From Voacanga thouarsii (taxonomy: Eukaryota > Streptophyta > Magnoliopsida > Gentianales > Apocynaceae), in NCBI GenBank assembly GCA_026120185.1, contig JANUWF010001109.1, forward strand, positions 2,534,001-2,598,000: 64,000 nucleotides of DNA, written 5' to 3'. The notes under the pieces were generated by a model. That model worked only from the letters and a program-made list of their open reading frames with translations. It had not been told where the DNA came from and did no database searches. The stretch's first letter is position 1; each line of letters starts with the position of its first letter. Of the stretch, positions 1-64,000 are shown in pieces. Position numbers and translations under genes: made by a program.

Positions 1-248
1 TGACTTCGATGCTGTTAGAGTGCAGATTTTGGGAAAAGAAGAGCTGCCCTCTTTGAATGAGACAATCTCAACATCTGGGCTGAAGAAGGACAATGGAGAG
101 TCATGCTAGACTCACACGAAGAAAGCAACTTTGCACTTTTAACCAAGGCAGTGATTGTGAAAGAGTCCAACACAACAGTTTCAAAAGATTCCAACCAATC
201 TGATATCCAAAATAGCCCGTCTAAGACTGTAGCCATGATTTTTTTTTT
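1..248 (+). pseudogene. copia gag fragment (left part, before nested insertion)
   Basis: The first frame reads FDAVRVQILGKEELPSLNE, which matches the conserved end of plant copia Gag (UBN2-type). After a frameshift near base 70 the next frame reads QWRVMLDSHEESNFALL and runs on into the poly-T at the insertion site of the nested element. Gag continues after the nested element with the zinc knuckle at 5379. The piece is open at the left window edge. Confidence 0.7.
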
Positions 249-251
249 AAT

Positions 252-391
252 TGATTAATCGAGTAAAACTTATTTTATTCGATAACGATTTAGGCTTGTA
301 TACAGCCTTTACAATTTTGCACACAAGTCCCTAGAATTATCTATACTCTTCATTTCTCAATGAGACCCTAATAAAGATACAAATCTCAACA
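252..391 (-). repeat. 3' LTR of the nested copia element
   Basis: This 140-bp direct repeat matches 5231-5370 with two differences. On the minus strand it begins TGTTGAGATTTG and ends GATTAATCA. The shared AAT just outside both copies makes the terminal boundary uncertain by 3 bp. Confidence 0.92.
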
Positions 392-398
392 CTCCCCC

Positions 399-1739
399 TC
401 AAGATGGGTAGAAGATATCCATTAAGCCCATCTTGTCACACAATCTTGAGAGATCTAATGAGCTAAGTCCTTTAGTGAGACAGTCAGCCACTTGCTCTCT
501 AGTAGCTATATGTCCCAGCTCCAATAGTCCACTATCCAGCTTTTCTTTGATGAAGAACCTATCAATCTCCATATGTTCGGTTCTGTCATGTTGCACGGGG
601 TTGTTGGCAATGCTAATTGCGGACTTGCTATCGCACCACAGCTTCATTTTGACTCCTTGACCCATCTTGAGCTCTACTAACAAAGCTCTCAACCACACCA
701 TCTCCGCAACTCCTAAAGCTATAGCCCTATACTCAGCTTCTGCTGTCGACGTTGCAACCACTGACTACTTCTTACTCTTCTAGAATACCAAATTGCCTCC
801 TACAAACATGCAATATCCAGCTATGGACTTTCTATCATCAGCACAACTTGCCCAGTCAGAGTCACAATAGCCCTCAATGTTTAGATGTCCATTTTTCTTG
901 AAGATCAACCCCTTCCCTGGTGCACTCTTCAAGTACCTCAGAATTTGGTACACTGCGTCCATGTGGCCCTTCCTTGGGTCATGCATGTAGCAGCTCACCA
1001 TACTCACAGCAAATGATATGTCAAGACGAGTGTGACTCAAATAGATGAGACGTCTTTCCAACCTCTGGTACTGCTCACGATTAACCAACTCTCCTGTCTC
1101 TGCACTCAACTTGAACCTCTGATCAATTGGTGAAACCGCAGGCTTGCAACCCAATATGCCTGTCTCTATGAGTAAGTCTAACGCATACTTCCTCTGAGAT
1201 AGAACAATCCCCTCTTCTCCACGAGCCACCTCAATCCCTAGGAAGTATTTTAGCTGCCCGAGGTCCTTCACCTTAAACTCTTTGCCCAGTTTTGCCTCCA
1301 GCTAAGCAATCTCACCCTCGTCATCACCGGTGATAATCATATCATCCACATACACTGCTAACATAGTAATGTGACCACCCTGTTGTCGAAAGAACACTGT
1401 GTGATCGGCATTGATTTGCTGATAGCCCATGCTTACCATAGCTCTTTTGAACCTGTCAAACTAAGCTCTAGGAGACTGTTTCAACCCATACAGTGACTTC
1501 CTTAATCTACAAACCTTGTACACTGTCTGTTTTGTACCAAAGCCTGAGGGAACCTCCATATACACCTCTTCTAGTAGATCTCCATGAAGAAATGCGTTTT
1601 TAGCATCCAACTGATGTAGTTTCCAACCCCCATTCACTGCAATGGAGACAAGTGTCCTTACTATTCCCATCTTGGCCACGGGAGCAAAGGTCTCATCATA
1701 GTCGATGCCATATGTCTGACTATACCCCTTCGCCACCAA
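399..1739 (-). pseudogene. copia reverse transcriptase-RNase H region (nested element)
   Basis: The reverse transcriptase is seen as [20 protein letters not shown], the [14 protein letters not shown] block, and an intact YVDD catalytic motif read on minus near 1340-1355. RNase H follows, with YCDSDWASCADDRKS, STAEAEYRA and LADCLTKGL near the 3' end at 399-761. The frame is broken by stops at 1461-1463 (a RAW-type Trp codon turned into TAG), at 778-780 (NLVF then stop, another Trp position) and elsewhere. All catalytic blocks remain recognisable, which fits a young but inactivated copy. Confidence 0.9.
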
Positions 1740-2884
1740 CCGTTCCTTGTAGCGATCAATTTTTCCTTCCGGGGTCTACTTCACTGTGAACACCCACTTG
1801 CACCCCGCTGCCTTCTTGCCTGGTGGTAGTGACACTATCTCCTAAGTTCTATTCTTATCTAGAGCTCCAAGTTCTTCTCACATAGCTACTTTCCACTTTG
1901 GATCCTCTTTAGCATCCTACCAACACTTAGGTAAAGTAACAGAGTCCAAAGATGTAATGAATGCTCCATTCGTAGGTGATAAGTTAGAGTATGAGACAAA
2001 CTGAGCAATATCATGTGGGAAACCATAACGGTCGGGGGGAACTCCCACATTATTGCGAGTGGTCCTCCTTACTATCATGGGAGTGGGATGAGAAGAAGGA
2101 ATTATATCACCTGTGTCTTCTGAGTTTGAGGGTGGTGTGGGTGTCTCAGAAGTTGGAGTAGTCCAGGACAAGGGACTTGATGGCACTAGTGGTACTGCAG
2201 ATGTTGACTCTGGCACCTCATTCTGCCTGCTCCTGGTATACACTCTCAACTCCCCCTGTGCTCGAGTCCCAACACCTACGGGTTCCTCCTCTTCTTTGTT
2301 CTCATGCTCCTCAACTGATTCTCTCCTCTCAACAGAATAAGGAATTGATATAGGAATTGATCCTACATTCACCAACCTCTCACCATTCTCCCTCTCTCGC
2401 CTCATACCTTCTTTATCAGATAAGTCACCAATGGGTGAGGTCACCCCCAGTGTATAATATGGCTCAAACTCTCAAAAATGCACATCCATGCTTACAAACA
2501 ACCTTTTCTCTACTGGACTCCAGCAAACATACCCCTTCTGGGTAGCAGAGTATCCTACAAAGACACATTTCACGGCTCTAGGACTAAGCTTCCCTACGGA
2601 TGGTCTGTTGTCCTTCACAAAACACACACAACCAAACACCTTCAATGGGAGGATCCCACCTTATCTCCTTTCAACATTTCACACGGAGACTTCTAGTCAA
2701 ACACTCTTGAGGGCATCCTGTTGATCAATTGAGCAGCTGTTAAGACTACTTGCCCCCATAACTGCTTTGGGACATTCATCGCGATCATCATGCTTCTAGC
2801 TATCTCTAGAAGGTGTCTGTTTTTCCTTTCTGCTACCCTATTTTGAGCTGGTGTGTATGGAGATGTAGTCTGATGTTGTATGCC
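1740..2884 (-). pseudogene. copia pol linker between integrase and RT
   Basis: This part of the polyprotein lies between the integrase core and the RT. It includes an acidic, Ser/Thr/Pro-rich open stretch at 1917-2444, ending in DIAQFVSYSNLSPTNGAF, typical of copia linkers before RT. The flanking parts contain the LNGRSPYE-like integrase end in broken frames. No separate gene is implied. Confidence 0.6.
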
Positions 2885-3792
2885 TTAAGTTGACAAGTAT
2901 TCCGCAAATGCTCTATTGGTATACTCTGTACCATTATCAGACCTCAATATTTTCACCACTGCTCCATATTGAGTCTGAATAGACCTATAAAAGTCTTTGA
3001 AGCAGTCAAATACATCACTCTTATTTTTCATCAAATACAACCAAGTAACACGAGAAAAACAATCAATAAAAGTCACAAAATATCTAAAACTATTTATAGA
3101 ACTTGTGAAACAAGGTCCCCAAACATCAGAATGTATCAAATTAAAAGCACAAGAGCTTCTATGACCAGAACTAACATAAGAACTTCTAGTAATTTTTCCA
3201 AATTCACATGCATCACACACAACTTTCTATTTATTAGTATTTTCAAATAAAACTGGATACAACCGACTTAACACACTAAACGAAATGTGTCCCATGCGTT
3301 GGTGATGAAGCATCAACACATCGTCATCACTCATCTCAGATCCTTCTACTCCTACCTTCTCCACCATAGATATCAATGCCGAGTCTATCCCCTCACGATC
3401 CAGGTACCATAGTCCATTACGCCACGTGCCAGTCCCAAGTCTCCGACCCGTCTCCTTCTCTTGGAAGATCACCTTGGGAATATCAAAAGAAACCACACAT
3501 TTTAGTTAGAGTATAATGGCACTAATAGATAAAAGATTTACTAGGAAAGAAGGAGCATGCAAAACATTGGACAAAGTTACTGAACCCGTACAATTCACTG
3601 TACCCTTACCAACCACAGGCTGTGCTGTCCCATCAGCGGTCTGGACTCACTAGCATTACCTGTCACATGTCGAGATGCACCAGAATCTACTATCCATTCT
3701 GGTGATCTAGTGGTGGAGATAGAGGCAAGAGCATGTGTGTTACCAGTACCTTTGGTCAATTGAGCATAGGTAGCAGTGTTACCTATGGGCAA
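2885..3792 (-). pseudogene. copia protease, GAG-pre-integrase and integrase (nested element)
   Basis: The aspartic protease motif WIVDSGASRHVTGN is at 3595-3792. The GAG-pre-integrase domain carries HHQRMGHISFSVLSRLYP (3227-3496). The integrase zinc finger CDACEFGK and the core FNLIHSDVWGP, FIDCFSRVTWLYLMK and ILRSDNGTEY lie within 2885-3220. So D and D of the D,D-35-E triad are visible here; the Glu lies just beyond the stop. Frame breaks separate the three pieces. Confidence 0.88.
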
Positions 3793-4034
3793 AGAGGAGG
3801 TGGATGCATCCTCAATCGCACTCTTCTTGTCTCTATCACCTGCTGCTCTCTAATTCCTTCTCAGTATTTCTAATAGCGCCTAGTCTTCCTCAGTAAAGAC
3901 CACACCCGCCTCTTCCTCTTCCTCCGCTACCATCAGATTGGCCCGATAGCCTCTTCCACCTCTTCTGCCCCCACGGCCGCGACCGCGACCACGACCTGCA
4001 GACTGTCCACGTCCACCTGAGTCTCTCTCCTTGG

Positions 4035-4952
4035 GTGGCTTAGGACAAGCCTGTTTCAGATGACCTACTTCACCACAGTTGTAGCACTACCTAGTCCCCC
4101 GTTTGAACCCTGTGTTACCTGAGTTGGAGACCACTAGTGCTGACTTCATCCTAGGATGTCCGCCTATCCCAACCTGTAGCTTAATACGACTCTCCTCCTG
4201 TATCACGGCCGAGACCGCCTCCTCAAGTGAAGGGATCCTTGTCTGAGTTAGCAGCATCATTGTCCTTTGCTCAAATGTTGGGGCTAACCCCTGGAGAAAT
4301 AACATAGTCCTCTCCTAAATCAAGGGCTCTCTTTCCTTACACTCAGGATCTTTACAGCCTGCTCGAGGCAAGAAATGATCATGATCTAGCCACCAGCGCT
4401 CCAACTCTATGGCATACTCCTGCACTGTCCTATCTCCTTAGACTGTAGCATAGATGTCCCTCTTAATCTGGAACACCCTTAAATTGTTCCCCACACCATC
4501 ATAGGTTCTCCTCAACTTCTCCCAGACATCATTGACCTTCTCGATGCCATCCACTGTCGCAGCAATAGACGGGACCATTGAGTTGAGAAGCCACATGTAC
4601 ACCAACATGTGAGTTGACTTCCACTCATCTCTCCCTCCAGTGCCCTCAGCTGGCTCTGCTTTCTCAGTTGTAAGTACTCCCCTAGATTCCTCCCTTCCAG
4701 AGTGTACCTCACCCGACATGACCAGCTCAGATACGTTGCTGGCCCATCGAGTTTCAGATCAACAGGTGGAAGCTCCACCTTAACAGCAGGTGGCCTCGCA
4801 AAATTTTCACCCCGCGACATCCTCATAAACCGCATCAATGTCGCAAGATCTGCAGGATCCAATTTCTTAACCACCTCCTCCATCGTATTCTTGCTAGCCT
4901 CTGTCATCGACTCATATTCGAGTTCCTCACACCTATTACACGAGTCTATCAC
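4035..4952 (-). pseudogene. copia gag (nested element)
   Basis: The minus-strand frame from about 4952 has LKLDGPATYLSWSCRV, the start of UBN2-type Gag. It continues in a second frame at 4438-4719 with STHMLVYMWLLNSM, then 4087-4305 (LFLQGLAPTFEQ). An intact CCHC knuckle, CYNCGEVGHLKQAC, lies at about 4050-4091, beside an Arg-Gly-rich stretch (3950-4010). At least two frameshifts break it. Confidence 0.82.
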
Positions 4953-5214
4953 ACACTTACCCTTCTTCTTCTCCTTGACCCGATCTCAATCTTCTACACA
5001 TCAAGATCTGTCTAGAACTTCTGCATCTTCATGCTATCTCGGGACCCTTGGGGTATCGCCCTCCCCACACGGGCACGGAAATAGAAAACAAACTGGAAGT
5101 GGTGAGGGGCCTAGAGAGAAAGGAGGGTTACTGCTACTAGAGCGATTTATTATAGCTGGCGGCGTGGTACTGTAGCGGCGGAGCGGGTATTGTAGCGGGT
5201 TACGCCTAGGGTTT

Positions 5215-5227
5215 GGCTCTGATACCA
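5215..5227 (-). other. Primer-binding site (initiator-Met tRNA)
   Basis: Read on minus this is TGGTATCAGAGCC, the standard plant copia primer-binding site, lying 3 bp inside the 5' LTR. Confidence 0.88.
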
Positions 5228-5230
5228 AAT

Positions 5231-5370
5231 TGATTAATCGAGTAAAACTTATTTTATTCGATAACGATTTAGGCTTATATACAGCCTTTACAATTTTGCA
5301 CACAAGTCCCTAGAATTATCTATACTCTTCATTTCTCAATGAGACCCTAACAAAGATACAAATCTCAACA
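5231..5370 (-). repeat. 5' LTR of the nested copia element
   Basis: Direct partner of 252-391. It is followed inward by the tRNA primer-binding site and outward by the poly-T at 5371, where the gag of the host copia resumes. Confidence 0.92.
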
Positions 5371-5375
5371 TTTTT

Positions 5376-6000
5376 TTTTGCACACACTGTAAGAAGCATC
5401 GACATGCCAAGGAGCAATGTTGGACCATGGAAAACCAAACCTAAGTACAAATGTGAGAAGATAAGCACATGTAGCAAGCACTGAATCTGGTAGAGACAAA
5501 GGCAGCTTACCTGAATTTAACAAGGAGGAAATTGAGAGGTTTAAACTCTTCCTTGTTCTCTGGCATTCTTAGGTATTTCTTCTTCTTCTTCTTGTGCTAT
5601 TAATGTCTTGGATAAGATTTCTCAAAATATGTGGGCAATAGACTTAGGAGCCACCAATCATAGGACTTGTTCTTCCAAACTTTATTCTACCTATACTCCT
5701 TGTTCAAGCAATCGAAAAATTACAATAGCAAATGGATCAATCACAACAATAGCAGGGTAAGGGGATATTCGGATTAATGACCACCTCACACTTAAAAATA
5801 TCCTTCATGTCCCAAAACTATTTGCCAACCTTGTTTCCATAAAAAAACTCATAGATGACTTTTTCCTTCATACTGTGTTTTTCAGGAACATGGCACGAGG
5901 AAGACGATTGGACGTGCTAGTGAGAGGGATGGTCTTTATTACCTGGAAGATCAATGTGGGAAAACCAAAGTTGAGGATCCTCTATCTACATCACTTTTTT
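5376..6000 (+). pseudogene. copia gag zinc knuckle and protease (outer element)
   Basis: A CX2CX4HX4C knuckle (CTHCKKHRHAKEQCW) is at 5379-5423, immediately after the nested insertion. The protease region near 5634-5760 reads MWAIDLGATNHRT (family: WIIDSGATDHMT, so Ser is changed to Leu at the catalytic triplet DSG). It is followed by LTLKNILHVPKLFANLVSI, the usual block before GAG-pre-integrase. Several stops and shifts occur. Confidence 0.78.
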
Positions 6001-7141
6001 CTGGAATCTATCATGTCACATAAACAAAAAGTTTAGCTTTATCATCGTCATTTAGGTCACCCGTCTTTTCATGTCCTTAAGAAAATATTTCTTTTATTGT
6101 TTATGGATTTGTCTGTTGAGTCTTTTCATTGTCATGAGTGTGAACTTGCCAAACACAAGCGTACCTCCTTTCCAATAAGTGATACAAGAACTATCAATCC
6201 TTTTTCTCTCATTCATAGTGATATTTGGGGACCATCCACAGTCCTAAATATTTCTGGTGCTAAGTGGTTTGTTTCATTCATTGACGATTGTACTCGCGTC
6301 ACTTGGATCTATCTCATGAAAAATAAATTAGATGTCTAACATATTTTCCCGAATTTTTACAACATGATCAAAACACAATTTGATGTGAAAATTAAGCGGT
6401 TTTGCTCCGATAATGCTGGGGATAATTTCAATTAAGTTCTCTCACCATCCTTCCAAAAAGAAGGGATCATCCATGAATTCTCGTGTCAACACTCCACAAC
6501 AAAATGGTGTAGCTGAGCATAAGAATGACCATCTCCTAGATATCACGAGAGCCCAACTTTTTCACAAACATGTCCCTAAACAATATTGAGAAGAAGCTGT
6601 TTTAACCGTTGCCTATCTTATCAATAGACTTCCCACTTGGGTTCTTGATTTCAAAAATCCAATTGGGTATCTCACATCATTTTTTCCAAATTTCAACACT
6701 TCTAACAATCTCATTCTTAGAATTTTTGGAAGTGTTGCTTTTGTTCATGTGCATTTTCAAAATAGGGGAAAACTTGATCCAAGAGCACTTAGGTTCATTT
6801 TCATTGGGTACTCCTCCACACAAAAGGGGTACAAGTGCTATCATCCTTCTACTCATAAATTCTATATCTCTGCTGACGTTTCATTTGATGAAAATGAGTA
6901 TTTCTTTCAACCTTCCTATCTTCAGGGAGATAACTTAATTGAAGATAGAGCAAAGGACATGTTTCTTCTTGAATTTCCTAGTCCAGAGTTAAGTCCACCC
7001 AAACGCACCTCAAAGTTAGGTCCATCTGAGTCAAGTCCATCCGAACCCACATTTGAGTCAGATCTATATTCTTCCAGTCAATCTCTTCAACCTAATGTGA
7101 TGACAAACAAGAGGAAACAAGATGATAGTCGCCACTTTTGA
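6001..7141 (+). pseudogene. copia integrase (outer element)
   Basis: The piece at 6097-6339 has FHCHECELAKHKRTSFP (zinc finger end), LIHSDIWGPS and FVSFIDDCTRVTWIYLMK. After frame breaks, TPQQNGVAEHKN (the Glu region) is at about 6490-6525. The integrase end is at 6749-7141 with DPRALRFIFIGYSSTQKGYKCYHP. The catalytic residues are visible but in different frames. Confidence 0.82.
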
Positions 7142-7429
7142 CTTATTCCAGGAAGAAAGTTCCAATCTCTTGATCAGTATAGGTACAGTCTCCTATTCGT
7201 GCTATTGTTCAAACTCCTGAAAGTAACCCATCTCCAACTGAGCCTACTGCCTTTGAAGAGGCAAGTGATATCGATCTTCTAATTGCTATTAGGAAAGAAA
7301 CTAAAACTTGTACCAATCACCCCTTACAACTGTTCATGACCTATCAAAATCTTTCCCAAACCCATAGAGCCTTCTTAAGCAACCTTCACACAATTCCCAT
7401 TCCGAGAAATCTATCTGAGGCACTAGGGA

Positions 7430-8409
7430 ACAAGAAATGGGAGGGAGGTGGAAATGGAAGCTCTTGAAAAGAACAAGACATGGGAGATGGTGAAGTTACT
7501 GAGAGGAAAGAAACCGGTAGGATGCAGATAGGTTTTTACAGTGAAGTATAAGTCTAATGGATCGGTTGAGAGATACAAGGCAAGATTGGTAGCCAAAGGG
7601 TACACACAAACCTATGGCATAGATTACTTAGAGACATTCACTCCTGTTGCAAAGATGAACACTGTTCGTGTACTATTGTCTCTAGCTGCTAATTTTGGAT
7701 GGAATCTGCAACAATTCGATGTAAGAATGCTTTCCTCCACAGTGAATTGGAAGAAGAAATTTACATGGAAGTCCCTCCAGTAGGATGCAGATAGGTTTTT
7801 ACAGTGAAGTATAAGTCTGATAGATTGGTCGAGAGATACAAGGCAAGATTGGTAGCCAAAGGGTACACATAAACCTATGGCATAGATTACTTAGAGACAT
7901 TCACTCCTGTTGCAAAGATGAACACTGTTCATGTACTATTGTCTCTAGCTGCCAATTTTGGATGGAATATGCAACAGTTCGATGTTAAGAATACTTTTCT
8001 CCACAGTGAATTGGAAGAAGAAATTTACATGGAAGTCCTTCCAGGTTTTGAATCTGAAAAAGGAATGGTTTGCATGCTAAAAAAGGCTCTTTACGGCCTA
8101 AAACAATCGCCAAGAGCTTAGTGCGGAAGATTTACCAAAGTTATGAAATCCTTAGGATATAAACAGAGTTAAGGTGATCATTCTCTTTTTGTGAGACACT
8201 CAAATTCAAGGGGAGTGATAGCATTGCTAGTTTACGTGGATGATATTATAGTGACAGGGAATGATACAAAGGGAATACTTAATCTAAAAAGACGTCTCCT
8301 AGAAGAATTTAACATCAAGGAGCTCGGAAGATTGAAGTACTTTCCAGGCATTGAAGTAAGCTCATTCAAAACAAGGGATCTTCATTTCAGGATAGAAGTA
8401 TGTGCTTAA
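7430..8409 (+). pseudogene. copia reverse transcriptase with internal tandem duplication (outer element)
   Basis: RT motifs include [53 protein letters not shown] and an intact YVDD (LVYVDDIIVTGND, about 8230-8270). A stop at 8119-8121 replaces the Trp expected after SPRA. A 263/264-bp segment is tandemly duplicated (7518-8044), so the N-terminal RT block occurs twice. The first copy lacks one base, which shifts its frame. Confidence 0.85.
7518..8044 (+). repeat. Tandem duplication of a 263-bp RT segment
   Basis: 7518-7780 and 7781-8044 are near-identical direct copies (start TAGGATGCAGATAGG, end GAAGTCC(C/T)TCCAG). They differ by a few substitutions and one indel. The junction is exact, with no spacer. 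Confidence 0.93.
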
Positions 8410-9190
8410 TTTGTTAAAAGAGATAGGGAAGTTGGGGTGCAAGCCAATTGACACTCCTATTGAGTTTAATCACGAGTTGTGTGATGTGTTAGAAGATCAA
8501 GTGGTAGATAGAGGGTCATACCAGCGACTTGTTGGAAGGTTAATCTATTTAACGCATACAAGACCAGATATCGCATTTGCAGTTAGTATTGTTAGCAGGT
8601 TTATGCACAATCCCACAGAAGCACATCTCAAGGCTGTTCACAAGATCTTGCAATATCTGAAGGGTAACCCCGGCAAAGGAATTTTATTCAGAAAAGGAGA
8701 GGAAATGGCATTGGAAGTCTACACTGATGCTGATTATGCAGGATCACTAGATGACAGGAGGTCTACTTCAGGTTACTGTACATTTCTAGGAAGAAATCTG
8801 GTAACATGGGAGGAGTAAGAAGCAGAATGTAGTGGCGAGGTCAAGTGCTAAGTCCGAGTTTAGATCAATGGCAACGGGAATCTGTGAGCTATTATGGTTG
8901 AAGATAATCCTTGACGATTTGAAGACAAAATGGAAGGTACAATGAAGTTATACTGTGACACCAAGTCAGCCATTAGCATTGCTCATAACCCCGTGTAGCA
9001 TGATTAAACAAAGCATATTAAAGTGGACAGACATTTTATCAAGGAAAAGCTTGAAAGCAGACAGATTTGTACTCCATTTATGTCTACTAAGGATCATTTA
9101 GCAAACATTCTCACAAAGGGACTACCAAGTACTGTGTTTCAAGATAATGTTAGCAAGCTTGGAATGAAGGATATTCATTCACCAGCTTGA
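8402..9190 (+). pseudogene. copia RT end and RNase H (outer element)
   Basis: The frame at 8402-8818 has LVGRLIYLTHTRPDIAFAVS, then YTDADYAGSLDDRRSTSGYC of RNase H. Downstream in broken frames are IKVDRHFIKEKLES-like and HLANILTKGLPS blocks (family LADxLTKGL), ending shortly before the polypurine tract at 9189-9197. Confidence 0.87.
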
Positions 9191-9197
9191 GAGGGAG

Positions 9198-9466
9198 TGT
9201 CGATTTATGAAAAAATTTTATTTGATTTGATTTTGTGTAAATTAGTTAGGAAGTTTCGTGTTGTGTAGAGATCCTAATTGATATGTAATCTCTAGCTGAT
9301 TTTTAGGAGATTGATTAAGTAGATGATTTGTAGGAGATTGATTAAGTAGCTGATTTGTAGAAGATTGATTAGGTTTTTTCCTTCTTTTTGATGTCTACAA
9401 TTGTATATAAATAGTAGTTGTATTCCATTGATTAAATATAAGAAATTCATTCCAGAATTCAAGTAC
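9198..9466 (+). repeat. 3' LTR of the outer copia element
   Basis: It begins TG right after the polypurine tract GAGAGGGAG. It contains three tandem 27-bp units at 9294-9374 (GATTGATTAAGTAG core) and a TATA-like box (TATAAATAG, about 9404). The 3' end is estimated at 9461-9471 because the partner LTR is outside the window. Confidence 0.75.
9294..9374 (+). repeat. 27-bp unit repeated three times inside an LTR
   Basis: Units at 9294-9320, 9321-9347 and 9348-9374 share TGATTTGTAGGAGATTGATT-like sequence with few differences. They lie just upstream of the LTR TATA-like box, where enhancer repeats are often found. Confidence 0.85.
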
Positions 9467-9471
9467 ATGTC

Positions 9472-9812
9472 ATAATATCATATGTTACTGCGTGTTCCCA
9501 ACTTTATTCTCAATTCAATACAGTTTCATGTCTCACAGAATATCTTGCTGACACAAATGCAATCAAACGAAATGGACATAGGAAATATAAGAGTTATAAT
9601 ATTTAAAATCTGAGTTAACATAGAACTTTGTCAGATGCACCAAGTTATCTATCTATGTAATTCTAGACTAAGCAAGTAAATATGCTGATGCAATACATTC
9701 ATAACAATCAATTGCATAAGTTACTTTCTTTGCAAAGTACTTCAACCTAGCACCTCAAGTATTAATTTTCGTTGCCAGGAAAAGGAAATAATGTCAGTAA
9801 AGTGTTTCTTGC
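9472..9812 (-). other. CRY-DASH intron 5 (part)
   Basis: Non-coding sequence between the exon 5 donor and the copia 3' LTR. No further CRY-DASH exon is recognisable here, so the copia stack lies within intron 5 and the remaining exons should lie left of the window. Confidence 0.65.
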
Positions 9813-12800
9813 CTTCTTCCAAAAGTATTCATGTAATCTACCTATGGCTGCACTTTCTCCACCCACAAATGTCATTCCTTTGCTAATCTGTGCTGATCAA
9901 AAAGTAAGAACTTTCAGAGAAAGCAAAACACAGAAAACCTATGGGATAGCGCATTCCTTTTGTGCATAGATAAATCTTAACCTGCCTTTGGCTGCTGAAG
10001 CCCAAGCTGAGTGACATCAGGAACAAAGCCCCAATCCTTAATGTTGTCTGGCGGTGGTCCAAGGGTTGTTGGCATCTTTATACAACTTCTAACTGTAGAC
10101 TTGGATTCAACGGACTGCAAAATTGGCAGCAGCCACACAGATAAAGCTGACACATGAGATGTTTTGTCTGATGGGCAATAAGTAGATATGGTAGCTATAA
10201 GTGGAATGGTACCTTTCGGAACTGTGTATACACATCTGGTAGGCTATTGCAGTTGAATGGAAGGTCATCTATATGGTACATGGTACCACCCCATATCAAT
10301 TCCAATTTGACACTAGTGTTTGGTTTATTAGATATCTCTTCAGATGATTGTTTCTGAACATGGAGCAAGTTTCTAGTAACCAATCTCTCAATATTCAGCT
10401 CCTCGCTGCATGTTTCTTTCTGAGCATATACCTATTGGATGAAAAACATGACATTGAATTGGGAACCTCTGGCAGCAAAATGTTTTTCAAATAATGACAA
10501 AAGAAAATTGATATTTTCTCACTGTATGGGCTTCATATTCTTTTGCAAGTGAAGGCAGGATATCCTCTGGTTTCCCATGTTTGATTAATAAGTCTAGACC
10601 CCATTTCCTCAAATTTCTTTTCAAGTCAGCCAAACATTCCATGATAAATTGAGCCCTCAAAGCTGCCAAAGAATGTTTCTAAGCAATCAATATCTACAAG
10701 AGGAAGAATTACCCACATACAGAATCCAGATCATGTAGTAGTAAGATTCTTGAGAAAATTTAACACATTATTCTTCCCATCAAACTTTTCTCTCAAGTAG
10801 AGCATAAGATCTTCCCTCCCCCTCCTCCAACACCCACCCATCAACAAAAGACAAAAATTATAAACAAAAGAAAGAAGTTATGTCTGAATATTCAAGTTTT
10901 GGATATGAAACTGTATTGAGGATAGCTGAGATACAAACCAAATCCTTTCAAACTAAGCTTGCAAAATATGTTCTTTATTCCTATAATCTCCAAATTGTCT
11001 AAAGCAGAAATGAACAATAAATTAGTTGTTTTATGTTTATTTCCAGCATGCAGGGGCATCTACTCTGCGTTCAACTTTGTACCCGAGCAGCAGCATTATA
11101 AATGGCAAAGACAAAGATTTTACTAAACAAAAAAGAAGAAGATACGATCTAAAAAGGGCCACGGCCTGAAATCTGCGTACTTCCCTCCATCACATTCAGT
11201 AATTTTAAAATTTTAAGCAATTTGACAGTCTGGAATTTTTAACAGTTAAAGTTGTAGAATCTTATAAGTACAATCTGGAAGCCGGCAGAAAATGAGTGCT
11301 CTTATTATCTATAGTTCTCACAGTAAAATACTAAATATAGCAGTATGAAAGACAAAAACAACGTTGAACATTTACATAAGTGCTTCAGTGCTCATTTTCA
11401 ACTTGACTCCCTGGAATAGGCATCCGATCAACCTCAATGAAAGAACAATTACAATCCACACACAATTTGGGTATTATCCCTTACCATATACTATAATCTA
11501 ATCCATTGAGATAGGCAATCCTGTTACTCAACAAAAATATGGCCCTTGATACAATAGATTGAAACTAGAAAACTCATATTATTAAATTTGGAGAACCTCA
11601 AAGTTGGAGGCAGAAGGGAAAAACAAAAAATTTAACTCTGCTCAAATATAATAAAGCAGTAATCTAATTTATAGGCTTGATTCGTAAGATACATTCCAAT
11701 CTAGACAACAAGAAGAGATCAATCTAATAGCACTAAAATTAACTTAAAAACTTAATTTAGGTAACAGTATTATTACCCTAATCTAGATGATACGAAATTC
11801 ACGTATTCCAAATCTCTGATTTTTCTTTTATTGAGCTGAGTTGAGCTAAACAGTAATTCTAAGGCAAGAAGGTCATTCAGCAGGGCTTTATTTTCTTCTT
11901 GTGTCTGTATAGTTAAATATCTATGCCTTTTTTTCTGTTGTCCTCTGCATTTTCTTACTTTATCATGATGCTTGTATAAGCGGATTAATTTGCAAAGAAA
12001 GCAACAATTTAGCTAAGAAGTGGAACTAAAAATCAAGCACTTAGGAGAAAACAAAAAACTTAAGGAAACAATAAGCAGTGACTGAGAGCATGTGCACACC
12101 TTGTAAGATTGTTGAGCACATTCCACAACTTGTGAGATTGTTTCTAAGCTTTTTTAAAATTGACTCTGACAAAAAATTATTATTATATGCAGATGCAAAT
12201 CAAAATTTGCTCTAACTAATTTAAGGACACCCCAAAATGAAGAAAATTTATCCCCTCCTTTCCATCTATAATCCTTCTCTAACACTTTTAGTTGAAGGAT
12301 TGAAATAATACTCCTAGGAAGTGCTCCAAGAAATTGGCCTCGCAATAAAAGTTAAAGCGCAAAGACATTTGCTTAATTAATATATTAGATGATGATTGCC
12401 TTGTGAAGAATTGATTAGATAGAAAAGCTAACAATTTAGTTGTAATAGATACATTCTCTTCAAATCTTCTTAGGCCTCTCTAATACAGGTCTAGATTAAT
12501 TACATTTTTAAACAGAGTTACATACTTGCCATTAAACAGAATGCACAGATTACATCATTCTACATAAAGGTTTCAACAAAATTAAACATTAGCAACAGAT
12601 TCGTCAGTACCCACATGAGAATTATAATCTCCCTCTCCGATTGACAAACTAATACAGAATTCAAAAATCAAAAGAAAGGCAGAAATTTCCAATCAACTAA
12701 TCATTCATACAATGGAAGAAATGCATAAAGTTTAAAGGGGATAATGAAGAATTATACCTCCCGTTTTAGGAAATCCAAAGTAATAGGTAGTGCTAAAGAG

Positions 12801-13217
12801 CCTCGGATCAATGCAATAAACTGGCAAAACAGCCTCAGAAGAAACCCAAGCCCTGAACAGAGCTTCATTATCCAATATTCTCAAATCATTTCTAAACCAA
12901 ACAATAGCAACGCCTTTTCCCTTTCTTTTTAGAAATGCAGAAGTGTATCTTTGGAAAGTTTGCTCAGCAATTTGGTCCATTTCTTGAACACTCAATCCTG
13001 GCACTTGTTGCACTTCTACTGCCTCTGCTGCTGCTGAAGTTTTTGCAGAACTTGAATACTGCATTGCTCTGCAAAGTGTAGAATGGCTGTAATAGCGGAT
13101 GATTTGAGTTGATTTGGGTGCAAGAATTACGAACTTGGTTAATGAGAGTGGTGAACGTAAAGTAGAGATGATCATGGCTTTCCTGCCCTCGCCAAACAGG
13201 TTTTGAAGTGCGAGCAT
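9813..13217 (-). CDS. CRY3: Cryptochrome DASH (CRY3-like), exons 1-5, 3' part outside window
   Basis: This is a blue-light flavoprotein of the photolyase/cryptochrome family. Plant members sit in chloroplast and mitochondria and can repair cyclobutane dimers in single-stranded DNA (family knowledge). Exons on minus: 12758-13217, 10523-10662, 10213-10431, 9986-10114, 9813-9887. Together they give about 341 residues, all in frame without stops. Residues 1-100 look like a transit peptide (Ser/Arg-rich). The photolyase alpha/beta domain starts at about 101 with KGVAIVWFRNDLRILDNEAL and continues through KLELIWGGTMYHIDDLPF and DVYTQFRK. Exon 5 holds KGMTFVGGESAAIGRLHEYF, the linker before the FAD domain. 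The FAD-binding half is missing because a copia stack occupies intron 5 and the window ends. Introns 4 and 5 use GC donors. The start at 13217 is the first ATG of the open frame; Met15 (13175) is an alternative. Confidence 0.93.
10663..12757 (-). other. CRY-DASH intron 1 (2,095 bp)
   Basis: GT donor at 12757 after the codon series for FPKTG, and AG acceptor before ALRAQF. The phase (one base carried over) restores an Ala codon as in known CRY-DASH proteins. Inside it is AT-rich and holds no recognisable gene or element. Short open frames there show no similarity I recognise. Confidence 0.85.
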
Positions 13218-13347
13218 GGTTGGGGGTTAACAAACAGTTGGGCGGCCTACACGTGGGCCTCATTGTATTCTCGTGTCGTGGCAATTTCTTGGCCGATAGG
13301 ATTTTTTTTTTCAAAAAATATCCAATATGACCTTCAGAGGGGATGGT
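13218..13347 (-). promoter_or_regulatory. CRY-DASH proximal 5' region with G-box
   Basis: Only 130 bp separate the CRY-DASH ATG from the copia LTR at 13348. This stretch contains a perfect CACGTG G-box at 13250-13255, the core bound by light-signalling bZIP and bHLH factors. A TGGGCC site-II element overlaps it (13254-13259). Whether these lie in the promoter or the 5' UTR cannot be told, as no transcription start is visible. Confidence 0.5.
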
Positions 13348-13647
13348 TGTTTTTATGAAAATAATAAGAATTGTTCATTTTTTTAAACTATTTATTTATA
13401 TTAAAAATAAATGTGATTATACGTTTTTTTTAAAGCTTATTAATAGATAAGATAAGATTGTGCTTATTAGATTATTTCTTATATTTTTATGCTATTTATC
13501 TAAACTTTTATAAATATAGATCTTATGTAAATGAATATAAAAAAAATATATTTAAATTTAAGTAATTCTCTCATCCCATATAGTTTCTTTAAGTTCCATT
13601 TTTTATATTTTATTTTCTTGATTTTATTTGGAATTAAATGCATAATA
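13348..13647 (+). repeat. 5' LTR of the decayed copia element
   Basis: It starts TGTTTTTATGAAAATAATAAG and ends GCATAATA before the primer site. It pairs with 18852-19164, sharing for example TTATGTAAATGAATAT and ATTTTATTTTCTTGATT. It begins 131 bp upstream of the CRY-DASH ATG, in divergent orientation. Confidence 0.8.
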
Positions 13648-14379
13648 CGTTATCAGTACGAGACTCTATCAAAGTTATTCTACTGAAGGTTATAATTAAG
13701 ACGATACTACTAAGGTTGATAATCAAGCCAGCACCAGTGAAGTTATTTTCTCGATCCATACAATCAAGTAGTCTAATTTTTTAAGTTTTCTAAACAAAAA
13801 AATAAATGTACTATTTCTATTTGATTTTGTATTAATATGACGAATCTCACCAAATTTGAGTTTGCAATTTTAGATATCACCGGGAAAAAACTATTTATCC
13901 TGGACATTAGATGCTTAAATACATTTAGCTGCAATAGGTCTGACAGACACCATTGTAGAAGGAAATTCATCATCATCACAAAATGATGCTAAAGCTATGA
14001 TTTTTTTTCTGCCACCATCTTCATGAAGATTTAAAAGTAGAATATCTTACCATGAAAAATCTACTTATTTTGTAGGATAATTTGAAAGAAATGTTTGATC
14101 ACCAGAAGATGGGTCGTCCTTCCAAAAGTACGGTATGGCTGGATGTACTTACAATTACAAAATTTTAAATTTGTCAGTTACTATAATTCTACGATATTTA
14201 AAATTAGCTCGCAGCTAAAATTGTGTAGAGAAAATATTACTGATGAAGACATGTTCGAGAAAACTTTCTCTACTTTTTATGCCTTGAATGTGCTCTTACA
14301 ACAGTAATATCGAGAAAAAAGATTCAAAAAATATACATAATTGATATCTTAACTTTTCGTACATGAGCAAAATAATGAG

Positions 14380-14960
14380 TTATTAATGAAAAATCATAAA
14401 CCCAACCAACAGGTTCTACTTCATTCCCAGAAACGAATGCTGTTAGACATCGTGATTTTGGCTCCAAAAGAGATCGTGATCGTGGTCAAGGTCGTGGTTG
14501 CGGACATGCACGCAGTTATAATAGAAATTTTCATTGTGATTATAAAAGTCAAAACAAAGTTACAATAAATAATGATAACTATCAGAAATGGTCAAAAAAT
14601 AATGAGAAAGGAAAAGGAAAGGATGTGGTTCTTACAAATTATGAAGATAAATATTATTGTCGTGGCGTGAAAGGTCATTAATCTCGTACCTGTCATACGC
14701 AAAACACTTTGTTGATCTTTATCAAGCTTTTATTGAAAAGAAAGGTAAAAATATAGAAGCAAATTTTACTTTACAACATTATCTTCGTGATGATGATGAG
14801 ATGATGATACCAACCTTGAAGATGTTAATGTTAATGTAACTCATTTGGATGTAGCTGATTTCTTTGAGTATCCAAAAGGAATAATTGATTATTTGATTAG
14901 TGATGAAAGTGTTCAGAAGAATTAAAAATTTACTTTTAAGATGTTTATTTCATGTTTTAT
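14380..14960 (+). pseudogene. copia gag C-terminal region (decayed element)
   Basis: An Arg/Gly/Asp-rich stretch is followed at about 14650-14695 by a degenerate zinc knuckle, YYCRGVKGH-stop-SRTCH. The first Cys is Tyr and the Trp codon is a stop. Then comes IEKKGKNIEANF in another frame, a sequence typical of this copia group. It is non-functional. Confidence 0.7.
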
Positions 14961-15639
14961 ATTTTCGACATTGTAATAGTGATTAGCATTTAAAGTTTTT
15001 ATTTTATTATTTAAATATTTAACTTTATAAATATTTTGTTATACCCAGATGATTATTATTCTACTTATTGGATACAACAGTGACATTGAAAATATATGCC
15101 TAATTGATAATAGTACAAAAAACACACCATATTAAAAGATAAAAAATATTTTTCTTACTTGGAGATGGGAGAAAAAAAATCTTAATACTATAAGTGGTAG
15201 TGTAAAATTGATTGAAGGCTCCGAAAGAGTTAATATATTATTATTTGGAGGAACAAATGTTGTTATTTATAAAGCGCTATTTTCTTCAAAATCTAGAAAA
15301 AATTTATTAGGTTTTAAAGATATTTGCCGAAATGGATATCACATTAAAACAATGAAAGAAAATGAGTTTAAGTATCTCTATATTATTTACATAATTTTGG
15401 GTAAGAATTTTTTATTAGAAAAACTATCATCTCTTTCATCTGGTCTATATTGTACAAAAATCTATACAATTAAACTGCATTATTCCGTAAACTAGAAGTA
15501 CTGGTCCTGGTACATTTATCATTTAGCATGACTGCTAGACTCTATCAAATCTCCTCAGAATTGGAGAACCTACTGGAGCTAGTGATTGATCAAGAATTTT
15601 TGTATGAACACACAGTGGTTTGAAGTAGTCTTCTTGTAG

Positions 15640-15775
15640 TTGTGCTCCCTCATTACAGACTTAAGACGCAATAGTGCGTGTTTATTGGCTATGGTCAAGA
15701 TCAACTTGGCTATAGATTTTATGATCCAGTACAGAAGAAGCTTGTCAAAAGCCGTGATGCAGTTGGTTATTAAAC
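15640..15775 (+). pseudogene. Misplaced integrase-end fragment inside the copia relic
   Basis: The frame reads CVFIGYGQDQLGYRFYDPVQ, then KKLVKSRDAV. In intact copia elements this block follows the integrase core, but here it precedes the core (15800-16290). So it is a rearranged piece or one from another copia family. Confidence 0.65.
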
Positions 15776-15799
15776 CGTCTCCAATAAAAATGGAGTTAG

Positions 15800-16550
15800 A
15801 GTCTTCAACATTTTAAGAAAGAATTTATGGTAATATATGTGGACCAATTCATCCATTATGTGGGCAATTTAGGTACTTTATGATTTTAATTGATGCATTA
15901 ATCCAATGGTCACATGTCAGTTTATTATCAACTCGCAACCTGATATTTGTGAGATTGCTTGCCCTAAATAATTCACTTACAAGTGCAATTTTTAGATTAC
16001 CCTATTAAAAAGATCCGTCCAGATAATGTTGGAGAATATTCCTCCTAAGCCTTTGATACTTATTGCATGTTGATTGGCATTATTATTGAACATCCAATAA
16101 CTTATATTCATATACATAATGGTTTAGTAGAATACTTTATTAAAAGATTACAATTAATTGCTAAACCGTTATTAATAAGAACAAATCTCTCTACATGTAC
16201 TTGGGAATATGCTATTTTGTATGTTGCAACACTTGTGCATATGAGATCAGCAAGTTATCACAATTCTCTCCCTTGTAGTTGACTTTTGGTTTAGAGTCAA
16301 ATATTATTCACTTAAGAATTTTTAGATGTGCTGAAAATGTATCGATAGTGCCAAATCATCGTACCAAAATGGGTCCTTAAAGAAGATTGGAGATATATGT
16401 TGAATATGATTCTCCCTCTACAATTAGATATGTTGAACCATTGACAGGTGATTTATTCACAACAAGATTTACTGATTGTTATGTTGATGAAATTTTATTT
16501 CCTAAATTAGGGAGAGAACATAAATTCATAAAAAAAGAGCTTGCCTGGAT
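15800..16550 (+). pseudogene. copia integrase core and end (decayed element)
   Basis: Fragments read NICGPIHPLCGQFRYFMILI and ALIQWSHVSLLSTRN, then IRPDNVGEY (DD region) and EHPITYIHIHNGLVEYFIKR, where the family has PYVHTQNGLAESxIKR. It is in several frames with stops. Confidence 0.75.
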
Positions 16551-17099
16551 AATATAATTGAATTATTTGAATTCGCACAGAAGCATGAATGAACTAGAAA
16601 TTCAAAAGATAATTCATTTGCAAAGACTTACAAACCAACTGCCAAAATTATTTTGTTAACTTTACAATGGTAATTAAATCGCATATTCAAATTATAATAC
16701 TCCTATTCGGATAGAGGCTCTAGCAAGACAAAATGAAATTCCTATAGCTATGAATAAAAAATAAGCCAGAAGCATGAACAACCCCTTGGTTCAAAAGATA
16801 AACATTCTCGAAAGAAAAGATGATTAAATTATCAGAATAATTAAATTAAAATAATTAGAAAATAAGGATCAAGTGACAATTGATAAAAAGATTCAAATAT
16901 CTGAAAACAATGAACATAATAATGAGATATCCATCAATTATATGACTTTTGACAGAAGTTAGAATCAGATGAAAATAATTATTGATGACAATATAGCACT
17001 TGAAGTGTTAAAAGATAATGAGGATCTTGAACCAACATCAGTTGAAGAATGTCATCATAGAAATGATTTGTTAAAATAGAAAGATTCAATTCAATTAGA

Positions 17100-18560
17100 G
17101 TTAAACTCCTTTGCAAAATGTGATGTTTTTGAACCTATAGTTCGAATATCAGAAGGTGTAAAACTAAATTGGTTATAAATAGGTATTTGTGAGAAAGCGG
17201 AATGAAAATAATGAAGTCGTAAGATATAAAGCATGACTTATGGTACAAGATTTTTTACAAATATTAAGTATTGATTACGATGAGATATATTTATTCGTGG
17301 TAGATGCAATTACACTCCCATACTTTATGAGTCTAGTATTACATGAAAAGATTAATATACGTCTAATGGATGTTGAAACTGCTTATTTATTTGGGAACCT
17401 AGATAATGATATTTATATGAAAATCCCAAAAAGATTCAATATGCCTGAAGCATATAATTCTAATTATCGTGAAAATTATTCCATTAAATTACAAAAGTCA
17501 TTATATGGTTTAAAACAGTCTGAATGTATTTGGTATAATCATTTTAGTGAATATATATTAAGATCAGGATATAAAAATAATTTGATTTGTCCATATGTAC
17601 TTATTAAGCATTTTAGATCTGATTTTACTATACTTGCTATATATGTTGATGATATCAATCTTATTGGAACTTCAGAAGAGCTCCAAGAGGTACAAGATAG
17701 CCTTAAATAAGAATTTGAAATTAAAGATTTTGGAAGAATCAAATTTTGTCTAGATCTACAAATAGAACATTTAGAAGATGATATTTATATTCATCAATTA
17801 ACATATACAGATAAAGTTTTGAAGATGTTTTACATGGACAAAGTACATCCATCAAATATTCCAATAATCGTCAGGTCATTAGATGTAAATAAAAACCATT
17901 TTCAACCTTGAGAAGATGATAAACTTATTGGTCTTGAAATACAATATTTCAATATAATTAGTGCACTAATGTACCTTGTTAATGACACTCGACCTGATAT
18001 AGTATTTTTTGTAAATTTATTAGCAATATTTAGTTCTTTTCTAATGCGATGACATTAGAATAGTATTAAACATGTCATAAGATATTTCCAAGGGATAATC
18101 GATCTTGGATTGCTTTATTCAAACAAAATCAGTTCGATGTTGCCTGGTTATGCAGATGTTAGTTATCTATCTGATCCACATAAAATACGTTCTGACTATT
18201 TATTTATATGTGGTGGTACTGCTATATCATGACGCTGTACAAAACAATCTATAGTAGTGATTTCTTCTAATCATGATAAAATTATTGCTATTCATTAAGC
18301 AAGCTGAGAATATGTGTGGTTAAGATCCATGATCTATTATATTTAAGAAAATTGTGGTTTATCTTTTGAAAAGAAAATTTCAACATCTTTTTTTAAATAT
18401 AATGTAGCTTGTATAGCTCAATTAAGAGGTAAATATATTAAAGGAGATAGGACGAAACATATTTCAACAAATTTTTTCTTTATTCATGAACTCCATAAGA
18501 GAGGTGGAATAGATATGCAATAGATTCGATCGTGTGATAGTATAACAGATTTATTTACTA
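17100..18560 (+). pseudogene. copia RT-RNase H (decayed element)
   Basis: The longest open part is 17240-17710. It has [40 protein letters not shown] and an intact AIYVDDINLIGT (YVDD). RNase H follows in pieces: GYADVSYLSDPHKIRS and CGGTAIS, then a stop at 18230-18232 where Trp is expected. The last blocks resemble KGDRTKHISxxFF and the LFTKSL end. Confidence 0.83.
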
Positions 18561-18851
18561 ATATATTGTCGATGACTTTATTTAGTACATAAAATTAGAA
18601 TGTGTCGGTTGAAAAATATGAAATCATCTTAAAGATGCTATTAAGATGGAGAGTATATACACTCTACCCTTTTTCCTAACTAAGGTTTTTTCCTTCTGGA
18701 TTTTTTCTTGGTCAGTTTTTAATGAGGCATGTTCCCTCTAAAACGGAAAGTATACTCTTTTTTCTTTCACTAGGGTTTTGTCCCACATAGTTTTTCCTAG
18801 GAAAATTTTTAATAAGGCCTCCAAGTTTGAATATGAACATCTAAGAAGAAG

Positions 18852-19164
18852 TGTTTTGAAAATAATAAGTGGCTTTCCATTTTCCCGAAGCTATCCATTC
18901 ATCTTGAAGATAAATATGATTGTTCGTTTTTCTAAGGTTATTAATAAATAAGATAAGATTATATTTATTAGATTCATTTATTATCCTTTTAGATGATATA
19001 TCTAAATATCTATAAATAAAGACCAGAGACCTTATGTAAATGAATATTAAAAAATTATTTAAATATAAGTAACTCTCTCATTTCTCTTTTCTCATATAAA
19101 TTTCTTTAATTTTCAGTTTTTAAATTTTATTTTCTTGATTCTATTTGGTATAAAATTCATAATA
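18852..19164 (+). repeat. 3' LTR of the decayed copia element
   Basis: Partner of 13348-13647. It begins TGTTTTGAAAATAATAAG after an AAGAAGAAG polypurine tract and ends TTCATAATA. Confidence 0.8.
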
Positions 19165-19726
19165 GTTGCATTTTTTAATTAATTTTTTAAGGATTACCTA
19201 TTTTGGATTCAAAATTTTTACTTAAGAAAAATGACAAAGTTCACAAAGCCACACAACTATTTTTCACCCTTTAATGGTGTAATTGTCCCAATTCAAACCT
19301 TCATCTTAATTTAATTTTCATTTTTTTAAAATTATCATATACTTTAAACACAATTTTTTATCATTTAAATTTCATCTTGACCTCACATATTTTATAATTT
19401 TTATTATATTTAAATCAAATCATCTAAAAAAAATTGCTATCTAAATGCACCCTAAATCTATCAATAAACTATTTATCAACTATTTTTGGTCACCTTTATA
19501 TATTAACCTATACTAGATCTGTCCCTAGTTGTGAAACCAATAGTTGCCGGTTCACAACTGACTATCTTAACCTCTAACACCAGTTTTGACAATTGAACCA
19601 AATTGGCGATTAAGGTTAAGGTTAAGTTTGGTAAACCAGGGTTTTTGAATTTTTTTTATTCTTTTGAATTTTTTATAAGTTTTTAAGGTGTAAAACGTAT
19701 AAAAATGATTTAAATTAGTTAAAAAC

Positions 19727-19757
<31 letters not shown>

Positions 19758-19918
19758 TTATTTGAATTTAATTTTAATTTTCTAAAATTAAGCTATTTAC
19801 GTATCATTTTAGAGTGTAAAAGAATTAAAACTCTTGTAACCTTAATGATAATCATTCTCGGCTATACTTGTAATTCCTTCAATATCCATATCCAAAAATT
19901 CGTTAAAGTCTAGTCATA
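19165..19918. other. AT-rich, no gene seen
   Basis: Contains a (TA)n tract at about 19731-19759 and a stretch (19520-19640) that may be the 3' end of the hAT relic to its right. No coding similarity was recognised. Confidence 0.6.
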
Positions 19919-21207
19919 TATTTTTTTCTGCTCATGATCTTCGACTCTAGTCCAACCATCCAAATATGATTGAACTTTAACAACCTCTGGTGCCATTGAT
20001 GAGTGAGTTACATCCAAAATATTTCCAGCATTAAAAACTTATTCTACCACAACGGTTGAAATAGGAACAATAAAAATCTCCTTAACCATTAGTAGTATAA
20101 CAAATAATTTACTCCCATTTTTAGCTTGTTTTTAATATTTTGAATTGTTTGAACAGTTAAATCATATCTTTTAGAATATTCATGATATAAGTTACAATAA
20201 ATATTCCTTACATTAACTATCATACAAAAAACATTAGGAAGGAAATAAATATATTCCAATAGCTCTATTTGTTTAAAAAAAAACACACACACACACACAC
20301 AAATTTTTTATATGCAAAGATTCATTTAACAATTTATATGTTGAATTCTATTTGTTTGGGATATCTCTTGGAAATTATTTTGGTTTCACACCATTGTATT
20401 TACAAAATTGGTTTCATTCTTTTTTAATTGAAGCCCTAGACTATAAATAAGAAAAAATAATTTTTATTAGTCTAATATATATATATATAGATATATATAT
20501 TAGACTATATATATATATTAGGAATTTTTAAACCATCTTGTATACATAAGTTTAAAATATGAAATATACATTAACATGAAAAAATTTTCCTCCAAAAGTT
20601 AGCTCAATTATATTTTTAAGATTAGTAATTGAGGCAATTTTAATTTGCACTAGCATTATCAAAAGAAATTGAAAAAAAACTTATTCATTAGAGCACATTC
20701 TTCTAAAATAACAATTATTTTCAGCAAAATGTGGATCATCAAAGCCCCTAGAAGCAAGTAGATGTTTTTTAATATTTCATTCATTATCTATCTAATAACA
20801 TGTAATGCCATATAAGAATTAGTTTGCCAATGATCATTTCAAATATCACTATATAAAGAAACTTTATTAGACAAATCTAAAAAAAAAAAGAATTAATTGT
20901 TTCTTACTTTCTATATATAATTTTTTAAGTGTACGTGTAAGAGTAATGTGGGGAACACGTTTTGCAACAGAATTTAAAGCATTTTAATAATATTTATTAA
21001 AACATAATATTTGTCCAAAATTAAATAAAAGATATTCTATAACTACCATTCTAGCTAATTCTTCTCTTTACACTTTTTCAAAACATTTAAACAAAATAAA
21101 ATAAGGAGGAGCAAAGATGATAGTAGTATATTTGGTAATTTGTTGTTTGGAATTTAAATCGAACTCTTGAGCATGGTGACTTTTTAGATGTTAAGAGAGA
21201 GCATACC
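19919..21207 (-). pseudogene. hAT transposase relic (BED-finger family), C-terminal to middle part
   Basis: Read on minus from the right: REELARMVVIEYLLFNF, then HITLTRTLKNYI, the usual N-terminal part after a BED finger. DHWQTNSYMALHVI and FSISFDNASAN (RNase H-like core) are at 20640-20860. VRNIYCNLYHEYSK (hAT-like RNase-H fold) is at about 20180-20230. IVPISTVVVE-stop-VFNAG at about 20020-20090 is the dimerisation block (family PISTVASESAFSTGG). There are many stops and shifts. The BED finger itself lies at 31234-31420, separated by the gypsy insertion. Confidence 0.82.
20283..20302. repeat. (AC)n microsatellite
   Basis: About 10 AC units within the hAT relic. Confidence 0.9.
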
Positions 21208-21212
21208 ATAAC
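21208..21212. other. Left target-site duplication of the gypsy element (ATAAC)
   Basis: ATAAC here and again at 31229-31233, directly outside the two LTR ends. Confidence 0.85.
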
Positions 21213-22244
21213 TGATGAGACTCCGCTTCATCATGGCAAGCACAAGAAAGGAGAGACACGACATAAGGACTAATGACGAGGGTGAAGACAAAGAGATTAC
21301 GAGAAGGGTTCCAAGAACACATCAAACCTCACTTAAAGATGGAAGCTTCTTGGAGGGCAATTGATGACTTAAAGGACCTTAATGTGCTAACAATTGATGG
21401 AGAATATCAAAAGAAGGCTAAGGAAGATGGAAAGGAAGCCAAGGAGATTGAATAAGGCAGAACAAGCTTGGAATTGAGCGCTATCAGCTGAACAAGCAAC
21501 TGGCACCGGCTGCATTGGCATAGACGGTGTCGGCCGTGTTCTGGATGAAAGTCCTCTGTGGACAGTGTCCAACAGGTGCCGCCCCAAGTGGCATAGCTAG
21601 CGCAGCCTCCCTCTGGGACCCAATCCCCTATTTGAGCATTTTAATGTTTTCTCTGACTTATTTTCACTTTTAATATTTTGTAATGACCTTTTTTTACTCA
21701 AACTTATATTAGGACCTTATTAAACTAATTGTTAGGGTTGGGGTTGTACAAATACCCTTGTATGTGATTTGACAACTCGATTAACACATAATATTCAAAA
21801 TTATGAAGAGATTCTTGAGAGGTTTTGCCTTATTGTTCATCTTTTGATTAAGACCAAACTAAAGGATTAGTTCGCCCTTTGTTGAGTCTCTAAAATCTAA
21901 GGATAATCTGATTTGATTTTTCTTCATTTGGGTCTTAGAAACTTTGTTCTTCTTTAGTTCTAATTTGAATTCCAATTGAGTGCCTATAGTTCTGCTTCCT
22001 TATTCTTGAATCCCTTTGTTGTTTTAAGGGTATTGGGTGAATTATAGTAGATCTTTCTACTTTTCTTGTGGGTCCTTAAAGCTTTAATCTTCAAGGGTGT
22101 GTTAGAATGTAGGAAGATAGCTTATATCTCTTTAGATACTAAATTTCTTTGTTTTGGTTACTTTGAATTGTGCTGTGAGTTTGAGTCACTTAATCACTTT
22201 GTTCACGAAGAAAAAAAAAAAAAAACCACCCAAAGATCAAATTA
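21213..22244 (+). repeat. 5' LTR of the gypsy element
   Basis: It starts TGATGAGACTCCGCTTC and ends GATCAAATTA (the 3' LTR ends GATCATATCA). Its first 240 bp can be read as the C-terminal pol tail (MTRVKTKRLREGFQEHIKPH), because pol overlaps the LTR in this element. Confidence 0.88.
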
Positions 22245-22809
22245 AAAGAGTTTGGTATTAGAGCAATGATAGCTTTGATTCCTTTTTATGTGATTTGACA
22301 ACTCAATTAACACATAATATTCAAAATTATGAAGAGATTCTTGAGAGGTTTTGCCTTATTGTTCGTCTTTTGATCCAGACCAAACTAAATGATTAGTTCG
22401 CCCTTTGTTGAGTCTCTAAAATCCTAGGATAATCTGATTTGGTTTTTCTTCATTTAGATCTTAGAAGCTTTGTTCTTCTTTGGTTCTAATTTGAATTCCA
22501 ATTGAGTACCTATAGTTCTGCTTCCTTATTCTTGAATCCCTTTGTTGTTTCAAGGGTATTGGACGAATTTATAGTAGATCTTACTACTTTTCTTGTGGGT
22601 CCTTAAAGCTTTAATCTTCAAGGGTTTGTTAGAATGTAGGAAGATAGCTTGTATCTCTTTAGATACTAAATTTCTCTATTTTGGTTACTTTGAATTGTGC
22701 TGTGAGTTTGGGTCACTTAATCAATTTGTTCGCGAAGAAAAAAAAAAAAAACCACCCAAAGATTACATTAAAAGAGTTTGGTATTAAAGTAAGGATAGCT
22801 TTGATTCCA
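21763..22809 (+). repeat. 526-bp tandem duplication of LTR end plus primer site
   Basis: 21763-22288 and 22289 to about 22809 are direct copies. Each contains the 3' half of the LTR, the A-run, CCACCCAAAGAT, and the primer site GAGTTTGGTATTA followed by GATAGCTTTGATTCC. The element thus has two primer-site copies and 1.5 LTRs at its 5' end. Confidence 0.9.
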
Positions 22810-23670
22810 ATTAAAGGTTGCAATCAAGAAAACAACACAAAACAAGGTGAAGAAAAACATGGCAAATCCCATAGCTAAAAAAAATAGTTCAAAAAGGTCA
22901 AGAAATCTTTCATTTCTCTTGTATTTCTTGGGTGAAATTTGCTCTATGATGTCGGTATATCACCTGGGAACAAAATTTTCTTGCATTTGTGATGAATTTA
23001 GGCTTGTATGGGTATGAAAATTTTGCTATATCTTGAGTGACAAGATTGAAAATAAGATGTTTGATAAATGTTCTATGAGGGTACTTGTGGCTATAATTAA
23101 GAGTTATGACTTATTCACATTTCTTGGGATATGGGGTCTTGGTTTATCATGCTATTATTGAATATCATACTCATTGAGCTCATCTTTGTTATTCCTTACT
23201 TGTGATCATTTAGTTCTTTATAGCTCTACACACTAGTTGAATTTGTCTTTTTGTGTTGTCAATTCTTGTTTGTTTCTTATTTAAATTACTTTCTTAAGCT
23301 TCTAGTATTGTTCTTGTGATTTATTGAGTCGTCCATTTCTTGAATTTTTTGCTAAAAACTTATTTATTTGAGATGCTCAATAAGTATTTGTTAAAATTCT
23401 CCTAAGACCCCTAATTGGAAAATCCTTTAATTTTTGGTTGAATCACTTAGTTGGACTAGATCCTTAGCTATTGGGGAGACTTGGGATTGATTAAGAAGGC
23501 TTTGAGTGTTGAGAAAAAGGTAAGAGGGTAAGATTATCATCAAAAGAGCCAAAAAGAAAGTAAACACAAGCATGGAGTGATTATTCTTGAGAGTAAACAC
23601 GCAAGGGAGTGAAAGTGAGAGCCTATTTCTTTCCTTGCCATTTTCTTGTAGGTTACCATTCTAGCTAGGA

Positions 23671-23870
23671 TTGAGGAACAAGGGAGGAAGATCCAAGACT
23701 TGCGAAGAGATTTCACAAAGTTACAAACAAACCAAAGGTAAACTTCCATGGTTGCTCAAAGAAGGGGACAAGGGCTACAAAAAAGCCATAGGAGAAGGGA
23801 TGAAACTAATTATACACCCTCATTGTGTGTACAACAAGGTGAAAAATGGGATGAGCACTCCCTTGGAGGA
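23671..23870 (+). pseudogene. gypsy 5' gag leader fragment before solo LTR
   Basis: An open, Lys-rich stretch (KTCEEISQSYKQTKGKLPW) directly precedes the solo LTR. Gag sequence continues after it at 25680. The assignment to gag is by position, not by motif. Confidence 0.45.
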
Positions 23871-25679
23871 TGATGCATAAATTTTAGGTGTATAAAAATT
23901 ATTAAATTTAAATCCATTCCTTAGTTAAGTTTTAATTAAAACATTAATTCCAAATTACACATACGAGCAAGTATACTCATCGCAACTATAATATAGGGAA
24001 TTAATGAGTATCGATCCTCAAAGGAACAAGTACACACTAATTACTTTTCATTCATTGTTTAACCTATAAACTAGATTGATAAAGAAATAAAAATAAAAAC
24101 AACATATATATACAACTCATAAAGAAAAAAACATGTAATTAAATAGTTATTCTCAAACACATGATATGCATCATCTAATACTTATCACAACCAATTATTT
24201 TCTTAGCATCATAAAGAAATATAAAATAAAATTAAATCGTTTCTCAAGTTATGAATCCACTTATATAGACTCCACTTCTTTCTTAATCCATAGAATCACT
24301 ATCTCTTGATTAAATTATCATATTTTCCAATCGCACTAAAATAACCAAAAGATGCATCAAACTCGATTCCTTATAAATTATCCTTATACTCTAAGTGATA
24401 ATAAACATGAAATTAGACAATAACCATATGCTCTAGGAGAAATTAACTTATTTTTTATTCTTAGGTTCTCTAATCTTAACTTTGTTTCTCAAGTCTATTA
24501 AGATTTAATAAATATGAAATTAATGTAATGAACTTCTAATATCGTTTTTCAAGTCAATTAGAAGAAAACGCATCAATAACCAATGATAACAAGTAATCAA
24601 ATATTAAGAAAAATAATTAATTAATCAAAGATTAAATAAATTCAAAATCATAAATCTAAAAATAATATTCAAATACAATTAAAGAATTAAACTCATCATT
24701 GTTTAATAAAAAGAAAATAAAAGAAAGAGATAAATACTCATAGACAAGCTTTTTAATTTTCAATTAAAACTCTTCCCAAAATCAATGTTCCTTGAATAAT
24801 TTCTCTAGAGAAAATATTAATGATGCACTCTAAAAGATATGTCTAAATCTCCACATTGAGCACACTAATTACATACGTGAATAGCCTTATTTATAGGCTT
24901 TCAGATTTCTTATATGCTCAAAATACAAAAGAAGTAGTTTCTTATTAGGCTTCTAAAATTATTCACAAGATCCACTGCCTTAGTTTTACTGAAGCCGTTT
25001 CCTTTTCTATTGAATTCTTGTTGAAGTCGAAACCAAGCCACAAAGTCCAGCAATCGAGCCATGAAGCCACCGCCATTTCCTTTGAATTTGTTTTCTTCTA
25101 CTGAGCCATAAGCTTTGTCTGAAATGCATCTTTCTTTTGCTGTCGGCTCACCCGAGCCGACGAGAACCTAGCCACCGCTTTTTTCTTCTTCTCATTGAGC
25201 ACAGCTTCGCCGAGCCACCGAGCCCCCATTCTTCTTGTTACATCCTCCCCATGATGCTTATTTTGTCCTTTTCCTTTTACTTGTTTTTCTGTTGTTCAAT
25301 GTTCTAGTGACTGATTTTTCTTTTTCCTTTTTGTTTTTTGTTGAGCCGCGAGCCGCAGCTTCCATAAGCCTTCCATGGATTCAATTAATCCTTTCCAAGA
25401 TTGCATTTGTCATTTTATTTTCTTCTTCCAATTCCTCTATTTCACTTTTACTTTTTTTCGTTTTGCTCTATTTTATCTCTAGACTTGGCTTGGTGCTGGG
25501 TCTGCATTGAAAAATTATCCAATTAGCTTTAAATTCACCTATTTTTATATAAAATCACAGAAAAATATTTTTATAAGTGCAATATCTAATAGGAAGAAAT
25601 ATGACTAGTTATTGCATTAAAAGTATCAAAAAATATACTCAAATAATTAGAAAAATATATGTAAATTTAGGCCCTATCA
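23871..25679 (-). mobile_element. Solo LTR in gypsy gag
   Basis: On minus it starts TGATAGGGCC and ends TATGCATCA. It is flanked by GAGGA (23866-23870) and GAGAA (25680-25684), a 5-bp TSD with one transition. The opening 150 bp match 48191-49598 on the plus strand, so both belong to one LTR family. No internal retrotransposon sequence is left, so it arose by LTR-LTR recombination. The clade is not certain; the 3' part, with GATACT..ACTATAC-like sequence, recalls Tat/Athila LTRs. Confidence 0.8.
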
Positions 25680-25684
25680 GAGAA

Positions 25685-26880
25685 TTCCAACAAGCTCTCA
25701 TAATAGGAAGGATATATGGCATGAGAGGAGGAAGAGGTAGGGTGTAAGGAAGGAATGGTGAAAATAATCTAAGAGGATTAGAAAGAAATTTTGAAGGAGT
25801 TGATGAATGGAATGAAAGGGAACATGGAGATGTCTATGGGAAACAAAATAGAAGATAGGGTAATAAACGAGGTAGGAGAAAGGGAAATGAAGAAGAGAAA
25901 GAGTTGAACCATATTAAAATAGAAGTGCCAACATTCTATGGAAATAGTGATTCTGAATCCTATTTTGAGTGGGAGAGCAAGATGAAAATAATCTTTGAAT
26001 GCCATATCTATAGTGAAAAATCAAAGGCCAGGTTAGCTATTTTGGAATTTTCGAAGTATGCCTTGGTGTGGTGGGAGCAAATTAGTACTCAATGAAGACA
26101 AATAGGAGTGGAACCCTTTACCACTTGGAACTTATTAAAAGATATGATGAGAGCTAGATTTGTTTCTCACCACTATTATAATGACCTCTACCAAAGGCGT
26201 CAATCCCTAAAGTAAGGGAATAAGAGTGTGGAGGATTATCATAAGGACATGGAAATGATATTGATGAGGACTCATATCAATAAGGACCCTAGGGCAACAA
26301 GGGCTAGATTTCTGAGATGATTGAATAGGGAGATAGCTAATTTGGTGGAGTTGCATTCTTATGAGAGTTTGGAAGACATGGTTCATGTGGCTATAAAGAT
26401 TGAAAGGCAACTAAAGAGGAGAACCTTTGCTAAACCTACATCCCAAAACCTAAACACTTATAACAAAATGCCATTTAAGATGGATAACTCCCCTAAGCCA
26501 TTCTAAAGGGATGTCAACAAGCCAAGGGAATGATGGAAACTAAAAGAAGATTAAAAACCAAGGAAAGATTGGAAACCTACGGAAGGTTGGAACAAGAATA
26601 AAGGGAAGGCCATAGAAAGACCATAACAGAATAGAGACATCAAATGCTTTAGGTGTTTTGGCTATGGACACATCGCCCATGCGTGTTTTAGCAAGAGAAT
26701 TATATATACTAACCCCTATGGAGAAGTCTCTACCGAAGAGAAGGATGAAAGAGAAAGGCACTATAGGAGACAAGAAGAAAATGAGAATAAGAAGAGTGAT
26801 GAAGGGGAAATTGTTAGTCAAGAGTATACCTTAATTGGAGTTAGAAGAAGAGCCTTGAATTTTCAAACTATTGAGGATCA
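25685..26880 (+). pseudogene. gypsy gag
   Basis: The retrotransposon Gag domain reads VPTFYGNSDSESYFEWESKM, then KARLAILEFSKYALVWWEQI, YNDLYQRRQSLK and VEDYHKDMEMI, the usual capsid blocks of gypsy. An intact CCHC knuckle, CFRCFGYGHIAHAC, is at 26645-26686. Stops occur at about 26093 and 26320 and in the run-up to the knuckle. Confidence 0.87.
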
Positions 26881-28320
26881 CGATTATTAACAAAAAGAAA
26901 ATATATTCTACATAAGGTGTCTAATTAACAAAACCTCTTGTAGTATCATTGTAGATAGTGGGAGCTTCATCAATATGATTAGTGCATATTTGATTGATGA
27001 ATTGGGCATGAAGTGGATTAAACATCTAAAACCTTACAAGTTACAATGATTGAATAAACAAACAAGTCTTAGTGTATTTTGACATGGGAAACTACAATGA
27101 TGATGCACTATGCGATGTGGTACCAATGCAAGCAGGCTATTTGCTATTGGGGAGGCCTTGGTAATATGACCGGAATGTGAAGTATGATAGTTGAAGGAAC
27201 CCTACTCCCTTCTCAAAGAAGGGTTTAAATTTACTATTACTCCTAAGTAAGGTGAATAAATATCAAAGAACCATGAGAGAAAGAGAGAAGAAAAAGGGAG
27301 TACAAGATGCCAAACAAAAACAAGAGTTGGAGAGGAAAGAACAAGAAAGAAAAGAAAAAGAGTTGAGACAGAGAATGGAAAAACAATTGCTTTTGACTAT
27401 CAAGGATGGAAGTGAGTAAGAACAAGAAAGGGGAGGTAAAAATAGAATAAACTACTTTGCAAAAGAAAGTAAGGTCATACAGATGATGGACGCTAAGGAA
27501 CTGATTATTCTTTTTGTTTGCAATGGTTCTTATGTTTCTACTAATGACTCTACTTTGTTTTTACCTAATGAAATTGCAGTTATTCTTTAAGAATTTGAAT
27601 ATGTTTTCCCAAAAGAGGTGCCCGGAAGAATACCATCCATAAGAGACATTGAGCATTAAATAGATTTTGTATTCGGAGCCATCATTCCCAACCATCTGAG
27701 AGGCTAAAGAGTTACAAAAGCAAGTGGATTGCTTGGGAAGGGACATGTGAGAGAGAGCCTAAGTTCATGTATAGTTCCAGTTCTATTGGTATCTAAGAAG
27801 GATGGGACATGATACATGTGTGTGGATTGTTGTATCATCAACAATATTACGATTAAGTATCGCTATCCTATTTTTAGGCTAGATGATCGATCTGATGAGT
27901 TGTTAGGTGCATGCATCTTCTCTAAAATTGATTTAATGTAGGGTTATCACAAAATTAAAATTATAGAAGATAATGAATGAAAAACGGTCTTTAAAACTAA
28001 GCAAGGGGTTGTATAAGTGGTCTGTTATGCCTTTTAGGTTATCAAATGCTTCAAGTACTTTTATGCTTTTAATGCATCATGTTTTAAGAAAATTCATTGG
28101 AAAATTTATTGTTGTGTACTTTGATGATATATTGATATATAACAAGTCTTATGTGGATCATTTGAGTCACCTTCAATATGTGCTTATTGCTCTTCGAAGG
28201 GAGAGATTGTATACTAATTTGGAAAATTACTATTTTTATTTGGAGAGGGTTACATTTTTTAGGTATGTTGTGAGTACCAAGGGAATTAAGATTGATGAGA
28301 AAAAAGTTAAAGCTATCTAA
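26881..28320 (+). pseudogene. gypsy protease and reverse transcriptase
   Basis: Protease reads CSIIVDSGSFINMISAYLID near 26935-27000 (family VDSGSxxN). RT follows from about 27590 with [20 protein letters not shown], SVMPFRLSNASSTFM and an intact catalytic VVYFDDILIYNKS (about 28110-28145). Only 27973-28320 is a continuous frame. A stop after KIDLM and others upstream break the polyprotein. Confidence 0.88.
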
Positions 28321-28812
28321 GATTAGCCTACCCCTACCATCATTATCCAAGTTTGTAGTTTCCATGGGTTAGCTAGTTTTTATAGGAGGTTCATACAAAA
28401 ATTCAGCTCTATAGTGGCCTCTCTAACAGAAGTAGTGAAGAAAAAAGTGGGATTTAGGTGGGTGGAAGTCCAAGAAAAAGTATTCCAAGCCCTCAAAGAC
28501 CAATTAAGCCAAGTTTCAATTCTCATCATATTTAACTTTGACAAGGTATTTGAGATATAGCGTGATATAAGTGGGGTAGGAATAGGTGCAATTTTGACCC
28601 AAAATTGAAAGCCCATTGTTTACTTTAGTGAGAAATTATCCGAGACAGCCCTCAATTACTCTACTTATGACAAAGAACTCTTTGTTTTGGTTAGGACCCT
28701 AGAGTACTGGCAATACTATCTTTTACTAAAAGAGTTTGTAATTCATACCGACCATAAAACCCTTAAACACCTCATAAGCCAACAAAATTTGAACAAGAGA
28801 CATGTAAGGTGA
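28321..28812 (+). pseudogene. gypsy RNase H
   Basis: ASFYRRFIQKFSSIVA connects RT to RNase H. Then RDISGVGIGAILTQN and [20 protein letters not shown] appear, with [20 protein letters not shown] at the end. These are the standard gypsy RNase H blocks, broken by a few stops. Confidence 0.87.
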
Positions 28813-30276
28813 ATGAAGTCTATTGGGATATTTTCTTATGTCATTCAATACAGAAAGGGTAAAGAGAATGTAGTTGTGGATACACTATCTCAAAGGTACA
28901 TACTTTTAAATTCTTTAGAAGCTAAACTTCTTAAGTTTAAATTGGTGAAAGAATTATATGACAATGATGAGGAGTTTGGGGATATTTTTTGTACTTTTGA
29001 GAAGTCCGCTTTTACCAAATACTTTAGGCAAGATGATTACTTATTTAGAGAGACAAGGCTTTGTATGTCCAAGGGGTCTATTTGGGAATTGCTAGTTAAT
29101 GAGGCCTATAATAGGGGATTAATAGGACAATTTGGTACTGCAAAAATATTAGGCATCTTTAAGGAACATTTCTTTTGGCAAAAAATGAGGAGGGATGTGG
29201 AGAAACATTATTCTCAATGCATAATTTATAGAAGGGCCAAATCTAAATCGTTCTCTCATGACTTGTACACTCTTTTGCCCACCTTAAATGCTCTATGGTT
29301 TAATATTTCAATGGACTTCATTTTGGGTTTAACTAGAGCCAAGGGGGAGAAGGATTCTATATTTGTCATTGTTGATCATTTCTCCAAGATAGCTCATTTT
29401 GTGACTTGTTCCAAGACTAATGATACTTCCCATATTACAGATTTATTCTTCAAAAAAGTGGTGAGAATGCATGGGATCCCAAAGACTATTCTTTTGGATA
29501 TGGATAGTAAGTTCATTAGTCATTTTTAGAGAGTCTTATGCAACAAACTTAGCACAAATTTTTTGTTTTCCACAGCCTACCACTATCAAAAAAATGGACA
29601 AATAAAAAGGGTGAACCCGACACTCACTCAACTCTTAAGGACTATTATCAAGAAGAACTTAAAGAATTGGAAAGAGTGTTTACTACACATTGAGTTTGCA
29701 TATAATAGGACTATTCATTTTACTACTTCCTATTCTTCATTTGAAATTGTATATGGTTTTAATCCTCTAACTCTTTTGGATTTGATTCCTTTATCTGTAG
29801 ATGCACGAATGAACCTTGATAAAGTCAAGAAGGTAGAATTGGTGAAGACTCTCCATGAAAAGGTCAAGGCTACTATTGAGAGGCACAACAAAGAGCTCGC
29901 CTTCAAACGCAATCAAGGAAGGAAAAATGTATCATTCAAGCCTGGAGATTGGGTATGGGTGCACCTCCGCAAAGAGAGGTTTCCAACTAAAAAAAAAAAA
30001 AAAAGCTAGTTGGATCTAAGAGAAGATGGTTCCTTTCAAGTTCTTGCCAGAGTTGGAGATAACGCCTATAAAATAGATTTACCTGATGAGTATCACGTTA
30101 GCGCCACTTTCAATATTAGTGATCTTTCTCTTTTTGATGTAGATGATGGAGTTGATTTGAAGATGAATCCTTTCCAAGATAGGGGAGATGATGAAACTCC
30201 GCTTCATTATGAAGGACAAGCACAAGAAGGGAGAGATACGACACAAGGACCAATGACGAGAGTGAGGATAAAGTGA
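28813..30276 (+). pseudogene. gypsy integrase and C-terminal tail reaching into the 3' LTR
   Basis: 28813-29529 has the zinc-finger region (FGTAKILGIFKEHFFWQKM; one His is Gln and one Cys is Tyr) and the core FNISMDFILGLTRAKG, IFVIVDHFSKIAHF and ILLDMDSKF. A stop at 29527-29529 sits where Trp is usual. In 29563-30009 the block NGQIKRVNPTLTQLLR has Lys where the catalytic Glu is expected (family GQTEVVN). An A-run at 29989-30003 shifts the frame. Then GSFQVLARVGDNAYKIDLP and FNISDLSLFDVDD are read from 30010, ending in GPMTRVRIK at 30276, inside the LTR. It is inactive. Confidence 0.9.
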
Positions 30277-31228
30277 TTACGAAAATGACTCCAAGCATTC
30301 ATGAAACCCCATTTAAATATGGAAGCTTCTTGGGGAGCAATTAATGACTTAAAGGAGCTTAATGTGCTAACAATTGATGGAGAATATCAAGAGAAGGCTA
30401 AAGAAGATGGGAAGGAAGCCAAGGAGATTGAACAAGGTTGAGCGCGCTTGGAATTGAGCGCCATCGTCTAAATAGCAAGCAACCAGAACTAGCTGCATTG
30501 GTATATATGGTGCCAACCGTGTTTTGGATGAAAGTCCTCTGCGAACAGTGTCCAGCCGGAGCCAACTCAAGTGGCATAGCCGACACTGGCTCATTTCAGG
30601 ACCCAATCCCCTGTTTATGTGTTTTAATGTTGTCTCTGGCTTATTTCTACTTTTAATACTTTGTAATGACCTTTTTTTTTACTCAAATTTATCTTAGGAC
30701 CTTATTAAACTAATTGTTAGGGTTGGGATTGTAATGTAAATACCCCTTTATGTGATTCAACAACTAAATCAACACATAATATTCAAAATCATGAAGAGAG
30801 TCTCGAGAGGTTTTGCCACTTTATTCATCTTTTAATCTAGACCAAACTAAGGGATTAGTTTGCCTTTTGTTGAGTCTCTAAAATCTTAGGATAATCTGAT
30901 TTAGTTTTCTTCATTTGGGATTTAGAAGTTTTGTTCTTCTTTAGTTCTAATTTGAATTCGAATTGGGAGAATCTATAGTGTTCTACTTCCTTGTTCTTGA
31001 ATCTTTTTGTTGTTTCAAGGGTATTGGGTGAATCTATAGTAGATTTTACTACTTTTCTTGTGGGTTTTTGAAGGTTTGATATTTGTAGAAAAATAGCTTA
31101 TATCTCTTTAAACACTAAATTTCTCTGTTTTGGCTACTTTGAATTGTGCTATAAGTTTGGGTTACTTAATCACTTTATTCACCAAGGAAAAAGAAAAAGA
31201 AAAAAAAAACCACCCAAAGATCATATCA
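30189..31228 (+). repeat. 3' LTR of the gypsy element
   Basis: It starts TGATGAAACTCCGCTTC right after the polypurine tract and ends GATCATATCA before the TSD ATAAC. It aligns throughout with 21213-22244. Confidence 0.9.
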
Positions 31229-31233
31229 ATAAC

Positions 31234-31420
31234 CTATTCCTGCCTTGAATGTATGCAATTTAGGAGTAAGAGTGCAATAATTACACTTAACTTTCACTTC
31301 ATTGGACGGTATTATTGTAATGGTGAAATACTTAGTAAACATATCAATTTCTCTTTTCACACTTTCTTTGTTGTAGTCTTAGTTTTGTTTTCAATTTGTA
31401 CTTCACTTAGGCATTGAAAT
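31234..31420 (-). pseudogene. hAT BED-finger fragment (separated from 19919-21207)
   Basis: On minus the frame reads EIDMFTKYFTIT, then EVKVKCNYCTLTPKLHTFKA, like the N-terminal BED zinc finger (xVKCNYC) of hAT transposases. Removing the gypsy element and one TSD copy joins it to LKSHHAQEF at 21150-21180, where the finger's His pair would be. The similarity is short, so the call is moderate. Confidence 0.6.
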
Positions 31421-32929
31421 TTTTTTTAGTATCAATGTAAGGTTGTTATTGTTGATTCAACTTTATCATCTTTAACTTCCATCAATTGGTTAGTTCTCAG
31501 AGGAGAAAATGTTGCCAGAAAAAAAAGAATCAAAACTGGAGGTGGGTTAATAACCAAATAGAGTAGTAAAAATCTCCAATTAGAAATTTGGATTATAACT
31601 AGTACTCATTTTTTCTTTAGACTTACCTCCACTTGATTGTCAAGAAAAGTGAGGTGTAAAAGTAAGCATAATCCTCATTTTCAAAATCTAATATTTGGTT
31701 CACTATTTATAGTCTGTGAAAGGAATCTAATTCCTTAGATTTGGAAAAATAAATATAGAATATTGAAAAAATGAATCCTTCTTGGGATATGGTATTGTGA
31801 TTTCTTTTCCAAGGATTGTAATAATAAATGATAAAAAAATTTACAACCAAAGATCAATAAGAAAATTTATTCTAATCTACATCATTTACTTTATCTTTTA
31901 CATTTTTCCTTACTGATTCTTTTCCCTCACACCTCCCCCAACATAGTAGTGTATTAAAAAATTCTTTATTCTTAATTATAATAATTTTTTAAAAAAAATT
32001 AAAAGGCTAAAGTAATTGTAAAATTTTAATTTAAAAATTATATCATGATTGAATTAATTACATGAGAAGAAAATCCATTGAATTTTCTATAGATATTTTA
32101 ATTTGATAATAATCAAATGTTATGTTTATCAAATATTAGAATTTGAACTCAACTTAAAAAATAATTGAAATTTTGAATAAAATAAAATAAAATATATATT
32201 TAAATATGTGAAAAATAGTATTTATATGATTTTTATTTATTATAACTATTTAAAAAAATAATTTATAATTAAATTTATAACAATATGAAAGATATTTAAA
32301 AATAATTTTAAATTTTTTATACGTATAGTGTTTTATTCTAAAGTATTAAAAAATATTTTATATTACTTTTCTTTAATATTTTTTCAACATTCCAAATAGA
32401 GGAATGTAATCTATCCAGAATTATATTCTGTGGATTCACTTTCCTAATATTTAGATTCCGTAACATTGCTTTCCTGTACGCCAATCAAACAATGCCTTAG
32501 AGCTAGTTAGATTAGACATTTTTTTCCAAGAAGCTAGCAAATTGAATATAACAACAATATGTTATAAATTGAAAATTGAGAATTCAGAGAATTGAGAGAA
32601 AGACTCGAGAGAGTTAAGAAAGAATTGAGAGAAGTGTAAACAGGAGAGGAAAATAAGAGACATATTTATCGAGGCAGGAAGAAGAAAAAAAAAAGGGTCG
32701 TTGCATGCAACAGTTCAATTATAAACAACCATCATAGTGGGCTAGTGAACTTGGAGGTGCCAACTACATGATATTAATATATTATAATAACAATAGAAAC
32801 TATTTATGCAATTAATATGTTAATGATAGATAAAATTTTTATAAAAATATAAATTCTAAAAATAAAAGTATGAGAAAAATAAGAAAATAAAATACATAAA
32901 ATAAAACATTTACCTAGTATTGTGAACGC
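31421..32929. other. AT-rich, no gene seen
   Basis: Non-coding. A C-rich CACACCTCCCCCAACA (about 31930) could be an LTR end but no partner was found. A purine-rich, GAGA-type stretch lies at 32580-32700. Confidence 0.55.
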
Positions 32930-34300
32930 TGTTCCTTTATAGAAATAAAATATTTAAGAATAACATCCGAGCTAAAAGTCTCAACAATTTCTCTTTCAAT
33001 GTTAACAACCAAGTTATTTACAAGAAACTCATATTCCATCTTGTTCCGTAATCTTATTTTCACAATCTTCATGCCGAAAATGCTCGCTTACTAGTTGACG
33101 TAGATACTGGAAGAGTTAAAACAAGCCTGACCAATCTGTCAAGGTTATAATATATTTTTTATTTTCTTGTTTTTGTCAAAACAACATATAGCTGTGATAA
33201 AGAAGACAAAATTTACAATTTCACATCATTGTGCATATCATACTCAAAATGCTTCAATTGAAATTTCAAAGTTAGCCTATCATGATCAATAAAATCAAGA
33301 GGATAATATTTTTCTATTAGAGTGCATACATCATCAATATTGAAAGATTTATACTCTTCTTTGGATCTAATACAATGCTAAGTGTCAAACGATCCATTGC
33401 CTTTGCACTAAACCTAGTGTTTAACTCTTGCAACTAAAAATCAATTACTTCATTGAATATGTCAAAATGATAATGGTGCTCCACAGTGATTTGATTTTGT
33501 TTTTGTTGACGCCGACCTTCACAATATTGAGCATTTAGATCAGGAACACTCAAATCATATTTTTCACAAAATGTTAACCCATTCTTAATTAAACTATTCA
33601 AACCATCTTCTTTCAACTTTTGGGTGTAAATAGATAATATGTAGGATCCAAAGAAAAAGAAATATGATATATTGTGAGTAGGTGACAGTTCTCGGGAAAC
33701 AAAAATTATATAAAATAATAATATATTTAAATTAAAGTGAAATTTTAGTTTGAAATGAGAATATGGTCTTAAGTGGACAAGGATTTTCATAATTTATTCC
33801 AAACTAAAATTTTATTTTAATTCAAGTATATTATTATTTTATATATTTTCATTTTTTACAAAATGTCATATACTCACACTACATCATATTTTCTCTCTTT
33901 GAGCCCCACTTAACTCTATATATTTCTTAATTCTGTATTATACTCAAATAAATTCATTTCAAAACAATTCCTATCCATTTACACCCCATGAACATCTTAG
34001 TGCTTGAAAAAAAAAAAAAATGCATAGCATTCATAATGTCTTGAGATTTTTGTTGTAAAGTTTGGCATAACATATTAGTAACACCCATGGGTTCTTTCAT
34101 CAAGTACAAAATAAAAATGAATTCAAATAATTGAATAAACTTCAATGCAGCATTGGTATCACCTCTTTGAGAATAAGTGGAACCTTCTTTTTTAATAATT
34201 TCAAGCATTGAAATAGTTGAGTCAAACAATGTTATAAGGCTAGATATAGAATATAAGTGAGAACTCCAACGCGTATCTAAAAGTTCCCTCCAAAAATGAA
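32930..34300 (-). pseudogene. hAT transposase relic, DUF4371 / zf-MYM type
   Basis: Read on minus from the right: DTRWSSHLYSISSLITLFDS, then FEFIFILYLMKEPMGVTNML, SQDIMNAM, LNSLIKNGLTFCEKYDLSVP and VEHHYHFDIFNEVIDF, the order known for plant DUF4371-containing hAT transposases. It ends in the hAT dimerisation block LVRLVLTLPVSTSTSKRAFS (about 33080-33150) and, after a 1-nt shift, RLRNKMEYEFLVNNLVV. A MITE (33622-33987) splits it after the NAM...SSTKMF part. Stops and shifts make it a pseudogene. Confidence 0.88.
33622..33987. mobile_element. MITE, 366 bp, long inverted repeat
   Basis: The ends read GGGTGTAAATAGATA and, inverted, GGGGTGTAAATGGATA. The two arms pair along most of their length (for example GAAATATGATATATTGTGAG with the inverted right arm), around a loop near 33770. 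It interrupts the hAT frame between SSTKMF and QKLKEDG. No clear TSD; superfamily open. Confidence 0.75.
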
Positions 34301-34539
34301 AAAATGAAGGTAAAAATTAAATTAGTATGTTTTTATTAACTTTATATTTAAGATAAATTAATTTATTTTAACAACTCTAAAATATTTTATTGGTAAGTAA
34401 AATAAATAGATAAAAAATACTAATATTATAATTTTAAATTTCAAATTGGAATTATTAAAATATATTTTTTAGAGTCTTTTTTTTTATTTATAGAAAGTCT
34501 ATATTAAAATAAATTAACAATTTTTATTGGGGGAGCCAA

Positions 34540-34640
34540 TTTAAATATTATATACACACATACATTTAAAGGGGGGTTTTCAAAATCTTTAGGGAAGTCA
34601 TGGTCCCCAGGCCCCTTTAGAGAACTGCCCTTGGGCCATT
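34540..34640 (-). repeat. Probable 5' terminal region of the DUF4371 hAT element
   Basis: The stretch with runs of G and C (AAAGGGGGG...GGTCCCCAGGCCCC) ending near GAACTGCCCTTGG resembles the degenerate terminal inverted repeat (CAGGGGCGGAGC type) of Tip100-like hAT elements. It sits at the right distance upstream of the transposase. This rests on pattern resemblance only. Confidence 0.4.
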
Positions 34641-35330
34641 GCTTGGTTGGCCTTTTTATAAAATTTTTTATTTTTTAGGTGTTGCTATGTGTTAGCATGT
34701 GATGGTGACACATGGCAAGAAAAAATTTTAACAAATAAAAAACCTGCTATTGTGGTGGGAAAACCCCCAACCTCAACTGGACTATAGATGACCATGGTTT
34801 CGATTGCCGATTTCAACGTGAATCATGGTTGAACTGGTAATTTTCAGAAGTCGAATTAAATCTCCTCCATATCATAGTTTTTGAAGGGAACACTAGACAA
34901 AATATTTAATTTCCTCTATATAATATATATATATATATATATATTATTCTTTTCCTTCTTCTTCATTCTCCTTTTTCTAACCTTACCCACATTTGAAAAT
35001 CCTCAAAAAAGTTTCAAATTTCAACATTTAAGCACAAAAAATCCACCTCATTTGTACACCCCTCATTTTTTGTCGCCTCCTAATCCTTTTTCTATTTATG
35101 TCAACTGCAGCCCATTCCCTTTTCCCCCTCTTTACTTGACCACCCTCTTTCTCCTTGATGCTTCTTTATGAGGAGTTCCAATTGCTACAATATGTCTCTT
35201 GCCTCATCAATTCCTATCCTTCCTGCCATTACTACTATCTGTCTCACTATCCTTCTCTCTTCTTTCTTTTTTTTCTCTATAAGTAATCTCTTCCATACTC
35301 CAAATCAGAAGCCAAATTTGCACAGAAAAA
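34641..35330. other. No gene seen; pyrimidine-rich stretch
   Basis: It holds a (TA)n tract (34921-34945) and a long C/T-rich part (34945-35330). The latter gives an open but low-complexity frame that I do not consider coding. Confidence 0.55.
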
Positions 35331-38065
35331 GATAGGTGATCTTCTTTAGATTCTTTTTGTCTATTTTTCTGCATTCTAGATTCTCTAGAGTTAGAGTTCT
35401 ATCTTCATTAATTTTTTGTTCGTCATTGGTATGTAGGTTTTGGATTTCAAGTTTCTTCTCCTATCTGTCTGTCTTTTTCTTCTTTCCAAATTTATTCTTT
35501 TGTTAATTATTTTGTTTTACCTTATTGTTTTACCTTGTTTTCCGTTTCACTCATTGATGACCTAATTTGATGCAATAATTATTTAAATTAACTTTTGTTG
35601 AAGTTTTGAAAGAAATTCCTATGCTTTCCCTAGATAGTTGTATTCACAATGAACATAGGCTTGTATTTGCTATCATGTTTCACAACATTCTCCATGTATT
35701 TGGATGATTTACTAGTTGTTGTTAAGCAGTTATTTTCACAAATTTATGACCCAAAAAAGATCGCGTACAATGATTATGGAAAATATTTTATTGTTGGAAA
35801 TGCATGATCAATAATTAACGATTTTTTGATAATTTAATTAAGTATTTAAAATTAATTAATTAAATACTTATTTAATTCACTATATTTGATAACAAATAAT
35901 GTAAGTGTTTAATTATTTTGATATGTCTGATACTATATTTTTATTATCACTTAACTGATTAAAATATACTGAAATCTTATTATAAATTTTAAATGAAATA
36001 AACATTACTTAAATTTGAAATATAAATATATTAAATAATCATCTAATTTTTTTATTATTTTTAATTTAACTAAAAACAAGATAAGTGTAAAATGAATCAT
36101 AATGAATTTAATCTTTAATTTTAGACTTCAAATTTTAAAATTTAATTTTAATGTTTTAAAATTTAATACCTAAATATTTAGACTTTAATTTTATTAAATA
36201 GACTCTGAATGTGAATCCATTGTCGTTGGAGATTATTAACACAAAAAGAAAAAACAGAGGAAAATGGTCATAGTTGTTGATCCAATAGTGACAGAAAACA
36301 TTTCTATAACCATCGGCAATGGATTTTCGTCCATCAAATTACAAATTTCTCATCAATTTAATTGAAGACCAGAAAAATGGTAAATTAAAAAATTTATTAG
36401 TGACAAAATTTCAATCATTAATCGACAACTGATGGCTCAAGGCATTTCTACAAGGAATTCCCTCACTTATAGTATTAATTCTAAGATGAATTAGTGATGG
36501 AAAATCCTTTGTTGATTAGAGAAATAGCGCATAGGTTAAATGGTTTGGCGACAAAAAATCTATCAGATATCGACTATGCATTTTCTTACCATTGATCAAA
36601 AAAGAAATTTCAATTGTTGATATGATTTTTTTTTATAAAAAGGTTTATTTTATGCATTCCAACCACCTGAACACAGAGAAAAAAATCTTCTAATTATTAT
36701 CCATGATAACGAAATTATATAATCGAATATGTGGAACAATGTAAAAACAAAAATGCATGAATTACATATTAAATAAACTTAAATTACTTCAATCATCCAT
36801 TGTAATAATCCAAAAAAATAAAATAAATGTCTAATCGACTAATCCGAGCTTACTCCTTGATCCAACTCTACAAGTCTTAGCTAGAAGCTATAATTGTTAA
36901 GATCTCCATAATCCTTGTTAGTTTTTACTATTGTAACTAATAAAGTATCTTCCCAAAAAGTGCTAGACCAAGTTTTCAAATATATGTTTTTGTTTATATT
37001 TCTCTTTCTAGAATCTCTAAAGTTGTAGTTATTTTTTCGTCAAATTTTTATTCATCATTGGTCTATAGGGTTTGGGTTTCAATTTTATCTCTAGATCTAT
37101 TTGTCTTTTTCTTCTTTCCAGATAAATTCTCTTGTTAATTATTTTGTTTTAACTCGTTTTCTCCACTTCACTCACCGATGATATAATTTTATACAATAAT
37201 TGTTTGAATTAACTTTTGTTGAAGTTTTGAAAGAAATTCTTGCGCCTTCTCCAAATACTTGTTTTCCCAATTATTGTTATGTATCATAACATTCTCTATA
37301 TGTATGGATGGTTTACTAATTATGGTTAATCAGGAGATTTCACAAATTTATGACCCAAAAAAGATTGTGTATGATATCTTATGAAGACAATAACATATTT
37401 TATTGCTAGAAATGAATAATAGGTAATAGAATGGGAATCCATTTCCACTGAAAATCCTTTGTTAGTCAAAGAAACATGGTATAGGTCGGGTGATTCTGTG
37501 ACAAAAAATCTATCACTAATTGGCTATGGATTTTCTTGCCAATGATCAAAAAAGTAATTTCTATGGCTGATTTGATTTTTGAAAAGACAGAATTGGATCA
37601 TCTATGCATTCCAACACCTCAAATAACACAAAAGAAGGAGGAAAAGTCTGAATAATCATTCACAATAACAAAATAACAAAATCGAGTATCTAGAAAAATT
37701 TAAATAGAAAAAATGCACCAATTATCTATTAAATAAATTTAAATTACTACAATTGTATACCATAATAATCATCAATAACAATAATCCAACAAAATAAAAT
37801 AAATATTCAATCAATTAATCTGAGTTCCCTATTTGATCAGAAGAGTCCCTGCAAGTCCAATTGTGCCTTGATGTCTACGTAAAGGATACCATCTACTATA
37901 TCTTGTGGTGAGTCTTATCTAGAAGTTACGATTGTTAAGATAGCCTCTGATCATAACACTCTTATAACTCTTGAAGCTATCGTCTGTAATCCTTATTCAA
38001 CTACTGTAATTAACAAAATATTTGCCAAAAGAAGTCCTATCTCAAGTCCTTGCACATGTGATAGG
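35330..38065. repeat. Diverged tandem duplication, unidentified
   Basis: Three blocks occur in the same order twice: 35385-35810 with 37005-37420 (share TTAACTTTTGTTGAAGTTTT and TTTATGACCCAAAAAAGAT), 36490-36830 with 37450-37800 (share GACAAAAAATCTATCA), and 36830-36970 with 37800-38040. Unit one has about 650 bp of AT-rich sequence (35815-36480) absent from unit two. There are no recognisable proteins. It may be part of an old DNA transposon. Confidence 0.7.
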
Positions 38066-38119
38066 TTAGACTACTATACTAAGACCAAAGATGCATCCCT
38101 TTTTGATGCTTTTGAACGC

Positions 38120-38122
38120 ATT
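38120..38122. other. Left TSD of the CACTA element (ATT)
   Basis: ATT here and at 54952-54954, directly outside the terminal inverted repeats. Three base pairs is the size expected for CACTA insertions. Confidence 0.8.
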
Positions 38123-38149
38123 CACCACTAGAAATAGGCTAATTACTAA

Positions 38150-38850
38150 CTAACAAATTCTACTGGCAATTGTCCAATTCTTATTGGTAATACTAGATTA
38201 TCAACAGATTCCCAACAGAATTTGGTTCATTGGTAAAATACTTGTTGAAAGTTGTTACCAACAAGAGTTTTTTTTTAAGTCTGTTGGTAGTTGCCAATAG
38301 ATTTCATAGTTGGTAATATTAAATTTTGGTTGGTAATGATTTTTGTTTTTGGAATTAAGTATTTTCTATTGGTAATTTTATTAATTTACCAACAAACTGA
38401 CTATCTGGTGAGTAAAGTTGTTGGAAATTTTCTAATTGATTCTTTTGTTGGTAATTTAGTTGGCATTTTTTTTAATTGATTATTTAATTGGTAATTTTTC
38501 AATAGTTCTTTAGTTGGCATATTTATTTTGTTGGTAAAAATTATACATTACCAACAAATGATTTAGTTGGTAAATGTCGAAGAGCATCATCCCAATTGAT
38601 AGCTTACCAATTACAATTCAGTTGGTAATGTTGTAGTATAAAAATGTTATATTGTTGATAAGTCCCAACAGAAAATTTGTTGATAAGCACCTACAAATTT
38701 CTATTGGTGCTTACCAACAAATTTTTCTGTTGGTAAGTGTATACCAATAGAAAATTTGTAGGCAAGTATTTGCAAATTTTTATTAGTAAGTACTAACAGA
38801 TTCTGTTGGTAACTAATATTACCAACTGATATACTATTGATAACTAAAAT
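38150..38850. repeat. CACTA left subterminal repeats
   Basis: Many copies in both orientations of a TTGGTAA / TTACCAAC motif at short intervals. The same motif fills the right subterminal region. Confidence 0.85.
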
Positions 38851-39099
38851 TATATTTATATAATCCATACACATATTTGATAAAAGCAATCTCGCATAAT
38901 ATAGTACATCCATATCAAAATTCATATGTCCATATTGAAAGTACATCAGTATCCGTAATTTATATATTTAAAACACTACCTAGACCAACCACCATCCATA
39001 TCAAAATTACATCAAACTTTGATGTGGAACAAAAAACTAAAAAAAAAAAATTTTTTTTATAGCCTCAAAATAATATTTCACTTCAGTAGTCCAAATATG

Positions 39100-41780
39100 A
39101 AATAAAATCAAGAACCAGCTCGTGAAGCATTCTCTCCCTTAAGTTCCTTGACTTCTGATATTAAGGATTTCACCTCGAATTGCAAGCGTTTATTTACTTT
39201 TCATAATTCTTGAATAGCCTTATAAAGTGATTCATCAACACTATGCAATTCTAACCTTTAGACATTCTGCAAATTGTGCTGATGAATAAATGAAGATGTT
39301 GACTTGTATGCAATAGATTTCTTTAGGCAACTCGAATGAGAGATCCCATGCCATAGATTGTATTACCCTTTTTTGGTGGTCGATGGTCCTACAACTCACA
39401 ACCAAATATTAATCTTGTTAATTGGTTTTGGTTGCTCCCCTTCAAGTGTTTGATTTGCAATTAGGTTATTCTCTTTTTGCAATTCCTCTTGGTACCTAGA
39501 TTGCAAAAATGATAATACCATAGTACAAATAATAATCCAATAACAAAATTTATACATGCTAGCAAAATAGCCCTAGAAAAATAGCCCCAACCAAGAAGTA
39601 GTTTCCAAAAAATCATTCTTTAGCAAATAATCACTCAAGACCCCATAAGCCTAAGCAAACTCCTTAAACTGCAAAAGATGCATGTTCACATCACTAAAAG
39701 ATCCTTTACACCCAATAAAATAAAGCCACAATTCAATATTTCAACTCTCAGTGGAAAAATAAACACACAACATATATGGATATCCATGCTAATAACTAGC
39801 CTAATATATATGAACGCACTCTTCCAACACGAAAGATAAAATCATAATATTTGCAAACCCACAAGACTTTTTTTCAAAGGTAGTTCACAACTTTAATTGA
39901 CTAACAAACTACAAAGGAATATTCTTCCCAAACCTAGGTATGAGCATGAATTCCAACTTATATCAGCATTTGAAGCACATAAATGACATCCAATTCTTTT
40001 TTTAAAAAATTAGTTTATTCATAACCTACAACAATAAATGCATATTCTAACACAAAAATAATGTAAATAATTATCATCTATTGGCCCTAAAATCTCCACA
40101 TTGTTGACCTTACAAGCAAATTATCCATGAAATCTAACTTCTTATCATATCTCAACAACAAAACACACAATATCATCAACCCCCTTAATTAAAATATCGT
40201 ATCAACTAGATCACAGATAAAGATTCAGAAATCTAATACCTATCCAAAATTAAAGTAAACAAAACCACCAAAGAAAAAAAATCTCATAAAAAGAAAGAAC
40301 TAAAGAAAAGAAATCTCAATTCACTTCTCAAACATCAAAACCGATAAATAAAATGGTATTTTCTCGGGATTAGCAAATTCAAATGATAGAAATAGTACAA
40401 CAAATGCTACTAACATTCCACAACCCATTGCAAAAAATCAAACCAGAAAGAAACTAGAAAACACAGCCCTATTCCCTGGATATGATACTTACGTATATGT
40501 CCTCAGATCGCTTGTCAATAAAGACAAGTTTTGGTGCCTTTGGTAGCTCTTATTCTCCTCTAACATTAGTCTCTCATATCAGCACTTGCTCAACCTCATC
40601 TTCAATGTTTGTTGTGTGAGTAAAGACATATATGTCCATTTGCAAATATTCTCTATGATATTTCTCCTCATACGAAATCATCATAAAATGGAAATTATAA
40701 CGTATGATATAGAAGAACAATAATTACAAATATATTTCAAATGATAAATTAGAAGAAAAATCTATGTATAAAACAAGCTTTCTCTTATGTACAATTGTTG
40801 GGATAGACTGGGGGGGGGGGGGTAAATGAGTCAGATTGGGTCCAGATCACCCTATTCCGGACCTAACCCTATTAATGATATTTATACCTTATTTGAATAT
40901 TGTTAATATTGTATAGTTGCTGGGGATAGACTAGAAGTGTAAACGAGTCAGATTGGGTCTAGATCATTCTATTCCGAACCTAATCCGATTGATAATATGT
41001 ATACTTGACTCAATCTGAATACCCGCCAAGTATGATATAAAAATACCCATACCTGAAGACAAGGGTATCAAATCCGGGTCGAGTATACAATAATATATAA
41101 TATAATATATATTTTATATAAATATAAATATAATAATATATAATATATAATATAATACATATTTTACATAATGTTTAAATTAATTGGGTAAAACAAATAA
41201 ATGGGTATATAACTATAATACCTATATCCGAATTTAATTATATAGACTAAATGGGTAAACCAATTCTGGTCGGATTGTGTAATAAAATGACTATATCAAA
41301 CCCATTACCAATGAGTTTCGGATTGGGTCAGCTCGGGTCTGGGTATACCTAACCTATTGACAGCCCTAGGATAGACCCTTCTAAATGATTTGAGACCCCT
41401 AAAACACTCTTCTTGTTTACTGACATAGTCCTTGAAATTTTCTTAAAAGCATCACTATTCCGATATGCTCATAGCTCATTATAGTGCTCCTCTTTCATGA
41501 AATCATGAGAACTATGGCCAATTCATACTTCTTTTATCAAATACCTATAAATGTTATTGGCTTTCTTTTCCCATTCTGCCCTCATAATCAAATCATATTT
41601 GCTATTCTATTTTTATTTTTTCTGTAGTTTACCAATAAGAATTACTAAATCGGTATAATAAGCATAAAATACAACCTATAGCTATAATTTAACAAAAAAA
41701 AATTAATACTTACTACCCATTCAACGTACCATACGTCCTTTGTGTTAGGTGGAACCTTTTTCCAAGTAGGGTATTGTCCT
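39100..41780 (-). pseudogene. CACTA TNPA-like (plant transposase, Ptta/En-Spm type) gene remains
   Basis: Read on minus. Near 41600-41400: AEWEKKANNIYRYLI and SDAFKKISRTMSVNKKSVLG, like the conserved part of Ptta/En-Spm proteins. Near 40680-40500: KYHREYLQMDIYVFTH and VFIDKRSEDIY. Near 39380: KKGNTIYGMG, as in the family's VYGLGS block. At the end, 39240-39105, is a heptad-like KVNKRLQFEVKSLISEVKEL coiled coil, then a stop. The parts are separated by intron-like AT-rich stretches and by a MITE at 40810-41368, and contain stops. Confidence 0.7.
40810..41368. mobile_element. MULE-like MITE with 9-bp TSD
   Basis: Flanked by GGATAGACT (40801-40809) and GGATAGACC (41369-41377). It ends in TGACAGCCCTA, the inverse of the TAGGGCTGTCAATRGG tip common in plant Mutator-like MITEs. 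Its left end starts in a 13-base G run and is duplicated: 40800-40915 is repeated at about 40922-41035 with a 122-bp period, including the flanking GGATAGACT. Confidence 0.65.
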
Positions 41781-42779
41781 GAAAACATAGATTCTATGGT
41801 TGGACGAATAGATCACATTAGCTTGTTGAACGGCTAGGCATTGGAAAGAATCCTACAGTAAAATAATAAATGTTTAAGGATTTTTCTTGATACTTTTAGA
41901 ACAAATCCTAAATTTCAAAAAATAAAAAATTTGCAAATCACTTACTCATCTCCTTCAATCCAACATTCAATTTTGCCCTATGCTGGCAAATTAATAACTG
42001 AAAATAAGGTAATTGGTTGCATATTCTCTTGAGCTGGAGTAGACTCAATTTGGTCATTAGGAGTGATAGGCACAACTTGCTCATTGCAAGTAATTAACTC
42101 GGCTTGCTCAATACAAATCTCTGGCTGGACACTTTTTTGTAGGATGTCTACCATTCTGACCATCAGTAGGAACAGGTAATGTAGATGGTGGAGTATGAAA
42201 ATCATCCACGGCTCTTTGGCTAGTATTTGAAGAATTCTGATTCTCTATTAGGGGTGAATTCAGTGGCTAACCCTCGGATTCGTTGTTTGATTGACCTCCA
42301 CATTGTCCTACTTTTTGCCTCCCTTTTTTTTTTTACATTCATTTCATATTAGATGCCATCTGAAAGCAACATATAGATTGCGATTATATCTACTATTTAT
42401 AAAACAAGATTATTTGAAAGATAAATACAAAAAGAAGTGGATAAAAAAAAGAATGACAAATATTTCCCTAGCTAGTAGCTTAATAAATAGAAATATTTTC
42501 AGATAATATCACATTAATAGCAAAAAGATGATATCATGATGTAGTTGATTAGTTCCATTTTATTTCACAGTTCTTCATCATCATCCTCTATTGTAGTTTC
42601 CCTTCTCCTTCTCCTTGATGTATCTATACTTTCTAACTACCCATAAATTCAAATGGACAATATTTCCAATGAAAACAACAACCATAAGATATATCCATGT
42701 TAATAGAATCCACAATTTCTATTATCCCAAATGTTTGGGATAGTCTTGCCTCGAGTTAGGAAACACAGAAAGAGCTTAA
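41781..42779 (-). other. Remnant of TNPA-like 5' part or spacer
   Basis: Holds an open stretch at 41978-42205 (Gln/Pro/Ile-rich, no motif). The conserved TNP2 catalytic region, expected around here on minus, is not seen, so an internal deletion is likely. Confidence 0.4.
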
Positions 42780-43543
42780 CTAGAAAAGAAATACAAAAAA
42801 TGCAGAAATATAAACTATATACAAAAATAGATTGTAAATCCAAGTCTTACATTTCGAGATTTAGAAGAAAATATTGGGTGTGTGCTATTGAAAACCTTCC
42901 AAGCTTCTATATCAGAAGGATGACTAATGGTGCTATGAAGGGATTCATATTCTGCATGCTATCTCATATGCTCAGCTATAGCTTTTGATGTATACAAGCA
43001 TGGCAATCTTGGCGTTAATGGAAGTTAGTGCATTCTTGCATATGCTACATTTTTCTCCACACCTGAACTTCCTTTTTTTGGCTTCCATCTAGGATGGTTG
43101 CAAAACATACAATTTGTCAATCCAACATACTCTTTTCAAAAAAGCATACAACTATTGACACAACAATCTATTTGTTCATATAGAAGTCCTAACCTAGATA
43201 CAAGATTTTTTATCTCATAAAAGTTTTTAGGTAGCTTATCCTCTTCCAGTGTGACATCTTTAATCAAATGTGATATTATATCATAACATGATTTAGGTAA
43301 ATTATAATTAGACTTAATGTTCAGAAGTTGCATAGCTGTGGATATCTGGGAGTGACTACAGCCTGGCCATAAAGGCTCATCTGCAGCATGTAGCAGATCA
43401 TAGAAACTTTGTGCATTCATATTAAGATTTTCTTCCATCTGGATAGTTTTATTAAACCTTATATCATATCTTATTGCATCAAATACCATTTTCCTAATTT
43501 GATTGCTTACCATAGGGCTTTCATTCTTTTCATTATCAACCTC
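42780..43543 (-). pseudogene. CACTA TNP2-like transposase, middle part
   Basis: The open frame 43136-43513 reads NAQSFYDLLHAADEPLWPGC, TAMQLLNIKSNYNLPKSCYD, LPKNFYEIKNLVSRLGL and QIDCCVNSCMLF, a hallmark of plant TNP2. After a stop it continues: CMFCNHPRWKPKK, AEHMR-stop-HAEYESLHST, then ISHPSDIEAWKVFNSTHP and NVRLGF (42830-43080). The stop at 42959-42961 replaces Trp. The Transposase_21 catalytic part that should follow NVRLG is absent. Confidence 0.9.
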
Positions 43544-46108
43544 TATAACATCTCACATTTTTCAAACAGAGTGGGCCTTATATTATGGGATGTCGCCCCG
43601 TCTAATCTCCTAGATAAGAGGTTTTTGTAACAATTGTAGCTTAATAAAACTATGCATTCTTATATTAAAATACAAGAGATACATATGATCCAATATTTGA
43701 TACAGATGTCCAAAAGAATGCAAGCTTATTATACATACACAAACTCCATCTAAGGTCTTAGGTATATATACAACATTTGTTGCATCTACAGAGTAGCATG
43801 AACCTTCAGGAACTTACTACTGCGATCTGGACTCTAAAATTTTAAGAGATGAAATAACACACGTGCAAATATAAAACTCAACGAGTCCCGTTTGTGCAAG
43901 TATTTTTTTCACTAAAAATAATTTTAAATAAGGTAGCATTCAAAATGTAGGTAAGATAGTGTACTTGAATTCATTGAAAAAAAATATGAACAAGTAATAA
44001 GGATTCAACCTTATAAGAAAAGGTATGGAGTAAAACTCATGTGCTATTTTTGAAAAATGTTCAAAATCTCATAGGGCAAGATATGCCAGTTCATGGTTTG
44101 TATGAGAGGAACTCAGTGAATTCCACTCAACATACATGTAAAACAATCATGATTCATGCCAGAAGTTAGTGTTTACGCCAGGAAGATAAGATAATGCTTA
44201 CACAAGGAAGACTAGATAGTGCTTACACGAGGATTTAGCTAATCCCAATATTTTATCGCCCTGTTTAGAGTAAGACGAATCTCAAAACTGATTAAGTTAC
44301 TTAGGTTCATCTATCTCTAACACAAGTTAGTATAAGGAATCTTTCCATTGATTTGCAAATCAATCGTTCATTCTAGTAGAAAGATTCATGTCTTGGGAAA
44401 ATTACTTGGTTTTGTTTCGTAGACATTTTTCCATGTTTAAGTGATCTCTGAGTAAAGAGCTTTTGGCAAGGTATTTAAGGGGCAGTTCTTTAGATTCAAT
44501 TCTTTCATATAAGGGTGCCTGGCCTTTTTGTCACGCTAGGATTTCTCTCTCTTGAGGAGAAAAGCTCTTGCTGAGTACTCAACGCTTACACTGATACGCA
44601 TGTTCATGTCCAAGTGATAAAAAAGGTTTAATATTCCTTTTCCATAACTTTATCATGCTGTGTACTGTAAGAAGAAAAGTGTCATAAAACATGGTTTCAC
44701 CAAGAAGTGGAAACATGCTCAAGCTATTGACAAGAAAAGAAATTCATGAGGTTCATGTGTAAAATGGAGCATGCTTTCATTCAAACATGATAGGGTATCC
44801 TTTTGGTATAAAACACATTGCTAAAGCAAAGGTTAGAAAATAGAGCAATTCACTAAAACATGTAGGAATCTTTACGTCAATAGGGTAAAGGGTCCATGTT
44901 CAAATATACAGAAAAACACTTAGCTAAAATAGGTTTTGGAAACCATGGGACTCACCATGGTTATCTATTAGTCACCCATTCACCTTCGATAGCTTACAGA
45001 TTTCTTAAGTTGGGTTTGTCTTTTTAGGAGCAAGGGCCTAACTTCTTTCTTCTTTCTTTCTTTCCTGTCCTCTTTCTCTCATTTTTCCTCTCAGTCTCCT
45101 GATTTCTTTTTTCTTATCTTCATTTTCGTTTCTCTCATTCCTTTCAGTTTTCCTCTCTTTCTTCCCCCTTCTCCCATATTTATAGTGTTTCCTTCATGAC
45201 TTAGCAACCTCTAAAAGGGTATAGAACCTTTTCTTCATAACCTGGCAAAATTGGAGAAGTTTAGAAGGTTGAAGAACATGATAGAAGATAAATAGAAGTC
45301 TTGGGAAATTTCATGAAATCACATGTGGTCCAATGAGCCTTTAGCTATACTTAAATATCTAAAAATCCATTAATTAAAGTGGGCCACCACATAATCATTA
45401 TGGTGGGCCATCTATCATCATAACATAACATTTCTCTCTCCTCCTCTTATTAGGCCATCACTTCATGGGCCACCTACCAATAAAACATAATATTCTCTCT
45501 CTTTTATGACTTGACAATCTTTTAGAAGAGTTTAGAAGTTAGGAGAAGATAATGGAAGATAATAGAATGTGATAGAAGCTTATGTAAAAAAATAGAAGAC
45601 ATAGGAAACTTCTTTAATCATGTAAAGTCTAAAAGCCTTTTATGATAAGCTTAAAAGGGTTTATTAATGAAATAGGCCACACATATAATTGGTGTCATGA
45701 GCTTAGCGGGCCACCTAATATAAGGCTTCATCTTATCCCTTTCTCTTCTTTTATGACTTGGTCAGTATAGAACTTAGAAGAAGGTAATGGAAGCTTATGG
45801 AAAGTGTAGAAACTTCACTTAATCATACATGGTTAAAAGACTTTTTCTAAGGTCAAATAACTTCTCTACAACTATCTAAACCTTATTAAATATAGTGTGC
45901 CACTCTCAATTAATGTCTTAGGCCCTATGGGCTATCCATTCTCAAGAGAGAATATTTTCTCTTTCTTCCTTTCATTGGTCTACTATTTAGTGGGCCCTTC
46001 TCTTTCCATTTCTATTTCCAAATAACTATATATATATATATATATATATATTCTTTTTCTTATCAAATAATCTATGCATTAAATAATTACTTAGGGAGGG
46101 GTATTACA
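43544..46108 (-). mobile_element. Solo LTR (2.57 kb) inside the TNP2 gene
   Basis: Flanked by exact 5-bp TSDs ACCTC (43539-43543 and 46109-46113). On minus it starts TGTAATACCCCTCCC and ends GAGATGTTATA (G-to-A in the terminal TGTTACA form). It has three spaced repeats of a GCTTACACGAGGA-like unit at 44168-44235. The TGTAATACCCC...TGTTACA ends recall Tekay/Del-type chromovirus LTRs, which is an inference. Confidence 0.85.
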
Positions 46109-46430
46109 ACCTCGACACTATTTCTTTGCTATGAACTAAAAATATAAGATTCCCAATAGGCATGCCATTGATAGTAATTTGGGATAAATCTCTTCTGACA
46201 CAAATGAAGCTTTACATCATCAACATTAAAAACCTTCGGTTTTTGCACTTTGAGCATGGGCACCTTAGTTTTCCTTCACTAGTAAAATCAACTTGTGTAG
46301 TTGTAAATTAAACAAAATTATCAATGCCTTGAAAAAACTCCCTTGTTAACCTTTTTTTATTAGGTAAGAGCCTATTATACATCCATGCTCGATCCTCTCT
46401 CATTGTATCAACCTATGTTTGGAGACAAGT
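46109..46430 (-). pseudogene. CACTA TNP2-like transposase, N-terminal transposase-associated domain
   Basis: On minus: REDRAWMYNRLLPNKKRLTR and FFQGIDNFV, then TSEGKLRCPCSKCKNRRFL and SFICVRRDL. This is the Transpos_assoc domain that precedes TNP2, with its CPCxKCxN core intact. The solo LTR (43544-46108) divides it from the rest. Confidence 0.88.
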
Positions 46431-46736
46431 TACATCACCCATTCACTCTAAATACACACTTAAGCTTTTACATATTTCCCAGGCATATACATTTAGCTCA
46501 ATAATTTATATTGTTACTACTAAAGGAAAACCAGAAATTGGATAGTCATATAGTAAATATCTAATATGGGACATTTTTTTATCCAAAAAGAATAGTTGCA
46601 TAATTTCATTTAGATAAATAGATGCACCAAAAATATATTAACATATATGCTTATTGCAATGAGTGCTTTGATTGTTAAAAGCTATAGCAATGTAGAGAAG
46701 GGAAATGAGAAATAAATACAAACATATACATACATA

Positions 46737-46772
<36 letters not shown>

Positions 46773-47984
46773 GATAAAGCTGTTTAATACTTAAAAAAAG
46801 TTAACTAATTAGTCAATAGTTTAAATTTTAATAGAAGGGTATAATTGAGACTTTCTTCACATATGAAGGGCAAAATTTAGAGTTTCCATATTGCTAATAA
46901 TGCACAAGAAAAAGTCATAATTACTACTTCTTTACAAAATACAGCCAAATACATACCACAAATTTCAATTACCTAGTCAACATAATATGCGTAATATTGC
47001 ATGCTCATACTATGAAAGCAAGAAAGATAGGCATCAACAATTAGAATTGAATATTCAACTTACAATTATTTGATATAAATAATTCAGTAAAATCAACACT
47101 AAAAGGGAGATATGTGCATTTCAATCAAACTAAAAACCATCTCAAATTTAAAATACCAAACTTGCAGTCCGTATGCCATTGTCTATAAAGCTATTGACAT
47201 CTACGTTTTCACACTTTTGTTCACAGTTGAGACCTAGTTTCCTAATTCTCTAGCTTTGAACAAATCATGGAATTGCAACCCATCTTATTCCCTTTTTTGC
47301 CCGAATTTCTTATTTTTAACTCCAGGCAGTGTAGCAGATATCTATTATTTTATTTTGATTTGTATAATTGATTTAATTTTGGTTGTTTTTAAAGCAAGCA
47401 ATTCCATTTAAATGAATATACTATCTATATTGTAATTACTATTTAAACTTGTTCTTACATAGATAAGAAGTCAGTTATCTGTTAACATAGAAATTTAATA
47501 AGTACAAAAATCCGTGTGATGACATATACCTTAAAATATGATTAACTATTGATAATGTAAGAGAAGACATAAACTAATAAGCAATTTGGTGTCAAATCCA
47601 AAATATAGAAAAGAAAGAAAGTAGATATGACAAGTAAACTTCGCATTTAGTAATTCTGGAAAGGTTCAGAGCAAACAAGATAAGCTCGTTGCATCTACTG
47701 CTTTGAGTACTTGTTTTACATCCTATGGTTGAACACTTTATTAATCACCTGCTACAACTTCTAATAGATCTATCTCACCAAGGAGGTACATCACTACATT
47801 TAGAATTTATAAGAATGGTTATTTACCTAAGAGAGCCCAATATGCCTGATCTACAGTAGAAATAACCCTCCATATTAAGGAAAAATTGCAGGTGAAATCT
47901 TTCTACTAATTACTTAGCTTGAAGATAGGCCAAACCACCAAAGTGACCCTACAATTATTTTAGAAAATCTTCAAAATTGGGAAA
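46431..47984. other. CACTA interior, non-coding
   Basis: AT-rich, with a (TA)n tract at 46741-46769. It may include the transposase promoter and 5' UTR. No coding motif seen. Confidence 0.5.
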
Positions 47985-48180
47985 GTCCACAACCGCTACC
48001 AGAGGTATACACTAGGTAAAGCCCACCGCGGAGCCCTAGCCGATAAAGAACCCGCATAGTTAAACTAGCCTAGGCAAGCCCTAGCTGATCGGTTCCCCAG
48101 AAGGCCAAGAGTTCCTCTCTTCAGGAGTCGAACACATGACCTCACAGCTAACGTTCTAGTACTCGACCAACACGTATGTA
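47985..48180 (-). mobile_element. tRNA-derived SINE
   Basis: Read on minus it has an A-box-like TGGTCGAGTAC (about 48160-48170) and a B-box-like GTTCGACTCC (48124-48134) at pol III spacing. The body is GC-richer than its surroundings and ends near CTCTGGTAGCGG. It abuts the LTR that begins at 48191. Confidence 0.65.
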
Positions 48181-48190
48181 GAAGGGTTAT

Positions 48191-49317
48191 TGATAGGGAC
48201 TAAAATCATCATCATTTTACAAGTTATTTGAGGTTATTTTGAGATACTTTTGCTATAATAACTAGACATATTTCTTTCTATTTGATATTTTACTTGTAAA
48301 AAGTATTTTTGATAAATTTGTGCAGATTTAAGTTTATTTTAAGTAAAAATATGAAATTTTCAGAACAGACTTGGCGCTAGGTCTAACCAAGGGACCAGAC
48401 TCGGGTCCATTCTGGTCAAATAGTAAAAACAGAGAAGAACAGAATAGACCTGGCGCCAGGTGGGCCGATTGGACCCGACACCAGATCCACTCTGCCTAGA
48501 GGCGGTTGTGCGCGAATTTGGTATTTTTTAAAGGATTTTGGTATTTTCTAAATTTTACTCAGACTAGACTTCTCAAGTAATGAATTTTGGTATCAAGAAG
48601 GCTTATAAATACAAGAAAAATACAAGAGAATGGGGTGACTTGAAGGATCCAAGCTAGCTACTCATTTACCACTCAAAGGAGATTGTTCGAATGAGGTTTT
48701 CAAGAGAAGAAGAATGGCTTGTCTATGAGTTTTATCTTTTATTCATTGTTTAATTTTCTAAAACAACGATGTGCTTAATGTTTTGATTGTAATTAAATAT
48801 TATTTTGGATATTATAACTTTGAATTAATTGAAATTTTTTATCAATCTATTTTTATCTTTCGAATTTGATTACTTGTTATCATTAGTTATTTATGCGAGT
48901 TCTTCTAATTGACTTGGGAAATGATGTTAGGAGTTCATTACATTGATTTTGTGTTTGTCAAATCTTAATGGATTTGGAAAACAAAGTTAAGATTAAAGGA
49001 CTAAAGTGATCAAAGATTAGTTGATTTCACCTCGAGCAAATGGTCATTAGCTAATTTTATGTTTATAATGTATGAGTTTAATACATCTTTTGATTGCTTT
49101 AGTTTGATTGGGAAATCTGCTAAATAAATCAAAGGATACTAATTCTATAGATTGGGAAAGAAGTGGAATCTACATAAGTCAGTTCGTGACTTAAGAAATA
49201 ATTAAATTTTACTTAAGTTCCTTCATGATGCCAAGATGACAATTGATTGTGATGAATGCTAATTGATTCAATATTGTGTTTTTAAAATAATTGTCTAGTT
49301 ACATGAAATTGCATCCT

Positions 49318-49365
<48 letters not shown>

Positions 49366-49598
49366 CTTTATTTATTTTCCTTTTTAGTCTCTTCTTATTT
49401 TATTGGCTAAACAATAAAGATTTTGATAAAGTAAGGTGGGAGCCTAAGTTCTCATAGATTCGATACTTACTATACCCTATACTATACGATGGGTATACTT
49501 GCCCGTATGTGTGATTTTAGTGGTTGACATTTTAATTAAAACTTGATTGATTGTTTAATTTGTTGGTAATATTTTCTACACTTATGGTAATGTATTCA
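48191..49598 (+). mobile_element. Solo or isolated LTR, same family as 23871-25679
   Basis: It begins TGATAGGGAC and ends GTATTCA. The first 150 bp and the last 100 bp align with the reverse complement of 23871-25679. No clean TSD was found and no internal retroelement sequence adjoins it. It contains a (TA)22 tract at 49321-49364. Confidence 0.65.
49321..49364. repeat. (TA)22 microsatellite
   Basis: An uninterrupted 44-bp TA tract inside the LTR. Confidence 0.95.
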
Positions 49599-51316
49599 AT
49601 TTAAATCACAGTTTTTAATACAAAATTCTATAGCATTTACAGAATAGATACACATTTATGGCAAAGCGAGCAACAAAGTGGATTTAAAATGTTCAAATTA
49701 ATTTGCAGAGACTAAGGTAACCAAACCAGCTAGAATTTTGGTAAATAATGTACTAATCTTGACAAACTAAAAATTCAAATACAAAGGTGAAGGTAACCAA
49801 AACAACTAAAATTTGGGCACAATAGTTAACATTCTTGGTGCAATTATTTACCTTCAACTAAAGACAAAAGAACAATGTCAAACATTTCCATTCGAATCGT
49901 AAAAGCAGCTTAACATTCAAGCTATATTAAAAATTTCTGTATACTGTAATGGTATGCACCTATACTATAAAATTAAAGTTCCCAATGGTCACTTTCAGGT
50001 GTTTGTGTCTCTAGCCGTGGCAAGGGGAACCACTATGGGGAATTCTAAATAGTCAAAGTCATTTGTTATCCCAACCTATTATGAATTTCAAAAAAAAAAA
50101 AAAAAAAAAAGAATCCCACTAATTAAAAGATTACCATATCACAAACAATTAACATTCAAATCACCCAATTTATCTGCTAAAATTAATCACTGGGACTGAA
50201 AGAACACAAATTTAGACAACAAAAAATCTACAATATTCATCATCAGGGCCACTTAAAACTGGCAAAAGAAGAAGAACACAGAACACCAGACTTTAATGGC
50301 AATTCACAAGTTAACACACTCAGAAATACAAATAGAAGCAAAAAGAACGAACCTTGAATGCCAGTTGATTAGATTCTTAGTCGGAGGCAAATATCAGTTA
50401 CCCAAAAGTGACTATTGTGAGTGGGTTTAGCTTTTGATGAGTTGCAAAATAGGGGCTTCGGTGGTTTTTGAGGGTTTGACCAGTAGACAGTTTGGGAAAG
50501 CTAAGGGAAATAATGCAAATTTGGTGGTAAAATGTTTTGGGGAAAAAAATTGGTCTGTATTTTTACCGCTTCATTAACTTTTCATTTTTTTCCTTTTAAA
50601 TTAATAAAATTAAATTTGATAATTTAGAAATATAACCAATTTGTTTTCGAATGTGGTAATTTCATATAGAGCATTGTTTTTTGGTTATTTTCGAATGTGG
50701 TAATTGTTTTAATTTTTAAAAAATAAAAATAAAAGAAATTTATTTTTTAAAATACATAATCTCGGGTACCAATAGCTTTAGTCATTAAAAAAGAATAATT
50801 TTAAAAATTATATATATGTGTGTGTGTGTGTGCGCACGTCAAAATATTGAATCATTTTCATTAATTTATTTTTAATACATGAAAAGATACATGTTTGAAT
50901 TAAATTAAAGATTTATTATGTAACTAATAAATTAAAATATGTCTAAAAGGAGATTTGATAATATAATTGGTTTACATTGATAGGATTTTACCAAAATTTT
51001 CAAAGAAAGGAGAGGTATTGTAATAATAATAATAATATATTATTATATTAAATATGAATTAAAATAATAATAAAAATACTTATAATATATACTTAAAATT
51101 TAGAAATTGGGAAGTATATATTAAAGATAAATTAAAAATACTTAAGACCTAGAAATTGGGAAGTATAATACATATACATATATACATACATATAATACTT
51201 ATAAAGATAGAAATAGCATATTTTAAAGATAAATTAAAATGCCAATAAAATACCTATAAAATAATATTTTTTGTGTGTATATAAAAAATAATAAAAATAT
51301 CTTGTGCATATAATAC

Positions 51317-51354
<38 letters not shown>

Positions 51355-51949
51355 TGTGTTCATATTATACATCAAAATTACGTAGTTTTAAATTATTCAA
51401 TTTTGTTATTCCTTATTTTGTTATGGTGGTAGATAAACAAAGTTGTAAAGAATTTCATTTTGGGAAGGAAAGGACATGAAATCACCTAGCACAAAAAATG
51501 CCTACACATTTTCTTTTTTTCCTTTTTTACTTAAAAAAAATTTGTATAACTTTTGAAATATTTTTTTAAATGAATTTAATTTTGAGGATCCCTAAATGCA
51601 ATTGGTATATATATATTTTTTTAAACCTTGTAATTCTTTAATACTAAATTTAAAACTCTTCTAATTTATGATCTAAATATAACTACATAAATATATCTTT
51701 TTAAGATGATATAAACATAACCAATTGGCCATATTGCTTTTAAAATAATATACAATGTCATTATTTGATTTGATAAGTCATAATTATAATATAATTATTA
51801 GGCTCAATTTTGGAAATCATTTCAATTTCAATAAATTTAATTTTAATTTATTAAATTTCGAAGTTGTTCCCAAATATATCCTCAATATTTTTATATAAAT
51901 ATCAAGTACTAAGTTACTGCTTAATTACAATGATTGAATTTTACTTTAA
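49599..51949. other. CACTA interior, AT-rich, no gene seen
   Basis: Non-coding, with poly-A (50090-50110), (TG)n (50817-50832) and (TA)n (51330-51354) tracts. Confidence 0.55.
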
Positions 51950-54255
51950 ACAAATGGTAATTAATAAGCATAATATAGAAATTAATTTTGAGCTCTTATA
52001 TAGAGATTGTACTAGCTTATGCGGCAAAATATATCTGATTACTTTTAAATTTGATAACAATAATTTTTTTTTTTACCAATTGTAACAAATTTAACAATTG
52101 GATCTTTAATTTGATAGGTTTATCTTTATAAATGAGTTAAGTTTAGGCTGTTATATAGAAATTATACTAACTTATGTGGCAAAATATATCCAATTACTTT
52201 AAAATTTTGTTGTGATATTTTTTTTTAGCAATTTAAACAAATCTAATGATTGGATTGTTAATTTGATATGCGTATCTTTATAAATGAGTTAGGTTTTGAT
52301 ATGTTATATAGAGTTTATGCTAGATTATGTGAAAAAATATATCCGATTATCTTCAAATTTGATAGCAAAACTTTCTTTAGTAATTTAGGAAATCTAACGG
52401 TTGGATCGTTAATTTGATACACTTATATTTATAAATATGTTAGGTTTGGGCTATTATATAGAGATTATACTAGATTATGTAGAAAAATATATTCGATTAC
52501 CTTTAAATTTAGTCAAGATACTTTTGTTAATAATTTTAACAAATTTAATAGTTGGATCGTTAATTTTAAATACTTTTCTTTAACAATGCGTTAAGTTTTG
52601 TACCTTTATACAGAGATTATGCTAGATTATATAGCAAAATATATCTGATTACCTTCAAATTTGATCATAATACTTTTGTTAGAAATTTTAAAAAATCTAA
52701 CAATTGAATTGTTAATTGATATGCTTATTTTTATAAATGCGTTAGGTTTTAGGCCGTTATACAGAGATTATGTTAGATTATGTGGCAAAACATATCCGAT
52801 TATCTTGATATTTAGTCACAATTTTTTTTTATAGAAATTTTAACAAATATAACAGTTGGATCATTAATTTAATATGTAGATCTTTATAGATGAGTTACGT
52901 TTTGGTCTGTTATATAGAATTTATGCTAGATTATATGAAAAAATATATCTGATTACTTTCAAATTCAGCCACAATACATTTTTAGCAATTTTAATAAATC
53001 CAATGATTGGATCATTAATTTATTATACTTATATTTATAAATGTGTTAGGTTTTAGGCCATTATATAGAGACTATACTAGATTATGTCGAAAAATATATC
53101 TGATTATCTTCAAATTTAGTCAAGATACTTTTGTTACCAATTTTAATAAATCTAATGATTGGATCGTTAATTTAATATGCTTATCTTTATAAATACGTTA
53201 AGTTTTGAGGCTTTATATAGAGATTATGCTAGATTATATGGCAAAATATATTTGATTACCTTCAAATTTGTTCATAATACTTTTGTTAGCAATTTTAACA
53301 AATATAATGGTTGGGTCATTAATTTGATATACTTATATTTATAAATGCACTAGGTTTTGAGCCGTTATATAGAGATTACACTAGATTATTTGACAAAATA
53401 TATACGATTACGTTGAAATTTGGTCACGATACTTATTTTTGTAATTTTAACAAATCTAATGGTTGGATTGTTAATTTGATATGCACGTCTTTATAATGAG
53501 TTAGGTTTTGATATGTTATATAGAGTTTATATGAGATTATGTGAAAAAATATATCTGATTAACTTCAAATTTAGCTACAATACTTTTTTAGCAATTTTAA
53601 TAAATTTAATGGTTAGATCATTAATTTGATATGCGTATCTTTATAAATAAGTTAGGTTTTGGTTTGTTAAATAGATTTTATGCTCGATTACGTAGAAAAA
53701 TATATCCGATTACCTTCAAATATGCTCATAATACATTTTTTAGAAATTTTGATAAATCTAACGGTTAGATTGTTAATTTGATATACTTATCTTTATGAAT
53801 GTGTTATGTTTTAGGCTGTTATATAGAGATTATGTTAGATTATGTGGCAAAATATTTTTGATTACCTTCAAATTTAGTTAAGATAATTTTGTTAGAAATT
53901 TTAACAAATCTAATGGTTATATTGTTAATTTGATATGATTATCTTTAGAAATGAGTTTGTTTTTAAGCCTTTATATAGTGATAGTGCCAGATTATATGAT
54001 AAAATATATTCGATTACTTTTAAATTTGGTTATAATACTTTTATTTTTAGCAAATTAAACAACTCAACGATTGGATTGCTAATTTAATATGCTTATCTTT
54101 ATACATGCATTAAGTTTTGGGTCGTTATGTAGAGATTATGCTAGATTATGTAGCAAAATATATCCGATTACCTTAAAATTTGGTCATAATACTTTGTTTA
54201 GCAATTTTAACAAATATAATAGTTGGATCATTAATTTGATATGCGTATCTTCAAC
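51950..54255 (+). repeat. Satellite-like array, about 15 copies of 152 bp, with 4-unit higher-order structure
   Basis: Anchors (the GTTAGGTTTTG-like start of each unit) lie near 51980, 52134, 52286, 52437, 52588, 52739, 52892, 53043, 53195, 53347, 53498, 53649, 53801, 53953 and 54107, at 151-154 bp spacing. Each unit carries TTATATAGAGATTATGCTAG, AAAATATATCCGATTACCTT and GGTTGGATCGTTAATTTGAT or close variants. Units four apart resemble each other more than neighbours do, at 606-608 bp. The array is inside the CACTA element, next to its right subterminal repeats. Confidence 0.93.
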
Positions 54256-54289
54256 AAATCTATTTTTCTTCTAGTTAAACTTCAACTAA

Positions 54290-54945
54290 CTACCCACTTC
54301 AGTTGATATTTCATTGGAACATCGGCAGGAAAAATATTCTCCTCCCTTTTGCTAACAGATTACTATAAAATATCGTTACCAACTACGCACAGGTTATCAT
54401 TAATCTGTTGATAAATATTTTTTCACTTGTTTACCAACATATTACCAACAGATTACCAGCACAAATATTAACAGCTAAATACACATAGTTGGTAATTTTG
54501 TTAGTAACTTGTTGGACATTTATTTACTATATTTTTAATAGATATTTTAGTTGGTAATTTTGTTGGAAAAAAATTAACCATCACATTATCAACTATATTA
54601 CCAACTAAAATACCTACCAACTACCTATGCCCGTTGGTATTCTATTGGTAAATTGAGGGGAACAACATGCCCTCCCTATTACCAACAGATTACCATTAGA
54701 CATAATTACCAAATACTTGCATTTTGTTAGTAATTGGTTAGTAAATATGCTTGTTAACGAACATATTACCAATAGATTTCCTACCGAAAAATCACCAACA
54801 TAATATACACAATTGGTAATTTGTTAGAAAGTAACTGAAATATAACGCATTCCACATTTGTTGGGAATCTATTGCTAATTTGTTAGTAATTACCAAATGA
54901 ACCTGGTTTGTTGGGAATGATCTGCTAGTAATAAGCTTTTTTCTA
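54290..54945. repeat. CACTA right subterminal repeats
   Basis: Repeated TTGGTAA / TTACCAAC motifs in both orientations, like those at the left end. Confidence 0.85.
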
Positions 54946-54954
54946 GTAGTGATT

Positions 54955-55186
54955 GATCATGATACTTGCTCAATTAGTGTCTAGGGACTCAATAGTAATG
55001 TCATCATCGACTAAAGAGCTAAAAATGGCTTACTACAAGCCCCTTGAACCATCTATTGAGCTTGCTTCTAAATTTTTATTTATAGTGCTTAAACTAAGAA
55101 CTTTCTTTAGATGAAATATGCAATATAATTATATAAAGTATGCAAGTAATTGAAAATGTAATTAAACATGTACAAAAATTACCTTA
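54955..55186. other. Flank between CACTA and LTR element
   Basis: Short unassigned stretch. On minus it contains an AG acceptor-like and a GT donor-like site about 120 bp apart, but no convincing coding frame. Confidence 0.4.
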
Positions 55187-55191
55187 TGAAT
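55187..55191. other. Left TSD of the 55192-61505 LTR element (TGAAT)
   Basis: TGAAT is repeated at 61506-61510. Confidence 0.85.
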
Positions 55192-55676
55192 TGTTGGGTT
55201 TTATCATGTATTCCTAATCTGATTAGGACAAAGTGGTTTGATTGAAAATATATTTTTAATATATTTAGAATTAGAAAATTACTATTATCCTATGTATATT
55301 AGAATTAGGAAGTTACTCCTACTACATCCCATGTTAAGTACGAGTCTTATGACATTGGTACCTACGTATGGGTGATGTCATGAGCTTTTTAAACTATCCT
55401 AGTTTGTTTTGGTATAGCGAGTATTATGGGGCATATAGGTGTAGGTTATATGAGTGTATGAGTGGTGAGAGACAGGGTGTGTACAAAGGATTTGTGCAAA
55501 TACCAAGAATATCCTTGTAAATCTCCCAATAGCTGTTAATAAAGCGTTTCTTGATATTTGTCATGGACGTAGGCATGGTTAAGTAAGTCAAACTATGTAA
55601 ATCGTTTGTGTCTTGTTTTATTCTTCATTTTCATTTTTCTATTCTCGTTAAATATCCTAGTTTAGATTCTCTAACA
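55192..55676 (+). repeat. 5' LTR, 485 bp
   Basis: It starts TGTTGGGTTTTATC and ends CTCTAACA. It has an AATAAA signal at about 55550. It pairs with 61021-61505. Confidence 0.88.
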
Positions 55677-55678
55677 AG

Positions 55679-55700
55679 TGGTATTAGAGTTTAGGTTTCT
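55679..55700 (+). other. Primer-binding site (Met tRNA-like)
   Basis: TGGTATTAGAGTTTAGGTTT, one or two changes from the standard TGGTATCAGAGC form, two bases after the LTR. Confidence 0.8.
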
Positions 55701-56596
55701 AGGGATTTGAGATTTTGATATGATGAAAATTGATGAGAAGAATAGTTAGGTAGTAGAAGATAAAGAAACATGACTCTCTCTTAAAAAGGCATGGTCAGTA
55801 TGTATTTTATTGACGGGATTATATCTAGAGATAGGTTGTTAGACACTAATAAAATTAGTCACACAGTTGTACACCCTACGTGAACTAGACAGATTATGGA
55901 TCAAAAGTATTTGATGGTGAATCTGAGGTAGGTAGATATAGATTACACAATCAGAGGAAAAATAAATAGTTGTTGCTGTCATGAATGACCATATACTTAT
56001 TGGAAGGAAAGATGAGGGTTACCCATGGCAGTGTGATAACACTGGCATAGGTGAAGACATTCTCACAATCTTCGAGCATATAGATACTTCTTCTTAGGTG
56101 GATTCTAAATTTAAGATAGTATCTCCAAGGGATTAATTAGCTTCAACATGAAAGTAAGTATTTTTATCCTTTGTGATAGTTGTATTGGAGCGTTACCGGG
56201 GGGGGGGAAGAGTTCTTGGAGTATGATGCACTTTAGATGGTGTGACAAATGTCCTGAAGATACGCAAAATCTTTTTTTTTTTTTTTGAGCCAATAGGATT
56301 TAATGGTTGGGTTTTTAATTAAGGTGAAGTCCTAAATCACATATGGCTAGAATGTACCAATATAATAAGAAAAGTATGGGCAACAACATTCACTTACAAG
56401 TAAGGAAATACCTTGACAACATGGAAAGGGAGTGCACACATGACTTTTAAGAGACAAATGATGGTGTGAGAAGAATTCCTACAAAGATGAGAAAAGATCA
56501 AGGCTTCTCGTATGAGTTATGGGATCGTGTTGGACTAAGGGATAATTATATATTCATTGACCAAGTCGAAGCAGTAATAATTGAGATTATTGGGAT

Positions 56597-59500
56597 TGTG
56601 TGAAACCCCAGTCAAGACCAACCTTAGAGTAAGGGGTTCGGATGCATATCATGCTTTATTTCATAATTAAATATGTTTTCATATGATTTCTATGTGCTTT
56701 GAATTTGATTTTATTATCTTGAAGTCTTGTTGGTGAGTGATGTGTGAGAGGGGCAAAATGATAATTTTTGCCCGAGGTGAAAATAAGGAGATAGCTTGTG
56801 GATTGAATAGGAAATAATTTTTCTAGTAGACATAGCAACAAGAGTTGTTGTGGTTTAGTGGTTAGAGCATTGGAATTAATTCTTGAGGTCTTGGGTTCAA
56901 AGTCCATCATAGAAGCTTTAGCTTGAGTAAATTTTATTTTGCTTGGGAAAGGATGGTTTCGGCCTTAAGGGCCTAGATTAATGTGGTGATGACGTTCTAG
57001 GAGAGACATGATAGAAGTTACCTCATTTCACTCCTTTTACTCTTATCGAAATTCTTATAGGGAAAATCATTCTTCCTTGATCTTTAATTTTCCTCAATTC
57101 TCAACTCATTAGTTTGATCAAGATGTTCTAGCCTTTTCCTTCCAGAAAATTCAGTAAAGTACTGAGGTCTTTTAGGATCAAAATGTCTTGGTAAAAGACT
57201 CATTATGGTCTGAAAAATATGGTAGCGTTGTGGGAAATTTCAAGAGGAAAAATCCCTCTAGTAAGCTTGCTGAAATTTTCCTCTAGCTTAGTTCATCTTT
57301 CTTCATAGAATGAGCTGGAATTTTCTAGCTTGTTGTACCTTCAAAAAGTCGAAATTTTTAGCTAACATTCCCTCCCAAATGCTGCCAGAAAAATGGTCTT
57401 TAGGATCAGTTTGAAACCTGAAAGTTCTTGTCCAATTTCGGACTGCTCAAGCTGGAGCAAAACAGAAAAAATTCCTGTATGAAAATCAGTTTTGAGAGCT
57501 CAAAACCAAGCTGTTTTCTCCCAAATTTTGTGCAGCACCTTAGCCATGTTTTTCCTCCATAAAGAAGGCTGGAAACCAGCCTTGAATACCTCTGAAATCC
57601 CCTTCAAAACTCACTGCAAAATGGCTGGAAGTGGCAGTCAAAATTCTGCCCAGCAAATTCCCTGTGCAGCGAAATTTTGTGCAGGAAATTTTTCCATCTT
57701 GTTTCCTATTTTTGTTCCAACCGAAACACCAGCCCTAATCTATAAAAACCTCCCTTAAACCTCCATTAATAGAGCTCAATTTTTTCCCTGGAGCTTCTGC
57801 ACGAAATTCCATCAATGGCTGTCCAAAAATCTCTCAAACAAATCCCTGCAATTTAGCTTGATTGGTTTCCAAAATTTCAGCCATCTTATTTAGCAACCTT
57901 CCATAATATTTTGCTCAATGGACTAGACTTCTTCTTCATCATTGTACACCCTACTTTCGGCCACCATAAGCCTCCATAAGTCAGCCTTAATCCCATGAAA
58001 TTCTGCTCAAACAATCAGCCATGGCAGACTTCAAAGCTGTCCAAGCAATCAAGATATTCTTAGAATATTTACTTTCCAAATTCACTTCCTAAAAATATTC
58101 TACCAAGATTGTAACAACTAACCTATCCTATTCCCTTCCAAATCACAGAAACAACTCCCTAAACCCTACTGAAAATCGGCCAGCCCCTCTCTCACAGAAA
58201 ATTCGGCAGCTACAAATCCTTTCTCTCTCTTTTGCGATTTTCAGCAACCTCAAGAACACACACACTACACCAAGAACACCTACTTCTTCTCTACACCTAA
58301 TACCCCTCCAAACCATCTCAAACCCTCGCGAAAATCTCCAGATTGAGTCTACTCATTGCTGTGAATCCATCAACACCAATATTAACATCAAACTCCTCCA
58401 AACATCTTGCTACTTCGGATCAAAGCAGAAATTTTTAAACAAGAACATCTTCAAGGTAAATTCACTCTATCAACATCATCCTCTTTAAAATTGATCTCTA
58501 ATGAAAACCTATATGAGTAATCACACTAATGACTTCTTCTTCTCTCTCTCTCTCTCTCATGGACCGAAATTCCCTCTCTTGGCCGAATGGACTCTTCTTC
58601 CATGACCATGCTTTTGCCACCTTTCTTGAACAAGATTAGCCATCTAGGAGTTGTGATCTTCTCTAAACTCCTTCAAGTCATTTATCAATCAAGTAAGTAC
58701 CTTCAATCCTCTTTTTAAAATTTTAGAATCATGTCTCTAGGATGATGTTGTGAGAAGATGATTGGTGATGGGATTGAGTATGTGATGTTGTTGATTGAAG
58801 CATGAGTATATGTATGATTGTGAAGGAGATGTGATTTATGCATGGAAGGATTATATTGGTGGATTGAATGATGAGTTGAGGCTTGATGCATGTCATAGGT
58901 AGTATTTGTGATGAAGCATGCTAGAGATTGTGTCACAATTGATGAATAGGATTTATATGCATGATTAGATTATTGAAGCCATGATCATGTTTATGCTAGT
59001 AGAGGTTAAGTCATATTTTAATAAATTTAGATCTATGTCTATATGCAAGATTTGGATGATTTGATGAGTTGAAGGATTGTGCATGTTATTGATTGTGGTT
59101 GGCCATAGAATCTTGATCATGATCTAGTAGTCCCTAAGCTAATTTTATTTCATGAATAAAATGTTTAATAATAATTTTTGCTAGAGAATTTCGAAAACCC
59201 TAGGAAGGGTAGATTTGGAATTATTATATATGTAGAGGATATTTTAGTCAAATAAATAATAATTTTTCTAAGAAATAAAATAAATAAATATTATTTAAAA
59301 TAAAGAAATCAATTAAAGCCTTTATGAAAAAAAAGATTTATACTTAGTAAAATATTTACTAAAACAAAACCCTTAAGGATTTACTTATTATTTTCCAAAC
59401 AAAACTCATTAAGTTTATTCTCAATTAATTTTAGCTATCAATTATTCTCTAACAATTAAGTTATTAATAAATCACTATTTTACCTAGTACCACCTATAAC

Positions 59501-60875
59501 TCTTGATCAAATAAACTCTAAATTTTCCTTAATAAGATTTAAACTTTCAACCTATTAGGATTCACTTCCCAAACCATTAATTATTTTAAATACAAATTAA
59601 ACTTAGCTTATAAACCTACTTATTTATTATTTTACCTTAAAGCTTGGGACACTAGGATCATGGTAGTAGTGAATTGAGTTGATTTAAAATTGAGGAAGTG
59701 GATTGTAGCTTGAATCTGATTAAGATTTGTATTTACCCATGTGGGGTTAGATCGGCTGTTCGAGACCTTGTTGTTGTGAGCAAGAATCAGGTAAGCTCCT
59801 GCATAAAACCTATCGATGTGAAATGTTTTCCTTATGGCAAGCTAAATATGGAGTGTATGGACACTCGTTTGTTTGACGGCAATTGAGGGTTGAATTTGTT
59901 CTTATTTCCAACACTTAAATTATTTAAAAGTTATTGAGCAGATTTTCCAAACTTAAAACTCTTTCTAAAACTGATTGTTCCCAAAACTTTGGAAACCCTC
60001 AAATAACTATTCTCGTGAAGAGCAATGCTTTGTTCATTTTATCCCAAGTGGGAAACGTCGTTGAGTACTCAATAAGGGTGGACTACTAGGACTAGTCTTT
60101 GAAGGGTTAGGATAAGTCTCTTAGCAGGTGGCCACTTCTGAGGGGTGAGTCCTTCCCGGATAAGACGTCAGTCCAGTGAGTCGTGCCGGTCCGAGCTAGC
60201 AGTTTGTTTTCAGTCAAGTGACTGTGTTTTGCCAGAATGGACACCCGGTTGTTATTTGGGTATAGTGAAGGAGGACTATCTTGCCCAGTAGGCCGATCAC
60301 CTACTTTTGTCAGTCTACACAAAGTGTCGGCATTCTGACCGGTTATGGGGCCCAACGTGTGGTAACCCATATCACTTTCTTTCGAGTGGTTGATTTCATT
60401 ACTTGTGTATGGCTAGATAAGCCAAAACGCCACTCTTGCTTTTGACTAATGCTTGATGCTTACCAATGTTTCTCTTATAAAAGTTTCACAATTTGCATCC
60501 ACGAATAGTTTTCACTAAACACCCAAAGCACACACAGACTTACTGAGATTTCTGTCTCATCACCTTTCTATCATGATTTCAGGATGATCTTGCTGTGGAG
60601 TTGAGTGGCTAGTAATATCTGCTTGGGAAGAGAATGTGTCTTTTGATTTTATGTACTGCTTTGGGGAGGCGAGAGTGAATAATTTTATTTATGGTTTTTG
60701 TTTTGGAATTCATGGATTTATTCTTGAAGTTTCTTTAGGTTGTAATAACTTTTTAAGTTAAATATTATTTTTTATTCCGCAATTTGTTTGTGTGACCTAG
60801 TTATAAAGACTCCTTGTCCTTTGGACCGGGCAACATCCCCGGCCCTAGCGGGCTTAGGCTTCGGGGGCTGTTACA
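56597..60875 (+). mobile_element. Solo LTR, 4.28 kb, nested
   Basis: It starts TGTGTGAAACCCC and ends GGGGGCTGTTACA, with exact 5-bp TSDs GGGAT (56592-56596, 60876-60880). It has a GC-rich 3' end with ACATCCCCGGCCC. There is a (CT)n tract at about 58539-58558. It contains a tRNA-like stretch at 56843-56912 and a few short, unconvincing open frames. Very long LTRs ending TGTTACA occur in Tekay/Del chromoviruses and in Tat-lineage elements; I cannot decide between them. Confidence 0.85.
56843..56912 (+). other. tRNA-like segment with A and B boxes, inside the solo LTR
   Basis: TGGTTTAGTGG (56851-56861) fits the pol III A box and GGGTTCAAAGTCC (56893-56905) the B box, at tRNA spacing. The acceptor stem does not close, so it is not a tRNA gene. 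It may be a SINE head or a captured tRNA. Confidence 0.5.
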
Positions 60876-61020
60876 GGGATCATACTGATTTGGGTGTTTA
60901 ATTAGGTACCAATGAAACTTTAACAGTTATAAAGGTCAATGGAGTAAAGAAGATTGCGACTTTGATGTTGTTGTATATCTTTAAGACTGATGAATACAGA
61001 ATACAAGCTAAGGTGGAGAA

Positions 61021-61505
61021 TTTTAGGTTTTGTCTTACATTCCTAATTTGATTAGGACAAAGTGGTTTAATTAAAAAAATATTCCTAATATATTTAGAAT
61101 TAGAAAGTTACTATTGTCATATGTATATTAGAATTAGGGAGTTACTCTTACTATATATCATATTAATTAGGAGTCTTATAACTTTGGTACCTATATATAT
61201 ATAGAGTCATGAAATTTTCAAAGTGTTTTAGTGTTTTCTAGTGTATCCAATATTATAAGGCGAATGGGTGTAGGTTAACTGAGTGTATGAGTGATGCGAC
61301 ACAGGGTGTATACAAAGGATTTGTATAAATACCAAGAATAACCTTATGTAAATCTCCTAATAGCTGTTAATAAAGTATTTTGTAATTCTCGTCTTAAATG
61401 TAAGCTTGGTTAGATAAGTTCAATTATGTAAATTTTTTTATGTCTTATTTTATTCTTCATGTTCATTATTTTTGTTCTCATTATCCTAATTTATATTGCC
61501 CAACA
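61021..61505 (+). repeat. 3' LTR, 485 bp
   Basis: Same length as 55192-55676. Its first bases have decayed from TGTTGGG to TTTTAGG. It ends CCCAACA before TSD TGAAT. Confidence 0.87.
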
Positions 61506-61510
61506 TGAAT

Positions 61511-61957
61511 AGGAGTGATCCACTCTATCTACCCATCAACTTCATGTTGAAGTAACTCTATGTATGACTAGAAAACATTTGGTATAACATTTGTTAGTGA
61601 TAAATCCTAAAATATTGTAATAATTATTTTAATATAAAATATTTATAAACAGCATTCCAAGTTTATTATTTAGTTAAATATTGTTCATAATTATTTAAAT
61701 ATATTCCTATTAGCAAAGATTTTAAAATTTATTAAATTAATAATATAAATGGTTCTTTGTTGTATGACTATTATTAAGCATTAATAATTAGGAAAGACTA
61801 ATGTCATATCTATTTTCTATGGTTAAAAATGGTAAGTCTCTTACTATTTAGTATGTTAATACTAAAATAGACATAAGGAGCACATATATAATAAGTTAAC
61901 TTGAACTAGACAGTTAAAGAATGCTAAATAAATAATTTATTTGTTATCAATGTAATA

Positions 61958-61997
<40 letters not shown>

Positions 61998-63194
61998 TAT
62001 TTTAAAATTTGATTTCTATAATCATGGCAAAATAAAACAAGGATTATTTAAATACATAATTTAAAGTCCATACAATAAGGGTTTTCCAAACTTGAGCATG
62101 TTAAATAAGTTTCCCGATGTATTATGGGTTAAATAAAATTAGGTCAAATTAAATTAAATCATATATCAAATTAGGTATAGGCTAATTGTATATTGAGTTA
62201 AAGTACTTGGGTTTCCCTATATAAAGCACTTGGGCCAACTCAATACAAAGTTTTCTAAATGCCCTACTTAATTTATAATTACTTGTATCCTACCTAGAGT
62301 AATAATTTAAAAGCTTGTAAATTCTTCAACAATAAATAGGAGTACTCCTTTCAATGCTAGGCACATTAAAGCATCCAATAGACTTTAGAGATATTTTGGA
62401 GAATTGAAAGCTCGAGAACCCCTCTAATGATAGGATTCAAGCTTCCATTCTTCTACTGTATAGAAGAAACTTTGTATCTTTAAACTTCTTTTGCATCGGA
62501 TCATTAGACAGTTAAGAAAGAGCATTTAGGCTTCCTTTTTTCAAACATCAGAAGAAGCCTTTATTTTAAACTTCCTTTTTCTATATATTGAAGAAGATTT
62601 GATATTCATGCTTCCCTTTTTCTACTATATTGAAGGAGAATTTGTCACATTGGTTCGAGATCAAGCTTTACCTTTGGATCAAGCAAAATTAAAGAGAAGA
62701 ATTTCGAGGACAAATTCTTGATTTAGAATCTTCCAGAGATTTTAACCCACTTTTGGTATTAATAAAATTCTACATTTGTCACTATTTTTTATCTTTATTC
62801 TAGACTTGAAATTTGTTCATACAAGTACAATTAATCCTTAGATTTGAGGTGACATAGTTGATTTAAACAGAAGTAGTCATGTAGGATAGAATCTATGACT
62901 TTATTATAAACAAAGAAGATATCCACCTCTATTTTTTACTAGAAAAGTTATTAGCCAAGACAGTAATTAAATGATAAAAGAGTTTCTCATATAATTTTAT
63001 AGTCAAGAGATATAATGTACGTGATTTCATATTACAAAAAAATAGCAATAATAGAAGGAATTAAAAGTAAGAAAAATTAAAGGACACACAAAATTTATGT
63101 GGTTTAGTTAATACAACCTACATCTATGAGTAGGGAGAGAGATTTATTTATTTATTTATTTTGGAGAATTATTACAAGGAGGAAGTTGTCCTTC
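61511..63194. other. AT-rich, no gene recognised; possible LTR sequence
   Basis: Contains an (AC)n tract at 61963-61993. The part at 63090-63190 (TGTGGTTTAGTTAATACAACC, then ATTTATTTATTT) resembles the outer part of a copia element whose RNase H lies next to it. Confidence 0.5.
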
Positions 63195-63760
63195 TAGACC
63201 TCGCATGCCCTAAAGGGCCTTATGCTATGTAAACATTTATCAAGTCCAAGTTATGCTTGAACTTCTCTGCAAGTAACAGTTTTGTTAACATATCTGCCAG
63301 ATTATCAGCTATAGCTATCTTCTCTATAAAGAACAACTTATTTTTTTATAACATCTCAAATGAAGTTTAACCTGACATAAACATATTTTGATCTTTCATG
63401 CTAAACTAGATTTTTAGCCAAGTCTAATGAACTTTGACTATCAGAATAAATGAAGTTCCTGAACATCCAAACCTAAGCTATCAATAAGACCATGCAACCA
63501 CATATCTTCTTTAACCCCTCCAGTCATTTACATTTACTCCATTTTAGTTGTAGATAAAGTAACTGTAGATTGAAATGTTGCTATCTAACTAATAGTACAT
63601 CCATAGTGGGTAAATATATAATATGTCAAGGATTTTTTTTTTAATAAAGTCTCCACCATAATCAAAATCTACATACCTAACAAGTCCATTAACAAAACCA
63701 CTAGTAGTATACAATAAACAAATATCAACTGTACCTCTTAAGTATCACATTAAGACAGCT
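63195..63760 (-). pseudogene. copia RNase H / pol 3' end, minus strand
   Basis: Read on minus: LVRYVDFDYGGDFIKKKSLT, FTHYGCTIS, then WLHGLIDSLGLDVQELHLF and, in other frames, the DSQSxxxLAKN region, IEKIAIADNLADMLTK-like and KFKHNLDLIN-like blocks. These are the standard last 180 residues of copia pol. Frameshifts and stops are frequent. The upstream pol is not visible between here and the right edge. Confidence 0.75.
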
Positions 63761-64000
63761 CAAATTGAAGAAAAAAACACAAGAAGTTCAGATAAAACAA
63801 AACCCTAAAATAGAGGATTTATAGCACAAGATTGATCATCAATTATTTGCTCAAATCAAGTCCCTTCAAACCCACGAATTTAACCCTCAATTAACCCACA
63901 ATTTGATGTAAAATTCAGCCTAATTACTTGACCAAAAAAAAAAAAACTCAAATTCGTGGTGGAAAACTGATCATAAAATAGAGAACAAAAAGATGAGATT
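63761..64000. other. Right edge, no gene recognised
   Basis: AT-rich sequence next to the copia fragment. It does not continue its RT frame recognisably. Confidence 0.5.

What the first reader, a model, noticed from the sequence alone, without database searches (positions are those of the whole stretch)
51950..54255. Satellite-like array with higher-order structure inside a CACTA transposon
About 15 units of 151-154 bp lie next to the right subterminal repeats. Unit types recur every four units: anchors 52286/52892/53498, 52437/53043, 52588/53195 and 52739/53347 are 606-608 bp apart. For example, the GAGTTAGGTTTTGATATG form occurs at 52286 and 53498. Four-unit higher-order repeats normally mark centromeric or subtelomeric satellites; here the array is born inside a mobile element, so it could be a satellite in the making that can be spread by transposition.
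Basis: seen in the sequence. Interest (0 to 1): 0.75.

Follow-up and report, generated by a model that had tools for sequence, protein, structure and literature searches.

The report
Decayed tandem array inside CACTA transposon
An old, broken plant jumping gene carries about fifteen worn copies of a 152-base repeat, some of them probably once copied in blocks of four; similar arrays inside this kind of jumping gene have been described before, and nothing seen here shows that this one is growing or spreading.

Summary
The array is real: fifteen units of about 152 bp at 51982-54251, inside a 16.8-kb CACTA element (38123-54951) with CACTA-type ends, an ATT target-site duplication, TTACCAA-rich subterminal regions on both sides and broken tnp2 transposase on the minus strand. 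The array is therefore on the 5' side of tnp2.

The four-unit pattern is weak. Significance depends on the test: mod-4 p is 0.0008 in u02-u13, a trim chosen after seeing the data, but 0.07 over all 15 units, and family-wise p for the best lag is 0.07-0.21 in the identity tests over all 15; a rare-allele test fails.

Block copies are little closer than any two units (79% on average), so this is no homogenised higher-order repeat; 'a satellite in the making' is not supported. Arrays inside CACTA/En-Spm elements are in print (Chenopodium; Atenspm/ENSAT1). No other copy of the element could be examined. Verdict: new member of a known kind.

The parts
38123..54951 (-). CACTA (En/Spm-type) transposon, 16,829 bp, degenerate; strand given is that of tnp2
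   Evidence: CACTA-type ends on both sides, 3-bp ATT duplication, subterminal repeats on both sides, tnp2 fragment
38120..38122 (.). target-site duplication ATT, left copy
   Evidence: read
38123..38138 (+). left terminal inverted repeat, CACCACTAGAAATAGG (fourth base of CACTA changed)
38139..38860 (.). left subterminal region rich in TTACCAA/TTGGTAA
   Evidence: 18 TTACCAA (both strands) in the 738 bp from 38123, 0.5 expected
42818..42958 (-). fragment of tnp2 transposase
   Evidence: Pfam PF02992 Transposase_21, E 4.9e-8, 32.9 bits against a cut-off of 28.6
43139..43552 (-). open frame of 138 aa, probably the tnp2 part before the Transposase_21 domain
   Evidence: just upstream of the PF02992 piece on the same strand; no Pfam match; one unnamed relative, 54% identical over 74% of it; assignment to tnp2 by recalled resemblance
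46132..46275 (-). possible Transpos_assoc remnant, weak
   Evidence: PF13963 E 0.051, 14.2 bits, below its cut-off of 27.7
51982..54251 (+). tandem array, 15 units (u01-u15), consensus 152 bp, 29% G+C; a decayed stretch of unit may reach left to about 51950
   Evidence: four-unit block identity 0.824-0.836 at offset 4 for blocks starting at u02, u03 and u04; mod-4 residual p 0.0008 in u03-u11, a post hoc choice
54252..54936 (.). right subterminal region rich in TTACCAA/TTGGTAA
   Evidence: 12 TTACCAA (both strands) in the 700 bp 54252-54951, 0.3 expected
54937..54951 (-). right terminal inverted repeat, reads CACTACTAGAAAAAA on the minus strand
54952..54954 (.). target-site duplication ATT, right copy

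Best explanation
A short tandem array in the 5' non-coding part of an old CACTA transposon. A 152-bp stretch was duplicated in tandem and the array grew to 15 units by unequal exchange or replication slippage. At least one of those events, perhaps two, duplicated a block of about four units in what is now u02-u13, which left a faint 606-bp period. Exchange then stopped or became rare, and the units have since diverged by point mutation. The array is passive cargo: it lacks the element's own subterminal motif, so it is unlikely to be a binding site for the transposition proteins. Shown: array, element, its ends, broken tnp2, weak period 4, no motif sharing. Inferred: the order of events, the mechanism of growth, and the absence of function.
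For: 15 units, pairwise identity 71-89%, mean 79%, with no recent, nearly identical copies. Excess at lags 4 and 8 inside u02-u13. u04/u08 and u05/u09 at 86%, u02/u10 at 84%; u04/u08 join in the unit tree with support 93, u02/u10 with 74. Kimura distance of the five lag-4 pairs in u03-u11 is 0.15-0.25, against a mean of 0.26 for all pairs. TTACCAA: 18 and 12 times in the two subterminal regions, 2 times in 2270 bp of array, 0.5 expected. tnp2 is in pieces.
Against: No other copy of the element was examined, so a younger relative with a homogeneous array is not excluded. The period-4 signal does not survive every test. The tree also joins units at other distances, such as u05/u14 with support 82. 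The decay expected at array edges is not clear: u14 (75%) and u01 (77%) are the least like the others, but u15 at the right end is the most alike (83%). No precursor of the unit was found, so growth inside the element is inferred.
Confidence: 0.72

Rival explanations
1. Captured satellite: the array is a piece of a satellite that existed elsewhere in the genome and was picked up by the CACTA element, as argued for the 171-bp array in Chenopodium quinoa.
For: No precursor of the unit in the rest of the window. The right end is sharp: the last unit is the one most like the others, as a cut from a larger array would leave it. A printed case exists (PMC8978399, sections 10 and 15).
Against: The array is nearly a whole number of units (14.9), which is weak evidence. 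The genome was not searchable.
Confidence: 0.22
2. Satellite in the making: the element family carries and spreads this array, and some copies have expanded into free satellite arrays.
For: Printed relatives in which CACTA/En-Spm elements gave rise to satellites: Jozin to CficCl-61-40 (PMC7320549, passages) and Atenspm to ENSAT1 (table rows); one review lists Atenspm beside centromeric repeats of Arabidopsis (PMC8909793, passages).
Against: Units here are 11-29% diverged with no sign of recent homogenisation, tnp2 is broken, and the left end is mutated.
Confidence: 0.12
3. The array is an enlarged subterminal region that binds the element's transposition proteins.
For: It lies directly beside the right subterminal repeats.
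Against: TACCAAC and TTGGTAAT are absent and TTACCAA occurs twice in the array, and the unit shows no similarity to either subterminal region above resampled sequence.
Confidence: 0.04
4. The four-unit period is chance among 15 unequally diverged units.
For: Family-wise p 0.20 with unit effects removed and 0.07 without, over all 15 units; rare-allele test family-wise p 0.49.
Against: Mod-4 p 0.0008 in u02-u13, post hoc; 22 of 75 best local partners at lag 4 against 7.9 expected; 18-mers concentrated at lags 4 and 8.
Confidence: 0.18

Closest known systems
CACTA element of Chenopodium quinoa with a 171-bp, 32.5-copy array (PMC8978399, sections 10 and 15 and passages seen)
   Same: CACTA element of nearly the same length (16.5 kb) with an array of nucleosome-sized units inside it, near one end
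   Different: There the array is longer, near the 3' end, and present in several elements with consensus monomers 97.7-98.8% alike; here it is on the 5' side of tnp2 and its units are strongly diverged. The two units show no similarity above shuffles.
Atenspm / ENSAT1 of Arabidopsis thaliana (table rows seen in PMC9659126 and PMC6947457; the original paper was not seen)
   Same: En/Spm-like element giving tandem repeats; one table names the 5' UTR as source, the same side as here
   Different: ENSAT1 is listed as a satellite; no free array of the present unit is known, and none could be sought
Jozin tnp2B to CficCl-61-40 satellite of Chenopodium (PMC7320549, abstract and passages seen)
   Same: Tandem array arising from a CACTA element
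   Different: About 40-bp unit from the tnp2 domain; here a 152-bp unit for which no source in the element was found

Membership tests
CACTA (En/Spm) transposon | terminal inverted repeats beginning CACTA | tested here: met
   right end CACTACTAGAAAAAA; left end CACCACTAGAAATAGG, one change inside CACTA
CACTA (En/Spm) transposon | 3-bp target-site duplication | tested here: met
   ATT on both sides; three bases in AT-rich DNA are weak by themselves
CACTA (En/Spm) transposon | subterminal repeats on both sides | tested here: met
   TTACCAA 18 and 12 times against 0.5 and 0.3 expected
CACTA (En/Spm) transposon | tnp2 transposase | tested here: met
   one PF02992 fragment above cut-off, matching profile positions 3-34 of 213; frame broken
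Higher-order repeat of the centromeric satellite kind | multi-unit blocks repeated with an order higher than the units | tested here: inconclusive
   period 4 in u02-u13, not significant family-wise over all 15 in the identity tests
Higher-order repeat of the centromeric satellite kind | block copies far more alike than units within a block | tested here: not met
   four-unit blocks 79-84% identical at offset 4, 75-82% at other offsets
Satellite DNA | long homogeneous arrays at many or large loci | not testable with these tools
   2.3 kb here; no second array of this unit in the window; genome not searchable

The most novel reading that the evidence does not exclude
The 5' non-coding region of this CACTA family is a place where nucleosome-sized arrays with multi-unit order arise repeatedly, and younger copies elsewhere in the genome carry homogeneous 606-bp blocks that seed satellites at their insertion sites.
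Probability: 0.07. Interest if true: 0.65.

Novelty: new member of a known kind. Interest (0 to 1): 0.27.

Why it matters
It adds a case of a nucleosome-sized tandem array carried by a CACTA element, here on the 5' side and with a trace of four-unit block duplication. If that trace is real, multi-unit order can begin in an array of only 15 units at an ordinary transposon, which is a caution against reading such order as a mark of centromeres.

Tried and rejected
Origin of the unit: a profile search of the rest of the window gave nothing better than E 0.81, and local alignment of the consensus to the left flank (51600-51981), both subterminal regions and two other stretches was no better than resampled sequence. 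Weak blastn matches outside the array (31963-32370, 35832-36191, 18996-19144, 51032-51340, 51638-51819; E 8e-6 to 4e-4, low-complexity filter off) were not supported by the profile search. One blastn alignment of the array to itself ran left to 51733; the in-phase test supports a remnant only near the array (51950 on), not in the 152 bp before 51843.

Claim dropped on checking: that units decay towards both edges. It came from a u15 cut with 24 bp beyond the array; with that mended u15 is the unit most like the others. For this the best explanation went from 0.75 to 0.72, capture from 0.20 to 0.22, chance order from 0.15 to 0.18, and the observation verdict from confirmed to partly confirmed. 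One search also has those 24 bp in the blocks that start at u12, and the mean distance 0.26 includes them.

Homology with the C. quinoa 171-bp monomer: none above shuffles.

Canonical CACTACAAGAAA ends: no exact match in the window; the ends were found among near matches.

Host: not identified. The one protein relative of the 138-aa frame has no name. A photolyase-domain frame at 12732-13217 and copia-type reverse transcriptase at 17240-17710 fit a plant; this is inference.

Assembly artefact: the 15 units all differ from each other, so mis-assembly of identical repeats is unlikely; no reads were available.

Age: with recalled plant rates of 6.5e-9 to 1.5e-8 per site and year, lag-4 distances of 0.15-0.25 would mean roughly 5-19 million years; only a rough guide.

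Full report
What is there. TRF reports a 152-bp array at 51986-54251, 14.9 copies with 77% matches. Cutting on a conserved stretch gives 15 units, 150-155 bp apart. In the 147 ungapped columns, with u15 ended at 54251, pairwise identity runs from 71% to 89%, mean 79%. The consensus is 152 bp with 29% G+C. To the right the likeness stops at 54251. To the left a decayed stretch of unit may reach about 51950 (6 of 500 resampled sequences fit as well; 13 of the 45 bp are already array), but not the 152 bp before 51843.

Where it lies. The right end of a CACTA element is at 54951 (CACTACTAGAAAAAA on the minus strand). The left end is at 38123 (CACCACTAGAAATAGG, one base changed inside CACTA). ATT stands on both outer sides. 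TTACCAA, both strands together, occurs 18 times in the left 738 bp and 12 times in the right 700 bp, against 0.5 and 0.3 expected, and 5 times in the other 13.1 kb of the element outside the array, 4.2 expected. A fragment of tnp2 lies at 42818-42958 on the minus strand (PF02992, E 4.9e-8, above its cut-off). A 138-aa open frame stands just before it, and a weak sub-threshold Transpos_assoc match lies at 46132-46275. That 138-aa frame is the longest listed in the element, so the transposase is broken. Since tnp2 reads leftwards, the array is on its 5' side. Passages of PMC2613891 give the same plan for a 20.5-kb soybean CACTA element: imperfect CACTA inverted repeats, 3-bp duplication, asymmetric subterminal repeats.

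Four-unit order. In favour: of the lags examined, autocorrelation is highest at 606 bp (0.557). Four-unit blocks at offset 4 average 81.4% (8 comparisons), other offsets 75.1-79.3%. Shared 18-mers are 34 at lag 4 and 30 at lag 8, against 2 at lag 1 and 19 at lag 6. Lag 4 is the best local partner in 22 of 75 overlapping comparisons, 7.9 expected. Raw unit identity at lag 4 has p 0.0069 (0.0011 before a cutting error was mended). Against: family-wise over lags 1-9 that test gives 0.070, and with unit effects removed 0.20 (0.21). Mod 4 over all 15 units gives 0.069 with unit effects removed and 0.090 on raw identity (0.085). Only the first third of the unit shows the lag-4 excess. A rare-allele test gives p 0.068 and family-wise 0.49. 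The k-mer test gives mod-4 p 0.006-0.009 in one cutting phase and 0.028-0.051 in the other, with family-wise best-lag p 0.045-0.072 and 0.39-0.61. Dropping one to three end units gives mod-4 p 0.015 (u01-u14), 0.018 (u02-u15), 0.0019 (u02-u14) and 0.0008 (u02-u13), with family-wise best-lag p 0.10-0.13 in these four, the best lag being 9 and not 4 in u02-u15; the trims were chosen after seeing the matrix. My reading is that a block of about four units was duplicated once or twice in the middle of the array.

What that means. In homogenised higher-order repeats the block copies are nearly identical (recalled, from no call). Here they differ almost as much as any two units: Kimura distance 0.15-0.25 for the five lag-4 pairs in u03-u11, 0.26 on average over all pairs. 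So the order, if real, is a fossil of growth and not a sign of continuing homogenisation. Of the subterminal motifs, TACCAAC and TTGGTAAT are absent from the array and TTACCAA occurs twice, and the unit resembles neither subterminal region above resampled sequence, so it is not an enlarged binding region. No precursor was found in the rest of the window; birth inside the element and capture cannot be told apart.

In print. Section 10 of PMC8978399 describes a 16.5-kb CACTA element of C. quinoa with 32.5 copies of a 171-bp unit near its 3' end, and the array in further elements; section 15 argues for capture. Passages of PMC7320549 describe a roughly 40-bp satellite derived from tnp2 of a CACTA-like element, and cite Kapitonov and Jurka for satellite arrays from the internal region of an Arabidopsis En/Spm-like element. 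Table rows in PMC9659126 and PMC6947457 list Atenspm as source of ENSAT1, the former naming the 5' UTR, and PMC8909793 lists Atenspm beside centromeric repeats. A search for higher-order repeat, transposable element, CACTA and satellite listed 6 papers, none on such order inside a CACTA element by title or the abstract starts shown; four other searches were seen as listings too. The phenomenon is thus known and the present case is a further member; the side of the element and the faint period 4 are its own traits.

Limits. The genome was not available, so copy number, other copies of the element, and presence of the unit outside CACTA elements are untested.

Noticed in passing
window 55188-55676 and 61018-61505: Two stretches 79% identical, one just right of the CACTA element; the first is followed by a sequence like a tRNA-Met primer site (recalled), so probably LTRs of an old copia-type element.
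   Followed up: no
window 249-391 and 5228-5370: Direct repeats 98.6% identical around a piece with a sub-threshold copia-type reverse transcriptase match (780-1271): possibly a young LTR retrotransposon.
   Followed up: no
window 7517-8044: A 263-bp stretch in tandem twice, 95% matches, reading like copia polymerase (by eye).
   Followed up: no
window 21213-22808 and 30189-31229: A 530-bp tandem duplication (93.6%) whose sequence recurs 8-9 kb away at 82-83%.
   Followed up: no
window 12732-13217 (-): Open frame with the start of a DNA photolyase domain (PF00875), probably a piece of a cryptochrome/photolyase gene.
   Followed up: no
window 48717-49305 and 24132-24749: Inverted copies 74% identical, one inside the CACTA element: probably another mobile element nested in it.
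   Followed up: no
window 54124-54251: The last unit u15 is the most like the other units (83% mean), although array ends usually diverge most (recalled).
   Followed up: partly
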